This document shows positions 1 through 64,000 of a stretch of DNA of 64,000 nucleotides, one piece after another. The DNA is taken from positions 1,546,146 to 1,610,145 of the forward strand of contig NZ_KB889963.1 of assembly GCF_000372845.1 (NCBI RefSeq). The letters are read 5' to 3'. A program made the translations under genes and the position numbers. A model generated the notes under the pieces. The model had not been told where the DNA came from. It worked only from the letters and a program-made list of their open reading frames with translations, and did no database searches. Each line of letters begins with the position of its first letter. The stretch's first letter is position 1. This stretch comes from Methylocystis rosea SV97. Lineage in GTDB: Bacteria > Pseudomonadota > Alphaproteobacteria > Rhizobiales > Beijerinckiaceae.

Positions 1-35
1 GCGCGCTCCAAAGCAGCCAGTAATTCTAAGGCCCC

Positions 36-53
36 CCGAGCCGTGTTGCTCGG
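36..53 (-). terminator. possible terminator hairpin downstream of the porin gene
   Basis: A perfect 6-bp inverted repeat (CCGAGC / GCTCGG) with a 6-nt loop lies just past the porin stop codon. On the minus strand it is followed by a G/C run and then TTAGAATT, not a clean T tract. It may be a weak terminator; the window edge prevents seeing what lies beyond. Confidence 0.25.
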
Positions 54-64
54 CGGCGGAATGC

Positions 65-1813
65 CTACCAATAGACCTGCGCGCGCGCTTCAAAGAGATC
101 GGGATGGGCGCCGTTGAAATAAGGGCCTTGCCGCGTCGGAACGCCGGTTGTGAACAAGGCGTAATCATTGAGCGGCGCAGAGGCTTGCAGCACATGGACC
201 CAGTTGAACTGAAAGTGGATTCCATTGTCAGGATACCAATTGAGTCCCAGAGTGACGTTTTGCTGGCGACCGCCGACAACGCCCGCGTTGCCGATATAAG
301 ACGCGGCCGCGGGATTGGGCGCGATGAGCGTCGTATAGGCGAGCATGTTGTACAGGCTTGAGCCGCTATAGGGTCCGCTGTTGAGATTGAGCGCGCTGTA
401 GCGCGCGGCGAGCCCAACCGCGCCGAAGCCGCCCGCGCTCATCGGATGCTTGATCGTGATCTGATTGAAGTTCGCGCCGATTTTGTTCGTCACGTCATAT
501 GCGGCGGCGCGCTCCTCACCCGTCAGGTACAATTGTCCGTAGAGATAGAAGCCGCTGAAATAATGCGAGGCGCCGCCCGGCGCGAAAGCGCCCGCGAGGC
601 GCGCAAGCCCAATATTGGTCGTATTGCGATTGACTTGCTGCCCCAGATATTCCGCCTGCAGCGAGAACGGTCCATGCGCCGCGGACAACTCCACGCCGAA
701 GGACTGCACGCTGTTGACGCAATGCGCGGCGGCGGCGGCGCCCCATCCCGGCAGAGCGACGGTTCCGCAGGAGAGATCGGGCGTGCCGAGCAGCCCTTGA
801 TTGAGGATATAGGCTTCCGAGCGAATGCGGTTGCCGATCCGCAGCACGCGATCGTCGGATAATCCCGTGGCGCTGTTTGGCTGGTGATAGCGGCCCGAGA
901 CGCCGACATGCAGGAGATCATGCTCGGTCATGATCGGCGCGTAGGTCAATCGGCCGGTCAGATCGAAATATTGACCGCCGCCGGTTGGGACCCAACCGGC
1001 CCTCGCGGGAACACCGAACGACGGCGGCGCGCCGACTGTGGGATTTGTGTTTAAATCTTCGAAGCTCGTCGTGAAGATGCCGCCTTTTGCCGTCCAGTTG
1101 TCGCCATAGGCGCCGATCGCCGCGCCGAGATGGCGGCTGGGCGCGATGGCTTCGACCGCCATGGCGCGTTCGATGAAGTCCCGGAATCGCGAAGAAGCGG
1201 TGAATTCGAGGCTGAAGGGTTCGAAATAGCTGCCGATATGGATGAACGCTGGCTCCTTCGTGAAGGGCAGCGCGAGAAGGGGATGTTGTACGCCAAGATA
1301 GAAATCGCGAATGCCGCCTTGCACGGGCGCGTTGAATGGCGTGCCATATTGCGAGCCGGCGAAATCATATTGCAGTTTGTAGAACCAATATTTGGCAGCC
1401 TTCCCCTCGACTTCGAGACGCACCTGGCGAACGCCAGCCTGGCCTGACCAGCCATTCAGCGGCTGCGCCGCGCCGCCGCCGTCGAACTGCATGCGCCCGC
1501 CAATCTTGAAGTTGTAAGATTTGTCTGCGTTTTCGACGAACAGACCGTTCTTGAATGCGACGAAAACTGGCGGCATAAGCGGCGTAGCGGTCTGCGCCGC
1601 CTCGGCCTTCGCGGCGCTTCGTTGAGCGGACTGGGAAGCCTGCTGGGCTTCCTCTTTGGCCTGACGAGCCTCTCGCCGCAGTTTTGCGATCTCCGCCTCC
1701 AGCGCTCGCAGCCTCGCCTCAATCACGTCGCTTGAGGCGGCATGCGCCGTCGTTGTCGAGAGAACCGCGACAAGTCCGCTTGCCGCGACATGCTTCCAGC
1801 CTGGGAGATTCAT
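65..1813 (-). CDS. outer-membrane porin (phosphate-selective porin O/P-like)
   Basis: A secreted beta-barrel porin of about 582 residues. It has an N-terminal signal peptide ending near AHA-AS, then a short alanine/glutamate-rich coiled coil (roughly residues 30-75, with repeated EAEIAKLRREA-like heptads), then a long region of alternating strands such as FKIGGRMQFDGG and YWFYKLQYDFAG. It ends in an aromatic residue (VYW), as outer-membrane barrels do. The coiled coil followed by a barrel fits OprO/OprP-type porins. An upstream ATG at 1837 is in frame, but the ATG at 1813 has a GAGG ribosome-binding site and starts directly at the signal peptide, so I prefer it. The gene lies 235-260 bp downstream of the hydrogenase-4-like operon on the same strand and could be its last gene or separately expressed. 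Substrate is not predictable; anion uptake is only a family association. Confidence 0.8.
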   Translation of the reverse strand: MNLPGWKHVAASGLVAVLSTTTAHAASSDVIEARLRALEAEIAKLRREARQAKEEAQQASQSAQRSAAKAEAAQTATPLMPPVFVAFKNGLFVENADKSYNFKIGGRMQFDGGGAAQPLNGWSGQAGVRQVRLEVEGKAAKYWFYKLQYDFAGSQYGTPFNAPVQGGIRDFYLGVQHPLLALPFTKEPAFIHIGSYFEPFSLEFTASSRFRDFIERAMAVEAIAPSRHLGAAIGAYGDNWTAKGGIFTTSFEDLNTNPTVGAPPSFGVPARAGWVPTGGGQYFDLTGRLTYAPIMTEHDLLHVGVSGRYHQPNSATGLSDDRVLRIGNRIRSEAYILNQGLLGTPDLSCGTVALPGWGAAAAAHCVNSVQSFGVELSAAHGPFSLQAEYLGQQVNRNTTNIGLARLAGAFAPGGASHYFSGFYLYGQLYLTGEERAAAYDVTNKIGANFNQITIKHPMSAGGFGAVGLAARYSALNLNSGPYSGSSLYNMLAYTTLIAPNPAAASYIGNAGVVGGRQQNVTLGLNWYPDNGIHFQFNWVHVLQASAPLNDYALFTTGVPTRQGPYFNGAHPDLFEARAQVYW

Positions 1814-2071
1814 GACTAGCCTCGCTTGCGTCTTCATTCGCGTGGGCGGCGCGCGCTGCGCCGCGAATCAAGACAGCAAGTTCATCGCGTTGAACGCCGC
1901 GACTCGCATATGCGAAGCGCTAAGCACGCTTCCGTTCTAGCCAAGTTTTCGTACGTAGGTTTTTCCCGAGTTTTTCTCTTTGCGAGGAAATATTGCTCGC
2001 GCATTTCGAGAGTCGGGCGGCTGACAGAACGTCGCCACATTCGCGGGGCGAGGGGCCTTCGGCCGAGTCGT

Positions 2072-2587
2072 TCAGCTCATCGTTTCAACGAAGGCGATCA
2101 GCCCTTTGAGCAGCGTCGTCGGATCAGGCGGACAGCCGCGAATGTGAAGATCGACGGGAATGACTTTCGCGACGGCGCCCACGCATGCGTAGCTCTCGCA
2201 ATAGACGCCGCCGTCAAAGGCGCAGTCGCCGACGGCGATCACCCATTTTGGATCCGGCGTCGCCGCATAGGTTCGCTCAAGCGCTTCGCGCATGTTTTTC
2301 GTCACCGGTCCGGTGACGAGCAAGACGTCGGCGTGACGCGGCGACGCCACGAAGCGCATGCCAAATCTCTCGAGATCGTAATAGGCGTTGTTGAGCGCGT
2401 GGATCTCCAGCTCGCAGCCATTGCAGGAACCCGCGTCGACTTCGCGGATCGACAGACTGCGGCCCAGTTTCTGGCGGGCTGTTCGCCCCAGCGTGTAGCC
2501 AAGTTCGGCGATCGACGTCGGAGTTGGCGTGGGCGCCTGTTCGGTCAGAGCGCGCCGGAGCAGGCCCTGAAGCAAGAATTTCTGCAT
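2072..2587 (-). CDS. hyfI: NuoB/HyfI-like [4Fe-4S] small subunit of a complex I-related membrane complex
   Basis: A 171-residue homologue of complex I subunit NuoB and hydrogenase-4 subunit HyfI. It holds the proximal iron-sulfur cluster between the catalytic large subunit and the membrane arm. Four candidate cluster cysteines are present: CNGC (Cys55, Cys58), GDC (Cys122) and GCPPDP (Cys152), so electron transfer through one [4Fe-4S] cluster looks intact. It is the last gene of the SulP-hyfBCEFGI operon, starting 12 bp after hyfG. No ferredoxin-like HyfH/NuoI gene is beside it, so the usual next electron carrier is missing from the cluster. The family assignment is strong; the reaction is unknown because the partner large subunit lacks nickel ligands. 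Confidence 0.9.
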   Translation of the reverse strand: MQKFLLQGLLRRALTEQAPTPTPTSIAELGYTLGRTARQKLGRSLSIREVDAGSCNGCELEIHALNNAYYDLERFGMRFVASPRHADVLLVTGPVTKNMREALERTYAATPDPKWVIAVGDCAFDGGVYCESYACVGAVAKVIPVDLHIRGCPPDPTTLLKGLIAFVETMS

Positions 2588-2599
2588 CGTGCGCGCGTC

Positions 2600-4117
2600 C
2601 TAGAGATCATGCCCCGAGTAGGAGCAGTTGAAGGATTTGTTGCAGAGGGGGAAGTCGGCGACGATGTTGTCCTTGATCGCCGCTTCGAGCAGCGGCCATT
2701 GGAACCAGGACGGATCGCGCAAATGACAGCGCTGCACCACGCCGTCAGCGCGGATGCGCAGCCAGACAAATATATCGCCGCGGAAGCCTTCGACGAGCGC
2801 GGCGCCTTCGCGCGTCCAGTCTTCCGGCAGCGCCCAGGCGGCGATGATCGGTCCCTCCGGCATTTCGTCGAGAATCTGTCTGACGATTTTGAGGGAGGCT
2901 TTGATTTCGTCGAACCGGACCCAGACGCGCGCATCGACGTCGCCTTCCTTTGAGGCGCCGATCTCGAACGTCAGCTGCGGATAGGGGGCGTAACCGATCG
3001 CCTTGCGCGCGTCGAACTCCCGGCCCGAGGCGCGTCCAACATAGCCGCCGCATGCATATTGCGTCGCGAGCGCCTCACTGACGACGCCGGTTCCGACGGT
3101 CCGATCCTGCAGCGACGTCGTGTCGCCGAAGAGCGCGATGAACCGGGGAGTCATGAGCTCGATCCACTCGATCAGCGTGAAAAGCGCCGTGACGTTCTCT
3201 TGCGCCAGATCGACGACGACGCCGCCCGGCGCGATGCGATCCATCATCAGGCGGTGTCCGAAACAGCTCGCGGCCTCCCTCAAGATGCGTTCGCGGACGA
3301 TGCCGCATTGCGCATGCATCAATGCGAAGGCCGCGTCGTTACAGATGGCGCCGATATCGCCGAAGTGATTGGCGAGGCGTTCCAGTTCGGCCATCAGCGC
3401 GCGCAGATATGTCGCGCGCGGCGGAACATTGACGTCGAACGCCGCTTCGATCGCCTGCGAAAAGGCGAGGCTATAGGCGACCGTGCTGTCGCCGGACACG
3501 CGCGCCGCGAGACGCGCGGCGCGCTCGAACGAGGCGCCGGCCATCAGTTGATCGACGCCCTTGTGCACGAAGCCAAACCGCTCCTCAAGCCGCACGACGG
3601 TTTCGCCATTGGCCGAGAAGCGGAAGTGACCCGGCTCGATAATGCCGGCGTGCACGGGTCCGACCGGTATCTGGTGGAGCGGTTCGCCTTCTGCGGGAAG
3701 GAACGTGTAGCTGTCACTGGCGGAGTCGATCTTTTCGGGGTCGTTGCAAGGATGACGCACGCCCCAGCGGCCATGGTCGAGCCAGGGCCGGTCATCGGGC
3801 GGGTTTTCGGCCCTCAACCCATAAAGATCGCGGATAGCGCGCTCGAGCCTCGACGCCGGCGGATGCAATCGCCCGACGGATGGAAAGGAGCCTTCAGGGC
3901 ACTCCAATGTGATGATGCGCAGGCGCGGCTGCCGCTCTTCGAGCACCGCCATGTGAACGCTCGAAGGTTCGCCCCACAGGCTGAGGAGTTCGCGCTCGCC
4001 TCTCGCAAGACTTTCGGCGAAAGCGAGCCAACCAGCTCTGTCGACGATCTCACGCGGCCAAGGCAGGCACGTCGGCGGCGACGGCTGGGCCTCTATCTGT
4101 TTGCTGGCGAAGTTCAT
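2600..4117 (-). CDS. hyfG: HyfG/NuoCD-like large subunit lacking [NiFe] ligands
   Basis: A 505-residue fusion of a NuoC-like N-terminal domain (about residues 25-120) and a NuoD/hydrogenase large-subunit domain. The family hallmark EPGHFRF is at residues 161-167. Where [NiFe] hydrogenases carry the first Cys-x-x-Cys nickel motif (RVCGICG in HycE), this protein reads RVSGDST (206-212). The C-terminal end (LCNKSFNCSYSGHDL) has no DPCxxC motif. Nickel binding and hydrogen evolution are therefore not expected. This is the pattern of Ehr (energy-converting hydrogenase-related) complexes. The ATG at 4117 starts 17 bp after hyfF. The open frame continues upstream to 5242, but that part is a shadow of hyfF. 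The function of the pocket where Ni would sit is unknown. Confidence 0.88.
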   Translation of the reverse strand: MNFASKQIEAQPSPPTCLPWPREIVDRAGWLAFAESLARGERELLSLWGEPSSVHMAVLEERQPRLRIITLECPEGSFPSVGRLHPPASRLERAIRDLYGLRAENPPDDRPWLDHGRWGVRHPCNDPEKIDSASDSYTFLPAEGEPLHQIPVGPVHAGIIEPGHFRFSANGETVVRLEERFGFVHKGVDQLMAGASFERAARLAARVSGDSTVAYSLAFSQAIEAAFDVNVPPRATYLRALMAELERLANHFGDIGAICNDAAFALMHAQCGIVRERILREAASCFGHRLMMDRIAPGGVVVDLAQENVTALFTLIEWIELMTPRFIALFGDTTSLQDRTVGTGVVSEALATQYACGGYVGRASGREFDARKAIGYAPYPQLTFEIGASKEGDVDARVWVRFDEIKASLKIVRQILDEMPEGPIIAAWALPEDWTREGAALVEGFRGDIFVWLRIRADGVVQRCHLRDPSWFQWPLLEAAIKDNIVADFPLCNKSFNCSYSGHDL

Positions 4118-4134
4118 CTTTTCATCCTTTGAAC

Positions 4135-5583
4135 TCAACCCAAGAGCCGCGCGACGTTCTGGAACCAGGTCACGACGTGAGAGGGAAGGTAGATTCCCGC
4201 CAGCAGCACAAGCGAGAGATGCGCGTAGACAGGCCACATCGAAGCCTTCACCTCGCCTTGGTCGCGGCTCGGCTCGCCGAACGCCATTCCGGTGAGGCGC
4301 AACAGCAGCGCGCCAAAGGCCAGCAGGAGGCCGAAGACCAGTGGAATAGCGAGGAGGGGCTGGCGCGCGAAGGTCGAACTCACGACGAGAAATTCGCTCA
4401 TGAAGATGCCAAGCGGCGGCAGACCGATGATGGCGACGACGCCAGCGACGAGGGACCAGCCGAGCGCCGGCTGGCTCTGCGTCAGTCCTCGGATGTCGGC
4501 GATTCTCTGCGTGCCCTTGACCTGCGCGATGTGACCGACCGAGAAGAAGATCGCGGACTTCGTCAGGCTGTGCATCGTCATGTGCAGCAGACCGGCGAAG
4601 TTGGCGAGCGGTCCGCCCATGCCAAAGGCGAAGGCGATAATGCCCATGTGCTCGATGGAGGAGTAGGCGAACAGCCGCTTGATGTCGCCGCGGCGGTAAA
4701 GCATGAAGGCCGCCATGATGAGCGATGCAAGGCCGAGCGTGATCATCAGCGGGCCAGGCGTAATCGCCGCCGCATTCGCCGTCAGCAGCATCTTGAACCG
4801 CAGTACCGCATAGAGCGCGACATTCAGAAGGAGGCCGGACAAGACCGCCGAGATCGGCGTCGGGCCTTCCGCATGCGCATCCGGAAGCCAGGCGTGCATC
4901 GGCGCCAACCCAACCTTGGTGCCGTAGCCGAGCATCAGAAACACGAAGGCGACGTTGAGCATCCGGGGATTGAACTGCGGCGCTTGCTGCATCAGCGTCG
5001 TCCAGACCATGGCGTCGTAGCCCTGTCCCAGAACCGGCTCGGCCGCCATGTAAATGAGGATCGTGCCAAAGAGCGCCAGCGCGATCCCGACGCTGCCGAG
5101 GATGAAATATTTCCAGGCGGCCTCGAGCGCGTGTGGCGTGCGGTACATGCCGACCATCAATACGGTCGTCAGGGTCGCGACTTCGACCGCGACCCACATG
5201 AGGCCGATGTTGCTGGCGAGCAGCGCCAGATTCATCGCGCACATCAGCGACTGATACATCGCGTGATAGAAGCGGACGTTTCTCGTGGTCAGCCGGCCGG
5301 TTTCGATCTCATGGTCGATATAGCTCGCGCTATAGACGCTCGTGGTGAAGCCGATGAAGGTCGAGAGCACAATAAAGACGATGTTGAGGTCGTCGACGAA
5401 GAGATAGCCGCCGCGTTCGGGTTCGACGACGAGAAGCACAAGCGCGAAGAGAAACGTCGCGCCGGAGGCGCAGAGGTTGATGATCGCCGAGCGTCGGTAG
5501 GCCGGTTCAAGCGCCACGGCGATGGCCGCGACGGCGGGAATGCCGACAAGCGCGTTCGAGACCAGGAAGAGATCGGAACTCAT
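4135..5583 (-). CDS. hyfF: hydrogenase-4 component F-like antiporter-type membrane subunit
   Basis: A 482-residue polytopic membrane protein of the NuoL/M/N-Mrp antiporter family, related to HyfF. Long hydrophobic segments cover nearly the whole sequence. It carries the conserved features WVAVEVATL near the fourth helix, GYGTKVGLAPMHAWLPDAHAEGP (the central helix with its proton-path lysine) and SIEHMGIIAFAFGMGG. These helices conduct protons or sodium ions in complex I relatives. Its start overlaps the hyfE stop by 4 bp (ATGA), so the two are translationally coupled. It is somewhat shorter than E. coli HyfF (about 526 residues). It would be one of two ion-pumping modules in this complex, the other being HyfB. 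Confidence 0.9.
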   Translation of the reverse strand: MSSDLFLVSNALVGIPAVAAIAVALEPAYRRSAIINLCASGATFLFALVLLVVEPERGGYLFVDDLNIVFIVLSTFIGFTTSVYSASYIDHEIETGRLTTRNVRFYHAMYQSLMCAMNLALLASNIGLMWVAVEVATLTTVLMVGMYRTPHALEAAWKYFILGSVGIALALFGTILIYMAAEPVLGQGYDAMVWTTLMQQAPQFNPRMLNVAFVFLMLGYGTKVGLAPMHAWLPDAHAEGPTPISAVLSGLLLNVALYAVLRFKMLLTANAAAITPGPLMITLGLASLIMAAFMLYRRGDIKRLFAYSSIEHMGIIAFAFGMGGPLANFAGLLHMTMHSLTKSAIFFSVGHIAQVKGTQRIADIRGLTQSQPALGWSLVAGVVAIIGLPPLGIFMSEFLVVSSTFARQPLLAIPLVFGLLLAFGALLLRLTGMAFGEPSRDQGEVKASMWPVYAHLSLVLLAGIYLPSHVVTWFQNVARLLG

Positions 5584-6242
5584 GAACGTCCTCCGCGTAC
5601 GCGATCGAGTTCAGAAAGGTCGACGTTGTCGAATCGCTCGCGGATGCGAAACAGGAAGATGCCGATCACGATGAAGGCGATGAGAATGGAAAAGGCGACG
5701 CTGATCTCGACGACGAGCGGCATGCCGTTCGCCCCTGCCGCCGCCAGAACCAGACCATTTTCCAGCGACATGAAACCGATAATCTGGCTCACGACGTTGC
5801 GTCGCGTCACCATCATCAACAGCCCCAGCAGCACGATCGCCAAGGCGAATGCGATGTCCTCGCGCGACAGCGGATCGGCGGAGGCGGTCGCCGGCAGCAT
5901 GACGACGAGCGACAGCGCCACAAGAAATATGCCGATGAGCATGGTTATGCCGACGCCGCCAACGACCTCCACGGTGCGGTGGATGCGCAAGCGCTTGATG
6001 ATGCGGCGAAGGCTGAACGGAATGATCAGCGCCTTGAAGATCGCCGCGATGGCAGCCGTGAGATAGAGATGATGTGCGTCCTGGTAATAGGCCTGCCAGG
6101 CGACCGACAGCGACAGAATGACGGCGTGGAGCGTGTAGATATTGATCAGCCCCGACAGTCTGTCCTGATACAGCAGCATGAAGCTCGTCAGCAGGAGCGC
6201 GCCCGCCAGCACATGGGCGATGTCGATTGTCAGAAGCTCCAT
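5580..6242 (-). CDS. hyfE: hydrogenase-4 component E-like membrane subunit
   Basis: A 220-residue integral membrane protein matching HyfE in length and layout. The C-terminal half resembles NuoK: a helix pair with a buried acidic residue, FMSLENGLVLAAAGANGMP, followed by VEISVAFSILIAFIVIGIFLFRIRE. The N-terminal half adds further helices, as in HyfE. It belongs to the membrane arm that connects the ion-translocating modules. Its ATG overlaps the hyfC stop by one base and its own stop overlaps the hyfF start, so hyfC-E-F are tightly coupled. Confidence 0.88.
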   Translation of the reverse strand: MELLTIDIAHVLAGALLLTSFMLLYQDRLSGLINIYTLHAVILSLSVAWQAYYQDAHHLYLTAAIAAIFKALIIPFSLRRIIKRLRIHRTVEVVGGVGITMLIGIFLVALSLVVMLPATASADPLSREDIAFALAIVLLGLLMMVTRRNVVSQIIGFMSLENGLVLAAAGANGMPLVVEISVAFSILIAFIVIGIFLFRIRERFDNVDLSELDRVRGGRS

Positions 6243-7195
6243 CAGAGGCTCCGTGTCACGAAAACGAGCAGCGTCGCGAGGAGGCCGAGCATCAGCCCCG
6301 CGCCGAGAAAGTCGGGCACGCGGAAGATGCGCATCTTGGCCGTGGATGTCTCAAATAGCGCGAGCGCGCCGCCGCCGATCGCCAGCTTGAGGACGTAAGC
6401 GCCAAGGCCGATCGCCATCGCCCTTGGGCCCGCGTCATGCGTCGCGAGGCCAACTGGGAAGAAGACGCAGGCGATGAGCGAGAGATAAAGGAGCAGTTTG
6501 AGCGCGGAGGCGAGTTCAATGAGCGCGAGATAGCGCCCGGAATACTCAAGAATCATCGCCTCATGCACCATCGTCAGCTCGAGATGCGTCGCCGGATTGT
6601 CGACAGGAATCCGTCCATTCTCCGCGATGGCGACGATGAGGAGCGCAACGAGCGCCATGCCGACGGAGGCGCGCAATTCCATATTCGCGACCATGTAGGC
6701 CGCAATTTCAGAGAGCTGCGTCGTTCCGGCGACGAAGGAGACGGTGAAGACGATCATCATCATCGCCGGCTCCGCGAGCGAGCCGAACATCGCCTCGCGG
6801 CTGGAGCCGATGCCGCCGAAACTTGTTCCAATGTCCATGCCGGCGAGAGCAAGGAAAAAGCGGGCGCTGCCGAGCAGGGCGATGATGGCGATGAGATCGG
6901 CCGACCAGCTGAACGTCAGTCCCGTGGCGAATGTCGGCACGAGCGATGCGGCGACCCAGATCATCGCAAAGATCAGATAGGGCGCCGCGCGATATAGCCA
7001 GGACGCGTTGTCTGCGAGGACGACCTCCTTGCGCAGCAGCCGAATGAGATCGAGCCAGGGTTGAATGATCGGCGGTCCTTTGCGGCGCAAGAGACGCGCC
7101 TTCAGCTTTCGAACAAAGCCGATGAGCAGCGGCGCGAGCGCAAGCACCAAAAGCATTTGGAGGCTCTGGGCCATAAGGTTGAAAAGAAGCGTCAT
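6242..7195 (-). CDS. hyfC: hydrogenase-4 component C / NuoH-like membrane anchor subunit
   Basis: A 317-residue membrane protein of the NuoH/HyfC family, which docks the soluble arm onto the membrane. Visible family features are RRKGPPIIQPWLDLIRLLRKE near residue 40, AMFGSLAEPAMMM in the middle, and the acidic-rich loop ENGRIPVDNPATHLELTMVHEAM near residue 200 that contacts NuoB/NuoD in complex I. The true start is the ATG at 7195, which overlaps the hyfB stop by 4 bp; the open frame upstream of it is a shadow of hyfB. Length and motifs are normal for the family. Confidence 0.9.
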   Translation of the reverse strand: MTLLFNLMAQSLQMLLVLALAPLLIGFVRKLKARLLRRKGPPIIQPWLDLIRLLRKEVVLADNASWLYRAAPYLIFAMIWVAASLVPTFATGLTFSWSADLIAIIALLGSARFFLALAGMDIGTSFGGIGSSREAMFGSLAEPAMMMIVFTVSFVAGTTQLSEIAAYMVANMELRASVGMALVALLIVAIAENGRIPVDNPATHLELTMVHEAMILEYSGRYLALIELASALKLLLYLSLIACVFFPVGLATHDAGPRAMAIGLGAYVLKLAIGGGALALFETSTAKMRIFRVPDFLGAGLMLGLLATLLVFVTRSL

Positions 7196-9189
7196 ATCGC
7201 CACCAGAACCAGGAGGAAGACGAGCGCCGCGAAGACCAGCGCGAGATATTCCTGGATCGTCAGGAGACTGAGAATGTTCAGCCCGGCGGCGCAAGATTCC
7301 ACCGCCCGCGTGAGCGGCGCGTAGAGGTAATCGAAGATTCGATCCTTGACGTCGACGCTCAAGCGCGCGGCCCGCGTATCGCCAGGCGCCGGCATGTCGA
7401 GGCGCTCCCGCACCGAAAAGGCGATGACGCCAAGAGTGCGCCGGATCGGCTGCGCGAAGCTGCTGCCGGTGTATTGCGTCATGGGACTGGTTTCGATGTA
7501 GCCGCAGTCCCAGGCCGGCGCGCGCCGCGACCGCGCCGTGCCGAATTTGTGGATGACCCATCTCGCCGAATAGGCGGAGAAGAGAATGAACGCGAAGACC
7601 AGAAGCCCATTGTAGGAGCTGCGGCTTTCGGCCACGGGCGCGATCGAGAGCCAGGAGAGTTCAGCCTGCGTAGGCATGCGGCCGCCGACAAAATCTTTCG
7701 CCACGGGCGAGATCGTGTCGATGACGAGGCTCGGCAGCAGACCGGCCGTGAGGCACAGCGTCAGCAAAACCGCCATGGTCGCGAGCGACCAGCGATCCGG
7801 GTCGTGCGCCGCGCGCGCCGCTTCGCTGCGGGGACGTCCCAGAAAGGCGACGCCATAAGCGCGTATGTAACAGCCGGCGCCGAGCGCCGCGCTCAGCGCC
7901 AGCGCCACGCCGACCGCCGGAACGAGGAGCTTCACGGTCCATTGCGGCAGCGCCGGGCTCAGCAGGATCGCCTGAAAGACCAGCCATTCCGAGACGAAGC
8001 CGTTCAGCGGCGGCAGGGCGGCGATGGCGACGCACCCGCCCAGAAAAAGGAACGCCGTTTTCGGCATGGAGTGAATGAGCCCGCCGAGCCGCTCGATGCT
8101 TCTTTCGCCGCTCGCGTTCAGCACCGCGCCGGCGCCAAAGAACAGCAGGCTCTTGAACAGCGAATGATTGAAAACGTGAAACAGCGCGGCTGTGAAGGCG
8201 AGGGCGGCCGGCAGCGCCATGCCATTGGCCTTGAACGCCAAGGCAAGTCCGAGCGCGATGAAAATGACGCCGATGTTTTCGATGGTGCTGTAGGCGAGCA
8301 GCTTCTTCAGATCGCTCTGAATCGTCGCGAAGAGAACGCCGATGAGCGCGCTCGCTGCGCCAAAGGTCATCGGCTCGACCGACCACCAGAACGCCGGCGG
8401 CCCGAGCAAATCGAACACGACGCGAATGAAGCCGTAGACGGCGACCTTCGTCATAACGCCGCTCATCAGGGCCGAGACATGGCTCGGCGCCGCCGGATGG
8501 GCGAGTGGCAGCCAGATATGCAGGGGCGCGAGTCCGGCTTTCGACCCCATACCGACTATCGCGAGGGCGAGGACAAGGCCCGAGGTCCAGCCCGCCCTAG
8601 TCGACTCGCGAATCGAGGCGAAGTCATAGGCGCCGCCGACGCCCCCGAGAACGCCAAACGCCATCAACAGCGCGAAACCGCCGAAGCTCGCCATCAACAA
8701 ATAGACGAAGCCGGCGCGCCTGTTCTCTTCCTCATGATGATGCGTCAGCACGAGCGCCCATGACGCAAGCGACATGAACTCCCAAGCGACAAGAAAGGTG
8801 AAGGCGTCGTCGGCCAGCACGACGAGATTCATGCCAGCGAGAAAAGCCGGATAGAACGGCAGCACGCGTATCGGCTCTTTCTCATGCGCGCCATAGCCGA
8901 TCGCATAGGCGCTTGCCGCCGCGCCCCCCAGATTGACGACCGCGAGAAAAAAGGCGGTCAGGACGTCGATGCGAAAATGCATGCCGATCCACGGCAGCCC
9001 GAGCGGCAAAGTCGTGGAAACGACATGAGCGCCCCTTGGCATGACCGCTGCGAGAAAGATGACGCCGCAGAGGCCGATGCACAGGCGGTAGACGTTACGG
9101 CTGACGTCATGGTTCCGCCTGTCGACGATGGCGTAAACGCTGACGGCGAGCAGGGCGCTGACAGAGGTCAGCGCCAGGTAGAGCGGCAT
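7192..9189 (-). CDS. hyfB: hydrogenase-4 component B-like antiporter-type membrane subunit
   Basis: A 665-residue NuoL-like protein with about 16 hydrophobic segments, the usual length for HyfB (about 670). Diagnostic stretches are VAWEFMSLASWALV (conserved glutamate of the antiporter family), GMGSKAGLAPLHIWLPLAHP (the central lysine helix) and STIENIGVIFIALG. The C-terminal extension is typical of HyfB. A GTG at 9198 is in frame, but the ATG at 9189 has AGGTGA five bases upstream, so I choose the ATG. It begins 60 bp after the SulP gene with no visible terminator between them, which suggests one transcript. Confidence 0.9.
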   Translation of the reverse strand: MPLYLALTSVSALLAVSVYAIVDRRNHDVSRNVYRLCIGLCGVIFLAAVMPRGAHVVSTTLPLGLPWIGMHFRIDVLTAFFLAVVNLGGAAASAYAIGYGAHEKEPIRVLPFYPAFLAGMNLVVLADDAFTFLVAWEFMSLASWALVLTHHHEEENRRAGFVYLLMASFGGFALLMAFGVLGGVGGAYDFASIRESTRAGWTSGLVLALAIVGMGSKAGLAPLHIWLPLAHPAAPSHVSALMSGVMTKVAVYGFIRVVFDLLGPPAFWWSVEPMTFGAASALIGVLFATIQSDLKKLLAYSTIENIGVIFIALGLALAFKANGMALPAALAFTAALFHVFNHSLFKSLLFFGAGAVLNASGERSIERLGGLIHSMPKTAFLFLGGCVAIAALPPLNGFVSEWLVFQAILLSPALPQWTVKLLVPAVGVALALSAALGAGCYIRAYGVAFLGRPRSEAARAAHDPDRWSLATMAVLLTLCLTAGLLPSLVIDTISPVAKDFVGGRMPTQAELSWLSIAPVAESRSSYNGLLVFAFILFSAYSARWVIHKFGTARSRRAPAWDCGYIETSPMTQYTGSSFAQPIRRTLGVIAFSVRERLDMPAPGDTRAARLSVDVKDRIFDYLYAPLTRAVESCAAGLNILSLLTIQEYLALVFAALVFLLVLVAI

Positions 9190-9249
9190 ACGTGTCACCT
9201 TTGAATCGACGCGACGGTCGTCGGTCGCGCCTTGCGTGAACTTTACGGA

Positions 9250-11070
9250 CTAGACGCTGCGCTTGCGCGGGGCGAGGGGATGCTTTGACGTTGCGACGTG
9301 TTGATCCAGTCCGCAAATCTCTGCGTGGCCGCCGTTTGCTTCATAGTCCTCGCAAAAGTGATGGAGGTTCTCCATCACCGTATGATCGACGCACCAGGAC
9401 TCCGAGAGGTCGAAGATCACCGTCTTGCCCTTTGGGAGCTTCGCGAGATCGCCCTTGAGCGCGAGGTAATTGGCGAAAAACGCGGCGCCGCCGATCTTGA
9501 CCTGATAAACGCCGGGTTCGCTCTCCACGACGTCACGATGCAACTTGAAGACCTGCCCCCAATTGACGCTGCGCCAGAAGTGAAACAGGAACTCGGCGGC
9601 GATGCCGATGGCGACGCCGATCAAGAGATCGGTCGCCAGCACGCCGATGATGGTAATCACGAAAACGGTGAGCTGGTCCCAGCCGATCGCCAGCGTCTTC
9701 TTGAACTCGAGCGGCGACGCAAGTCGATAACCGGTGAACACCAGCAGCGCCGCGAGCGAGGCAAGCGGGATCTCATGAATGACCCTCGGGAAAAGCGCGA
9801 CGAAGATCAGCAGGAACAACCCGTGGAAGAAATTCGCCCACCCCGTGCGCGCGCCGTTATTCACATTGGCGGAGCTGCGAACGATTTCTGCGATCATCGG
9901 CAGACCGCCAATCAGACCGCAGATGATGTTGCCGAAGCCGACGGCCGCGACGTCGCGGTTGAGATCCGAGGTGCGCTTATAGGGATCGAGCTTATCGACC
10001 GCCGCCGCGCTGAGCAGGCTCTCCAGGCTGCCAACAAGACAGATGGCGAAGACCTGCTGCCAGAACATGCCGGAGCCGATCAGCGAGAAATCCGGGAAGG
10101 CGAAGCCGGACAGGAAGTTCTGCGGAATCGAGACAAGGAATTTCGGACCGATCGTGAATTCGTGATGCGGCAGGAACGGCGTGTCGGGCAGGAAGAGATA
10201 GATATGTTCATCGTCGAGATCGTAATATTGCGCGAGCGCCATGCCGATGATGACGACGACGAGCGGCGCGGGGATCATTTTTAGGCGGCGACTCTTCACC
10301 AGCGACCAGGCGATCAGGATCAAAAGCCCAATGCCGCCGATCATGGCGACTTCGGGATTCATGTCGCGAAGGCTGGCGGGGATCGCGCCAATCGTCTCAA
10401 ACAGCGTCTGCGCATCGGGCTTCACGCCGAGCATGACGTGAATCTGCTTGGCCATAATGATGATGCCGATCGCCGCCAACATGCCATGCACGGCCGAGGA
10501 CGGAAAAAAGGCGCTCATCTTGCCGGCTTTCATGATGCCCATCAGCATCTGAATGACGCTGGCGCAGACGATCGCCGCCAAGGTGTAGTGATAGCCGGCT
10601 TTGGCGTCGCCGCCGCCGAGCGCCTGCACCGAGTCCAGAATGACCACGATGAGGCCCGCCGCCGGGCCGGTGATGGTGACGAAGGAGCCATTGATTCGTG
10701 ACACCAGCAGTCCGCCGACGACGGCGGTGATGATGCCCGCCTGCGGCGGAAAGCCCGACGCCATCGAAATGCCAAGGCAGAGCGGCAGCGCGATAAGAAA
10801 GACCAGAAAGCCGGACAGAACGTCCGCGCGCCAATTTTGAGCCAATCCGGCGAGGCCGGTCTTCGGCGTGAACCTTGTTGGAAGCGTCCCTCGTGAATGA
10901 TTGTCGTCCACGGCGATGTGACTGGTTCCTGTCGCGCCGGCCAAAATTCCGTCTGATCCGCCTAAGCCCAGCCATCCGTCCTGCGCCGACGATCCGGCGC
11001 GCTGAGAGGCGTTCGCGTCTGCCGCGGTCGCTTCGAGGTCTTGGGTGACAGCCTGAGCCTTACTTTTCAT
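9250..11070 (-). CDS. SulP-family anion transporter with C-terminal STAS domain
   Basis: A 606-residue SLC26/SulP transporter. Residues 1-75 are a polar cytoplasmic tail. About residues 80-480 form the transmembrane core, with family motifs FLIALPLCLGISMASGFPP, SSAVHGMLAAIGI and GLIGGLPMIAEIVRSSANVNNGART. The last 110 residues form a STAS domain (VIFDLSESWCVDHTVMENL). SulP proteins carry sulfate, bicarbonate or other anions; the protein alone does not say which. Being first in an operon with six complex I-like subunits suggests its anion matters to that complex, and bicarbonate is a reasonable guess. The ATG is preceded by AAGGACA. The promoter lies in the 275-bp gap shared with the divergent response regulator. 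Confidence 0.88.
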   Translation of the reverse strand: MKSKAQAVTQDLEATAADANASQRAGSSAQDGWLGLGGSDGILAGATGTSHIAVDDNHSRGTLPTRFTPKTGLAGLAQNWRADVLSGFLVFLIALPLCLGISMASGFPPQAGIITAVVGGLLVSRINGSFVTITGPAAGLIVVILDSVQALGGGDAKAGYHYTLAAIVCASVIQMLMGIMKAGKMSAFFPSSAVHGMLAAIGIIIMAKQIHVMLGVKPDAQTLFETIGAIPASLRDMNPEVAMIGGIGLLILIAWSLVKSRRLKMIPAPLVVVIIGMALAQYYDLDDEHIYLFLPDTPFLPHHEFTIGPKFLVSIPQNFLSGFAFPDFSLIGSGMFWQQVFAICLVGSLESLLSAAAVDKLDPYKRTSDLNRDVAAVGFGNIICGLIGGLPMIAEIVRSSANVNNGARTGWANFFHGLFLLIFVALFPRVIHEIPLASLAALLVFTGYRLASPLEFKKTLAIGWDQLTVFVITIIGVLATDLLIGVAIGIAAEFLFHFWRSVNWGQVFKLHRDVVESEPGVYQVKIGGAAFFANYLALKGDLAKLPKGKTVIFDLSESWCVDHTVMENLHHFCEDYEANGGHAEICGLDQHVATSKHPLAPRKRSV

Positions 11071-11269
11071 ACATTGTCCTTGCCATCGCGCTCAGTCGAA
11101 ACCTTGGCACCAACCGGGTAGCTCGGCCGCAACATAGGATAGGCTAGTGGCTGTGGTGTTTCTCCAGTTTTTCAGACCACAGAGATTGTTTCTGATTCTT
11201 TTCCCAAATCCGACGAGATCAGACCAAGAGCTACTGAAGCGTCGCGGGACGGCGTCCTTTTTTGTGATG

Positions 11270-11288
11270 GAAACACTCTAGAAACACT
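11270..11288. promoter_or_regulatory. tandem GAAACACT boxes in the divergent SulP / response-regulator intergenic region
   Basis: GAAACACT occurs at 11270-11277 and again at 11281-11288, a period of exactly 11 bp, or one helical turn. Related boxes in the same gap are GAAACCTT near 11098, and on the other strand GAAACACC (11155-11162) and GAAACAAT (11185-11192). OmpR-type regulators bind direct repeats spaced about 10-11 bp. An OmpR-type regulator starts 58 bp to the right, so these are candidate operators for autoregulation and for control of the SulP-hyf operon. This is inference from spacing and position only. Confidence 0.4.
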
Positions 11289-11345
11289 GCATTATTAGGT
11301 TCCGCATAGTTCCAGTGAGCTCCAACGAAAGCGATTGCGCCTCCT

Positions 11346-12071
11346 TTGACCCCTCCCATTTCAATTCTGATCGTCGAGGATGACGCCGAAATCGGCGAGT
11401 TCATCTCGCTCTATCTCGCGGCGCACGATATTCAGGCTAAGGTGGCCGCAAACGCCCAGGCAATGGACGCTGCGTTCAGCGCCGGAGCCTATGACCTGCT
11501 GATCCTCGACCTTAATCTTCCCGGCGAAGACGGCTTGTCGATCTGCCGGCGGGTGCGATCCGAGAGACGCATCCCCATAATCATACTGACGGCGCAGTCG
11601 GAGGACATCGACAAAATATTGGGTCTGGAGCTCGGGGCCGACGATTACATCGTCAAGCCTTTCAATTCGCGCGAGCTGCTGGCGCGTATCCGCGCCGTTT
11701 TGAGGCGAACTGAAACCCCGAACGCGAACGCCGTCGACGGGCGCGCTGTACGGCAAGCGTATCTTTTCTCGGGCTGGCGTGTGGATGTGCTGGCGCGGGA
11801 GGTCGTCGCGCCGTGCGGCATAAAAGTGGCCATGACGGGCGCCGAATTCGATCTGTTGCATGCCTTGTGCGAAAATCCCAACCGGGTGTTGACGCGCGAG
11901 CAACTGATCAACATGACGCATGGCCCGACGACCGGGCCCTTTGAGCGGAGCATTGATGTGCTGATCAGCCGGCTTCGACAGAAGATAGAAGCGGATCCAA
12001 AAAAGCCCGCGTTCATCCAGACGGTTCGCTCCGAGGGCTATATTTTCTCCACTCACGTGGCGCGCGCATGA
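11346..12071 (+). CDS. OmpR-family two-component response regulator
   Basis: A 241-residue regulator with an N-terminal receiver domain and a C-terminal winged-helix DNA-binding domain. The acidic pair is Asp12/Asp13 in VEDD, the phospho-acceptor is Asp55 (LLILDLNLPGEDG) and the conserved lysine is Lys104 (YIVKPF). The DNA-binding part contains LTREQLINMTHG and RSIDVLISRLRQKIE. No ATG precedes the receiver; TTG at 11346 is the most plausible start, because an in-frame TGA lies at 11316 and the receiver begins almost at once. It overlaps the histidine kinase by 4 bp (ATGA). It is divergent from the SulP-hyf operon and may control it. Confidence 0.88.
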   Translation: MTPPISILIVEDDAEIGEFISLYLAAHDIQAKVAANAQAMDAAFSAGAYDLLILDLNLPGEDGLSICRRVRSERRIPIIILTAQSEDIDKILGLELGADDYIVKPFNSRELLARIRAVLRRTETPNANAVDGRAVRQAYLFSGWRVDVLAREVVAPCGIKVAMTGAEFDLLHALCENPNRVLTREQLINMTHGPTTGPFERSIDVLISRLRQKIEADPKKPAFIQTVRSEGYIFSTHVARA

Positions 12072-13504
12072 ACTCAACTCGCGTTCCCTGGCGTTTCCGG
12101 CTCAACAAGCTGGCCGTGCAAATCACGCTGCTCATGCTTGTGTCCATCGTCGCATTCCAAACCATCGTGATCGGCATGTTCCATGTGTTCGGCCGGCGGC
12201 ACATTGTCGATCAGGGCGATTTCATCGCGAGCATAATCCTCGCTCTGGACGTCGCGCCGAATGCAGAGAGAGCGAATATCGTTTCAGAGCTTTCTCTTGC
12301 CGTTCCCTACGCCAATATCGAGATCCAGGAGACTCGCCCAGCAGCGGCGGACGCCTCGTTGGGAAGCGACGTGGCCTTCGATAACGAGATCCGTCACATC
12401 GATTCGCTTTTGTGGAAAGGCGCGGACGTGTTCAAGGTTGCCAGCTCGGCGCCAGGGGACTACGGCGTTCTCGCCGTCGAATTGCGCAAGGGCGGCTACG
12501 CGACCATCTCGATCGCGCAGCATCAAAAGTCGCCTGGCTCAATCTGGCGGTGGCTCTGGCAGCACGCGGAGGACGAACCGATCATCGTCACTCCGGGAGC
12601 GCGAACGGCGCTATCTTTCATCATATTCACCGCGATCTTCGTCTTCTGGGCGCTGAACGCGATCATGGCGCCGCTGCAGCGACTCGCGAAATACGCCGAG
12701 CAGATTCCGAATGACATCGATACGAAGACGCCGCTTCCCGAACGAGGTCCCCACGAGGTGCGCGAATTGACCCGCTCGCTCAATCGTATGCAGGCGCGCA
12801 TCAGCAAGATGATCGCCGCGCGCGCCCATGTGCTTGCGGCGGTGAGTCATGACTTGCGAACAATTATCACGCGCCTGAAGCTAAAAACGGAGTTCGTGCC
12901 AGATCAAAGCCTTCAGCAGCGGATGATGCGCGACGTCGATCTGATGGACGCAATGCTGTTCAAGAATCTGCAGTATTTGCGCGCTGAAGGAGACGACAAG
13001 TCCGACTGTTCCCTGGTCGATCTCGACAGCGTTCTGCAAACTGTCGCTGACGAGTTCTGCGACCTCGGGCATCATGTCACCTACCATGGCGATGGTCACC
13101 AAATGGTCTTCGGATCGCTTTGCGACGTGCAGCGCATTTTCACCAATCTCGTCGAAAACGCGACGCATCACGCGAAGACCGTGGATATCTACATCGCGGA
13201 GGGCCCGGGAGGGCTCATCGAGGTCGACGTCGTCGACGACGGACCGGGAATGTCAGCGGAGGGCAAGAACACTGCATTTGAGCCCTTCGTTCGCGGCCAG
13301 CCGGGACGAACGCTTGACGAGCACAGCGGATTTGGACTCGGCCTATCGATTGTGCGCTCGCTCGTCGAGAACCATGGCGGATCCGTGTCGCTGCTCGATC
13401 GAGAGCCCAACGGGCTGATCGCGCGTGTCTGTCTGCCCCGCGCGGTCGAAGGAGACGAAAAGCTGTTTCCGACGGACTCCAAGGCGGCGCCGGCACTCTT
13501 CTGA
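12068..13504 (+). CDS. membrane sensor histidine kinase (EnvZ-like)
   Basis: A 478-residue kinase partner of the preceding regulator. There are two transmembrane helices (about residues 16-40 and 180-200) around a periplasmic sensor domain of about 140 residues. A HAMP linker follows, then the H-box AAVSHDLRT with phospho-accepting His261. The catalytic domain has the N-box NLVENATHH, the G1 box DDGPGM and the G2 box GFGLGLS. The periplasmic part has no motif I recognise, so the signal is unknown. The ATG overlaps the regulator stop codon, so the pair is translated together. Confidence 0.88.
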   Translation: MNSTRVPWRFRLNKLAVQITLLMLVSIVAFQTIVIGMFHVFGRRHIVDQGDFIASIILALDVAPNAERANIVSELSLAVPYANIEIQETRPAAADASLGSDVAFDNEIRHIDSLLWKGADVFKVASSAPGDYGVLAVELRKGGYATISIAQHQKSPGSIWRWLWQHAEDEPIIVTPGARTALSFIIFTAIFVFWALNAIMAPLQRLAKYAEQIPNDIDTKTPLPERGPHEVRELTRSLNRMQARISKMIAARAHVLAAVSHDLRTIITRLKLKTEFVPDQSLQQRMMRDVDLMDAMLFKNLQYLRAEGDDKSDCSLVDLDSVLQTVADEFCDLGHHVTYHGDGHQMVFGSLCDVQRIFTNLVENATHHAKTVDIYIAEGPGGLIEVDVVDDGPGMSAEGKNTAFEPFVRGQPGRTLDEHSGFGLGLSIVRSLVENHGGSVSLLDREPNGLIARVCLPRAVEGDEKLFPTDSKAAPALF

Positions 13505-13567
13505 ACGATATCGGACGGGGTTCGTCCTTGACGCGCCCGAATGCCCGCGCGATGCGCCAGGGGGCGT

Positions 13568-13990
13568 TCATGCGGGTGCAAGCAGCAGGCTCGTCTCGCT
13601 TCGAGCGATCCCCTCGATCATCCTCACGCCCGACAGCACCCGATCGAATTCCTCGAGATTGGCGCACTCGATCTCCGCGATGAGGTCGAAAGGCCCGTTG
13701 GTGCTGTAAAGCGTGTGGATCTGCGGGAGCCCGCGCAGCGCCTGAGCGACGCGACGGGAATTCTTGCCGGAGACTTCGACCATCATGATCGCCCGGATGC
13801 GATCGGATGCGGCGGGATTTTTCAGCCGAACCGTAAAGCCCAGGATCACGTCGGACGCGATGAGCTTGTCGAGTCGGTTCTGGACCGTCCCGCGCGAGAC
13901 GCCGAGCGCCTTGGCGAGCTGGGATAATGAAGCGCGCGCGTCGGTTCGCAGCAGCGCGATCAGTCGGTGGTCGAGATCGTCCATGCCCAT
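13568..13990 (-). CDS. Lrp/AsnC-family transcriptional regulator
   Basis: A 140-residue protein with an N-terminal AsnC-type helix-turn-helix (LDHRLIALLRTDARASLSQLAKALGVSRGTVQNRLDKL) and a C-terminal ligand-binding RAM/ACT-like domain (about residues 65-140). It is divergent from ornithine cyclodeaminase with a 126-bp gap. Lrp-type regulators of amino-acid catabolism are very often arranged this way, so it probably senses an amino acid such as arginine or ornithine and controls the adjacent pathway. The gap holds candidate operator repeats. Confidence 0.88.
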   Translation of the reverse strand: MGMDDLDHRLIALLRTDARASLSQLAKALGVSRGTVQNRLDKLIASDVILGFTVRLKNPAASDRIRAIMMVEVSGKNSRRVAQALRGLPQIHTLYSTNGPFDLIAEIECANLEEFDRVLSGVRMIEGIARSETSLLLAPA

Positions 13991-13995
13991 ATCTC

Positions 13996-14050
13996 TGTCG
14001 AAACAGTCAATATCTATGACCGAAATGACAGATTTCGAGCCGTTTCGACA
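13996..14050. promoter_or_regulatory. candidate Lrp operator between the regulator and ornithine cyclodeaminase
   Basis: The gap contains a 9-bp perfect inverted repeat, TGTCGAAAC (13996-14004) and GTTTCGACA (14042-14050). Inside it is a second one, CGAAAT-GACAG-ATTTCG (14021-14037). The CGAAA/TTTCG half-sites start at 13999, 14021, 14033 and 14043, close to whole helical turns apart. Lrp-family proteins bind such phased partial palindromes. The position between divergent genes supports an operator, but binding is inferred. Confidence 0.45.
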
Positions 14051-14116
14051 ATTTATGGCGATTTTGATTAGCGGCGCCGCGTTCTAGTCTCCTGACAGGG
14101 ATCGATTGGAGAAGGC

Positions 14117-15184
14117 ATGGTGACGTTTCTGAGCGCGCGAGATGTCGCCCGCATCGTTGGAGAAGTGGGCGCGCGGCGCTTTTGGTTGCTGCTCGTCGAC
14201 TATCTGCGTCACGATTTTATGCGCTGGGACGCGTTCGAGAAGTCGCCGCGTTACGCGAGCCATTCGCCGCGCGGCGTCATTGAACTGATGCCGACGAGCG
14301 ACGGCGAGGCTTTCGCCTTTAAATACGTCAACGGTCATCCCGGCAACACGCACTTCAACCTGCAGACCGTCGTCGCCTTCGGCGCGCTCGCCGACGTCGA
14401 AACCGGCTATCCGACGCTTATCGCCGACATGACGCTCGCCACCGCCTTTCGCACCGGCGCCACTTCGGCGCTGGCGGCGGCGCATCTCGCGCGGCCCGAC
14501 AGCAAGACGATGGCGCTGATCGGCCTTGGCGCCCAATCGGAGTTTCAGGCATGCGCCTTTCACGCCGTTCTTGGCGTTGACCGGCTTCGCGTCTTCGATG
14601 TCGATCCTGACGCCGTCGAGAAGTTCGAGCGCAACATGGCCGACTTCGGCCTGACGATCATTCGGTGCGCCGACGCGCGCAGCGCCGCATCCGGCGCAGA
14701 TATCATCACGACGATCACGGCGGATAAGAAATGCGCCACGATATTGGCCGACGACATGGTTGGGCCTGGAACCCATATCAACGCGGTCGGCGGCGATTGT
14801 CCCGGCAAGACCGAACTTGCGCGCGACCTGCTGCTGCGCTCTGAAATATTCGTCGAATATGCGCCGCAGACGCGCAGCGAGGGCGAAATTCAGCAACTCG
14901 GCCCGGAGCATCCGTTGACGGAACTGCGTGAGATTCTGGCTGGTCATCGACCAGGGCGCACCTCCAAAGACGCAATCACCATCTTCGACAGCGTCGGTTT
15001 CGCCATCGAGGATTTTTCGGTGTTGCGCCTATTGCGCGATCTTGCGCGGGAGACGGGGGTCGGCCGCACGATCGAGCTGATCGCTGAGCCGGCAGACCCC
15101 AAGGATCTGTTCTCCCTGCTGCATCCGCTCGACGCGGAACAGGAAAACGACGCAACTCTCGTAAGGACGGAACAGCCCGCATGA
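14117..15184 (+). CDS. ocd: ornithine cyclodeaminase
   Basis: A 355-residue member of the ornithine cyclodeaminase/mu-crystallin family, which converts ornithine to proline and ammonia using bound NAD. Visible features are the substrate-side stretch FAFKYVNGHPGNTHFNLQTV, the Rossmann start MALIGLGAQSEFQ (about residue 135), TITADKK, and GPGTHINAVGGDCPGKTEL with the conserved aspartate. The length is normal. GGAG precedes the ATG. The 3' end overlaps the next gene by 4 bp, so ornithine cyclodeaminase and the arginine-handling enzyme are made together. Confidence 0.9.
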   Translation: MVTFLSARDVARIVGEVGARRFWLLLVDYLRHDFMRWDAFEKSPRYASHSPRGVIELMPTSDGEAFAFKYVNGHPGNTHFNLQTVVAFGALADVETGYPTLIADMTLATAFRTGATSALAAAHLARPDSKTMALIGLGAQSEFQACAFHAVLGVDRLRVFDVDPDAVEKFERNMADFGLTIIRCADARSAASGADIITTITADKKCATILADDMVGPGTHINAVGGDCPGKTELARDLLLRSEIFVEYAPQTRSEGEIQQLGPEHPLTELREILAGHRPGRTSKDAITIFDSVGFAIEDFSVLRLLRDLARETGVGRTIELIAEPADPKDLFSLLHPLDAEQENDATLVRTEQPA

Positions 15185-16137
15185 TCGACGGACGTTCAAT
15201 GCCAGAGAAATCGCTGACGAGCTTCGACGCTGAAGCGGCTGTGTTGAGCGATGCGCCGCGAAGCGACGCGCGCGAGGCCACGCCGCCACGGCCTGCGCCT
15301 CCGCGTCGCGCGATATTGATGTGCGCGCCGGACCATTTCGGCATCGACTACATCATCAATCCGTGGATGGAAAACCAGATCGGGCAAGCAGCGCTGCCGC
15401 GCGCGAAGGCGCAATGGGAGAACTTGCGCGGCAAGCTGGCGGCGCATAGCGAGATCGCCTTCGTGGCGCCGACGCCGGGCTTGCCGGACATGGTCTTCAC
15501 CGCCAATGCCGGGCTTGCGATCGGCGACACGGCCGTCGTGAGTCGTTTCAACGCCAAGGAGCGGCGGCCCGAAGAGCGTCTGTTTTGCGAATGGTTCGAA
15601 GCGCAAGGCTATTCAATCGCGCCCTGGCCGGAGAACGTTCCGTTCGAGGGCGCCGGCGACGCGCTCCTCGATCACGCGCGGGGAATTGTCTGGTGCGGAT
15701 ATGGCTGGCGCTCAGGCGAAGAAGCGCCCAAACATCTTGAAAGAATCTTCGGCCGTCGCGCCGTCGCGCTGAGGCTCATAGACCCGCGCTTCTATCATCT
15801 CGACACCTGCTTCTGCCCGCTGAGCGGCGGCTGGCTGATGTATTACCCGGATGCCTTTGACATCGCGTCGCGGGAAGCGATCCGAGCCATCGCGCCAGTG
15901 GAGAAGCGGATCGAAGTCGGCGAGAAAGACGCGCTCTCCTTCGCCTGCAATGCTGTCGAAGTCGCCGGGCGCGTTTTCCTCAATGCCTGTTCCGAGGATC
16001 TTCGCTCACGCCTTCTCGACGCGGGATTTACGCCCGTCGTGACGCCGCTTTCCGAATTCATGAAGGCGGGCGGCGCCGCGAAATGTCTGACGCTGCAGTT
16101 GCCGGGCGCCGCGTCCAAGGTCATACCGCGGGGATAA
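15181..16137 (+). CDS. arginine dihydrolase / dimethylarginine dimethylaminohydrolase-like guanidine hydrolase
   Basis: A 318-residue member of the guanidino-group-modifying (amidinotransferase/DDAH) superfamily. Candidate catalytic residues are Asn109 in VFTANAG, Glu156 in FEGAGDAL, His206 in FYHLDTC and the nucleophile Cys302 near the C-terminus (GGAAKCLTL). An asparagine in the FTAN position, where DDAH and arginine deiminase usually have aspartate, is characteristic of arginine dihydrolases (ArgZ/AgrE), which release ornithine, CO2 and two ammonia. Coupling to ornithine cyclodeaminase then gives an arginine-to-proline route. Residues 1-40 are a poorly conserved, proline-rich extension; an internal ATG at 15199 is an alternative start. 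A deiminase making citrulline cannot be excluded. Confidence 0.75.
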   Translation: MIDGRSMPEKSLTSFDAEAAVLSDAPRSDAREATPPRPAPPRRAILMCAPDHFGIDYIINPWMENQIGQAALPRAKAQWENLRGKLAAHSEIAFVAPTPGLPDMVFTANAGLAIGDTAVVSRFNAKERRPEERLFCEWFEAQGYSIAPWPENVPFEGAGDALLDHARGIVWCGYGWRSGEEAPKHLERIFGRRAVALRLIDPRFYHLDTCFCPLSGGWLMYYPDAFDIASREAIRAIAPVEKRIEVGEKDALSFACNAVEVAGRVFLNACSEDLRSRLLDAGFTPVVTPLSEFMKAGGAAKCLTLQLPGAASKVIPRG

Positions 16138-16678
16138 GCGTTTCTCCGCCGACCGGCCGGCTACAGGGGCAGAGCGCGCCGGTCTGCAAGGCGTCGAGGA
16201 CGCGCAGCGTGTCGTCCGGCGCGCGGCCGACGTCGAGATTGGTGGCATAGATATGTTGAATGACATTGCCAGGATCGACGACGAAGGTGGCGCGATAGGC
16301 GACGCCTGAAGGCGCGCGCACGCCGAGGCCATCGACCAGATCGCCCTTCGAGTCCGCGAACTGCCAGATCGGCAAGCTCTTCAGGTCACGGTGGTCGCGC
16401 CGCCAGGCGAGCTTCACGAATTCATTGTCCGTCGAGCCGCCGAGAACGACGGCGTCGCGCTCGGCGAAATCCTTCGACAAGCGCGCGAAGGCCGCGATTT
16501 CCGTCGGGCAAACGAAGGTAAAGTCTTTCGGATAGAAGAAGATGATTTTCCACATGCCTGGGAAGCTCGTCTCGCTGAGCGTTTCGAAGGCTGTCTCGCC
16601 GTTTTCTTCGATCTCGTTAAATCCCGGCTTGACGCCAGTCACAACGAAAGGCCGTATGCTGTCCCCAATTCCCAACAT
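16121..16678 (-). CDS. peroxiredoxin (AhpC/TSA family)
   Basis: A 185-residue thiol peroxidase reducing peroxides. The peroxidatic cysteine is Cys57 in FYPKDFTFVCPTE. Two cysteines near the C-terminus (GALCPCSRP, Cys170 and Cys172) can act as resolving residues. The layout fits a typical two-cysteine peroxiredoxin of the AhpC type. It is the last gene of a three-gene leftward cluster and its 3' end overlaps the convergent guanidine hydrolase by 17 bp. No AhpF or AhpD gene is adjacent, so its reductant is not defined here. Confidence 0.9.
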   Translation of the reverse strand: MLGIGDSIRPFVVTGVKPGFNEIEENGETAFETLSETSFPGMWKIIFFYPKDFTFVCPTEIAAFARLSKDFAERDAVVLGGSTDNEFVKLAWRRDHRDLKSLPIWQFADSKGDLVDGLGVRAPSGVAYRATFVVDPGNVIQHIYATNLDVGRAPDDTLRVLDALQTGALCPCSRPVGGETLIPAV

Positions 16679-16707
16679 GTTTTTCTCCTAGAGAACGCCG
16701 TCGGCGC

Positions 16708-17013
16708 CTATTGCGGATTGCTTCTGGAGACCGTTGCGTCGAATTCCTCCAGCCTCGAGGCGCAGCGCGGGACAGCGCCGCCGTTCGACAGCCCATAGAG
16801 TTCGGCGCGTCGCCAATCGAGGAAGCGCTCTTCCGTCTCCCACATGGTCACCGAGAAATAGAGCACGTGCGGACCGCTCTCCTTCCCTCGATGGAATTGA
16901 AATCCGATGAGACCGGTCGCTTCCCGCAGCCGGATGCTTGTCTCTCGCCAAGCCGTTTCGAACGTTTCTTCGCAGCCTTTGACGACCTTGAACTGGTTCG
17001 AGGCCATGAACAT
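16708..17013 (-). CDS. antibiotic-biosynthesis-monooxygenase fold protein (possible IsdG/HmoB-like haem monooxygenase)
   Basis: A small dimeric ferredoxin-like-fold protein of about 101 residues: MFMASNQFKVVKGCEETFETAW, then GLIGFQFHRGKE and VLYFSVTMWETEERFLDWRRAE. This is the ABM domain shared by haem-degrading IsdG/HmoB proteins and quinone-forming monooxygenases. The WETEERFLDWRR segment is typical of the IsdG-like branch. An ATG at 17049 overlaps the upstream gene, but the ATG at 17013 has AAGGAA seven bases before it and begins right at the domain, so I prefer it. Lying between a peroxiredoxin and a small cysteine-containing protein suggests an oxidative or haem/iron stress role; haem degradation is not proven. 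Confidence 0.7.
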   Translation of the reverse strand: MFMASNQFKVVKGCEETFETAWRETSIRLREATGLIGFQFHRGKESGPHVLYFSVTMWETEERFLDWRRAELYGLSNGGAVPRCASRLEEFDATVSRSNPQ

Positions 17014-17045
17014 CGCGCGTTCCTTCTTTCCTGTTGCCGAATATT

Positions 17046-17285
17046 TCATGGCGCATGCATCTCATGCTGCTGCGCGCGACGCGTTAGCGCGATAAGCGCA
17101 GCGAATTCGTCACATCTCTTGCGCATGCATTCATCCGGACAGGAAAGCGCATAGTGGCTGCGCAACGCCGCAAGCCCATAGCCGGCGAGTTCGACTTCAT
17201 CGATCGACAGTCGAACCGAGTTTTGGTTCATCGCGTCGGCGAGGATCGAATCAATGCGTTTTCTCTCTCGCGCCAGATCGCACAT
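17046..17285 (-). CDS. small protein of unknown function
   Basis: About 79 residues, mostly helical, with a CPDECMRKRCDEF segment carrying three cysteines in ten residues near position 50. I do not recognise the family. The start is chosen at the second of two adjacent ATGs because AAGGAG lies six bases upstream; the ATG at 17288 and an upstream start at 17315 are alternatives. Its stop is close to the monooxygenase-fold gene and the ORF is in the same direction, so it heads a three-gene operon with the peroxiredoxin. The cysteine cluster could bind metal or be redox active. Confidence 0.5.
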   Translation of the reverse strand: MCDLARERKRIDSILADAMNQNSVRLSIDEVELAGYGLAALRSHYALSCPDECMRKRCDEFAALIALTRRAQQHEMHAP

Positions 17286-17677
17286 CATTCTCTCCTTGAG
17301 GGCACGGAACGTCACGCGTGGGGTTGCGCGCCTGATTTTTTGCTCGAGGGTTCGATGCTGAAAGTCTCAGCGGCGCCGCGTGCATGGTGTAAAGATTTAA
17401 CAGGCGACTTGCTACGTCAATACAATTGATCACTCATCGGAAGTCTTTCAGAAAGTGCTGTTTGCAGCGTTCTTACTTGCGAAATATTCCAATTAGAAGG
17501 AAGCGCGTCGTCATCGAGCGCTCCGGCTGTGGCCATCACGCCAAGGCCATCGTTCTGGCCTGTGGCTTCACGACAGGGCCATCGTTCTGGCGCAAATCTG
17601 GGTTCATTCGACGATGCGCCGCGAAGGCTTGGCTTCAGCGCCAACGCGGCGAGAAGAGTGTGAACAAGGGAATAAAA
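17286..17677. other. 392-bp divergent intergenic region
   Basis: This stretch separates the leftward peroxiredoxin operon from the rightward lipoprotein gene. On the minus strand it has a TTGACG near 17420 that could serve as a -35 box for the peroxiredoxin operon, with AT-rich TTAAATC downstream. It contains a 15-bp exact direct repeat (GGCCATCGTTCTGGC at 17545-17559 and 17577-17591, period 32). I see no convincing gene; several open frames cross it without coding signals. Confidence 0.4.
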
Positions 17678-17962
17678 ATGCACAGCATCGCCACGCCCCG
17701 CCGGGCCAAGAAAGCCCTCGTCCTTGCGACGCTTCTGACGGCCTCGATGCCGCTTTATGGCTGCTACACGCCCGCGGAACGCGCTCTCGGCGGCGGCGTC
17801 ATCGGCGGTTTGGGCGGCGCCGGCATCGGCGCGCTTGCCTCAGGCGGACTGGCCGGCCCGACGCTCGCCACGGCGGCGGTCGGCGCAGCAGGCGGCGCGA
17901 TCATTGGCGCCGCGACGGCGCCGCGCCCATATTATTACCGCCGTCATCGGCACTACTACTGA
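17678..17962 (+). CDS. small glycine-zipper lipoprotein
   Basis: A 94-residue protein with a basic N-terminus, a hydrophobic stretch and a lipobox-like LYGC (Cys29), which suggests a lipid-anchored envelope protein. The mature part is rich in glycine and alanine with GxxxG-type periodicity (GGGVIGGLGGAGIGALASGG), as in YMGG/glycine-zipper proteins such as OsmB or the SlyB-type spanning domain. It ends in an unusual tyrosine/arginine/histidine tail. AAGGG lies seven bases before the ATG; the longer open frame upstream is not needed. Function is unknown beyond membrane association. Confidence 0.65.
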   Translation: MHSIATPRRAKKALVLATLLTASMPLYGCYTPAERALGGGVIGGLGGAGIGALASGGLAGPTLATAAVGAAGGAIIGAATAPRPYYYRRHRHYY

Positions 17963-17980
17963 GACAGGACGGTCTCGCCT

Positions 17981-18724
17981 ATGTGCGGGCGCTTCACGCA
18001 GCATCTCTCCTGGGAGGAGCTCCAGCGGCTTGCCGATTTGATCGGCCAGCCGCGTAATTTGCAGCCCCGCTACAATGTGGCGCCGACGACGATGATCGAG
18101 GTCATCAGGCCGACGCCGGCGGGAAACGAACTTGTCCAGATGCGCTGGGGCTTCGCGCCCTCCTGGTGGAAGAAGCCCCTGCGCGAACTGCCTGCAACTT
18201 TCAATGCGCGTGCCGAGACGGTCGCCGAAAAACCGATGTTCCGCTCGGCCTTCGCATCTCGGCGCTGCATCATCCCGGCGTCGGGCTTCTATGAATGGAC
18301 CGGGGCGAAAGGCGCCAGGAATCCGCATTATTTCACGGCGCCCGACGGCCGCCCGCTCGCCTTCGCCAGCTTGTGCGAGAGCTGTCGCGATATTGAAAGC
18401 GATGCGACGATCGACTCCGCGACGATCATCGTCGGTCCAGCGAATGGCTGGATGCGCCGTTTCCATGATCGCATGCCGGTCATTCTCGACTGGCGCGACG
18501 CCAACGCATGGATGACAGGCGAGGATCCCGGGGCGTTGCTCCGGGCGCCGCCCGAAGAGGCTCTGCAGGAATGGACCGTGTCGCCGCGCGTCAACCGTTC
18601 GGGCGAAGCCGACGACGATGCGACGCTGATCGCGCCGAGCCTCGCGGCGTCCGATCTCATCGATCGCCTCGGCGCCCTGTCAGGCGAAGCGAATCACCCG
18701 AGTTCGAAGGTCGTGACGCCGTAG
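17981..18724 (+). CDS. abasic-site processing protein YedK (SRAP/HMCES)
   Basis: A 247-residue SOS-response-associated peptidase-family protein that crosslinks to abasic sites in single-stranded DNA and so protects them. The key residues are in place: Cys2, which becomes N-terminal after methionine removal (MCGRF), Asn75 (ATFNARAE), Glu105 (SGFYEW) and His162 (RFHDRMP). The length matches the family. It starts 18 bp after the lipoprotein gene. Its 3' end overlaps the convergent acetyltransferase by about 30 bp. No LexA box could be recognised nearby. Confidence 0.93.
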   Translation: MCGRFTQHLSWEELQRLADLIGQPRNLQPRYNVAPTTMIEVIRPTPAGNELVQMRWGFAPSWWKKPLRELPATFNARAETVAEKPMFRSAFASRRCIIPASGFYEWTGAKGARNPHYFTAPDGRPLAFASLCESCRDIESDATIDSATIIVGPANGWMRRFHDRMPVILDWRDANAWMTGEDPGALLRAPPEEALQEWTVSPRVNRSGEADDDATLIAPSLAASDLIDRLGALSGEANHPSSKVVTP

Positions 18725-19536
18725 CAGCGGTCGATGCGATCCGGCGGCGTTCCTTCCGTATACATGCGCGCCGTGTCGAACACGGCGGTCATCTGGCGTC
18801 GCTGCGCCAGCGCGATGGCGGCCGAGTTTGCTTCGGGCGTATCGAGAAACACCGGCGCACGCGCGGCTCGTGCGCATAAGCCTTGAAACAGCGCGTCGGC
18901 GATCTGTGAATCATCCGCGAACAGCGGCCCGATCTTGTAGCCGTCGCGACACGCGCGCAGCACGCCATAGCCGGCGAGCCGCTCTGGCTTCACCACGGCG
19001 AGCGCGGCGCTCTGCGGCTGCGCGATCCAGTGCGAGAGAAAATTCGGTCGCGACGTCGGAAAGACCGTCTGGTCATATCGCACGATCTCGTCGAAGGGGA
19101 CGTCAGCCAATTCAGTCAGGTCGGGAGGCGCTTTGCCGCCGCCGACGCATCGATGACGTATGTTGCGATAGGCGAATGTGAATCCGTAGCGCGCATAAGT
19201 CTGCTGAAGGTCGATCGCGGCGTCGAGCCCGACATTGCGGCCCTGCACGTGCTGCAGTGCGACGTCCAAGAGCCGAAGGCCGACGCCCTGTCCACGGTAG
19301 GGCGGACGAACGATGAATAGCCCGACATAGCCGAATGACTCGTCATAGGCGACGGCGGAGACGCAGCCCAGAGGCTCGCCCGCGCGTTCGGCGATAAAGA
19401 ACCCTTTCGGATCGACGGCGTAGAAACTCTCCGCGTCATACAGTCCGGGATTCCAGCCCTCGGCCGCGGCCCAATCGAGCGCGCGATCAAGTTCGCTCTT
19501 GGACATTCGGCGAATGAGGATGTCTTCCAAGTTCAT
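18694..19536 (-). CDS. GNAT-family N-acetyltransferase with a second C-terminal acetyltransferase-like domain
   Basis: A 280-residue protein. The N-terminal half is a GNAT domain with the acetyl-CoA loop RPPYRGQGVGLRLL. The C-terminal half (about 150-280) is the second domain found in a widespread two-domain GNAT subfamily (ERLAGYGVLRACRDGYKIGPLFADD). The acceptor is unknown. A TTG start at 19575 would add 13 residues; the ATG at 19536 begins just before the domain and is preferred, though neither has a strong ribosome-binding site. It is convergent with yedK. Confidence 0.8.
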   Translation of the reverse strand: MNLEDILIRRMSKSELDRALDWAAAEGWNPGLYDAESFYAVDPKGFFIAERAGEPLGCVSAVAYDESFGYVGLFIVRPPYRGQGVGLRLLDVALQHVQGRNVGLDAAIDLQQTYARYGFTFAYRNIRHRCVGGGKAPPDLTELADVPFDEIVRYDQTVFPTSRPNFLSHWIAQPQSAALAVVKPERLAGYGVLRACRDGYKIGPLFADDSQIADALFQGLCARAARAPVFLDTPEANSAAIALAQRRQMTAVFDTARMYTEGTPPDRIDRCYGVTTFELG

Positions 19537-19589
19537 GCGAGGCTTGTGGCGCGAGTCGCTGCAGGACGCAACCAAAGCGCGGCCGGCGG

Positions 19590-20615
19590 CTAGGGCCCGT
19601 TCTCCAGAAGCTGCGTGATGGAACCATTTGCGTGCAGGCGTCTGATCGCTTCGGCGAGGAGACCAGTGACGCTGACCACCATCAACCGATCGCCAAGCGC
19701 GGCCGCCATGGACGGTTGCAGCGGCGCTGTATCGGTGATGATGAGCCGGTCAATCGGCGCGCTCTTAAGCGCGGACGCCGCCTTTTCGGAAAAGACGCCG
19801 TGGGTCGCCGCGACCCAGACGTGCGCCGCGCCATTGGCGCGGCAGGCCGCAGCGGTGCGCGCCACCGTGCCGCCGCCGGCGATGAGGTCGTCGATGATGA
19901 TCGCCGTGCGATCCTTGACGTCGCCCGAGAAAATATCGCCAGCGACGTGGCCCTCGCTTCGGTATTTATCCATGAAGGCCTTGGCGACTGGCCGCTTCAG
20001 CATGCCTTCGAGCCGCAGCCGAAAAAGCTCCGCGCGTTTCTCGCCGCCAAGATCGGGAGAGACGACGGCGACCGGCCTGTCCCCGATGTTGGCCAGGACA
20101 TGACGCGCAAACAGCGCCTGAGCGTCAAGGTGAACGGTCTCGCAACGAAAGGCGTTCTGAAAAGCGGCGATGTTGTGTACGTCGACGCAGACCACACGGT
20201 CCGTCCCAAGCGCTTCAAACAGCTGCGCGACATAGCGCGTGGTGACCGGATCGCGGGGCTTGGTGCGCCGGTCCTTGCGCGCGAAGCACAGATAGGGCGT
20301 GACGGCCGTGACGCGCTGAGCGCCTGCGTCCTTCAGCGCGCCGACGAAGAACAGCAGTTTGCAGAGCTTGTCGGCGCTGCTCGCGACGTCGTCGCCATTT
20401 AGGGTGAAAACGACGTAACAGTCGCGGCCGCGCACATTTTCGAGCGGCCGGATCTTATATTCGCCGTCTTCGAACTCGCGGTCTTCCAGCGGCGCGAGCT
20501 CAGCGCCAAGCAATTGTGCGACGTCTTCGCCAAAAGATATGCTGGCGCCGAGCGCGAATAGCGCAAGGCTGCTCTCTGCTTCGCTCGGCGGTTCGGTCAG
20601 CGCCATCGTCATCAT
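19590..20615 (-). CDS. ribose-phosphate pyrophosphokinase homologue
   Basis: A 341-residue member of the PRPP synthetase family, which makes phosphoribosyl pyrophosphate from ribose 5-phosphate and ATP. Recognisable elements are EFEDGEYKIRPLENVRGRD, YLCFARKDRRTKPRDPVTTRYVAQLFEALG (ATP-binding loop), VVSPDLGGEKRAELF, and the PRPP loop AIIIDDLIAGGGTVART. The loop differs slightly from the housekeeping DDMIDTGGT form, so this may be a divergent second copy. The start is the first of two adjacent ATGs, with AAGG about eight bases upstream. The neighbours are a hydrolase and, across a divergent gap, a phosphoribosyltransferase, which suggests a PRPP-linked accessory pathway. Confidence 0.82.
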   Translation of the reverse strand: MMTMALTEPPSEAESSLALFALGASISFGEDVAQLLGAELAPLEDREFEDGEYKIRPLENVRGRDCYVVFTLNGDDVASSADKLCKLLFFVGALKDAGAQRVTAVTPYLCFARKDRRTKPRDPVTTRYVAQLFEALGTDRVVCVDVHNIAAFQNAFRCETVHLDAQALFARHVLANIGDRPVAVVSPDLGGEKRAELFRLRLEGMLKRPVAKAFMDKYRSEGHVAGDIFSGDVKDRTAIIIDDLIAGGGTVARTAAACRANGAAHVWVAATHGVFSEKAASALKSAPIDRLIITDTAPLQPSMAAALGDRLMVVSVTGLLAEAIRRLHANGSITQLLENGP

Positions 20616-20676
20616 TTTCAAACCTTCTGCGCTAAGAAAAATTTGGCATGCGTTATTCTTGGGCGTTATTCTTGGG

Positions 20677-21321
20677 TCACGACTGAGGCGCGCAAAGAGA
20701 CTCGCCAAACCATTTGGCCGCGCGCTCGACGACGCTCTCCAATGTGCCGGGCTCCTCGAAGAGATGGGTGGCGCCGGGGACGATGTCGAGACGGTTGGGG
20801 CATATGAGCAGCTGCTGCGCGCTGCGATTGAGTTCAATCACGCCATAGTCCAGTCCGCCGACGATCAGCAATGTCGGCGCTTGAACCCGCCGCAGCGCGT
20901 CGCCTGCAAGATCTGGCCGACCGCCACGCGAGACGACGGCGGCGACGCGTGGTTCATCGGCCGCGGCGACGAGCGCGGCGGCGGCGCCCGTGCTCGCCCC
21001 GAACAGCCCGATGGGCAAGCGAGCAATATCGCTGTCCCTCACCCAGTCGATCGCCTCGCGGACGCGCGCGCCGAGCAGTTCAATGTCGAAGACGTTGCGC
21101 CGGAATTCGCCTTCCTCGGCGGTGAGGAGGTCGAACAGCAAGCAGGCGAATCCCTGCGCGACGAGTCGCTCGGCGACATATCTGTTGCGCGGACTGAAGC
21201 GCGAGGAGCCGCTGCCATGCGCGAAAATGACAAGGCCCTGTGGCGATTGAGGCAGGTACAGCGATCCCTCCAATCGATGGGGGCCGATTGCGACGTCGGC
21301 GGTCGTAAAGTCGCGCGTCAT
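20677..21321 (-). CDS. alpha/beta hydrolase (dienelactone-hydrolase-like)
   Basis: A 214-residue cytoplasmic alpha/beta hydrolase. The oxyanion segment is VIFAHGSGSSR, the nucleophile elbow is GASTG (Ser near residue 110), the acid is probably the aspartate in VGGLDYGV and the histidine is in GATHLFEEPG. This branch often occurs next to, or fused with, COG1926-type phosphoribosyltransferases. It is upstream of the PRPP-synthetase homologue on the same strand with a 61-bp gap. The substrate is unknown. Confidence 0.8.
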   Translation of the reverse strand: MTRDFTTADVAIGPHRLEGSLYLPQSPQGLVIFAHGSGSSRFSPRNRYVAERLVAQGFACLLFDLLTAEEGEFRRNVFDIELLGARVREAIDWVRDSDIARLPIGLFGASTGAAAALVAAADEPRVAAVVSRGGRPDLAGDALRRVQAPTLLIVGGLDYGVIELNRSAQQLLICPNRLDIVPGATHLFEEPGTLESVVERAAKWFGESLCAPQS

Positions 21322-21618
21322 AGGGACCTCGTGCAGATTGGACGTTTCAGCCTACATGGCGTCCTACATGGCGTCGCAGTATGAATCTTCTTCTGGAGAA
21401 ACCGCTCAGCCCTCGCCATATTCCCTTAAGGACGCTCGCTTGTGAGAGGGAGGTTCATGCTAACGCAGCGGCAGATCGATTTTCAGGGCCTTGAGCGGCC
21501 ATCCGAGCGCAAGAGAGGATCATGCGCATGATCGAAAAGCTCGAAGTTCGCTTTGAACGTGGGACAGCCTGCGACGGCTTGGTCGAAGGCCGCGGCCCGC
21601 AGCAAATCGACCGCGGCG

Positions 21619-22677
21619 ATGGAGTCGATGCCCGATAGCGGAGCGAGCGCCATTGGCGACACGGGCTCTCCCGCAACTGCCGAGAAGGTTCGATTTCTCA
21701 GCGCGCCCGGAGCCTATTCGCATGCGCCGGCGTCGGTGGCCGTGCTGGAAACGCATATGTCCTATGTTTTTCTCGCAGGCGATAAGGTCTACAAGCTCAA
21801 GAAGCCCGTTCGCTATCCCTTCCTCGACTTCTCGACGATCGATGCTCGCGAACATAATTGTCGCGAGGAGGTGCGTCTCAATCGCCGGCTCGCGGCCGAT
21901 GTGTATTTGGGCGTCGCGCCGCTGACCTATAGCGCGGAAGGCGGCATTGCGCTTGGCGGCGATGGCGCGGTCATCGACTGGCTTGTCGAGATGCGCCGCC
22001 TGCCGCGCGACGCGATGCTCGATCGGCTGATCGCCGAAGATCGCTTGAGCGCGGCGCAGATTGACGCGCTTTGCGACACATTGGGGAGTTTTTATCACGG
22101 CGTGGAACGCTCCTCGATCAGCGCCGAGGATTATGCGCTGCGGTTTTTTCGCGAGCAGGAAAAGAATCGGGACATTCTGACGCGGCGGGACTTCGCGCTC
22201 GACCATGGGCGCACGCCCGTTCTGCTCGACCTTCTCGACGCAAGACTGGCGGCCAGCCGATCAGAGTTGCAGCAGCGCGTCTTTCAGGGCCGGGTCGTCG
22301 ACGGGCATGGCGACTTGCGCCCGGAGCACATCTGCTTTCGTGACCCGATCGCCATATTCGACTGTCTGGAGTTCAACGCCGAACTGCGCCAGGTCGATCC
22401 CTTCGACGAGCTTGCCTATCTTGGCGTCGAATGTGCGCTGCTTGGCGCGCACACGCTCGGCGTCGAACTCGTCGACAAAGTGGCGCAGCGACTCTCCTGC
22501 GAACCCCCGCGACGCCTGGTGTCGCTTTACGCGGCTTGGCGCGCGGTGCTGCGCGCGCGGCAGTCTGTGGCGCATCTTCTCGATGATGCGCCCCGGGAGC
22601 CAACGAAGTGGGAGCCGCTGGCGACGCGCTATCTGAATCTTGCGCAATCGGCGCTCGCCGCCGACAATCGAAGGTGA
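21619..22677 (+). CDS. aminoglycoside-phosphotransferase-like kinase family protein
   Basis: A 352-residue protein of the kinase-like family related to aminoglycoside phosphotransferases (COG2187 type). Its catalytic loop is VDGHGDLRPEHICF, followed by the metal-binding IFDCLEFN. An N-terminal lysine region reads VFLAGDKVYKLKKPVRYPFLDF. Many relatives have an additional C-terminal P-loop domain; this one ends after the kinase fold. The start is uncertain: ATGs at 21619 and 21628 and a TTG at 21553 are in frame and none has a strong ribosome-binding site. The conserved part starts only at EKVRFLSAPGAY. Seven bases separate it from the phosphoribosyltransferase gene. The substrate is unknown; antibiotic resistance is not implied. 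Confidence 0.72.
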   Translation: MESMPDSGASAIGDTGSPATAEKVRFLSAPGAYSHAPASVAVLETHMSYVFLAGDKVYKLKKPVRYPFLDFSTIDAREHNCREEVRLNRRLAADVYLGVAPLTYSAEGGIALGGDGAVIDWLVEMRRLPRDAMLDRLIAEDRLSAAQIDALCDTLGSFYHGVERSSISAEDYALRFFREQEKNRDILTRRDFALDHGRTPVLLDLLDARLAASRSELQQRVFQGRVVDGHGDLRPEHICFRDPIAIFDCLEFNAELRQVDPFDELAYLGVECALLGAHTLGVELVDKVAQRLSCEPPRRLVSLYAAWRAVLRARQSVAHLLDDAPREPTKWEPLATRYLNLAQSALAADNRR

Positions 22678-22684
22678 GGGCGCC

Positions 22685-23356
22685 ATGTCCTTTTACGACC
22701 GAACCGACGCTGGCCATCGCCTTGCCGCCGAGCTTGAGAAATTCAAGGGCGAGGATGTTGTCGTCTTCGCCCTGCCGCGCGGCGGCGCGCCCGTCGCCGA
22801 GCCGATCGCGGTTTTGTTGAAGGCGCCTCTCGATCTCGTGCTCGTCAGGAAAATTGGCGTGCCCTTTCAGCCGGAGCTGGCGATGGGCGCCGTGGCGGAT
22901 GGCGGCGCGCCGATCATCGTGCGCAATGAGGACGTGATCGCCATAGCGAATGTGAGCGAACAAGAATTTGAGGAGGTGTGCGCGCGCGAGCTTGAGGAGA
23001 TCGAGCGGCGCCGGCAGCTCTATCTTGGAGGCCGTGAACGACCGGAAGCGAAAGGGCACATCGCCATCGTTGTCGACGACGGCGTCGCCACCGGCGCGAC
23101 GACGCGCGCGGCTCTGCGCGCCGTCCGCGCGCGCGGGCCCAAAAAGCTTGTGCTGGCCGTGCCGGTCGCGCCTCCAGATACGCTGGAGTCACTCAGCGCT
23201 GAAGTCGATGAGATTGTCTGTCTTGAGACGCCTCGCGCGTTCGGCGCGATAGGCTTTTTCTACCGGGATTTTCGCCAGATCAGCGATGGTGAAGTGATCG
23301 AAATCCTGAACCGATGCGCCAAGAGGGCCGGGGGCGCGTCGAACGCGACGATCTGA
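22685..23356 (+). CDS. phosphoribosyltransferase family protein
   Basis: A 223-residue type I phosphoribosyltransferase of the COG1926 group. The PRPP-binding loop is IVVDDGVATGATTRAALRAVRARG. The N-terminal part has VVVFALPRGGAPVAEPIA, typical of this group. The base or acceptor it acts on is not known. The ATG at 22685 has GGTGAGGG close upstream; the open frame reaching back to 22640 lies in the preceding gene. It is immediately downstream of the kinase-like gene and a few kilobases from a PRPP-synthetase homologue, so supply and use of PRPP may be linked. Confidence 0.85.
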   Translation: MSFYDRTDAGHRLAAELEKFKGEDVVVFALPRGGAPVAEPIAVLLKAPLDLVLVRKIGVPFQPELAMGAVADGGAPIIVRNEDVIAIANVSEQEFEEVCARELEEIERRRQLYLGGRERPEAKGHIAIVVDDGVATGATTRAALRAVRARGPKKLVLAVPVAPPDTLESLSAEVDEIVCLETPRAFGAIGFFYRDFRQISDGEVIEILNRCAKRAGGASNATI

Positions 23357-23459
23357 GCGGCCGAACGGAGCATGGCGCTATGTCGTCGCCGTTATCGGCG
23401 ACCCGAAATCAGCCGTAATCGCCCAAAAAACTCTCTCCGCGGCTTTTGGGAGATCAACC

Positions 23460-24029
23460 ATGCGCCAAAACAGCGGATCGATCATTTTTGTCGCGCTTCT
23501 CTTCACGGCGGCCCCGGCGCAGGCTTTCGACAGTCCGATCAATCGCGGTCCGCTGGCCGATTTCCTCAATGTTTTTCGCGAGCAGGCGATACCGCGGCAG
23601 GCCGTCTATTGGCGCCATCCGGAATTCAAGCGCGGCACGGTCGTCATCTCGACCAAGGACCGTCGGCTCTATTACGTGCTCGGCGATCGACGCGCGATCG
23701 AATATGGCGTCGGCGTCGGCCGAATGGGCTTCACCTGGTCCGGCGTGAAAACGATTTCGCGCAAGCGCGAGTGGCCGGACTGGAGCCCGCCGCCGCAAAT
23801 GCTCAAGCGCAGACCCGATTTGCCGCGCCATATGGCCGGCGGCATGGAAAATCCGCTTGGCGCGCGCGCGCTCTACCTCGGCTCGAGCCAATATCGGATT
23901 CATGGCTCCAACGAGCCGGACACGATCGGCGCCGCCGTGTCATCGGGCTGCATCCGCATGACCAACAAGGACGTCGTCGATCTCTACAGTCGCGTGAAGG
24001 TCGGGACGAAAGTCGTCGTGCTCAATTAA
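23460..24029 (+). CDS. secreted L,D-transpeptidase (YkuD domain)
   Basis: A 189-residue periplasmic enzyme with a signal peptide (cleavage after AQA) and a YkuD catalytic domain. The active-site motif is [21 protein letters not shown], giving the catalytic His and Cys. Such enzymes make 3-3 crosslinks in peptidoglycan or attach proteins to it. GGGAG precedes the ATG. The 3' end overlaps the convergent yidD gene by 4 bp. Confidence 0.9.
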
Positions 24030-24382
24030 GGGCGCCCGGCGTCCATCTTGTCTCCGGGCTCGACGGCTTCGCAGACCAAGCGCTGGCGCCAGACGCCATA
24101 GCGCCAGGGCGTGAGCGGGCGCGCATTGGCGCGCAGTGTCTCGGGCACAGGGTCGAAACCCGCGCCGCCGCCCGGACGGCAGCGGCAGATGCGCGCGAAC
24201 CCCATCCAGCCGCCAGCCCAAAAGCCATGTTTCGCGATGGCTTCATCGGCGTATTCGGAGCAGGTGGGCGCATAGCGGCAGAAGCGTCCCGCGAAGGCCG
24301 AGAAGGTGACGCGGTAGACGAATATCAGCGCGCGCGCCGCGCGAGCGGGGAGAGATCGCAGCAGGGCAAGAAGGGTCAGCAC
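24026..24382 (-). CDS. yidD: membrane protein insertion efficiency factor YidD
   Basis: A 118-residue member of the YidD family, which helps YidC insert proteins into the inner membrane. It shows the diagnostic pattern [39 protein letters not shown] followed by [17 protein letters not shown], with the conserved cysteines and an amphipathic N-terminal helix. It is somewhat longer than most YidD proteins (about 85) because of a C-terminal extension. It is not next to rnpA/yidC here, as it is in many genomes. Confidence 0.92.
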
Positions 24383-24704
24383 AACCGCAATCTATTTCCG
24401 CCGGACGCGAATCTGAAGGGCGCGCGCTTAATTTTACCGGGCCTGAGCGAGACGGCTGTCGGGGCGCCGCCGCCGGGCGAGACGATCCTTGTCGCAGCCT
24501 CCCTCTATGCTGGTCACACGCATGCGCTCGGCGCCAAGATCAAGAAAGTGGAGGGCCACCCATCAGGATCGCCGGCTTTTTGATCGGCGTGATAGGCCCC
24601 ATCGTCGGCTGCCGATACTACAAGGCCAATGAGGAAGCCCTGATTGCCCGCGCGCAGGAGGAATTGGGGAATGTCGTGTTTCCTGAGATTGGGCGGGGTA
24701 TGCA
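24383..24704. other. 322-bp intergenic region with a possible decayed small ORF
   Basis: No confident gene. On the plus strand, an open frame from 24562 to 24723 encodes a plausible 53-residue peptide with one hydrophobic helix (RIAGFLIGVIGPIVGC) and a charged tail (EEALIARAQEELG). A GGAGGG lies eight bases before its first codon, but that codon is ATC, not ATG. TTG at 24580 and GTG at 24589 are weaker starts. It may be a remnant or chance. Its end overlaps the convergent small kinase gene. Confidence 0.25.
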
Positions 24705-25211
24705 TCAGTCCGATTCTCGATAGACAATGGTATTGAAACCCTCGGCCTGCGCCGGAGGCGCAAAATAGCTCGTGATTAAATCGAACTGTTCGTCTGTTAC
24801 AAGAAACTCGTGCTCGCCGCGAGCGTAACGCGCATGCATGCGCGCTCTGCAAAGAGCGTCTGACGCTTTTAGATAATGAAGCTGATGCGCGACGCCGGCG
24901 TTCTCCAAAATGCCGTGCATCCATTGCCGGGTAGCGACGGTGTTCGCGGGGAAATCCAGGATGACCGACAGTCCCGCGCGCAGCACATCCTCTATATGCG
25001 GGCCTATCACATCGCGTAAGCGCGCCGAGTAACGCACATAATCCTCTACCGAATGCATCTCGGGACCGTAAAGGCGTTTCATCCACCTATCTTCGCTGAC
25101 CAGCAAGGTCGCCGGCGCCGCGGCGAGGCGATTGCAGAGCGTCGATTTGCCGGCGGCGATCTTGCCGCAGACCAAATGGAGGGTGGGTTGATGCGTAGTC
25201 ACGATCGTCAT
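24705..25211 (-). CDS. small P-loop ATPase/kinase (AAA or zeta-toxin-like)
   Basis: A 168-residue P-loop protein: Walker A is LVCGKIAAGKSTL (residues about 12-24), and a later segment ILDFPANTVATRQW plus a CRARMHARYARGEHEF lid resembles the nucleoside/zeta-type kinases that bacteria use for small-molecule phosphorylation. The substrate is unknown. The ATG at 25211 begins just before the P-loop; the open frame upstream runs into the rpoC terminator. It lies directly after the rpoC terminator on the same strand, so it needs its own promoter. There is no antitoxin gene beside it. Confidence 0.7.
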   Translation of the reverse strand: MTIVTTHQPTLHLVCGKIAAGKSTLCNRLAAAPATLLVSEDRWMKRLYGPEMHSVEDYVRYSARLRDVIGPHIEDVLRAGLSVILDFPANTVATRQWMHGILENAGVAHQLHYLKASDALCRARMHARYARGEHEFLVTDEQFDLITSYFAPPAQAEGFNTIVYRESD

Positions 25212-25254
25212 CCGCCACGTCGGAATTCGAAAACGAAACTCGGCGTTATATCGA

Positions 25255-25283
25255 AAAAGGCCGCCCGGCGAGGGCGGCCTTTT
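25255..25283 (-). terminator. rho-independent terminator of the rplJL-rpoBC operon
   Basis: Perfect 12-bp arms (AAAAGGCCGCCC at 25255-25266 and GGGCGGCCTTTT at 25272-25283) enclose a 5-nt loop, 23 bp beyond the rpoC stop codon. On the minus strand the stem is followed by a run of T, as expected for an intrinsic terminator. The symmetric A/T ends mean it could also work on the other strand. Confidence 0.85.
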
Positions 25284-25305
25284 CGAGTTTAGCGTGTAGG
25301 CGATC

Positions 25306-29487
<4,182 letters not shown>

Positions 29488-29557
29488 GGTCTTCTCCTAG
29501 GGCGCTGCGAATGCGGCTTCGAGCCCTTTCCGCGCGCCGTGAAATTCTTATTCAGAG

Positions 29558-29620
29558 CGTCACCGCGAGACGCGAAACGGCGAAGCAATCCTGGACTGCT
29601 TCGCTTCGCTCGCAATGACG
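29558..29620. repeat. REP-like imperfect palindrome between rpoB and rpoC
   Basis: A 63-bp imperfect palindrome with outer arms CGTCACCGCGAG and CTCGCAATGACG and inner arms GCGAAGCA / TGCTTCGC. The sequence resembles the common bacterial REP family containing GTCATTGCGAGCG and GCGAAGCAATCC. It sits in the rpoB-rpoC gap and would form a strong hairpin in the rpoBC mRNA, which could act on mRNA stability or be neutral. Only one copy of this type is in the window. Confidence 0.6.
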
Positions 29621-29643
29621 TTCTGCAGCTTCATCGGCAGGGA

Positions 29644-33780
<4,137 letters not shown>

Positions 33781-33898
33781 GTCGCTTTTCGAGCCTCTTT
33801 CTTCGTTGGCCGACCATCCCGCTGCGAGAGGTCCTTGCCCGTCAGGCGCTCGTCTTGCGGCGGGTTCCCGCGTCCGTGAGCGCCTTTTGTTTATTGGC

Positions 33899-33924
33899 CG
33901 CAGCCCCGGCGCGCCGGGGCTGCG
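33899..33924 (-). terminator. perfect 26-bp palindrome between rplL and rpoB (attenuator or processing site)
   Basis: A self-complementary G/C-rich 26-mer with arms CGCAGCCCCGGCG / CGCCGGGGCTGCG. It lies 34 bp after the rplL stop. On the minus strand it is followed by GCCAATAAACAAAA, without a T tract. In E. coli the rplL-rpoB gap holds an attenuator and an RNase III site that lower rpoBC expression relative to the ribosomal genes; this palindrome is in the equivalent position and may do the same. Confidence 0.55.
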
Positions 33925-33957
33925 ACGATCGCAACGCCGCCAAAGGCGGCAGAGGAA

Positions 33958-34335
33958 TTACTTGAGTTCGACCTTGGCGCCGACCTTTTCGAGGGCGGCC
34001 TTGATCTTCTCGGCCTCGTCCTTCGTCGCGCCTTCCTTGACGGGCTTGGGCGCGCCTTCGACCAGGTCCTTTGCCTCCTTCAGGCCGAGGCCGGTGATCG
34101 CGCGGACTTCCTTGATGACCTCGATCTTCTTCTCGCCGGCCGCGGCCAGGATCACGTTGAACTCGGTCTTCTCTTCCACGACCGGCGCAGCGGCGGCGGC
34201 GCCAGGAGCGGCGGCGACGGCGACGGCGGCGGCGGCGGAAACGCCCCACTTCTCTTCGAGGAGCTTCGCGAGTTCAGCCGCCTCGAGGACGGTCAGCGCC
34301 GAGAGGTCTTCGACGATCTTTTCAAGATTTGCCAT
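33958..34335 (-). CDS. rplL: 50S ribosomal protein L7/L12
   Basis: A 125-residue ribosomal stalk protein that binds translation factors. It has the N-terminal dimerisation domain ([29 protein letters not shown]), the alanine-rich hinge (about 37-52) and the C-terminal domain with [30 protein letters not shown] precedes the ATG. It lies 42 bp after rplJ, as in other bacteria. Confidence 0.97.
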
Positions 34336-34377
34336 TTGTTGCGTCCTTTGAATTTGGTTTGTCTGGTTCTCGGCCTC

Positions 34378-34893
34378 TTAGGCCGCGTCTCGATTGGCGT
34401 AGGCTCCGAAGACGCGCGCGAGCTTGGCGGCTGGCGCGGTCGAGAGCTGAGCGATCTTGGTCGCGGGCGCCTGGATAAGGCCCACGAGCTTGGCGCGCAG
34501 TTCGTCGAGGGACGGCATCGTCGCAAGCGACTTGACGCTGTCCGGATTCAGAGCAGTCTTGCCCATGGCGCCGCCCAGGATGACAAACTTGTTGTTGTCC
34601 TTGGCGAAGGCCACGGCGACTTTCGGCGCCGCCACCGGATCGTCCGAATAGGCGATCAGGGTCGGCCCCTTGAGCAGGGGCGCGATAGAGGCGACGTCGG
34701 CGCCATCGAGAGCGATCTTGGCGAGGCGGTTCTTCGCGACCTGGACCGTCGCGCCAGCATTGCGGGCCTGCTTGCGCAGGTTTTGCAGCTGGGCCACGGT
34801 CAGGCCGGAGTAGTGAGCGACGACGACGACGCCGGTCTTCGAAAAGACTTCGCGTAACGCCGCGACCGCTTCCTTTTTCTCCGCTCTGTCCAC
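34378..34893 (-). CDS. rplJ: 50S ribosomal protein L10
   Basis: A 171-residue protein that anchors the L7/L12 dimers on the ribosome. Typical features are [16 protein letters not shown] at the N-terminus, [18 protein letters not shown] and KNRLAKIAL, and a C-terminal helix for L7/L12 binding. The start is a GTG at 34893 with AGAGAG upstream; this gives the usual family length, whereas the longer open frame to 35235 lies in the leader. It is the first gene of the operon here; rplK and rplA are not upstream. Confidence 0.95.
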
Positions 34894-35322
34894 GGTTGCT
34901 CTCTCTACTGGCGGGAAATCCCGCCGGTTGCGACATGCCGCTCGCTTGAGGCGCGCGGCGCCGTAGATCCTGTCCCCGTCACGGCGCAACGCCGCGGCGG
35001 TTGAAGGGGCGCGAACCAAATTCGAAGGACGCACGCGGGAAGCCCGCTTGCGGCCTCTAAAATTCCGGTTTCCCCGTCTGTGCAGGCCGCCTTCGAGAAG
35101 ACGGATCGCTCCGCCTTTCCTTGGGCCGATTGAGCCGCTACAGGGTTGAAGCCCCTTGCGTGCGCCGGCAGTCTCGGACAGGACATGGCCGGACGGGACA
35201 CGAGGGAGAACCCCCGGGTCCGCCGGCCTATCCACCGCCTTTTCCTAAGCCCTGGAAGGACTTGAGTCGAGGCGGAAGCTCAAAACTGAAAAGGGGGCCG
35301 CAGGTCGATTGGCCAGCCCCGG
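34894..35322 (-). promoter_or_regulatory. long untranslated leader of rplJL-rpoBC (probable L10 leader)
   Basis: About 430 nt lie between the predicted transcription start and the rplJ GTG, with no convincing gene. In many bacteria this position holds the L10(L12)4-binding leader that shuts off rplJL translation when the ribosomal proteins are in excess. The stretch is G/C rich with several potential stems. I cannot fold it here, so the exact L10 motif is not identified; the assignment rests on position and length. Confidence 0.5.
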
Positions 35323-35328
35323 ATCGTC

Positions 35329-35357
35329 TATTTAAGGGGAGTGGAGCAGTTTGCCAA
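35329..35357 (-). promoter_or_regulatory. predicted sigma-70 promoter of rplJL-rpoBC
   Basis: On the minus strand, TTGGCA (35357-35352) is followed after exactly 17 bp by TAAATA (35334-35329). This is a good match to the housekeeping consensus in an otherwise G/C-rich setting. It lies 37 bp beyond the end of the secreted-protein gene and gives the RNA polymerase operon its own start separate from pheST. Confidence 0.6.
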
Positions 35358-35393
35358 GGGGAAAAACGACGTTTCTCACCCAGTTCAGCCGCG

Positions 35394-35780
35394 TTACCGC
35401 CGTCCCGGCGTGAACTCCATCCGAACGCGGCCGCCCCGGCTGGCGGAAATCCGCGCGGCGCCAGAGCGAGACGGCGGGCGAGAGGCGCTGCGGTTTGTAG
35501 CTTTCCCGCTGTGGCCGCCTTCGGCGGCGACGCCGGGATAGGTCGCTCCATGCTGGCCGCGCATCGGCCCGAAGGAGGCGAGGCAGCGGTTATAGGAGTC
35601 CGCCTCCTTGATCGCTTCGCAATCGTCGATGCTTCGCGGCGCGGCGAGGGCGGGAGCAGCGAGGACAGCAAGGAATGCCGCAATCGCCAAGGTCAGGCCG
35701 CGGCGAGGGGCTTCGCGAAAAAGCCATCCAGCGGCTGCTTCACGGCTCGCTTCATGTCGCTGGAGACGACGGCCCCTCAT
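35394..35780 (-). CDS. small secreted protein of unknown function
   Basis: A 128-residue protein. The basic N-terminus and hydrophobic core ([20 protein letters not shown]) form a signal peptide cleaved near ALA-AP. The mature part has a [23 protein letters not shown] motif with two cysteines that may form a disulfide, followed by a long, disordered, arginine/serine-rich tail. Similar short CEAI...YNxCLAxFGP proteins occur in Hyphomicrobiales. Its ATG overlaps the pheT stop codon (ATGA), which supports this start although a longer open frame extends upstream inside pheT. It would be translated from the pheT message. Function is unknown. Confidence 0.7.
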
Positions 35781-38191
35781 CCCCTCAGCGTCGCGCCGCA
35801 TTTCTTTTGCGCCTCCGCCACGATTTTCTGGGCCACCGCCTCGATCTCCGCGTCCGTCAGAGTCTTTTCGCGCGGCTGCAGGGTGACGGCGATGCCGATC
35901 GATTTTTTGCCCTCGGGGACGCCCTTGCCTTCGTAGACGTCGAAGACTGCGACATCGGCGATCAGAGTCCGGTCGGCGCCCTGCGCCGCCTTCACCAGAT
36001 CGCCGGCGGCCGCTGCCCGATCGACGATAAAGGCGAAATCGCGCGAAACCGGCTGAAGATCCGAAATGTCCAGCTTCGGCTTGATTTTCGTCGGCTTCGC
36101 CTTGGGCGCGGGGAGCGCGTCGAGAATGATCTCGAAAGCCGCGATGGGTCCCTCGACATCCATGACTTTCAGCGCGCGCGGATGCAATTCGCCGAAATGG
36201 CCGACGATGTTCTTTGGTCCAAATTGCAGCGTCGCCGAGCGGCCGGGGTGAAACCATGCCGGCCCGCCGGAGACGATCTGCAGGCCGCCGGCCGCGACGC
36301 CGAGCGCATTCAGCAGCGCCATGGCGTCGGCCTTGGCGTCGAAGGCGCCGGCCGCGCGCGCTAGCGCCGACCAGTGGCGGCCGGCGCCCGCCAATCCGCG
36401 CCGCACGCCCGCCGCCGCGAGGCGCTGGCCGGTCTCGGTCGCGTCGAGGAAGATCTGGCCGGCTTCGAAGAGGTTCTGATCGCCAAGCCCGCGCGCGGCG
36501 TTGCGGCCGGCGGCCGCGACAAGGCCCGGCAACAGGCTCGGCCGCATGTCGGAAAGATTGGCGGCGATCGGATTGGCGAGCGCCAGCGACGGCTTGCAGC
36601 CGCCAAACGCCTCCGCCTGCTCCTTGGAGACGAAGGACCACGTCACCGCCTCGACGAGGCCCTGGCCGGCGAGCGCGCGGCGCGCGTTGCGGGCGCGCTT
36701 CTGCATCATGGTCAGCACGGGCGGCGCGACGCCCTCGGCGCGCGGCAGCGGCGTCGAGGGCACATTGTCGACGCCGATCATGCGCACGATTTCCTCGACG
36801 ATGTCGGCCTTGCCCTCGATATCCGGACGCCAGCTCGGCGCGGCGACATGGGCGATGTCGGCGTCGGCGTTCTCGACGCTGAAGCCGAGGCGCTCGAGAA
36901 TCTTCGCCGCTTCTTCACGCGGCGCGTCGAGGCCCGTGAGCCGCTTGGTTTCGCTCCAGGGGAAATTGATCGCGCGGGAGAGCAGCGGCAGTTCGCCGGC
37001 GAGCGTGAGTTCAGACGGCTCGCCGCCGCAGAATTCCAGCACGAGCTGCGTCGCAAGCTCGATCCCCGGCAGTGCAAAGGCCGGATCGACGCCGCGCTCG
37101 AAACGGTAGCGCGCGTCGGTGACAATGCCGAGCTTGCGGCCGGTGAGCGCGATATTCATCGGGTCCCACAGCGCCGTCTCAATCAGCACGTCGGTCGTCG
37201 ATTCATCGCAGCCTGAGGCCTCGCCGCCCATGACGCCCGCAAGCGATTCCGGTCCGGCCTCGTCGCAGATGACCACCATGCTCTCGTCGAGTTCGTATGT
37301 CCGCCCGTCGAGCGCGTGCAGGCTCTCGCCTTTTCGCGCAAGGCGCACGACAAGATCGCCCTTCACTTTTTTCCCGTCGAAGACGTGCAGCGGCCGCGCG
37401 CGATCGAAGGTGAGGAAGTTGGTGACGTCGACCAGCGCGTTGATCGGCCGAAGGCCGATTTCGCGCAACCTCGCCTGCAGCCAGGCGGGGCTGGGTCCGT
37501 TTTTGACGCCGCGCACGAGGCGGAGGCCGAAGAAGGGCGCTAGATGCCTGTCCTCCTGCGCGAAATCCAGCGTCACGCCGACGGGGCAGGGGAACCTGCC
37601 CTCGATTGGCGCAATGTCCTTGGTCTTGAGGACGCCCAGGCCCGCCGCGGCAAGGTCGCGCGCGATGCCGTAGACGCCGGCGGCGTCGGGGCGATTGGGC
37701 GTCAGATTGATCTCGATGATCGGATCGTCGAGCCCGGCCCATTGCGCATAGACGGCGCCGACCGGCGCGTCGTCAGGCAGATCGATGATGCCTTCATGGT
37801 CGTTGGAAAGTTCGAGTTCGGCCGCAGAGCACAGCATGCCGAGCGACTCGACGCCGCGGATGACGCCCTTGCCAAGCGTGATCTTCTTTCCTGGAATATA
37901 TGTCCCTGGGGCTGAAAAGACGCTCTTCATGCCGTTGCGGGCGTTCGGCGCGCCGCAGACGACCTGAACCGGCGCGCCGCTTCCCGTATCGACCATGCAG
38001 ACCCGCAAACGATCGGCGTTCGGATGCGGCTTCGCCCCGATCACCCGCGCGATGGTGAAATCTTTCAGCTGCGCGGCCGGGTCGTGCACATATTCGACCT
38101 CAAGGCCGATGCGCGTCAGCGTTTCGACGATCTCGCTGAGCGAGGCCGACGTGTCGAGATGTTCCTTGAGCCAGGAGAGGGTGAGTTTCAT
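35777..38191 (-). CDS. pheT: phenylalanyl-tRNA synthetase beta subunit
   Basis: An 804-residue beta chain of the alpha2-beta2 enzyme that charges tRNA-Phe. In order it has an N-terminal tRNA-binding (EMAP-like) domain (about 40-150, [20 protein letters not shown] and [12 protein letters not shown]), the B3/B4 editing domain with [18 protein letters not shown] before it, the B5 domain, the catalytic-like core and a C-terminal anticodon-binding FDX-ACB domain (SRDFAFIVD...[10 protein letters not shown]). The length is normal. It is separated from pheS by 780 bp carrying an extra gene pair and repeats. Confidence 0.97.
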
Positions 38192-38234
38192 TTGTTGAGA
38201 ACTTTGAAGTTGTCGAGCGCAGGCGCCAAGGGCT

Positions 38235-38370
38235 CGTCATGCCCGCGCTTGTCGCGGGCATCCACGCCGTGAGGCCGCGGAATGATGAAAGTGAGCGGCG
38301 CCATTTTTGTCTCGTATCTCTATTACTATGTGTCTTTGCGTGGATGGCCGCGACAAGCCCGGCCATGACG
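38235..38370. repeat. paired inverted palindromic repeats (BIME-like), copy 1
   Basis: Two hairpin units face each other. The left unit (38235-38266) contains GTCATGCCCGCG and CGCGGGCATCCACG. The right unit (38338-38370) contains GCGTGGATGGCC, GACAAGCCCGGCCATGACG. The two are near reverse complements of each other and flank about 70 bp of non-coding sequence. The same composite occurs at 52244-52352. It lies just upstream of pheT and downstream of the ancestral-looking pheS end. Confidence 0.7.
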
Positions 38371-38474
38371 CGGAGAGATTGTCGTTAGCTGCTCAAGCCG
38401 CCGGCGTCCGGAGTTGAGCGCGTGAATTCATCATGCTTCAGACGGCGAGCCTGTCTCTGCTGTTGCAATAGCGG

Positions 38475-38750
38475 TCAAGCGGCTTTCTCCGGCGAGACCG
38501 CGCCTGGCGCCTTCTGCCCGCGCAGCATGCTCGCGACGCTGATATCCTCGTCGATCTGCGACCAGTGCATCCCCAAAGGAGACAGCTCCACGGACCGACG
38601 CGCCTCCGGCGAAGCCTGAGCAAGACGCGGATACCACCACAGCGGCGCGCGCAATATGCGCCCATCAGCCAGCGCGACAGTGAGGAAGCTGTCGTCGCAT
38701 GACGCCTCGGTAGGCCGGGCGTCTTCGACCTCAATTTGCAAAGTAGTCAT
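38475..38750 (-). CDS. DUF2442 domain protein
   Basis: A 91-residue protein with the DUF2442 pattern LTVALADGRILRAPLWWYPRLAQASPEAR followed by WSQIDEDISVASMLRG. The family is commonly encoded next to DUF4160 proteins, and the pair has been suggested to act as a toxin-antitoxin-like module. Here its ATG lies inside the last 20 bases of the DUF4160 gene, so they are co-translated. It lies within the candidate insertion unit between pheS and pheT. Biochemical function is not established. Confidence 0.8.
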   Translation of the reverse strand: MTTLQIEVEDARPTEASCDDSFLTVALADGRILRAPLWWYPRLAQASPEARRSVELSPLGMHWSQIDEDISVASMLRGQKAPGAVSPEKAA

Positions 38751-38967
38751 TCCACGACCTCAGAAAGGACTCACGCTCCTCGCGCGTCTTCTTGACGATC
38801 TCATTCAGATCCTGGGCCGTGAAGCCCATATTCACGGCGACGCTAACGTTCTCAAGCCAGATTTTCGCTTCCTTCGCGTCTTTGGTCACATGGACGTGCG
38901 CCGGCTCCCAGCCATCCGCAGAATAGAAGAAGAAGCGGTATCCCTTCCACCTCAGCACCGTCGGCAT
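38731..38967 (-). CDS. DUF4160 domain protein
   Basis: A 78-residue DUF4160 protein with its hallmark N-terminus MPTVLRWKGYRFFFYS and EPAHVHVTKDAKEAKIWLE. The AHVHV segment resembles short nucleic-acid- or metal-binding strands, but no activity is known to me. Its ATG is only 3 bp past the pheS stop codon, so it is expressed with pheS. It is paired with DUF2442 and may be the toxin-like partner of such a pair; this is inference. Confidence 0.8.
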   Translation of the reverse strand: MPTVLRWKGYRFFFYSADGWEPAHVHVTKDAKEAKIWLENVSVAVNMGFTAQDLNEIVKKTREERESFLRSWNDYFAN

Positions 38968-38970
38968 ATT

Positions 38971-40050
38971 CTAGCTGCTCAACCCGCCCGCAAGCGTCGG
39001 GAAATCCAGCGGCCTGAACCCATAGTGCTCTAGCCAGCGCGTATCGGCGTCGAAGAAGGCGCGCAGATCCGACATGCCATATTTCAGCATCGCCAGCCGG
39101 TCGACGCCGACGCCGAAGGCGAAGCCCTGATAGCGGTCGGGATCGATGCCGCAATTTCTCAGCACATTGGGATGCACCATGCCGCAGCCCAGAATCTCCA
39201 TCCAGTCTTCGCCCTCGCCGAAGCGAATTTCGCCGCCCTGGCGCCGGCATTGAACATCGACCTCCATCGAGGGTTCGGTGAAGGGGAAGAAGGAGGGCCG
39301 AAAGCGCAGCTTGACGCCCTTCACCTCGAAGAAGCTCCTTAGGAATTCTTCGAGCGTCCATTTGAGATGCCCAAGATGCGTCGTCTCATCGATGACGAGC
39401 CCCTCGATCTGATGGAACATCGGCGTATGTGTCTGGTCGAAGTCGCAGCGGTAGACCCGGCCAGGGCAGATGACTCGGATCGGCGGCTGCTGCGACAACA
39501 TGGTGCGCACCTGCACCGGGCTCGTATGGGTGCGCAGCAGCCGCTTCTCGCCTGAGTCGGTGGTCAGAAAGAACGTGTCCTGCATCTCCCGCGCGGGATG
39601 CCCTTCGGGGAAGTTGAGCTTGGTGAAATTATAGTCGTCGCTCTCGATGTCCGGTCCCTCGGCGACCGCGAAGCCCATATCGGCAAAGATGATGGAGAGT
39701 TCGTCCGTGACCTGCGAAATCGGATGGATGCGCCCGCGCTCCAGCGGACCCGCCGGCGCAGGCAGCGTCATATCGAGCGTCTCGGCCGTAAGGCGCGCTT
39801 CCAAAGCCGCTTCAGCAAGCCGTTCGCGTCGCGCGGCGATCGCCTCGGCCGCCTTGTCTTTTAGCGCATTGATCTTCGCGCCCTCGGTCTTGCGCTCTTC
39901 GGGCGACATTTTGCCGAGCGTTGCGAGCAGCGCCGAAATCGCGCCCTTCTTGCCGAGCGAGGAGAGGCGCACGGCTTCGAGCGCCGCCTCGTCGGCGGCC
40001 TCGTCGATTTGGCGCAGCGTATCTTCTTCGAGTTTGGCGAGGTCGGTCAT
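38971..40050 (-). CDS. pheS: phenylalanyl-tRNA synthetase alpha subunit
   Basis: A 359-residue alpha chain containing the class II catalytic core. Visible motifs are [25 protein letters not shown] (motif 2 region), the phenylalanine-pocket segment and [21 protein letters not shown] (motif 3). The N-terminus is the usual helical tRNA-binding arm. It ends in GGLSS. The promoter should lie in the 280 bp upstream, which also hold a palindromic repeat. rplT is not upstream. Confidence 0.97.
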
Positions 40051-40080
40051 ATTGGTTTCTAATGTGGACGTTTCCTCGTC

Positions 40081-40180
40081 CTTCGAGACGCCCGCTCCGC
40101 GGGATCCTCAGGATAGGGAAACGTAAAGCGCGCCGCTTGCGCCCTCATGCTGAGGAGGCTCCGCAGGAGCCGTCTCGAAG
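40081..40180. repeat. REP-like palindromic element upstream of pheS
   Basis: The ends are perfect inverted repeats, CTTCGAGACG (40081-40090) and CGTCTCGAAG (40171-40180). Inside are further complementary arms (GGATCCTCAGGAT against CATGCTGAGGAGG) and G/C hairpins with CCGCTCCGCGG-like cores. This is a widespread alphaproteobacterial repeat type. It lies between pheS and the phosphate acyltransferase gene, in the probable pheS promoter/leader region. Confidence 0.6.
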
Positions 40181-40329
40181 CATGCGGGCGAAGGTCAGCC
40201 GCCCTTTTCGGGAAATCTTGCGCTGCGTTCTGCCATGCGGGCGGCGATCTGTCGAGAACGACAGATCGCGCCGCATTTGGGCGCGCCCGCTTTGCGCGAA
40301 AAACCGGGCCCACTTGATCGCAGCGCGGT

Positions 40330-41322
40330 CTACGGCGCGGCGCGCGGCCGATGGGTGAAAATCTGCGCCAGCGCCGAAGAGACGACGCGCGAATCGACGT
40401 CGTCGGCGCGGCTCGTCAGCACGATCGGGACGCGCGCGCCGAGGACCAGTCCCGCGGTGTCGGCGCCGCCGAGGAAGACGAGCTGCTTCGCCAGGATATT
40501 GCCCGCCTCGAGATCGGGCGCCACCAGAATGTCCGCGTCGCCGGCGACTTCGGACTCAATGTGCTTGGCATCGGCCGCCTCGCGCGAGATGGCGTTGTCG
40601 AAGGCCAGCGGACCGTCAAGCGCGGCGCCGGCGATCTGGCCGCGGTCGGCCATCTTGCAGAGCGCCGCCGCCTCGATGGTCGACGGGATCTTTCCTTCGA
40701 CCGTCTCCACGGCCGAAAGTAGCGCCACCTTGGGACGCTCGATGCCGATCGCATGCGCGAGATCGATTGCGTTGCGCACGATGTCGCGCTTGGTGTCGAG
40801 CGTCGGCGCAATGTTGATCGCGGCGTCGGTGACGAGCAGCAACTTATGATAATACGGCGCGTCGATCACAAAGACATGGCTGATCCGCCGGTCCGTGCGC
40901 AGTCCCGCGCCGTCGCGTATGACCGCAGTCATCAGTTCATCCGTGTGCAGCGCGCCTTTCATCAGCGCGTGCAGCCGGCCGCGGCGCACGAGCTCCACCG
41001 CTTGATCGGCGGCGGCGTGGCTGTGTGGCGCATCGACGATCTCGACGCCTTCGAGCGAGACCCCGCTCGCGCGCGCGGCCGCCTCGATCTTCGCCCGCGG
41101 TCCGATAAGAGTCGGGACGATCAGCCCTTTGTCGCGCGCGGCGATCGCGCCTTCGACCGAGCGCGCGTCGCAAGGATGGATGACGCCCATGCGGATGGGC
41201 GGCAGCGCCTGCGCCCGCCGCACGAGGGCGTCAAGCAAGGCGCCGCGCGCGCGGGCCTGCGCCACCATCGACCAGGGCGGGCGCGACGTCGCCGTCGGTT
41301 CACAGCCAGCGCTCTGGCTCAT
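40330..41322 (-). CDS. phosphate acetyl/butyryltransferase family protein
   Basis: A 330-residue PTA_PTB-family enzyme, which transfers an acyl group between CoA and phosphate. Motifs include GALHTDELMTAVI, DAAINIAPTLDTKRDIVRNAIDLA, and LDGPLAFDNAIS. It matches the stand-alone form often annotated as bifunctional enoyl-CoA hydratase/phosphate acetyltransferase but has only the transferase part. GGAGG precedes the ATG. No acetate or butyrate kinase gene is adjacent in the window, so the pathway is not clear. Confidence 0.85.
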   Translation of the reverse strand: MSQSAGCEPTATSRPPWSMVAQARARGALLDALVRRAQALPPIRMGVIHPCDARSVEGAIAARDKGLIVPTLIGPRAKIEAAARASGVSLEGVEIVDAPHSHAAADQAVELVRRGRLHALMKGALHTDELMTAVIRDGAGLRTDRRISHVFVIDAPYYHKLLLVTDAAINIAPTLDTKRDIVRNAIDLAHAIGIERPKVALLSAVETVEGKIPSTIEAAALCKMADRGQIAGAALDGPLAFDNAISREAADAKHIESEVAGDADILVAPDLEAGNILAKQLVFLGGADTAGLVLGARVPIVLTSRADDVDSRVVSSALAQIFTHRPRAAP

Positions 41323-41337
41323 ACGGGCCTCCTTGGC

Positions 41338-41865
41338 TCAATTCAGCGGATCTCGGGCAATACGATCGACGAAGAATTTCGTCGTGCGCGCCCAGGATTG
41401 ATCATTATCCCCGCGAAAATCGAACCCTTGATGATAGATCAGTTCGCCCGTCGAGACGCGCGCGATTGACACGCCCATGCTGAGGATCAGCGTGCTGACC
41501 TTATTGACGACGCCCGTCAGAACGAGATCGGCGCCGGCCTTGCGGGCGAGCGACAATTCGCAGCCGTTGCAGGTGCGAATGTAGGTTTGTTTCAAGATCG
41601 CGTCGAGATCCGCCGCGATGGGCGCCCGGTCGACGACGTCATAGACGCGCCGCGCGGCGAGTCCCGCGCCGATGTCGTCACGCGCCCGCGCCAGTCGCTT
41701 TGCATGTTCGGCGCTTTGGTCGACAGGCTCGTTTGACGTGTCGACCAGCTCAAAATCGAGAACGAGTAGGCGTTTACGCGGCTCTTCGGCCAGCGCCGAC
41801 GCGGCTTGCGACATCGGGAGGGGCAGGAGCAGGGCGAATCCGAGCAGGCCGCGGCGGTCGATCAT
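41338..41865 (-). CDS. secreted DUF2380-family protein
   Basis: A 175-residue exported protein. The N-terminal MIDRRGLLGFALLLPLPMS looks like a Tat-like or Sec signal peptide. The mature part has LLVLDFELVDTSNEP, RTCNGCELSLARKAGADLVLTGVVNKVSTLILSMGVSI and STGELIYHQGFDFRGDNDQSW, which fits the DUF2380 family. Two cysteines in CNGC may form a disulfide or bind metal. The ATG overlaps the stop of the preceding metallopeptidase gene by 4 bp; the longer open frame lies inside that gene. Function is unknown. Confidence 0.75.
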   Translation of the reverse strand: MIDRRGLLGFALLLPLPMSQAASALAEEPRKRLLVLDFELVDTSNEPVDQSAEHAKRLARARDDIGAGLAARRVYDVVDRAPIAADLDAILKQTYIRTCNGCELSLARKAGADLVLTGVVNKVSTLILSMGVSIARVSTGELIYHQGFDFRGDNDQSWARTTKFFVDRIARDPLN

Positions 41866-42638
41866 CGCGCCTTGGCTCCATATTTGTGGAGGTGCGCGCC
41901 ATGGGCGGAGAGCCAGGCTTCGGCGTGATCCGTGTCGGCGCAAAGCCGCCGCGTCAGCTTCCAAAATCGCGGCGAATGATCGAGATGCACGAGATGCGCG
42001 ACCTCGTGGGCGGCGAGGTAATCGAGGACGAATGGCGGCGCCATGATCAGCCGCCAGGAAAAGTTCAACGAGCCGGAGGCCGAACATGATCCCCATCGGC
42101 TGATCGGATCGCGCAGGCCGACGCCGCGGGGCGGCAGACTCAGTGCGCCCGTGTGGCGGGCGACGGCCTCTTCAAGGTCGCGTCGCGCCTCCCGCTTCAG
42201 GTGGTCCTGAACGCGGCGGTGCACATGTTCGGTCTGGCCGGCGACGCAAAGCGCGAAGGGAGCCTCGGCATCGTCTCTCGGCTCGATCCAAGTGACCCCT
42301 CGGCGGTCCGGATGATGGGCGATCATATGATCGACGCCGCGCAGAGGCGCGACCGACCCATGCGCGAAAGGAATGGTTGCAGGAAGCCTGTCGAGACGCG
42401 AAGCGAGCCAGGCGGCGTGGCGCTGGGCGAAATCTCGCGCATCGCGCAATGACGCCCGCTTCGGCATCGTCAACACCGCATCGCGTGCAGCGAAGCGCAC
42501 ACGCAAAGTGAACCGCCGCGCATTCTGTGACCGACGCAAAGCGACGAGAATTGTTTCGCCGGCGTGGACCAATGTGAGAATTGACGCGCCGCCAGTCGGC
42601 GTCGGTCCTTGGCGCAGGAGTCGAAGCATAACGCTCAT
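41862..42638 (-). CDS. YgjP/SprT-like zinc metallopeptidase domain protein
   Basis: About 258 residues with the YgjP-like (DUF45) metallopeptidase pattern: RSQNARRFTLRVR near the N-terminus, RDPISRWGSCSASGSLNFSWRLIMAPPFVLDYLAAHEVAHLVHLDHSPRFW, where HEVAH plus a later histidine form the zinc site. The substrates of this family are unclear. The start is uncertain: ATGs at 42638 and 42629 are possible, and an open frame reaches 42743. It is coupled to the DUF2380 gene by an ATGA overlap. Confidence 0.8.
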   Translation of the reverse strand: MSVMLRLLRQGPTPTGGASILTLVHAGETILVALRRSQNARRFTLRVRFAARDAVLTMPKRASLRDARDFAQRHAAWLASRLDRLPATIPFAHGSVAPLRGVDHMIAHHPDRRGVTWIEPRDDAEAPFALCVAGQTEHVHRRVQDHLKREARRDLEEAVARHTGALSLPPRGVGLRDPISRWGSCSASGSLNFSWRLIMAPPFVLDYLAAHEVAHLVHLDHSPRFWKLTRRLCADTDHAEAWLSAHGAHLHKYGAKAR

Positions 42639-42746
42639 GCTAGCGCAAAGGCCATATGAGTCGCGAGTTCCAAAATTGCAGCTTGATGAAAATATTTCCC
42701 TTGCGTTGCCTTTTTGCGCGCTCTCCGGTGCAGGCGACTGCACGCG

Positions 42747-43394
42747 CTACAGATGGCGTTCAAGCTCACGCGCGGCTTCGGCAGGGCGTCGCGCCACGTT
42801 GAACGGGCTTACAAAGCGGCCGTTCTTGTCCATCAGATACACGACAGTGGTGTGGTCGACGGAATAGTCCTCTTCCTTGCCGGGCGCACGCTTGGAGAAG
42901 ATACGATATTCGCGCAACACGGGATCGAGCGAAGCGCGCGGACCGGTGACGCCAATGATGCGCGGATCGAAATTGGAGAGATAATCTTTGAGAGCCTCGG
43001 GCGTGTCTCGCTCCGGATCGACGGTGACGAACAGCGCGCCGACTTTCGCATCCGGCCCCATCGCCCGCAAGATCTCCGACATCTCGAAGAGCGTGGTGTG
43101 ACAAATGTCGGGACAGTGCGTATAGCCGAAGAAAACGAGGAAGGGGCGTCCGAGGAAATCCTGCTCTGTCACCCGCTGCCCGGTATGTGCGGTGAGCTGA
43201 AAAGGTCCGCCGATGGTTTCCGTCGACGTCGTGGGCTTGCCGCTGGTGAAGTAGACAAAGGCGACGAACATGAACGCGAAGACAGCGCCGACGCCGATCA
43301 GCAGCGGCCTCGAGATGCCTGGTCCGCTTGTGGATTGTGCGCCCTTTGCGCCGCGCTTGACTCCCTTTGCGCCACCCTTCGATCCGTTGGCCAT
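42747..43394 (-). CDS. SCO1/SenC family copper chaperone
   Basis: A 215-residue membrane-anchored thioredoxin-fold protein. One transmembrane helix (about residues 30-52) is followed by the Sco domain with the copper-binding CPDIC motif (FFGYTHCPDICHTTLFEM) and the third ligand histidine in DYSVDHTTVVYL. Sco proteins deliver copper to the CuA site of cytochrome c oxidase or act as thiol reductases. The ATG at 43394 has AGGAA seven bases upstream and is preferred over the ATG at 43418. No oxidase genes are adjacent. Confidence 0.92.
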   Translation of the reverse strand: MANGSKGGAKGVKRGAKGAQSTSGPGISRPLLIGVGAVFAFMFVAFVYFTSGKPTTSTETIGGPFQLTAHTGQRVTEQDFLGRPFLVFFGYTHCPDICHTTLFEMSEILRAMGPDAKVGALFVTVDPERDTPEALKDYLSNFDPRIIGVTGPRASLDPVLREYRIFSKRAPGKEEDYSVDHTTVVYLMDKNGRFVSPFNVARRPAEAARELERHL

Positions 43395-43465
43395 CGTGCG
43401 TTTCCTGATTGTTGTCATGGGCGGCGCGCGCCGCAGCGGGTCCGCTGAGCGGACCGCGAATAGGA

Positions 43466-43819
43466 TTAATCCGCGAAAACTATATGGGCGTCATTGCATA
43501 AGTCCACGTCGCCTGAATCTTTCGCGTCGTCGAACGCCCAACGCGCCTCAAAGCGGCAGCCTCTGGCGCCGGTGATGGGAAACCGCGTGCGGCCTCCGGC
43601 GGCCAGCGGCTTATCGAGCTTGCCGACGATGGCCTCCGGCGCCGTTTTGTTTTTTGCCGCCATGACGATCTCGAAGCTTTTCAGCGGCACGGGACGCTGA
43701 TTCTCCAGATCGACGGTTTGCGCCAGCTTCGCCGGCGCCGTTCGCGGCTTCGTCGCGCCGACCGCCTGCGCGACGCCGGCGGCGGCGACGACGCCGATCA
43801 TCGCCAAGCGTAGCTTCAT
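43466..43819 (-). CDS. exported protein of unknown function
   Basis: A 117-residue protein with a signal peptide (MKLRLAMIGVVAAAGVAQA) and a short mature domain: LENQRPVPLKSFEIVMAAKNKT, then GGRTRFPITGARGCRFEARWAF and a C-terminal DVDLCNDAHIVFAD. Two cysteines could pair. I do not recognise the family. GGGAG lies upstream of the ATG at 43819; the longer frame is not needed. It is 72 bp upstream of the Sco gene on the same strand and may be co-expressed with it. Confidence 0.65.
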   Translation of the reverse strand: MKLRLAMIGVVAAAGVAQAVGATKPRTAPAKLAQTVDLENQRPVPLKSFEIVMAAKNKTAPEAIVGKLDKPLAAGGRTRFPITGARGCRFEARWAFDDAKDSGDVDLCNDAHIVFAD

Positions 43820-43972
43820 TGGATTTTCTCCCGGCGCGAACTTATCGCGCCCTTTTGCATTCGCCAAGCGCCGTCGCGCCCAGACTGAGCCGCACGGGGC
43901 GGACATGCGCGTCCTGCGCCGATGGTGTAGCTTCGCGCAATTGCGATTCCTGACTGTGAAAGCGCTTTAACC

Positions 43973-45477
43973 ATGAGCGAAACCCCGAGCGCCGTCCCAG
44001 GCAAAATCCTCGTCGGCGCAAGCATGAAGGATGGGAAGCCGCAGGCTTACCACTACCTTCTGCTCGCGCTTGGCAATCGCCATGGCTTGATCGCGGGCGC
44101 AACCGGCGGCGGCAAAACCGTTTCGCTGCAGCGGCTCGCCGAGGGCTTCTCGAACGCCGGAACCTGCGTCTTTCTCGCCGACGTCAAAGGCGATCTTGCG
44201 GGCCTGTCGCAGCCGGGCGAAGGCAAGTCGGCCTTCGTCGCGCGCGCCAAGGAGATTGGCGTTCTCTACGAGCCCGACCGGTTTCCCGTCGCCTTCTGGG
44301 ACGTTTTTGGCGAACAGGGACACCCGGTTCGGGCTTCGATCTCGGAAATGGGGCCGCTGCTTCTTTCGCGCCTGCTCGATTTGAACGACGTCCAAGAGGG
44401 CGTTCTGAATGTCGTTTTCAGGGTTGCGGACGAGCAGGGCATGTTGCTGCTCGATTTGAAGGATTTGCGGGCGATGCTCGCGCATGTTGCGGAGAACGCC
44501 GCGGCCTACAAACAGAAATACGGAAATGTGGCGCCCGCGAGCGTCGGCGCCATTCAGCGGCAGCTGTTGGTGCTGGAGACGCAGGGCGGCGCAAGTTTCT
44601 TCGGCGAGCCGGCGCTCGACATCATGGATTTCCTGCGAGTCGATCGCGACGGACGCGGGGTCATCAATATTCTCGCCGCAGACAAGTTGATGCGCGCGCC
44701 GCGGCTCTACGCGACCTTCCTTCTTTGGATGCTTTCCGAGCTGTTCGAAGCCCTGCCGGAAGTCGGCGATCTCGACAAGCCGAAGCTCGTTTTCTTCTTC
44801 GACGAGGCGCATCTTCTGTTCACCGACGCGCCGAAGGCGCTGCTGTCCGCCATTGAGCAGGTCGTGCGTCTCTCGGCGTCTATTTCATCACCCAAAATCC
44901 GCTCGACGTGCCGGACACGGTTCTGGGCCAACTCGGCAACCGCATTCAACATGTGCTGCGCGCATTCACGCCCCGCGATCAGAAGGCGGTGCGCGCCGCC
45001 GCCGAGACCTTTCGCGACAATCGCGCCCTCGAGGAAGCTGAGGCGATCATGCAGCTTGGCGTTGGCGAAGCGCTGGTGTCGATGCTCGACGCCAAAGGAA
45101 CGCCCGAAGTCGTCGAACGAACGTTGATCGCGCCGCCGTCCGCCCGCGTTGGACCGATATCGCCGCAGGAGCGGAAGGCCGTCATGGCCGCGAGCGCCTT
45201 CGGGGGAAAATACGACACGATGGTCGATCGCGAGTCCGCATTCGAAATGCTGCAAGCGCGCGCCAAGGGCAAGGGCGAGGCCGAAAGCGGCGCGGGCGGC
45301 GGTCTGCTCGGCGCGCTCGGCGGCATATTGGGCGGCATTTTTGGCAAGGGCGACAAGAAGCGCATGTCGCCCGCGGAACTCGCGGCGCGCGCCGCGATTC
45401 AATCGGCGGCGCGGTCCGCCGGGACACAGATCGCGCGCCAAATTCTGCGCGGCGTGCTGGGCGGCATGTCGAAGTGA
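43973..45477 (+). pseudogene. HerA-type ATPase (DUF853) broken by a small deletion
   Basis: The first part (43973 to about 44872) reads as a DUF853/HerA-like ATPase with Walker [19 protein letters not shown] and Walker [14 protein letters not shown]. After IEQVVRL the frame shifts. The downstream part resumes in another frame as [26 protein letters not shown] and runs to the stop at 45477. Intact relatives have about six extra residues at the joint (of the IRSKGV type). The pattern fits loss of about 16 bp at 44872-44875. The result would be a truncated protein ending near 45127 with about 80 wrong residues. The second half could only be made by a separate start. A sequencing or assembly error is possible but a 16-bp gap is less typical of one. 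Confidence 0.8.
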
Positions 45478-45646
45478 ATTCGCGCCCGAAGATTGCGGAA
45501 TCATACGGGCAGAATCTTCGCCAAACTTGCGCGGCCAAACTCGCGCGGCCGAGCCTTTGAAACGCGTCATTCACATTGCTGAATCTTAATCCGTGCTTTA
45601 GCCTCCCTTCACGCAATTGTCATTTTCCAGCCCACTAGGGGCGCCC

Positions 45647-45652
45647 TATAAT
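45647..45652 (+). promoter_or_regulatory. possible -10 box upstream of rpoH
   Basis: A perfect TATAAT stands 79 bp before the rpoH ATG in otherwise G/C-rich DNA. The sequence 17 bp upstream (TTTCCA) is a poor -35 match, and a better one (TTGTCA at 45617) is too far, so an activator or another sigma factor may be involved. The promoter is plausible but not certain. Confidence 0.35.
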
Positions 45653-45730
45653 GACCCCCTGTCGCGGCCGGCGTTTTGTGGCCGCGCTTCGCGGACCCGC
45701 CTTACTCAGGGGGTTCGTCAGGAGGGACTT

Positions 45731-46618
45731 ATGGCGAATGCCTTGCCAATCGTCTCAGAAGACGGCCTAGCCCGCTATCTTTCTGAAATCAGGCGGTTTC
45801 CAATGTTGGAGCCGCAGCAGGAATATATGCTTGCCAAGCGCTGGCGCGAGCATGAAGACGCAAAAGCCGCGCAGGAATTGATCACGTCGCATCTGCGGCT
45901 CGTGGCGAAAATCGCCATGGGCTATCGCGGCTACGGCTTGCCGATCGGGGAAATCGTTTCCGAAGGCAATGTCGGCCTCATGCAGGCCGTCAAGCGCTTC
46001 GAGCCCGAGCGCGGCTTCCGCCTTGCGACCTATGCAATGTGGTGGATCCGCGCCTCCATCCAAGAGTATATTTTGCGCTCCTGGTCGCTCGTCAAAATGG
46101 GCACCACCGCGAGTCAGAAGAAGCTCTTCTTCAATCTTCGCAAGGCCAAGAGCCGCATCTCGGCCTTCGAGGAAGGCGACCTGAAGCCCGAGAATGTCGA
46201 AAAGATCGCGCATCGGCTTGGCGTGTCCAAGCAGGACGTCATCGACATGAATCGCCGCATGGGCGGCGACTCGTCGCTCAACACGCCTTTGCGCGAGGAG
46301 GGCGAAGGCGAATGGCAGGACTGGCTTGTCGACGATAGCGTCGATCAAGAGCATCTGCTGGTCGCCCACGAAGAAAGCGACAATCGCCTGAAGGCGCTGC
46401 GCGGCGCGCTTGACGTGCTCAATCCGCGCGAGCGGCGCATCTTCGAGGCGCGCCGACTGTCCGACGATCCTGTCACGCTCGAAACGCTCTCCGAGGAATT
46501 CGGCGTGTCGCGTGAGCGCGTGCGCCAGATCGAGGTGCGCGCCTTCGAGAAGGTGCAGGCGGCGGTGCGCGACGGCGTCGCGCGGATCGAAGCGGCGCCC
46601 GCGCCGGCGGCGCCGTAG
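45731..46618 (+). CDS. rpoH: RNA polymerase sigma factor RpoH (heat-shock sigma-32)
   Basis: A 295-residue heat-shock sigma factor. It has region 2 (HLRLVAKIAMGYRGYGLPIGEIVSEGNVGLMQAVKRFEPERGFRLATYAMWWIRASIQEYIL), the RpoH-specific box (QKKLFFNLRK, about residue 130) and region 4 with the helix-turn-helix ETLSEEFGVSRERVRQIEVRAFEKV. GGAGGG precedes the ATG at 45731; the longer open frame upstream overlaps the promoter. It is convergent with the M48 protease gene. Confidence 0.95.
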   Translation: MANALPIVSEDGLARYLSEIRRFPMLEPQQEYMLAKRWREHEDAKAAQELITSHLRLVAKIAMGYRGYGLPIGEIVSEGNVGLMQAVKRFEPERGFRLATYAMWWIRASIQEYILRSWSLVKMGTTASQKKLFFNLRKAKSRISAFEEGDLKPENVEKIAHRLGVSKQDVIDMNRRMGGDSSLNTPLREEGEGEWQDWLVDDSVDQEHLLVAHEESDNRLKALRGALDVLNPRERRIFEARRLSDDPVTLETLSEEFGVSRERVRQIEVRAFEKVQAAVRDGVARIEAAPAPAAP

Positions 46619-46624
46619 ATAGGG

Positions 46625-47689
46625 CTAGTCGCAGATCGTCTTCAGCGCCTTCCATTCGTCGTCTGTGAGCACGGGATCGGCCGTGGCTTTGTCCGCGGCC
46701 GAGAGCTTGGCGAGTCTGTCTTCGCTCAAGGGGTGATCGTGGAGGATGGTGAGGAAGCCGTCTTTTTCGTTGCCTGTGACGCGCAGCAGCAATTCGCCCA
46801 TCGGTTTCGCGGGCCGGCCGAGGCGGGCGAGCGTTTGCGCAGCGAATGCGTCGGCCCGCGCCTCCGCTTCCCGCGAATTGGCGGCGTTCAGCAAAGTCTT
46901 GCCGGCGAAAACCACGGCGCCGCCGCCGGCCACGTCGCCAAACAGCAGGCCGAAGAGATAGGCGGTTCCGCCATCGGCGATGATGCGGCGCAGGTGATCG
47001 CGGTTCTGCAAATGACCGAGTTCATGCGCCAACACGCCCAGGATTTCATCCTGCGACTGCGCCTTCTCCAACAGTCCCGCAAGGACGAACACCTTACCCC
47101 CTGGAAGGGCGAAGGCGTTTGGCGTTCTTTCGGAGAGCGCCTCGATGGTCGCCGTCACGTGAAGGCCGGACGCGTCCTGCAAGCGTTTGGAGAGCTTCAC
47201 GAGCGCGGCCGAGCCCTTGGGCGGTGTGCAGTTCTTGCCGTCGAACATTTGGCGCATCTGGCGTTCGGCCACTTCGCCAATACGGTTTTCCCATGAAATG
47301 GGCACGAGCGGCGCTAAGCGGTCGGCGGCGAAGGGAACGCCGAACCAAACGAGGCCGACGATCGAAGCGGTCGCGGCGAGCGACCACGCCACGATTTTGA
47401 GCGTCGAACCGTCGTGCGCCGCGTCATCCGCGAGCTTCGGACAATGGCGTTCGACCTCGCGCTGAGTGTCGCCGTCGCGGATGTCGAGATGCGCCAATTG
47501 CGCGGCGCCAATCGCCCGCAGCCGCATCAGGTCGGCTGGCGCGGGGATGCGGCGCACGTCGGCGTAAGACCACGCGGAGAGAACCGCGCCGTCCTCGCAT
47601 ATTTCCAGCGTCGGACCGAAAGCGAGCGAGACGCGGCGCTTCTTGTTGACGACACCGTCGAAATAGATCGCCTCGAATTTTTCGTTCAC
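46625..47689 (-). CDS. M48-family membrane metalloprotease
   Basis: A 354-residue protein. A cytoplasmic N-terminal part of about 90 residues is followed by one transmembrane helix (about 100-122) and an M48 peptidase domain with the zinc motif HELGHLQNRDH and the third ligand in EARADAFAAQTL. It resembles Oma1/BepA-like proteases that degrade or handle envelope proteins. The start is a GTG at 47689, directly after the DUF898 gene. The two are an operon. It is convergent with rpoH with only 6 bp between. Confidence 0.85.
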   Translation of the reverse strand: MNEKFEAIYFDGVVNKKRRVSLAFGPTLEICEDGAVLSAWSYADVRRIPAPADLMRLRAIGAAQLAHLDIRDGDTQREVERHCPKLADDAAHDGSTLKIVAWSLAATASIVGLVWFGVPFAADRLAPLVPISWENRIGEVAERQMRQMFDGKNCTPPKGSAALVKLSKRLQDASGLHVTATIEALSERTPNAFALPGGKVFVLAGLLEKAQSQDEILGVLAHELGHLQNRDHLRRIIADGGTAYLFGLLFGDVAGGGAVVFAGKTLLNAANSREAEARADAFAAQTLARLGRPAKPMGELLLRVTGNEKDGFLTILHDHPLSEDRLAKLSAADKATADPVLTDDEWKALKTICD

Positions 47690-47693
47690 GCCG

Positions 47694-48854
47694 TCAGAAT
47701 CCTGCGACGTCGAGACTATCGGCGAAGCCTTCGCCGAGCGCGGTGGGCGGCGACGCGTCGAGCCGCATCGCGACCTCTTGCGCGGCGTGCAAATTGTGAA
47801 TCGTTAGCGAATTGACGACGATCCGCCACACCCGCTGGACGAAGTAGGTTCGCCACAGAATCGAATATTGCACGATCAGTGCAAGATAGAAGAATACAGC
47901 CAAGACGACGCCGAGGATTTTGGGCAGGAAGGCGATGGCGAGCGCCGCGCCGATCCCCGCCGCCAGCAGCGAAGCGAAGAAAAGGCCGACGAAAATCCAA
48001 TAATTTCTAGTCAGGGCGTGGCGCTCCAGGGTCGAGGCCGCCCGCACGTCGCCGATGCGCACGCCTTCCAGCCACCACTTCCACTGCAGGGCCTTAAACC
48101 GCGCATATATGAAGACCAAGGCTGGAAGGGTCGGCAGCATCAACAAGAACCAAGCGCCTTGCTTCGTGAGTTCATAGAGGACAGGCCCCACCAAGTAAGC
48201 AGCCGCCGTGAAGGCGGCGCCGATCCAAAGCAGCCAGCCCTGTTTGAAGAAACTGCCGCCGGTTGCAATGAAGTCGCCACGAAGATCGCCGTAATAGGTG
48301 TGGCGCATCTTGTAGCGTTCCAATGCAGCCTGCATCCACGGCAGCGCTAACCCGAGCGTGACGACGCTGACGAAGCCCCAGCCCATGGCGCGCAGCGCAT
48401 AGGAAACGCCGGAGCCTTCCATGTGAAAGCGCAGCCCTCGCCAGGCGGTGCGATGCAAGCGGTAGCGCCGCGCCCGATAGATCGCAAACTGCCAAAAGGT
48501 CAGAAAGAAAACGCCGAACACGGACGATGCGAACGATTGTGCGCGTTCCGCTTCGACGCCGAGCAGGAAAGACGCGAGATAGATAGGCGCAAGAATCGCG
48601 ATGGCGAAAAGGAAGCCGATGAGCAATTCGCGCGCCGTGCCGAGATAGGCGAAGGCGTCGCCGTCCAGCACCGTATGCGACCACAGATGCTGGCGGATTT
48701 TGGTCGCCAGCCAAAAGCGGTAGAAGCCGAAGGTGACGATCTCAAGGAGCGCGCCTTTGCGCAGAAGGTCGCGAAATTCGTCGTCGTGGCCCGTGAAAAC
48801 AATATCGCTCGACTCCGGCGCGCGCTGCGCCGCGTCTACTGTCATGTCGTTCAT
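47694..48854 (-). CDS. DUF898 (YjgN-like) multipass membrane protein
   Basis: A 386-residue protein with about six to eight hydrophobic helices. The YjgN/DUF898 signature appears as FRDLLRKGALLEIVTFGFYRFWLATKIRQHLWSHT and WRGLRFHMEGSGVSYALRAMGWGFVSVVTLGLALPW. AAGGGGG precedes the ATG. Pairing of a DUF898 membrane protein with an M48 protease is seen in several Proteobacteria. The function of either partner is not established. Confidence 0.85.
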   Translation of the reverse strand: MNDMTVDAAQRAPESSDIVFTGHDDEFRDLLRKGALLEIVTFGFYRFWLATKIRQHLWSHTVLDGDAFAYLGTARELLIGFLFAIAILAPIYLASFLLGVEAERAQSFASSVFGVFFLTFWQFAIYRARRYRLHRTAWRGLRFHMEGSGVSYALRAMGWGFVSVVTLGLALPWMQAALERYKMRHTYYGDLRGDFIATGGSFFKQGWLLWIGAAFTAAAYLVGPVLYELTKQGAWFLLMLPTLPALVFIYARFKALQWKWWLEGVRIGDVRAASTLERHALTRNYWIFVGLFFASLLAAGIGAALAIAFLPKILGVVLAVFFYLALIVQYSILWRTYFVQRVWRIVVNSLTIHNLHAAQEVAMRLDASPPTALGEGFADSLDVAGF

Positions 48855-48976
48855 GAAAAAAGCCCCCTTGAACAGGGCGAATACTGCACCGCCACATGAC
48901 CTTGGGCAAGCCTGTCCCGCGCCGCATCGACGCTATATTAAGAAGAGATCAATTTAAGAACGCGGGTGGATAAAAC

Positions 48977-49654
48977 ATGTCCCATTGGCTCATCGCCGGC
49001 GCGAGCCGCGGCATTGGATTGGAGGCTGCGCGTCAGCTTTCAGCACGAGGGGAGCGCGTGACCGCGAGCGCGCGTAGCGCGGCGGGCGTGGCGGCGCTGA
49101 AAGCGGCCGCGCCTGAGGCGACGACATTGCAGTTCGACGTGCGCGACGAGGCGCAGATCAAGGCCGCCGCCGCGCGGGTTTCCGATCCTATCGACGCGCT
49201 CATCGTCAACGCCGGCGCCTATGGGCCGCAGCGCCAATCCTCCACCGATATGGATTTCGAAGGCGCGCTCGATCTTCTCTCGGTCAATACGCTGGGTCCG
49301 CTGCGCGTCGTTCAGGCCTTTCTGCCGCTTATAAAGCGCAGCGCCCGTCCCCGCATCGTCATGATGTCGAGCATACTCGGGTCGATGTCGCTGGAAGGGA
49401 CATTCAATGTCGCCTACCGCGTGTCTAAAGCGGGGCTGAACAAGATCGCGCAATGTCTCGCCGCCGATCTGAAGGCGGAAGGCGTCATCGTCGTCGCGAT
49501 GCACCCCGGCTGGGTGCGCACCGACATGGGCGGGGCGGACGCCACGCTCGACGTGCGCGACAGCGTGGCCGGAATCATTCGTGTCGCCGAGTCGCTGACG
49601 CTCGCTGACACGCGCCGCTATCTCGACTACCGCGGCGAAAACATTCCCTGGTGA
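48977..49654 (+). CDS. short-chain dehydrogenase/reductase
   Basis: A 225-residue SDR with the NAD(P)-binding GASRGIGLE near the N-terminus, the NAG motif (IVNAGAYGP), the catalytic Ser in MMSSILGSM and YxxxK in AYRVSKAGLN. The C-terminal part (MHPGWVRTDMGG) resembles the C-factor/sniffer-type subgroup. The substrate is unknown. It is divergent from the DUF898-M48 operon and convergent with the ABC transporter genes. Confidence 0.88.
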   Translation: MSHWLIAGASRGIGLEAARQLSARGERVTASARSAAGVAALKAAAPEATTLQFDVRDEAQIKAAAARVSDPIDALIVNAGAYGPQRQSSTDMDFEGALDLLSVNTLGPLRVVQAFLPLIKRSARPRIVMMSSILGSMSLEGTFNVAYRVSKAGLNKIAQCLAADLKAEGVIVVAMHPGWVRTDMGGADATLDVRDSVAGIIRVAESLTLADTRRYLDYRGENIPW

Positions 49655-49673
49655 AGCAGGACACGCTCAAGCG

Positions 49674-50441
49674 CTAAGGATGTCTCGGGTGAGATGACCC
49701 GGCGCGCGCCGCAGCAAACGCGTCTTTCGCCTGCGCTTCAAGCGTCGCCGCCGTCTCTTTCTCCAACGCCCTTCGCGGCGCCGGCACATCGATCGTGGCG
49801 ACGACATGGGCGGGACGCGCCGACAACAGGAACAGCCTGTCTCCAAGCGCAATCGCCTCGCGCAGATCGTGCGTCACGATCAGCGTCGTGATGCGCCGCT
49901 CATCGATGAGCCTTGCGATCATCTCGCGCAGATCTCGGGCAAGCGCCGCGTCAAGCGAAACGAGCGGTTCGTCCAGCAACAGGAGGTCCGGCTTGACGGC
50001 GAGCGCCCGCGCAAGAGCGACCCGCCGCGCGAGGCCGAGCGAAAGCTCGCGCGGGAAATGCGCCGCGTGCTCAGCGAGACCGAGTTCGTCGAGGAGCGCG
50101 GCGATGTCGTCTTCGCGCGCATGCGGCGCGGAGATTCGGATATTGTCGATGACGCTGCGCCAGGGCAGCAATCGCGGCTCTTGAAAAACCATGCCGAGCC
50201 GGCCGTGTTCGGGCAGGACAATCGTTCCGACATAGTCCTTGTCGAGGCCGGCGATGAGGCGCAGCAGAGTCGTCTTGCCGCAGCCGGAAGGGCCGACGAC
50301 CGCGCCTGCCTGTCCCGCGGGCAGCATCAGCCGTAGCCCTTCGAGCGCCCGAAGCGGCCGGCCGCTGGCGGAATGATAATCCTTAGTCGCGATCGAGACG
50401 TCGAGAGACGTCGCGCCGCCAGCGGGAGACGTGTCGTTCAA
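49674..50441 (-). CDS. ABC transporter ATP-binding protein (nitrate/sulfonate/taurine type)
   Basis: A 255-residue ABC ATPase: Walker A GPSGCGKTTLLRLIAGLD, Q-loop MVFQEPRLLPW, signature LSLGLARRVALARAL (a variant of LSGGQ) and Walker B LLLLDEPLVSLD. It powers the SsuABC/TauABC-like importer encoded upstream. Its first 59 bases overlap the end of the permease gene, longer than usual for such operons. The glycine change in the signature (LSLGL) is noteworthy but occurs in this subfamily. Confidence 0.9.
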   Translation of the reverse strand: MNDTSPAGGATSLDVSIATKDYHSASGRPLRALEGLRLMLPAGQAGAVVGPSGCGKTTLLRLIAGLDKDYVGTIVLPEHGRLGMVFQEPRLLPWRSVIDNIRISAPHAREDDIAALLDELGLAEHAAHFPRELSLGLARRVALARALAVKPDLLLLDEPLVSLDAALARDLREMIARLIDERRITTLIVTHDLREAIALGDRLFLLSARPAHVVATIDVPAPRRALEKETAATLEAQAKDAFAAARAGSSHPRHP

Positions 50442-51138
50442 GAGGCTGCACCAGAAAGGTTTCGACGCCGAGCATCAGCGCGACGAAGGGAAGCGCGTAA
50501 GCAAGCAGAAGCCTCATGTCAAAGAGCTGAAAGGCCATGTTGATTTCGAATCCGACGCCGTTCGAGCGCCCCAGCAGTTCGACGACGAGAACGATCTTCC
50601 AGACGAGCGACAGGCCGGAACGCGTCGCCGCCGCAAGATAGGGCGCGAGCTGCGGCAGGACGAGATGCCTGAAGCGCGCGGCGGGAGAAAAGCGAAACAC
50701 ATGCGCCATGTCCTCAAGCTGCGGATCAAGCGCGCGGGCGCCTTCGCGCACGACGACGATGGCGTTGGGCAGCTTGTTGAGCGCGACGGCGCCGATCGCG
50801 GCGACTTCCGTGAGGCCGGCCCAGACATAGGCGAGCACGATGACGACCAGCGCCGGCAGATTGAGCAGCGTGACGAGCCAGGGATCGAGCAGCCGGTCGG
50901 CGAGCCTGTTGCGACCCATGACATAGCCGATCGCCGCGCCGAAACTCATGGCGAGCGCGAAGGCGGCGACGACGCGCGCCAGCGTGATCGAGAGATTGGA
51001 GAACAGCGCGCCGGAGACCGCCTCTTCATAAATCTTCTCGAAAACGGCCATCGGTCCCGGAAGTCGGCGCGGATCTGAAAGCCACGCGCCGATCTGCCAA
51101 AGCAGGAGTAGAGCCGCAAGCGAGATGAACCGGATCAA
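50383..51138 (-). CDS. ABC transporter permease (nitrate/sulfonate/taurine type)
   Basis: A 251-residue inner-membrane permease with about six helices and the EAA-type coupling loop (EGARALDPQLEDMAHVFRFSPAARFRHLVLPQLAPYL). It is of the SsuC/TauC family. Its ATG overlaps the binding-protein stop by 4 bp. The C-terminal end is arginine-rich and overlaps the ATPase gene. Confidence 0.9.
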   Translation of the reverse strand: MIRFISLAALLLLWQIGAWLSDPRRLPGPMAVFEKIYEEAVSGALFSNLSITLARVVAAFALAMSFGAAIGYVMGRNRLADRLLDPWLVTLLNLPALVVIVLAYVWAGLTEVAAIGAVALNKLPNAIVVVREGARALDPQLEDMAHVFRFSPAARFRHLVLPQLAPYLAAATRSGLSLVWKIVLVVELLGRSNGVGFEINMAFQLFDMRLLLAYALPFVALMLGVETFLVQPLERHVSRWRRDVSRRLDRD

Positions 51139-52118
51139 TTCGGCTTGACCTCGGCGCCCTTGTAGAAGGTCCCCGGATCAAGCGTCTGGCTCGGCCCGAC
51201 GAGCTTTTCGCCGCCGAGCGCAGCGAGCGCGCCATAGAGCGTCCGGGCGTCGGCCTCTTCCTGCGCGATCGGGCGTTTCGGCAAGCTGGCGACATAGCGC
51301 TTGCGGTAGATGTCGACTGTCTTGGCGTCCTCGCCGCGAAGGCGCTGCGTCTTGACCACGTCCCAAGCCTTGTCCGAAGTCGCGATCAGCTCCTTAGCTT
51401 TCTTCGTCATCGAGAAGAACCGCGCCAGCGCGTCCCTGTTCTTCGCCGCGAAGCGTTCGTCGAAGACATAGCCGGTGACGACGACGTCGCCCTTGGCGCC
51501 GAGCGCCTTTTCGACGTCGGTGAGTTCGACGGCGCGCGTGAAGCCTTGCGCCTCAAGATCGGCGGCGAAATTCCAGAATTCGAGCGCCGCGTCGATCTCG
51601 CCCTCCAGCGCCTTTTCGGCGATGAGCGGCGGCGCGCCATAAAGCACGGTTGCGGTCTTGTCGAGATCGACGTCGTTCTTGAGCGCATAGGCCTTAAGCA
51701 TGAGCCAGCTCTTGTCGAGCGGCCCGCCGGCGACGCCGAGCGTCTTGCCGGCGAGGTCCTTGACGCTCTTGATCGCGGGGTTCTTGGTCATGACCGCGCC
51801 GATCGCCGATGAGTGCGGGTAGAAGGTCAGCTTCGCGCCCTCCGCGCGCTGGCGGACGACCCATAGCCAATCGGAGATGATGACGTCGGCGCCGCCGCCC
51901 TGGATGGCGATCTTGCCGGCGTCGGTCGAGGCGAGCTCGGTGGCGTCGATATCGAGCTTCGCGTCCTTATCGAGGCCGAACGCCTTAGCGACGGCAAGTT
52001 CCCAGCCAAGCGTGCCGGTCTTTTGCAGCGCGATGCGCAGTTTTTCCGCCTGCGCCGGCGCGGCGAGGAGAAAGACGCTGGCGAGGCAGGCGGCGAGAGC
52101 GACGAAGAAGCGTTGCAT
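51135..52118 (-). CDS. ABC transporter periplasmic substrate-binding protein (sulfonate/nitrate type)
   Basis: A 327-residue exported binding protein with a signal peptide cleaved after AQA. It then follows the SsuA/TauA-like two-lobe fold: LRIALQKTGTLGWELAVAKAFGL, GKIAIQGGGADVIISDWLWV and DLAGKTLGVAGGPLDKSWLML. The substrate may be a sulfonate, nitrate, thiamine precursor or other small molecule. It is the first gene of the operon; upstream lies a composite palindromic repeat. Confidence 0.87.
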   Translation of the reverse strand: MQRFFVALAACLASVFLLAAPAQAEKLRIALQKTGTLGWELAVAKAFGLDKDAKLDIDATELASTDAGKIAIQGGGADVIISDWLWVVRQRAEGAKLTFYPHSSAIGAVMTKNPAIKSVKDLAGKTLGVAGGPLDKSWLMLKAYALKNDVDLDKTATVLYGAPPLIAEKALEGEIDAALEFWNFAADLEAQGFTRAVELTDVEKALGAKGDVVVTGYVFDERFAAKNRDALARFFSMTKKAKELIATSDKAWDVVKTQRLRGEDAKTVDIYRKRYVASLPKRPIAQEEADARTLYGALAALGGEKLVGPSQTLDPGTFYKGAEVKPN

Positions 52119-52243
52119 GTTTTCCCTAGGATTTTGGCTGAATGTCTTACCGCAGGATCTATATGGCGTCGATGCGCCGCGTTAGGCTGGGCTATATCCG
52201 TTGTCGAGGAGCTACCGCCGAAGCCGCTGACGCAAACTCTCCG

Positions 52244-52352
52244 CGTCATGCCCGCGCTTGTCGCGGGCATCCGCGCCGGGACGTTAAGCAACGGCTGCAA
52301 GGCGCACGCAATGTCGACACGTGGATGGCCGGGACAAGCCCGGCCATGACGG
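52244..52352. repeat. paired inverted palindromic repeats (BIME-like), copy 2
   Basis: The same composite as at 38235-38370. The left unit starts at 52244 with CGTCATGCCCGCG and ends near 52275. The right unit (52320-52352) contains CGTGGATGGCCGGG and CCCGGCCATGACGG. The internal spacer (about 45 bp) differs from copy 1. It lies between the ABC operon and the MBL-fold gene; read from the minus strand it would be part of the leader of the binding-protein gene or the tail of the MBL message. Confidence 0.7.
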
Positions 52353-52405
52353 TTCGGTGTGCCAACGCCGTTTTCGACGGTTTCGCCCCGCCATGACGGT
52401 TGCCT

Positions 52406-53143
52406 TCAAGGAGAGTTTTGTCGATTCGCCGCAAGCGCCGCGTCATAAAAATCCGCGAGCTGCGAGAGCAGGGCGGCGCCATCGCCTTCGAAACTGGAGC
52501 CGTGCATCACGGCGAGGCGACGTGGCTCCAACGCCGCGAGCATGCGGATCGTCGGGCCTGTCATCGGCGTCAGCGACGTGGCCTGGAAGGCATTCTCCGC
52601 CATCATCGCCGCTTCGAGCACACTCTCTTTCGTGACGGCCGGCCCTTCACCGATTTGCGTGAGAAGATCGCCGCAAAACAGCGTGCGGGTCGTCTCCTCA
52701 TAGATCAGCCCCGATTCCCACGCATGCGGCACATGCGGCGTATCGATGTAGCGCACGCGCCTTCCGCCGATGTCCATGACCTCGCCAGTGCCAAGAGCGC
52801 GCGGCGGCCGGTCGGCGAGATCGTTCAGCGACACCATGCAGGCGGTCTGGCCATGAACCACTTGCGCCTGCGGCGCAGCCGCGAGCCACAGATTCATCGA
52901 CCCGCATTCATCGGCTTCGACGTGGCCGAAGGAAATCCAGCGCAGCCGTTCGATCGGCATGATCGCGGCCAAGGCCTTCGACACGCGCGGAAACAGCGCA
53001 CGCGGGCCGCAATGGAAGAGCAGCGGCTCGTCGGCGTCGATGAGGAACTGGTTGAAGGTGAAACCGGCCGGCGCCGCGATCTCTGGCGCGTAGGTCGAAA
53101 AGCGGTAGACGCGCTCGGCGATTTCATCGACCTTCGTTTCCAT
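52406..53143 (-). CDS. metallo-beta-lactamase-fold protein, flavodiiron (ODP)-like
   Basis: A 245-residue MBL-fold protein. Metal ligands of the oxygen-binding di-iron type are visible: GHVEADECGSMN (the HxExD pattern), the histidine in DTPHVPHAWES and the aspartate in FCGDLLTQIG. It lacks a flavodoxin domain, so it is not a full flavodiiron protein. GGGGTGAG precedes the ATG. It is 15 bp downstream of the membrane hydrolase gene. The reaction is unknown. Confidence 0.82.
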   Translation of the reverse strand: METKVDEIAERVYRFSTYAPEIAAPAGFTFNQFLIDADEPLLFHCGPRALFPRVSKALAAIMPIERLRWISFGHVEADECGSMNLWLAAAPQAQVVHGQTACMVSLNDLADRPPRALGTGEVMDIGGRRVRYIDTPHVPHAWESGLIYEETTRTLFCGDLLTQIGEGPAVTKESVLEAAMMAENAFQATSLTPMTGPTIRMLAALEPRRLAVMHGSSFEGDGAALLSQLADFYDAALAANRQNSP

Positions 53144-53158
53144 CTCACCCCCTGACGC

Positions 53159-54709
53159 TCATGACGATACGGCTGCTTTCGCGTCTTCCGCCGCGGCGGC
53201 CGCGACGCTGCTCTGGCCCGGCTTCAGCGCCTTGATCTGATATTTTTCACATTCCGCGCTCAACGCTGCGAGACCGCCGTAAAGCTCCTCAGTATCGCCA
53301 TAGCCGATGGACGCGAATCGATAAATGAGCCGACGTACCAGGCTCGGCTTCAGGAAATAGCCGGAGTGGACGTCAACCTCGCCTCTGACATAGACCCAAA
53401 GCAAGCGCAGATGTCCAAGCCAGGACAGATTCGGCGGCGTGCCGGGCGCAGCGTTCGTCACCACCCCACGACCCTCGGCGTCGATGCTGTCGGTGCAGTC
53501 GAAATAGGTCAGCCTCTGCGCGAATGACTCCTCCGACTGCACGGCGTCGAGTTCAGCGTAAAGCTCGTAAAGGGTGCGCGCGCCGACGCGCAGATTGCCG
53601 AGCGTCAGCTGTTCGGATAATCCCCAGCCGGTCAGCACGCCGACATTGCCGAGCCGATAGCCGAAGCTGCGGCTCTTCGTCGGCAGCGAGAAAAAATTCG
53701 CCGTCGTCGAAATGTTGCGCAGAACTTCGTCGCCTTCATTGGAGAAAAGATGCGCCTCCTGAAAGCGGATCAACGACGAATGCAGCGCATTGCTGCGGCC
53801 CAACAGCAGCACCTCTGAGGGAATGTCGGGCGAGACCAGCACGAGGCGGCGCAATATAAAATTCTTTCCAATCTTCGATCTGAGCTCGCGCTGCCTGCGC
53901 TCCTCTTCGCTTCCCAGCATCTCCGGGCGGTGGCGCATGGCGGCGATCGCGAGTGGGGAAAACACGTCGGAGAGAATGCGCACGGCGTTGGTGACGACGA
54001 AGCCGCCCATGCTATGGCCGATAAAAGACAGCTCGACCCTTCCGATAAGATCGTCGGGGTCATCGTTCGGCCGTTTGGGAAGTCTGTCGTCGATGTCTCG
54101 GATAAGATTGACGAGGTCCGGCACGCCGTAATTCGTCGCTCGAAAGCCGTCACGAAAATAGACGATGAGCCGCAAGCCAAAAAGGGTGAGGGGAATGATG
54201 GCCATCGCCGCCGTCACGGCCGTCACGACGACGCGCGTGAGCTTCCACCAGTCGCAAATTTCGAAAGAGAAGTTCACGAGATATACGGCGGCGAGCGAGA
54301 CGAAGAGAATGCCAAGGAGGAATAATGGCGCGGCGTTCAAACCGCTTCGCCAAGGGGTTCCCATCGCTTCCGACGGCCAACGATAACCGATGCAAACGAG
54401 GCCGCGGTTTTTGAGCTCATCGTCGTCGTTCAACGCGATGAAAGATTCTTTGAAAGTTTCAAGAACTTTCTTTCGCGGCGTGTTGAAGCCGTGGACGGTA
54501 ATCAGGAGTTTAGGCTTCTCCTGTTTGGCCAATACCTTGACGATCTTTTCGATGTCCGAAGATTCGCAATTTTCAGGAGTTGACGGCGCACTTTCCTTGT
54601 CGTCGATATTATCGGGCGCAGTGCTTTCGACGAAGAACGCGGGGGTGAAGGCCTCGGCGGCAGGTGGAGGGGCGACCTCGTACACCGCCAATTGTTTATT
54701 TTGCGCCAT
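53159..54709 (-). CDS. membrane-anchored alpha/beta hydrolase of unknown function
   Basis: A 516-residue protein. The N-terminal 70 residues are acidic and disordered. LLITVHGFNTPRKKV follows (oxyanion region), then two transmembrane helices (about 128-150 and 165-185) inserted into the hydrolase, then the nucleophile elbow IGHSMGG (near residue 230). The organisation resembles DUF900-type hydrolases but with the membrane insertion. I do not recognise a characterised relative. GGAG is upstream of the ATG. Confidence 0.65.
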   Translation of the reverse strand: MAQNKQLAVYEVAPPPAAEAFTPAFFVESTAPDNIDDKESAPSTPENCESSDIEKIVKVLAKQEKPKLLITVHGFNTPRKKVLETFKESFIALNDDDELKNRGLVCIGYRWPSEAMGTPWRSGLNAAPLFLLGILFVSLAAVYLVNFSFEICDWWKLTRVVVTAVTAAMAIIPLTLFGLRLIVYFRDGFRATNYGVPDLVNLIRDIDDRLPKRPNDDPDDLIGRVELSFIGHSMGGFVVTNAVRILSDVFSPLAIAAMRHRPEMLGSEEERRQRELRSKIGKNFILRRLVLVSPDIPSEVLLLGRSNALHSSLIRFQEAHLFSNEGDEVLRNISTTANFFSLPTKSRSFGYRLGNVGVLTGWGLSEQLTLGNLRVGARTLYELYAELDAVQSEESFAQRLTYFDCTDSIDAEGRGVVTNAAPGTPPNLSWLGHLRLLWVYVRGEVDVHSGYFLKPSLVRRLIYRFASIGYGDTEELYGGLAALSAECEKYQIKALKPGQSSVAAAAAEDAKAAVSS

Positions 54710-54902
54710 GGATTAGCTCCAATTTTTTCGGTTGAGCAAAAATCCTTAAGTGAGTATTTAGCTGGGGCGCGAGCATGCCTCAGCGTCGCCTGTGCGACAA
54801 GCGCAAGCCTCGTCTGCCTTTTTTGTGAATTCCTGTGTCGTCCACGCGAATGCGCGTGCGCCGAACCGACCCACCCTGTCGCGAATCGCGCTAAGATCGC
54901 TC

Positions 54903-56918
54903 ATGGCATCAAAACCCGATCTTTTCAGCGGCGCGCCGCGCAAGGCGCCCGCGTCGAAACCCGCCCCAAAGCGCGGGCCGGCGGAATATTCCGCCGCCTC
55001 GATCGAAGTGCTGGAGGGGCTCGAGCCCGTCCGCCGGCGCCCCGGCATGTATATCGGCGGCACCGACGAGGCGGCGATGCATCACCTCTTCGCCGAGGTG
55101 CTGGACAACGCCATGGACGAGGCCGTGGCCGGCCATGCGACCTTCATCGAAGTGACGCTGGAAACAGAGGGCTGGCTCACGGTGATCGACAACGGCCGCG
55201 GCATTCCGGTCGAGTCCCATCCGAAATTTCCCAAGAAGTCGGCGCTGGAAGTGGTGATGACCACGCTTCATGCGGGCGGCAAGTTCGATTCCGGCGCCTA
55301 TCAGACCTCCGGCGGTCTGCACGGCGTCGGCGTCTCGGTCGTCAATGCGCTGTCCGAAAAGCTTGAAGTCGAAGTGGCGATCGCCGGCCAGCTTTACGGC
55401 CAGGAGTTTTCGCGGGGCCTGCCGCTCGGCAAGCTCAAGACGCTTGGCCGCGTCAACAATCGGCGCGGGACCAAGGTGCGCTTCAAGCCCGACGCGCAGA
55501 TTTTCGGCGCCGGCGCGCATTGGAAGCCGGCGCGGCTCTTCCGCATGTCGCGCTCCAAGGCCTATCTCTTCGGCGGCGTCGAAATTCGCTGGCGCTGCGA
55601 TCCTTCGCTGATCGACCCCGGCGCCGATACGCCGCCTGAGGCGGTGCTGCGCTTTCCCGGCGGCCTGAAGGATTATCTGGCGCGCGAAATCCATGGGAAG
55701 GAACTCGTCGCCGATCAGCCCTTCGTCGGCAAGATCACGCGCGAAGGCGGCCATGGTTCGCTGGAATGGGCGGTCTCCTGGCTCGCCGAGGATGACGGCT
55801 TTGTCCATTCCTATTGCAACACGATTCCGACGCCCGACGGCGGCACGCATGAGGCAGGGTTTCGCGCCGCGCTCCTAAAGGCGCTTAAGGATCACGCCGA
55901 GCGAGTCGGACAGACGAAGCGCGCCAAGGACATCGGCGCCGACGATCTCATGGGCCAGTCGGCCGCGATGATCTCTGTCTTCATTCGCGAGCCGGAGTTT
56001 CAGGGCCAGAACAAAAGCCGGCTGATGAGCGCCGAGGCGGCGCGCATCGTCGAAAGCGCGGTGCGCGACGCCTTCGACCATTGGCTCGCCGGAGCCCCCT
56101 CGCAGGCCAATAAGCTCTTGGACTTCGCCGTGGAGCGCGCCGAGGAGCGCCTGCGCCGGCGCGCCGAGAAGGACATCGCCCGCAAGACCGCGACCCGCAA
56201 ACTCCGGCTGCCCGGCAAGCTCGTCGACTGCACGAATAATTCGGCGCAGGGCTCGGAGCTGTTCATCGTCGAAGGCGACTCCGCCGGCGGCTCGGCGAAG
56301 GAGGCGCGCAACCGCACGACGCAGGCCATTTTGCCGCTGCGTGGCAAGATTTTGAACGTCGCCTCGGCGACGAAGGACAAGCTTCTCGCCAATCAGCAGC
56401 TCGCCGATCTGACCCAGGCGCTCGGCTGCGGACTGGGCGCGCATTACCGCGATGAGGATCTGCGCTACGAGAAGGTGATCGTGATGACCGACGCCGACGT
56501 CGACGGCGCGCACATCGCCTCGCTGCTCATCACCTTCTTCTATCGGCAGATGCCGCGCCTCATCGAGAACGGCCATCTCTATCTGGCGCAGCCGCCGCTC
56601 TATAAGCTGACGCAGGGCGCGAAGACCGTTTACGCGCGGGACAATGAACATCGCGACGAATTGATCGCCAAGGAGCTGACCGGGAAGGGAAAAATCGAGA
56701 CCGGCCGCTTCAAGGGGCTTGGCGAGATGAGTGCGGCTCAGCTCAAGGAAACGACGATGGACCCGAGCAAGCGCACGCTCCTCAAAGTCGTCGTGGAGCC
56801 GGAAGATCGCGAGGAGACAGCGGACTGCGTCGAGCGGCTGATGGGCAACAGGCCGGAAGCGCGCTTCGCCTTCATCCAGGAGCGCGCCGCGTTCGCGACG
56901 GAGCTGGTCGATATCTAA
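54903..56918 (+). CDS. parE: DNA topoisomerase IV subunit B
   Basis: A 671-residue ATPase subunit of topoisomerase IV, which separates linked daughter chromosomes. The GHKL ATPase domain has EVLDNAMDEA and VIDNGRGIP. The transducer and TOPRIM domains follow, the latter with IVEGDSAGGSAKEARNRTTQAILPLRGKILN and VIVMTDADVDGAHIASLL. The ATG at 54903 gives a normal length; the open frame upstream of it is not conserved. parC is not in the window. Confidence 0.95.
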   Translation: MASKPDLFSGAPRKAPASKPAPKRGPAEYSAASIEVLEGLEPVRRRPGMYIGGTDEAAMHHLFAEVLDNAMDEAVAGHATFIEVTLETEGWLTVIDNGRGIPVESHPKFPKKSALEVVMTTLHAGGKFDSGAYQTSGGLHGVGVSVVNALSEKLEVEVAIAGQLYGQEFSRGLPLGKLKTLGRVNNRRGTKVRFKPDAQIFGAGAHWKPARLFRMSRSKAYLFGGVEIRWRCDPSLIDPGADTPPEAVLRFPGGLKDYLAREIHGKELVADQPFVGKITREGGHGSLEWAVSWLAEDDGFVHSYCNTIPTPDGGTHEAGFRAALLKALKDHAERVGQTKRAKDIGADDLMGQSAAMISVFIREPEFQGQNKSRLMSAEAARIVESAVRDAFDHWLAGAPSQANKLLDFAVERAEERLRRRAEKDIARKTATRKLRLPGKLVDCTNNSAQGSELFIVEGDSAGGSAKEARNRTTQAILPLRGKILNVASATKDKLLANQQLADLTQALGCGLGAHYRDEDLRYEKVIVMTDADVDGAHIASLLITFFYRQMPRLIENGHLYLAQPPLYKLTQGAKTVYARDNEHRDELIAKELTGKGKIETGRFKGLGEMSAAQLKETTMDPSKRTLLKVVVEPEDREETADCVERLMGNRPEARFAFIQERAAFATELVDI

Positions 56919-56978
56919 CCGCTCGCGCCCGGACGCATCTGGGAGTATGCTGCCGGCCTCCCAACAGACAGGCGCCGC

Positions 56979-58046
56979 GTGACCGACACGGAAATTCGCC
57001 CAACGACGACCGAGGATGCGCGCGCCCCGCGGTCCTTCTGCGACGAGCAGGCCTTCGCCCTGGAGCGGATGCAGCTTGCGCTCGACGCCGGGCGCACCGG
57101 CATCTGGGACTGGAACCTCCTGACGGGCGAAGTCCATATCGACGAGCGCGTGCGCCGCCTGTGGGGCCTTCCAGAAGGCGTTCCGGCGAGTTTCGAGATT
57201 TTCCGCAGCGCGCTGCATCCGCAGGACAAGAAGCGTACGAAAGAGGCTGTCGGCGTCGCGCTCGATCCTACGCACGAGGGCGATTACGAGATCGAATATC
57301 GCGTCATCGGTCAGACCGACCGCATCGAGCGCTGGGTCTCGGTGCGCGGCCGCACTTTTTTCGACGAAGGCCGCGCGGTCCGCATTCTCGGCACCGCGCG
57401 CGACATCACGCCGCGCAAGCAGCGCGAGCAGCATGTGCGCGTGCTCTTGCGCGAACTCGTGCATCGCTCGAAGAACCTGCTCGCCGTCGTGCAGGCGATG
57501 TCGCGGCAGACGGCCGCCGGTTCGCCCTCCGTCGAAGATTTTCAGCGCAAGTTCGGCGCCCGCCTGCAGGCGCTGTCGATGGCGCATGATCTGCTCGTGT
57601 CGCAGGATTGGCGCGGCGCCTCGATGCGCGAATTGGTGCGCGCTCAGCTCGCCTATTGCATGGACGTGCCGCAGGGCGACGTGTCGTCGCGCGCGACGAT
57701 CGATGGCCCGAAAATCATGCTGAAGCCGGAGGCGGCGCAGAACATCGGCCTCGCTTTGCATGAACTCGCCACGAACGCGCTAAGCTTTGGCGGCCTGTCA
57801 CGGCCGGACGGCGCCGTCTCGCTGACATGGCGCTTCGAAGACGGGCGGCTCAATATCGAATGGCGCGAGAGCGGCGGCCCGGCTGTGGCGATGCCGCCGC
57901 GCGAAGGCTTCGGCCATAAGGTCATCAAGCGACTTGTCTCGCAGGCGCTGGATGGGACGGCCACGCTCAACTTTCCGCCCGATGGATTGATTTGGACGCT
58001 GTCGATTCCGGCGAGCTACGCGACCGTCAGGGACGAGCAGGCGTAA
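56979..58046 (+). CDS. PAS-domain HWE-family sensor histidine kinase
   Basis: A 355-residue soluble kinase. A PAS domain (about residues 28-145) ends in ILGTARDITPRKQ and is followed by the HWE kinase domain with phospho-accepting His162 (LLRELVHRSKNLLAVV), the N-box ALHELATNALSFG and the WRESGG motif that names the family. No transmembrane helix is visible, so it senses a cytoplasmic signal. The start is GTG at 56979. No partner regulator is adjacent. Its 3' end overlaps the convergent DUF2252 gene by 20 bp. Confidence 0.9.
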   Translation: MTDTEIRPTTTEDARAPRSFCDEQAFALERMQLALDAGRTGIWDWNLLTGEVHIDERVRRLWGLPEGVPASFEIFRSALHPQDKKRTKEAVGVALDPTHEGDYEIEYRVIGQTDRIERWVSVRGRTFFDEGRAVRILGTARDITPRKQREQHVRVLLRELVHRSKNLLAVVQAMSRQTAAGSPSVEDFQRKFGARLQALSMAHDLLVSQDWRGASMRELVRAQLAYCMDVPQGDVSSRATIDGPKIMLKPEAAQNIGLALHELATNALSFGGLSRPDGAVSLTWRFEDGRLNIEWRESGGPAVAMPPREGFGHKVIKRLVSQALDGTATLNFPPDGLIWTLSIPASYATVRDEQA

Positions 58047-59400
58047 CGCCTCGCTGCTTACAGAATGCTTCGTAGTCCTTCGCGTTTTGCTGCGCATAGA
58101 GCATCGCGAAGGACGCGAGAGCGTCGTCGAATGCCTCGCTCTTGCCCATGTATCCGGCGAGAGTCACGGCGTCGGCGGAACGCGCATGCGCGCGCGCCAA
58201 GGTGCGCCCGCATAGTTTCGCGTAATCCAGAAGGTCATGATTCTGCAGCAATTCGGTAAGTCCGCCCAAACGGCGCGTCTTCAGCTGGCGCATGTAGAAT
58301 TCGCGCTTAGACGCAGGGTCGAGCATGGGCCCCAAAAATATGTCCGACGCCGCCTGCATCATGCGCTGGCCTTCCACGACGCGCTTGGCCTGCGCGCCGG
58401 GCGATGCGCCAAGGCCGAAGCGTTCCAGCACTGAGCGCTTCGCTTCCTTGATTTGAAGGAAGAGCCGCTCATCGTCCGGACTCATGAACAACGCGATCGT
58501 GCAATAGGTGCCGACGCTGCCGACGCCAACGGCCTTGAAAGCGATGTCGCACAAACCATAGCGGTGCAACAAAGAGGCGACGTGCGGCGGCAAGTTCGCG
58601 AAGGCGGCGGCAATGAGTCCGTTGACGTCGAATTGATTGGCCTCGCCGTCATCGAGATGGAAGAGCCGCGGCGGCTTGTCCTCGACTCGCCAGTCGCCGG
58701 AAGAGTCTTTCGCGACCCTTGGAAAATTGTCCGCATAATCATCTTCGTTTTTGTGCGACGCGATCGCTGCGTGCACGGCGTCGTGGAGAACCCGATCGCG
58801 GAGGCCGGCGGCGACGTCACGCAGCGGCACGCGGGTATTCCACGCCTCGAGCGGCGACAAGGCGGCGAGTTTGGTCACCGCGCGGCGGTAGGCTTTGACG
58901 GCGGCGCGCGCCGTGGATCTTGCTGTCTGCTCGCTCTTGCCGGCGCCAAGGGCTGCGACGACGGCGCTTGTCGCCAAGCGGCGCACATCGATCGTGACAT
59001 CGATCTTAGGCAGCGTCTCATCGAAATCATTCACGTCGAACAGCGGATGTCCTTCCGGCGAGACGAAGGCGCCGAAATTCATCAAATGGCAGTCGCCGCA
59101 GACCTGCGCGAGAATGCCGGGCGCCGGTTGCGTCGAAAGATCGGCGGCCATCACATCGGCGGCGCCGCGCAGGAAGGCGTGCGGCGACTCCGCCATGGAT
59201 TTGCGGCGAAGCGGAATCAAGGATTGGATTCGATCCCGTTCGGTCTCGGCGATGATCGCGAGAGCGTTTCGGTTTGCGGCAGGCGTAAAATCCGCCAGGC
59301 TTTCGCGCCGGACGAGCTGGCGCAAAGTTTTCCCAGCCGCATGGCGGGCGCGACGATCAAGACCGCGCTCAGCGACGCCAGTCTGCGTTTCAATGTTCAT
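58027..59400 (-). CDS. DUF2252 family protein
   Basis: A 457-residue member of DUF2252, a kinase-fold-like family of unknown function. Characteristic parts are FLRGAADVMAADL, VCGDCHLMNFGAFVSPEGHPLFDVNDFDET (resembling a kinase catalytic loop and metal-binding segment) and GVGSVGTYCTIALFMSPDDERLFLQIKEAKRSVL. The ATG at 59400 has GGAGA nine bases upstream; a TTG three codons earlier is less likely. The family often occurs as a single gene and its role is unknown. Confidence 0.85.
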   Translation of the reverse strand: MNIETQTGVAERGLDRRARHAAGKTLRQLVRRESLADFTPAANRNALAIIAETERDRIQSLIPLRRKSMAESPHAFLRGAADVMAADLSTQPAPGILAQVCGDCHLMNFGAFVSPEGHPLFDVNDFDETLPKIDVTIDVRRLATSAVVAALGAGKSEQTARSTARAAVKAYRRAVTKLAALSPLEAWNTRVPLRDVAAGLRDRVLHDAVHAAIASHKNEDDYADNFPRVAKDSSGDWRVEDKPPRLFHLDDGEANQFDVNGLIAAAFANLPPHVASLLHRYGLCDIAFKAVGVGSVGTYCTIALFMSPDDERLFLQIKEAKRSVLERFGLGASPGAQAKRVVEGQRMMQAASDIFLGPMLDPASKREFYMRQLKTRRLGGLTELLQNHDLLDYAKLCGRTLARAHARSADAVTLAGYMGKSEAFDDALASFAMLYAQQNAKDYEAFCKQRGVTPARP

Positions 59401-59472
59401 TGTCGGCAATCTCCAAAAAAATGAAGAGGCGATGACGGCATATAGATCGGCTGGGTCAGCGCGCCATCGCGA

Positions 59473-59886
59473 TCAGCCCAGCAGATCGATCAGCGGTCCA
59501 ATCAGCGGCGCGTCGGCGGGCGGCATCGGATAGTTGCGCAGATCGCGGGCGCGCGCCCATTTCACCGCCTGTCCCTCCATCGGCGAAACAAAGCCCTCCC
59601 ACTTACGGCAGACGTAGAGCGGCATCAGAAGATGGAAGTCGTCGTAGGCGTGGCTCGCGAAGGTCAAAGGCGCGAGGCAGGGCGCGCAGACCCGCACGCC
59701 GAGTTCTTCTTCGAGTTCGCGGGCGAGAGCGTCTTCCGGCCGCTCGCCGGGATCTAGCTTGCCGCCGGGAAACTCCCACAGACCGGCGAGCTTCTTGCCT
59801 TCGGGACGTTGCGCGATCAGCACGCGGTTGTCGGCGTCGACGAGCGCCGCCGCCACGACGAGCAATAGAGCCACAGGCGCGCTCAA
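59473..59886 (-). CDS. mutT: MutT-type Nudix hydrolase
   Basis: A 137-residue Nudix protein of the MutT type, which removes oxidised 8-oxo-dGTP. The Nudix box is present (GGKLDPGERPEDALARELEEELGV), as is the N-terminal strand VVAAALVDADNRVLIAQRPEGKKLAGLWEFPGG. The length is typical. Its ATG overlaps the stop of the upstream lipoprotein gene by 4 bp, an unusual pairing. Confidence 0.88.
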   Translation of the reverse strand: MSAPVALLLVVAAALVDADNRVLIAQRPEGKKLAGLWEFPGGKLDPGERPEDALARELEEELGVRVCAPCLAPLTFASHAYDDFHLLMPLYVCRKWEGFVSPMEGQAVKWARARDLRNYPMPPADAPLIGPLIDLLG

Positions 59887-60404
59887 TTGCCGGAGAGAAC
59901 GACTTTCACCGGGCCGTTTTCCTTGCCGGTGAGCGTCACTTCTTCATACATCGCGCCGCCTTCAGGCGTGGGCGCATCCTTCGGCTTCCAGATGAGCTGG
60001 GTGGTGAGATAATAGCGTCCGGGGGCGACATTTTCGAAGGTGAATCGTCCGTTCGACTCCGTTGTCGTCGTGCGGGTCAGAGAGGCGTATTGGGTGTCCG
60101 GCTCGACCTTCGGGATTGACGCGGCCGGGAGGAATTTCACCGAGCCGTAAAAATTCTTGATGCGGCTCTGTGCATAGGTCGTGGCCGGTATCAGCCTCAC
60201 GGTTTCGCCCGCGGCGTAGCGCACATTCGATTGCCCCGAGCCATCGCGCAGAAAGGCCTGTCCGGCGATGACGCCCCTGCCGGGCGCTCTGATGTAATTC
60301 GCCTGCGACGGATCGAAGCCGACGCCTGGCGAGGGGCCGCGCGCGGCGTTGCAGGCTGAAAGCAGGGCGAGCGGCGCCACGAAGAGAAGCTTGACGCAAC
60401 GCAT
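59883..60404 (-). CDS. predicted lipoprotein with a carboxypeptidase-regulatory-like domain
   Basis: A 173-residue exported protein with a lipobox LLSAC (Cys18). The mature part contains GVIAGQAFLRDGSGQSNVRYAAGETVRLIP and TESNGRFTFENVAPGRYYLTTQLIW, the pattern of a carboxypeptidase-regulatory-like (CarboxypepD_reg) beta-sandwich. It probably sits in the inner leaflet of the outer membrane. Function is unknown. Translation is coupled to mutT downstream. Confidence 0.75.
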   Translation of the reverse strand: MRCVKLLFVAPLALLSACNAARGPSPGVGFDPSQANYIRAPGRGVIAGQAFLRDGSGQSNVRYAAGETVRLIPATTYAQSRIKNFYGSVKFLPAASIPKVEPDTQYASLTRTTTTESNGRFTFENVAPGRYYLTTQLIWKPKDAPTPEGGAMYEEVTLTGKENGPVKVVLSGN

Positions 60405-60618
60405 GACAATAACGCTCCACGAGAACGCAGATCACACACTTGGACCTGCGCCGACGCCGCACGCCTCCGGATCAGACCGGCGAGGCGGCTTCGGCGGCGA
60501 TGAGGCAATCTAGCACGTCATGCATCGTTCTGACGACTGCGACGCACAGCGACCGCTCAGCCGCCGTCGCTGGCGCGAGGTCGGGAATCACGATGGTCAT
60601 CGCGCCCGATCCGGCGGA

Positions 60619-61866
60619 TCAGCTCCTGTAATCGCCGTTGATCGCGACATAGTCCTTGGTGAGATCGCAGGTCCACACGGTCGCCGCGCCTTTGCCGAGT
60701 CCAAGATCCACGTTGATGACGATGTCGTCGCGCTTCATGATCTGCGAAACCTCTCCTTCGTCATATTCGGGGTCGCGCACCCCCTTGTGGGCGACGCGCA
60801 CGCCGCCAAACCAGATCGCGAGCCTGTCGCGGTCGGCCTTCTCGCCGGCCTTGCCGACGGCCATGACGATGCGGCCCCAATTGGCGTCCTCGCCGGCGAT
60901 CGCCGTCTTCACAAGCGGCGAATTGGCGATGGAGAAGGCGACGCGCTTCGCCGCCTTGGCGCTATCGGCGCCCGTCACCGTCACTTCAACGAATTTGCGC
61001 GCGCCTTCGCCGTCCTTCACTACTTGATGGGCGAGATCGAGCAGCACGGCGTCCAGCGCACGCTTGAATTCGATCAGTCGCTTGTCGCTCGCCTTTTCGA
61101 TCTTCGGCGCGCCTCGCGTCTTCGCCGCGCCTGTCGCAAAGAGCAGCAGCGTGTCTGAGGTCGACGTGTCGCCGTCGACCGTGATGGCGTTGAAGCTGCC
61201 CTTTACGCCGCTCTCAAGCAGCGCCTGCAGCGCCTCGGCGCCGACGGCGGCGTCGGTGAAGACGAAGGCGAGCATCGTCGCCATGTCGGGCGCGATCATG
61301 CCCGCGCCCTTGGCGAAGCCGCTGATCGTCACTTCGACGCCGGCGATCGTCGTCGTCCGGGTGGTAAGTTTCGGATAGGTGTCGGTCGTCATGATGGCGC
61401 GCGCGGCGTCCAGCCAGCCGTCGGGCCGCGCCTCCTGCGCGAGCCTCTCCAGCACGCCATCGAATTTATGCGCGTCGAGCGGCTCGCCGATGACCCCCGT
61501 GGACGCCAGAAAAATCTGCCGTTCGGGCGCGCCGGTCGCCGCGGCGGCGAGCTTCGCCGAGAATTTGACCGCCTGTGCGCCGGTCTTGCCGGTGAAGGCG
61601 TTGGCGTTTCCGGAATTGACGAGCAGTGCGCGCGCCTTGCCGCCTTTGAGCCGGTCTCGGCACCAGTCCACCGGCGCAGAGGGACATTTGGATTTGGTGA
61701 AGACGCCCGCGACCGTCGTTCCCGGATCGAGCAACGCCAGCATCACATCGGTGCGTCCGGCGTAGCGCACGCCCGCGGCGCCGACGGCGAAGCGAACGCC
61801 CTCGAGCGGCGGGATTTCGGGCGCGGATGTTGGCGCGAGCGGTGAAACGGGAGCGTCGTGAGCCAT
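60619..61866 (-). CDS. argJ: bifunctional glutamate N-acetyltransferase / amino-acid N-acetyltransferase (ArgJ)
   Basis: A 415-residue ArgJ, the arginine-pathway enzyme that moves the acetyl group from N-acetylornithine to glutamate and can also use acetyl-CoA. It is made as a precursor that cuts itself before the threonine in the conserved ATML ([18 protein letters not shown]), which is intact. Other motifs are [10 protein letters not shown] and [11 protein letters not shown]. The length is normal. The other arg genes are not in this window. Confidence 0.95.
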
Positions 61867-62110
61867 TTTCAGCCCTGAGAGTCGGAGTTGATCTGCGCGG
61901 TTTGGACCCTGCGCGAGTCGCGCGTCAAGGCTGTGACTGGCGGCGGACCTGCTTTGTCACCTCGCGCATCGAAATCATGTCGCACGAGATGGGCCGTAAG
62001 AGGGGGAGGGACCGGCCTCGCTGCTGCGTAGGCCAGCCCCTTATTCAGGATCTGCCGCTCTGTCCGTCCAGTCGGCCTGCCCTCAGAAAAGGGCGAGGGC
62101 GCCTGGGCGC

Positions 62111-63013
62111 CTACTTCTTCTTCGGCGCTTCGGCGGGCTTCTGCGCCGGAGCGGGCTTGGCGCCGGGAGAGCCCTCGGCCGGCGCGTCGGCGCGTTCGAT
62201 CTTGGCGCCGTCGCGCAACTTCATGACGAGTTCGCTCTGCGCCTTCTGCACGACGTAGCGGGCGACCTGATCCTTCACCTCATCGAGCGGCGGGAAGACT
62301 TTCGGGCGTTTCTCGTCGAGCTTAATGACGTGCCATCCGAATTGCGTCTTGATCGGATCGGAGACCTGGCCCGGCTCCATCTTCGCCGCCGCGTCGCCGA
62401 ACTCCGGCACCATGCGGTCCTTCGTGAACCAGCCGAGGTCGCCGCCCTTGGCGCCGGGGTCCTTGGAAAGTTCGGTCGCGACTTTGCCGAAATCCTCGCC
62501 GGCCTTGATGCGCTTCAGCGCGGCCTTCGCCTCTTCTTCGGTCGGCACCAGAATGTGGTGCGCGTGATATTCGGTTTCGGGCTTCTGGTTTTTCGCCGCT
62601 TCGTCATAGGTCTGCTTGACGGCCGCTGCAGTCGCCGCATTCTTGGCGACGTCGCCGAGCAGCGTCTCCATCAGCGCCTTGTCGCGCAAATAGGCGAGCT
62701 TTTTGGCGAATTCCGGCGTTTCGGCGAGCTTGTCGGCCTGCGCCTTCTGCACGACGAGCTGCTCGTCGATCAGGAAGTCGAGCACATAGGTTTCACGCGC
62801 CTTTCCTTCGAGCTGACGCGGAATGGCGGCGCCAAGATCCTCCATCGCAAGCTTCAGGTCCTCGTCGGTGATCTCGACGCCATTGACCTTGGCGAGGGTT
62901 TTCGCGACCGCAGATGTCGCGCCGACGGCGCTCATCGCCAGCAGGGCGGCGAGCGCGGTCGCTCCGAGCGCGGCACGGGCGAGAGAACGCGCATTCTTGC
63001 GGGCGTGAGACAT
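62111..63013 (-). CDS. parvulin-type peptidyl-prolyl isomerase (PpiC/SurA-like)
   Basis: A 300-residue exported chaperone-isomerase with a signal peptide, an N-terminal helical SurA-N-like region (about 40-135) and a parvulin domain (about 145-235: HAHHILVPTEEEAKAALKRIKAGEDFGKVATELSKDPGAKGGDLGWF). It ends in a proline/alanine/lysine tail. It should help fold outer-membrane or periplasmic proteins. The ATG at 63013 has TTGGAG upstream; a TTG four codons earlier is unlikely. Confidence 0.92.
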   Translation of the reverse strand: MSHARKNARSLARAALGATALAALLAMSAVGATSAVAKTLAKVNGVEITDEDLKLAMEDLGAAIPRQLEGKARETYVLDFLIDEQLVVQKAQADKLAETPEFAKKLAYLRDKALMETLLGDVAKNAATAAAVKQTYDEAAKNQKPETEYHAHHILVPTEEEAKAALKRIKAGEDFGKVATELSKDPGAKGGDLGWFTKDRMVPEFGDAAAKMEPGQVSDPIKTQFGWHVIKLDEKRPKVFPPLDEVKDQVARYVVQKAQSELVMKLRDGAKIERADAPAEGSPGAKPAPAQKPAEAPKKK

Positions 63014-63138
63014 GATGTGCTCCAAAAAGAGGCCGGGCCGGCCCTGAACAAAAGCGGCCGTCGCCGCCGGCGGAAAATGCTCCTGCGCGAGGAATCCGGC
63101 GTATCTATGCCCGAGGAGCCGGTTCTGACAACTCCCGG

Positions 63139-64000
63139 CTACGCCGAAACCGGGCGCTCGGCGACCTCTCCGACGACGCTCGTGAAAATTTCCCGGGTTC
63201 TCTTCTGCGTATCGGCGAGCAGCGCTTCCAGATTGGAAAGATCTGGCGCGTCGCCGACGCGCAGCAACAGCTCCGCCAGTCCGCGTGGGGCGTCGGCGGG
63301 ACGGAAAGCGTCGTCGATGGCAAGCCGCAGCAATTGCGTCAGCCCTTGGTAGAGCTTTGAGGCCTCCGCCAGCGCGTCCGCCGCGCCGGCGTCGATAAAC
63401 CCGGCGTCTTTTACACGCTGCAGGGCGACTGTTGTGTTCGTTGAAAAAAGCTCAGGACGCTGCGGGCCATGCAGCAGCATCAAATATTGCGCGACAAACT
63501 CGACGTCGATCAATCCACCGGGAACCTGCTTCAATTCCCAAGGGCTTGTCGCGCCCTTTTCCTTTTCGATCCGCCGGCGCATGGACAAAACGTCGTCTTT
63601 GAGTTTTTGCGCGTCGCGCGGACGCGTCAGCGCCACGCGGATCGCCGCTTCGACGCTTTGTGTGAACGCCTCAGGACCCGCGACGACGCGGGCGCGGGTC
63701 AAGGCCATGTGCTCCCATGTCCACGCTTCATGGGCCTGATAATCCGAAAAGGCGGCGAGACTTACTGCGAGCGGTCCGCTGTTGCCGGAAGGGCGCAAAC
63801 GAAAATCCGCCTCATAGAGCAGGCCTTCGGCCGTAGGAGCGGAAAGGGCGCTGATCAGCCTCTGCGTGAGACGGCCGTAATATTGCTGCGTTGAAATCGG
63901 CCGTCCGCCACCCTTTGATTCCGCCAGTGGGTCGGCGTCGTAGAGCAGCATCAGATCGAGATCGGACGCGGCCGTCATCTCGCATCCGCCAAGCTTGCCC
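63139..64000 (-). CDS. glnE: glutamine synthetase adenylyltransferase GlnE (C-terminal part; 5' end outside window)
   Basis: The open frame continues through the window edge, where it reads GKLGGCEMTAASDLDLMLLYD on the minus strand: the nucleotidyltransferase motif of the second catalytic domain of GlnE. The visible 287 residues contain this domain and its C-terminal helical bundle (KQVPGGLIDVEFVAQYLMLLHGPQRPEL). GlnE adds and removes AMP on glutamine synthetase in nitrogen control. About two-thirds of the gene is missing because it lies beyond 64000. Confidence 0.9.
   Translation of the reverse strand, partial: GKLGGCEMTAASDLDLMLLYDADPLAESKGGGRPISTQQYYGRLTQRLISALSAPTAEGLLYEADFRLRPSGNSGPLAVSLAAFSDYQAHEAWTWEHMALTRARVVAGPEAFTQSVEAAIRVALTRPRDAQKLKDDVLSMRRRIEKEKGATSPWELKQVPGGLIDVEFVAQYLMLLHGPQRPELFSTNTTVALQRVKDAGFIDAGAADALAEASKLYQGLTQLLRLAIDDAFRPADAPRGLAELLLRVGDAPDLSNLEALLADTQKRTREIFTSVVGEVAERPVSA

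Follow-up and report, generated by a model that had tools for sequence, protein, structure and literature searches.

A SulP transporter gene in an apparent operon with a nickel-free Hyq-type complex in a Methylocystis clade

The window, a 64,000-nucleotide stretch of DNA from Methylocystis rosea SV97, contains seven open frames in the order SulP-hyfB-C-E-F-G-I, all on the minus strand. The first gene of the presumed operon encodes a SulP (SLC26-type) anion transporter of 606 aa (9250..11070, PF00916 E=1.9e-59). It is followed by hyfB (7192..9198, 668 aa), a NuoL-like antiporter-type subunit scoring 827 bits with NF005086 (hydrogenase 4 subunit B, cut-off 667), and by hyfC (6242..7195, 317 aa, PF00146), a NuoH-like membrane subunit whose closest solved chain is 7z0s_D (FHL subunit 4). 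The assignment of hyfE (5580..6242, 220 aa) as hydrogenase-4 component E or NuoK-like membrane subunit relies on its place in the conserved gene order; its matches to NF008556 (91 bits, cut-off 136) and PF00420 (24.4 bits, cut-off 26.1) are both sub-threshold. The second NuoL/M-like subunit is encoded by hyfF (4135..5583, 482 aa; NF005043 839 bits, cut-off 533), a fused NuoC/NuoD-like large subunit without nickel ligands by hyfG (2600..4132, 510 aa, PF00346), and a small subunit of NuoB type, with a single [4Fe-4S] site, by hyfI (2072..2587, 171 aa, PF01058). The starts of hyfC and hyfG are chosen internal ATG codons, and the mechanical frames reach further upstream. The largest gap is 51 bp between SulP and hyfB; the F/G and G/I gaps are 2 and 12 bp, and the hyfB/C, C/E and E/F pairs overlap by 4, 1 and 4 bp. 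The preliminary description had called this a one-direction operon with short gaps and overlaps, and it does look like a single operon. It encodes no HyfA, HyfH/NuoI-like subunit or formate dehydrogenase, and neither an electron donor or acceptor gene nor a ferredoxin-docking subunit is recognised in it. The unit extends past 2072..11070. An OmpR-like response regulator (11346..12071, plus strand; NF007005 OmpR 234 bits, below cut-off 331) diverges from SulP and is followed by an EnvZ-like sensor histidine kinase (12068..13504, plus strand; NF007004 EnvZ 170 bits, below cut-off 415). A porin of the porin O/P family (65..1837, minus strand, PF07396) lies 3' of hyfI and is an optional member, matched in 11 of the 17 loci of the Methylocystis HyfG clade.

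HyfG has lost the nickel site of its hydrogenase relatives, as had been noted. In the alignment with E. coli HycE, RVSGDST and NKSFNCSYSG stand opposite RVCGICG and GSLDPCYSC. Both Ni-Fe-binding CxxC pairs of [NiFe] group 4 hydrogenases are absent, and the four Ni-Cys positions are Ser, Ser, Ser and Gly. Among 135 HyfG rows (each scoring at least 100 bits and covering at least 80% of the length), Cys occurs at these positions 1, 1, 0 and 0 times, at 213 in L172, at 216 in L166 and never at 504 or 507. D215, K499, S500, N502, G507 and D509 are present in 135/135 rows, with related rows counted at full weight. RxSGD together with NKSFNxSYxGxD is a new polar signature which, as judged from the alignment, fills the former nickel site. 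The EPGHFRF loop is kept. C264, C497 and C503 are also present but not strictly invariant across the wider set (127, 114 and 125 of 135 rows). The AlphaFold2 monomer of HyfG is closest to 7z0s_E (TM 0.83), and its pLDDT is below 50 at 146-191 and 494-510, regions that hold much of the pocket. In the alignment HyfG lacks the Nqo4 Tyr, which we take to be the residue that meets quinone. The 135 rows, about 40% identical at the most distant, sit in clusters of the same gene order. Because HyfG and gene order are both conserved, chance is excluded for the gene cluster.

The proximal Fe-S cluster is intact, as described before: C55, C58, C122 and C152 of HyfI are kept in 133/133 rows. The claim that both antiporter modules are intact stands for HyfB, whose closest solved chain is FHL 7z0s_C. 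It does not stand for HyfF, where Asn254 takes the place of the Lys of NuoM, MbhH and MbsH in 129/130 rows. Their sequences show HyfB, HyfF, HyfC and HyfE as predicted membrane ion-translocation modules and HyfI as a predicted subunit with one [4Fe-4S] cluster. An Ehr-like assignment had been proposed. The complex is indeed a nickel-free hydrogenase-4 relative; by its predicted proteins HyfBCEFGI is, more exactly, the Hyq-type, nickel-free six-subunit core of complex I and group 4 hydrogenases. The complex is already known, as the Hyq 'endo-hydrogenase' of Azorhizobium caulinodans. The copy compared directly by sequence is that of R. johnstonii 3841 pRL11, which has the same B-C-E-F-G-I order, a HyqG 61% identical and an XRE-hyfBCEFGI set that matches hyqRBCEFGI; the Azorhizobium comparison is by published description.

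The linkage of SulP with hyf is stable within one clade and rare outside it. In a HyfG tree of 65 rows picked from the 135, the HyfG of the window belongs to a Methylocystis clade in which SulP lies directly upstream of hyfB in 17/17 members with a visible upstream side. Outside the clade, 85 of 104 loci have an XRE regulator upstream of hyfB, and so do 5/5 sister-clade loci, against 0/17 in the Methylocystis clade (four loci with a contig end less than 500 bp from hyfB were left out of this count). It is missing in 19 of the 104 outside loci, too. At the window's own locus the 3 kb preceding hyfB contain no XRE match, and SulP occupies that place. Where the region is visible, the response regulator is present in 14/15 clade loci (L123 lacks it) and the kinase in 13/15 (L013 and L123 lack it). 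SulP in place of the XRE regulator, accompanied in most loci by a divergent EnvZ/OmpR-like two-component system, is, as far as gene content tells, a new arrangement of this clade. No published description of SulP beside hyf or hyq was found among the matches listed, which came from mostly open-access literature and for which the term 'SulP' also hit sulphate. A general SulP-hyf pairing is not supported: SulP is rarely next to such clusters, an outcome that the preliminary description had named as refuting. Of 80 fetched HyfG loci, the 14 with this SulP all belong to the Methylocystis clade; a different SulP occurs in 2 and a remnant in 1, and the other 63, some of them on cut contigs, have none. 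In the phylum sample 62 of 398 genomes have hyf, 30 of them supplied by one family, and this SulP lies beside hyf in 2/62, both Methylocystis; in these searches three or four first-look candidates, the best of each genome, were scored, and absences are less sure. The remnant adjoins the hyf genes of L017, and SulP may have been near hyf earlier. Two further candidates for a wider link were not counted as support. The Competibacteraceae loci L071 and L072 have a different SulP just 3' of hyfI, of the DauA type in L071 (746 bits, cut-off 614), and a NUDIX gene takes that spot in L073 of the same family. L191, a contig of 6.3 kb from a single MAG of family f38, has a SulP at 56% and after it a HyfB-like frame whose match begins at residue 75. 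It may be misbinned, because its GC is 0.35 against 0.43 at the hyf locus of the same MAG and because such a SulP is absent from the other 73 genomes of the family at E<=1e-60.

It is possible, though unlikely, that SulP is a passenger at this locus, the EnvZ/OmpR-like system controlling SulP and often the porin while hyf lies downstream by an old rearrangement and without functional link. In the SulP tree (built with 13 selected from 120 database proteins and without partial SulPs) the hyf-adjacent SulPs make a clade, among which five database proteins of unchecked genomic context are also placed, and the stand-alone Methylocystis SulPs form its sister clade. Genome G057 has such a SulP without hyf or nif, and G089 has hyf without such a SulP. 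These observations agree with a transporter that leads its own life. Against it, SulP keeps its position directly 5' of hyfB in every visible member although the flanks vary (an Lrp gene, the porin, in L123 the response regulator), and this persists while HyfG identity to the window version drops to about 67% inside the clade.

The SulP protein itself has a PF00916 domain over cut-off. Its Glu aligns with the Glu of 5da0 (SLC26Dg), which we take to be the coupling position, and with the Asp of 6ki1 (BicA). It matches three NCBIfam SulP models, each time below cut-off, and its closest kin are SulPs of Methylocystis and of gammaproteobacterial methanotrophs. Bicarbonate uptake had been suggested, the complex powering SulP as an ion- or redox-driven carbon-concentrating device with NDH-1MS/DAB-like logic. 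The match to the BicA model NF050096 (117 bits) points in this direction but lies far under the cut-off of 880 and under the 187 bits of the DauA model. Elsewhere, a hyfBCEFG cluster of A. caldus is reported to adjoin a beta-carbonic anhydrase (PMC3826726), and Mariprofundaceae carry the complex, the abstract of the M. ferrooxydans genome mentioning CO2 fixation (PMC3179512). The genome of the window, however, has a separate pair of beta-carbonic anhydrase and SulP with a 41 bp gap, that SulP being 36-38% identical to the one described here, with similar pairs in G017 and G114. It also has a DabB-DabA pair elsewhere, with its one DabA on contig C2, and the operon contains no DabA (PF10070). 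These two pairs are likelier inorganic carbon systems than SulP-hyf, and the bicarbonate reading appears improbable. Scanning by regular expression turned up no carbonic anhydrase next to hyf; three that Pfam confirms escaped a similar pattern, and the scan is given zero weight.

A role in nitrogen fixation, in which SulP would import sulfate or molybdate for nitrogenase and Hyq would meet the demand of N2 fixation for electrons or energy, also seems doubtful. Within the family nifD is present in 12/17 genomes with hyf and 5/102 without (Fisher p=3e-9, uncorrected for kinship); 5 of the 17 lack it. G000, G017 and G114 have nifD. In the phylum sample the counts are 12/62 against 29/336 (p=0.02, likewise uncorrected), and 50/62 hyf-positive genomes are without nifD. 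SulP matches the molybdate-transporter family PF16983 with 31 bits (cut-off 30), which may be cross-recognition of SulP proteins. No NifA/sigma-54 consensus was found upstream of SulP, and Nif-type control was dropped as a candidate, the sigma-54 pattern upstream of SulP or HyfB being not above control. A NifA box is found in 10/59 loci without SulP and 0/18 with SulP, against 3.5% of 1540 random stretches of mostly coding DNA.

A true H2-active endo-hydrogenase with a nickel-independent site, as published for Azorhizobium, has a similarly small chance of being right. HycE is the closest solved fold to HyfG, and the EPGHFRF loop is kept. The published reports credit the Azorhizobium complex with H2 turnover (PMC2650096, PMC3357923, PMC2930871): in A. 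caulinodans H2 evolution rises 15-fold on deletion at 20 uM O2 and falls to 0.4-fold where O2 is below 1 uM, and a strain with the whole 20-gene hup/hyp operon deleted still recycles H2. Rhodocista centenaria is reported to carry hyq without hup/hyp. Against this stand the near-absence of Cys at the nickel positions and the authors' own judgement, the absence of both CxxC motifs from HyqG being reported in 2012, that a Ni,Fe site in Hyq is uncertain, if not unlikely (PMC2650096, PMC3357923, PMC2930871). The available parts of that account report no activity of the purified complex. The absence of hyp genes, claimed earlier, is true of the locus and not of the window's genome, since HypD lies at C1:3.22 Mb, with [NiFe] large subunits at C1:2.09 and 3.23 Mb. 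HypD is missing in 6 of 17 hyf-positive family genomes, each at least 96% complete. Least probable of all is that HyfG holds a new nickel-free redox site and that in this Methylocystis clade SulP is driven directly by the ion current of the complex, which would make the two a primary-energised machine for anion uptake made from hydrogenase-4 parts.

We tentatively favour, with somewhat less than an even chance, a nickel-free Hyq-type proton-translocating oxidoreductase with SulP as a co-regulated anion symporter outside any shared protein complex. HyfBCEFGI would work reversibly, with the quinone pool on one side and a soluble carrier of low potential on the other. This carrier may be a ferredoxin or flavodoxin that docks on HyfI/HyfG themselves, as the operon lacks a HyfH/NuoI-like subunit. 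At low O2 the complex would help cells, in many cases diazotrophs, to keep reductant and proton-motive force in balance. A duplicated SulP, mostly with the EnvZ/OmpR-like system, would have replaced the usual XRE regulator in one Methylocystis clade; because SulP now stands where that regulator was, joint production of SulP and the complex is presumed. SulP would be an H+-coupled symporter that spends proton-motive force, and the link would be shared regulation of ion balance. The gene order and 61% identity of R. johnstonii, the new HyfG signature, the HypD-free hosts, the published H2 recycling without hup/hyp, the nifD association in the family, the XRE counts, the 17/17 linkage and the SulP Glu support this interpretation. 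It is weakened by the missing Nqo4 Tyr, the lack of a donor or acceptor gene, the published H2 turnover, the 50/62 genomes without nifD, the lack of a NifA/sigma-54 site, the two-component gaps in L123 and L013, the five unchecked proteins within the SulP clade and the L017 remnant.

Hyq/Ehr complexes are widespread in Proteobacteria and often annotated as hydrogenases, without a settled reaction. A clade in which a single transporter, and in most members a single signalling system, goes with the complex offers a natural experiment on its role. SulP in the apparent operon gives a new handle on this role in the methane-eating Methylocystis group, and the anion and the operon-inducing signal, once found, would point to the job of the complex. 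The invariant pocket residues and the HypD-free hosts make the question of contact between Hyq and H2 testable.

Among known systems, Hyq of Azorhizobium (hyqRBCEFGI; PMC2650096, PMC3357923, PMC2930871) is described with an identical set and order of the six structural genes. Both large subunits lack the CxxC pairs, and both have three Cys (C264, C497 and C503 here, 258, 491 and 497 in Azorhizobium) and four small-subunit cluster Cys. The hyqR regulator comes first in the Azorhizobium operon, whereas SulP does so here and a divergent two-component system is added; NifA/sigma-54 control is shown for Azorhizobium only. Ehr complexes (PMC10284858, PMC6349859) are likewise group 4-like, with lost nickel ligands and antiporter-like subunits, but FdhA and NuoE/F-like partners are proposed for those of Riflemargulisbacteria and Saganbacteria and none is in the Methylocystis operon. 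E. coli formate hydrogenlyase (7z0s) is the closest solved relative of HyfB, HyfC and HyfG by sequence. It differs from the Methylocystis operon, which lacks the nickel Cys, HyfA/HyfH and formate dehydrogenase and has two antiporter-type subunits. DabAB and cyanobacterial NDH-1MS (PMC6981117) use NuoL-type subunits for ion flow, as would be the case here, but the Methylocystis operon has no DabA or carbonic anhydrase module. SLC26Dg, BicA and DauA resemble the window SulP in having a PF00916 domain and, at the position aligned, a carboxylate.

The genes for SulP, HyfB, HyfC, HyfE, HyfF, HyfG and HyfI are complete open frames on the minus strand (11070-2072). SulP and hyfB are separated by 51 bp, and the remaining junctions overlap or touch (12 bp or less), the starts of hyfC and hyfG being chosen internal ATGs. 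Pfam and NCBIfam back the family assignment of each of the seven genes, for hyfE only below cut-off; frames, gaps and matches together confirm the tight run of genes in one direction seen in the preliminary description. Upstream lies a divergent pair, a response regulator (best NCBIfam match OmpR, 234 bits) and a sensor kinase (best match EnvZ, 170 bits), both below cut-off, and downstream of the operon a porin of the O/P family (Pfam) is on the same strand. An Lrp-type regulator, an ornithine cyclodeaminase and a DDAH-family hydrolase (13568-16137) adjoin the two-component system. The window SulP shares 99% identity with a protein labelled M. rosea, which places the host near that species within Methylocystis; its genome measures 3.91 Mb and is split over two contigs. 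Elsewhere, a 628-aa open frame at 55875-57761 (minus strand) has no Pfam match at 1e-5.

HyfG shows an altered nickel site. In the alignment with E. coli HycE, RVSGDST lies opposite RVCGICG and NKSFNCSYSG opposite GSLDPCYSC, and the four nickel-cysteine positions are S, S, S and G. Among 135 HyfG rows, the most distant about 40% identical, D215, K499, S500, N502, G507 and D509 are invariant, 133 rows keep S213 and G214, 127 keep S216, and there is hardly any variation in the loop GPVHAGIIEPGHFRF; Cys occurs at 213 solely in L172 and at 216 solely in L166 (single loci). Alignment and conservation thus bear out that HyfG lacks the nickel-binding Cys pairs. Because the replacement residues are conserved over these rows, the former nickel site has, at the level of sequence comparison, been turned into a different, strongly conserved polar site, beyond mere loss. 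In the alignment HyfG also lacks the quinone-related Tyr that complex I Nqo4 has in RMDY. An AlphaFold model of HyfG fits HycE best (TM 0.83), with pocket loops of low confidence.

The scan for HyfG relatives gave 533 encoding places, 80 of which were fetched as loci. A SulP of the window type is directly upstream of hyfB in 14 of the 80, all in the Methylocystis clade, the HyfG clade including the window; two (L071, L072) have a different SulP, one (L017) has a broken SulP remnant on the far side of hyf, and the other 63, some on cut contigs, have none. A further listed set of hyf loci shows SulP beside hyf in 0 of 39. Counting the window and host-family genomes G017 and G114, 17 loci carry the SulP, and in the HyfG tree they fall within a single clade of 18 rows (SH-aLRT 99); the contig of the 18th (L021) begins inside hyfE, and its upstream side is not visible. 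The proposed SulP-hyf linkage therefore holds in 17/17 visible loci of the clade but is rare beyond it. The full-length SulPs adjacent to hyf, 15 rows of the SulP tree, fall into one clade (97/91) with five database proteins whose context is unchecked; two of these five (P0036, P0063) are nearly identical to rows from beside hyf. The sister clade (98/93) contains four database proteins along with the three stand-alone SulPs of Methylocystis. Read most simply, these sequences suggest that hyf acquired a duplicated SulP in a single event and kept it. A Methylocystis MAG that has a SulP-carrying hyf locus (L010) also has an operon of the SulP-less sister clade. Behind the hyf genes of this second operon lie a SulP remnant (two frames, about 98 residues) and a response regulator in divergent orientation (L017:7900-10639); the remnant may stem from an earlier association. 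In a Competibacteraceae locus, a DauA-type SulP stands 48 bp after the hyf operon (L071:11472-13808), possibly a second, independent link.

Outside the SulP clade, 85 of 104 loci have an XRE-type regulator upstream of hyfB (the 104 include L191, not a complete hyf locus; in L114, L115 and L176 the regulator is XRE-like and on the opposite strand), as do 5/5 of the sister clade but 0/17 of the SulP clade, where the visible upstream stretch is limited to ~600 bp in two loci. Among the 15 SulP clade loci with this region visible, 14 have the response regulator and 13 the kinase. The porin is found in 11 of the 17, L006 and L007 having another gene of ~590 aa there, and the Lrp gene is confined to the 10 closest. 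Four zetaproteobacterial operons (L155, L156, L165, L166) have two tandem hyfB after a gene of 184-190 aa; where this gene stands, the scanned loci L154 and L158 have an XRE-cupin regulator.

The suggestion that SulP-hyf might pump bicarbonate is the less likely reading. The window SulP scores only 117 bits against the BicA model (cut-off 880), and the window's own genome has a second SulP, 36-38% identical to the first, 41 bp from a beta-carbonic anhydrase at C1:83.5 kb (tandem pair C1:81876-84133; L208:5876-8133), as well as a DabB-DabA pair on the smaller contig (C2:207150-211511; L209:5150-9511) matching PF00361/PF00662 and PF10070 (933 bits). Inorganic carbon uptake would most naturally fall to these two pairs; beta-carbonic anhydrase-SulP pairs also occur in G017 and G114. 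A Glu of the window SulP aligns with Glu of 5da0 (SLC26Dg) and Asp of 6ki1 (BicA), and Glu at this carboxylate position presumably fits cation-coupled symport. Neighbors of the three stand-alone sister-clade SulPs (short-chain dehydrogenase, chemotaxis and S-adenosylhomocysteinase genes among others) are little informative; a 57% relative in Methylomagnum is two genes behind amoABC-annotated genes.

Among the 119 host-family genomes, hyfG is present in 17 and HypD in 25, and no HypD was found at E<=1e-40 in 6 of the 17 with hyfG, each at least 96% complete. The window's genome has HypD at C1:3.22 Mb and two further [NiFe] large subunits, one ~8 kb from HypD and the second, of the group 3b/sulfhydrogenase kind, at C1:2.09 Mb; its hyp genes therefore serve other clients. 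In the family, nifD occurs in 12/17 genomes with hyfG versus 5/102 without (p=3e-9, kinship ignored). In the phylum sample, hyfG is in 62 of 398 genomes, 30 from one family (f38, Mariprofundaceae as names of closest proteins suggest), and the nifD association is weak (12/62 versus 29/336, p=0.02, kinship ignored), so nitrogen fixation is a frequent but unnecessary setting for hyf. On plasmids, a six-gene hyf set flanked by transposase genes is found in the gammaproteobacterial methanotroph Candidatus Methylocalor cossyra (L203:8788-16574), and two tandem hyf-like sets in Variovorax (L204:1-15235).

The complex carries one Fe-S site, and HyfC has one highly conserved loop. Both antiporter modules had been described as intact; this holds for HyfB, where the usual charged residues E140, K220, K251 and E404 are kept in 119 to 121 of 121 rows, but less so for HyfF, where Asn replaces the antiporter Lys in 129/130. 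Quinone and a soluble low-potential carrier may exchange electrons reversibly through the complex, in a reaction coupled to proton translocation, and a presumably co-expressed SulP would consume the proton gradient. The carrier is the weakest step, since the operon encodes no docking subunit and no carrier gene was recognized in it.

Plasmid pRL11 of R. johnstonii 3841 has an HTH-hyfB-C-E-F-G-I set in the arrangement of Azorhizobium caulinodans hyqRBCEFGI. The HyqG encoded there and the window HyfG share 60.8% identity across 99% of the length; this HyqG contains no CxxC, and its cysteines include those at 259, 491 and 497. Window residues C264, C497 and C503 are kept in 127, 114 and 125 of the 135 rows, and the three matching HyqG cysteines are termed completely conserved across eight genera in the 2012 study (PMC3357923). 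The same study names R. leguminosarum and Beijerinckia indica among the owners of hyq, and reports both CxxC motifs to be missing from HyqG and a Ni,Fe site to be uncertain, if not unlikely (PMC3357923); the nickel-free complex was therefore already published. A. caulinodans hyq was named endo-hydrogenase in 2009 and studied in 2012 (PMC2650096, PMC3357923, PMC2930871), its deletion reportedly raised H2 evolution 15-fold at 20 uM O2 and made growth on N2 ~20% slower (PMC2650096, PMC3357923), and H2 recycling persists after deletion of the whole hup/hyp operon (PMC2650096, PMC3357923, PMC2930871). By gene set and HyqG identity, the Ehr-type assignment stands and the complex belongs to the already described Hyq/Ehr type. 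What is new is the operon with SulP, a clade-specific variant in which a two-component system mostly replaces the XRE regulator.
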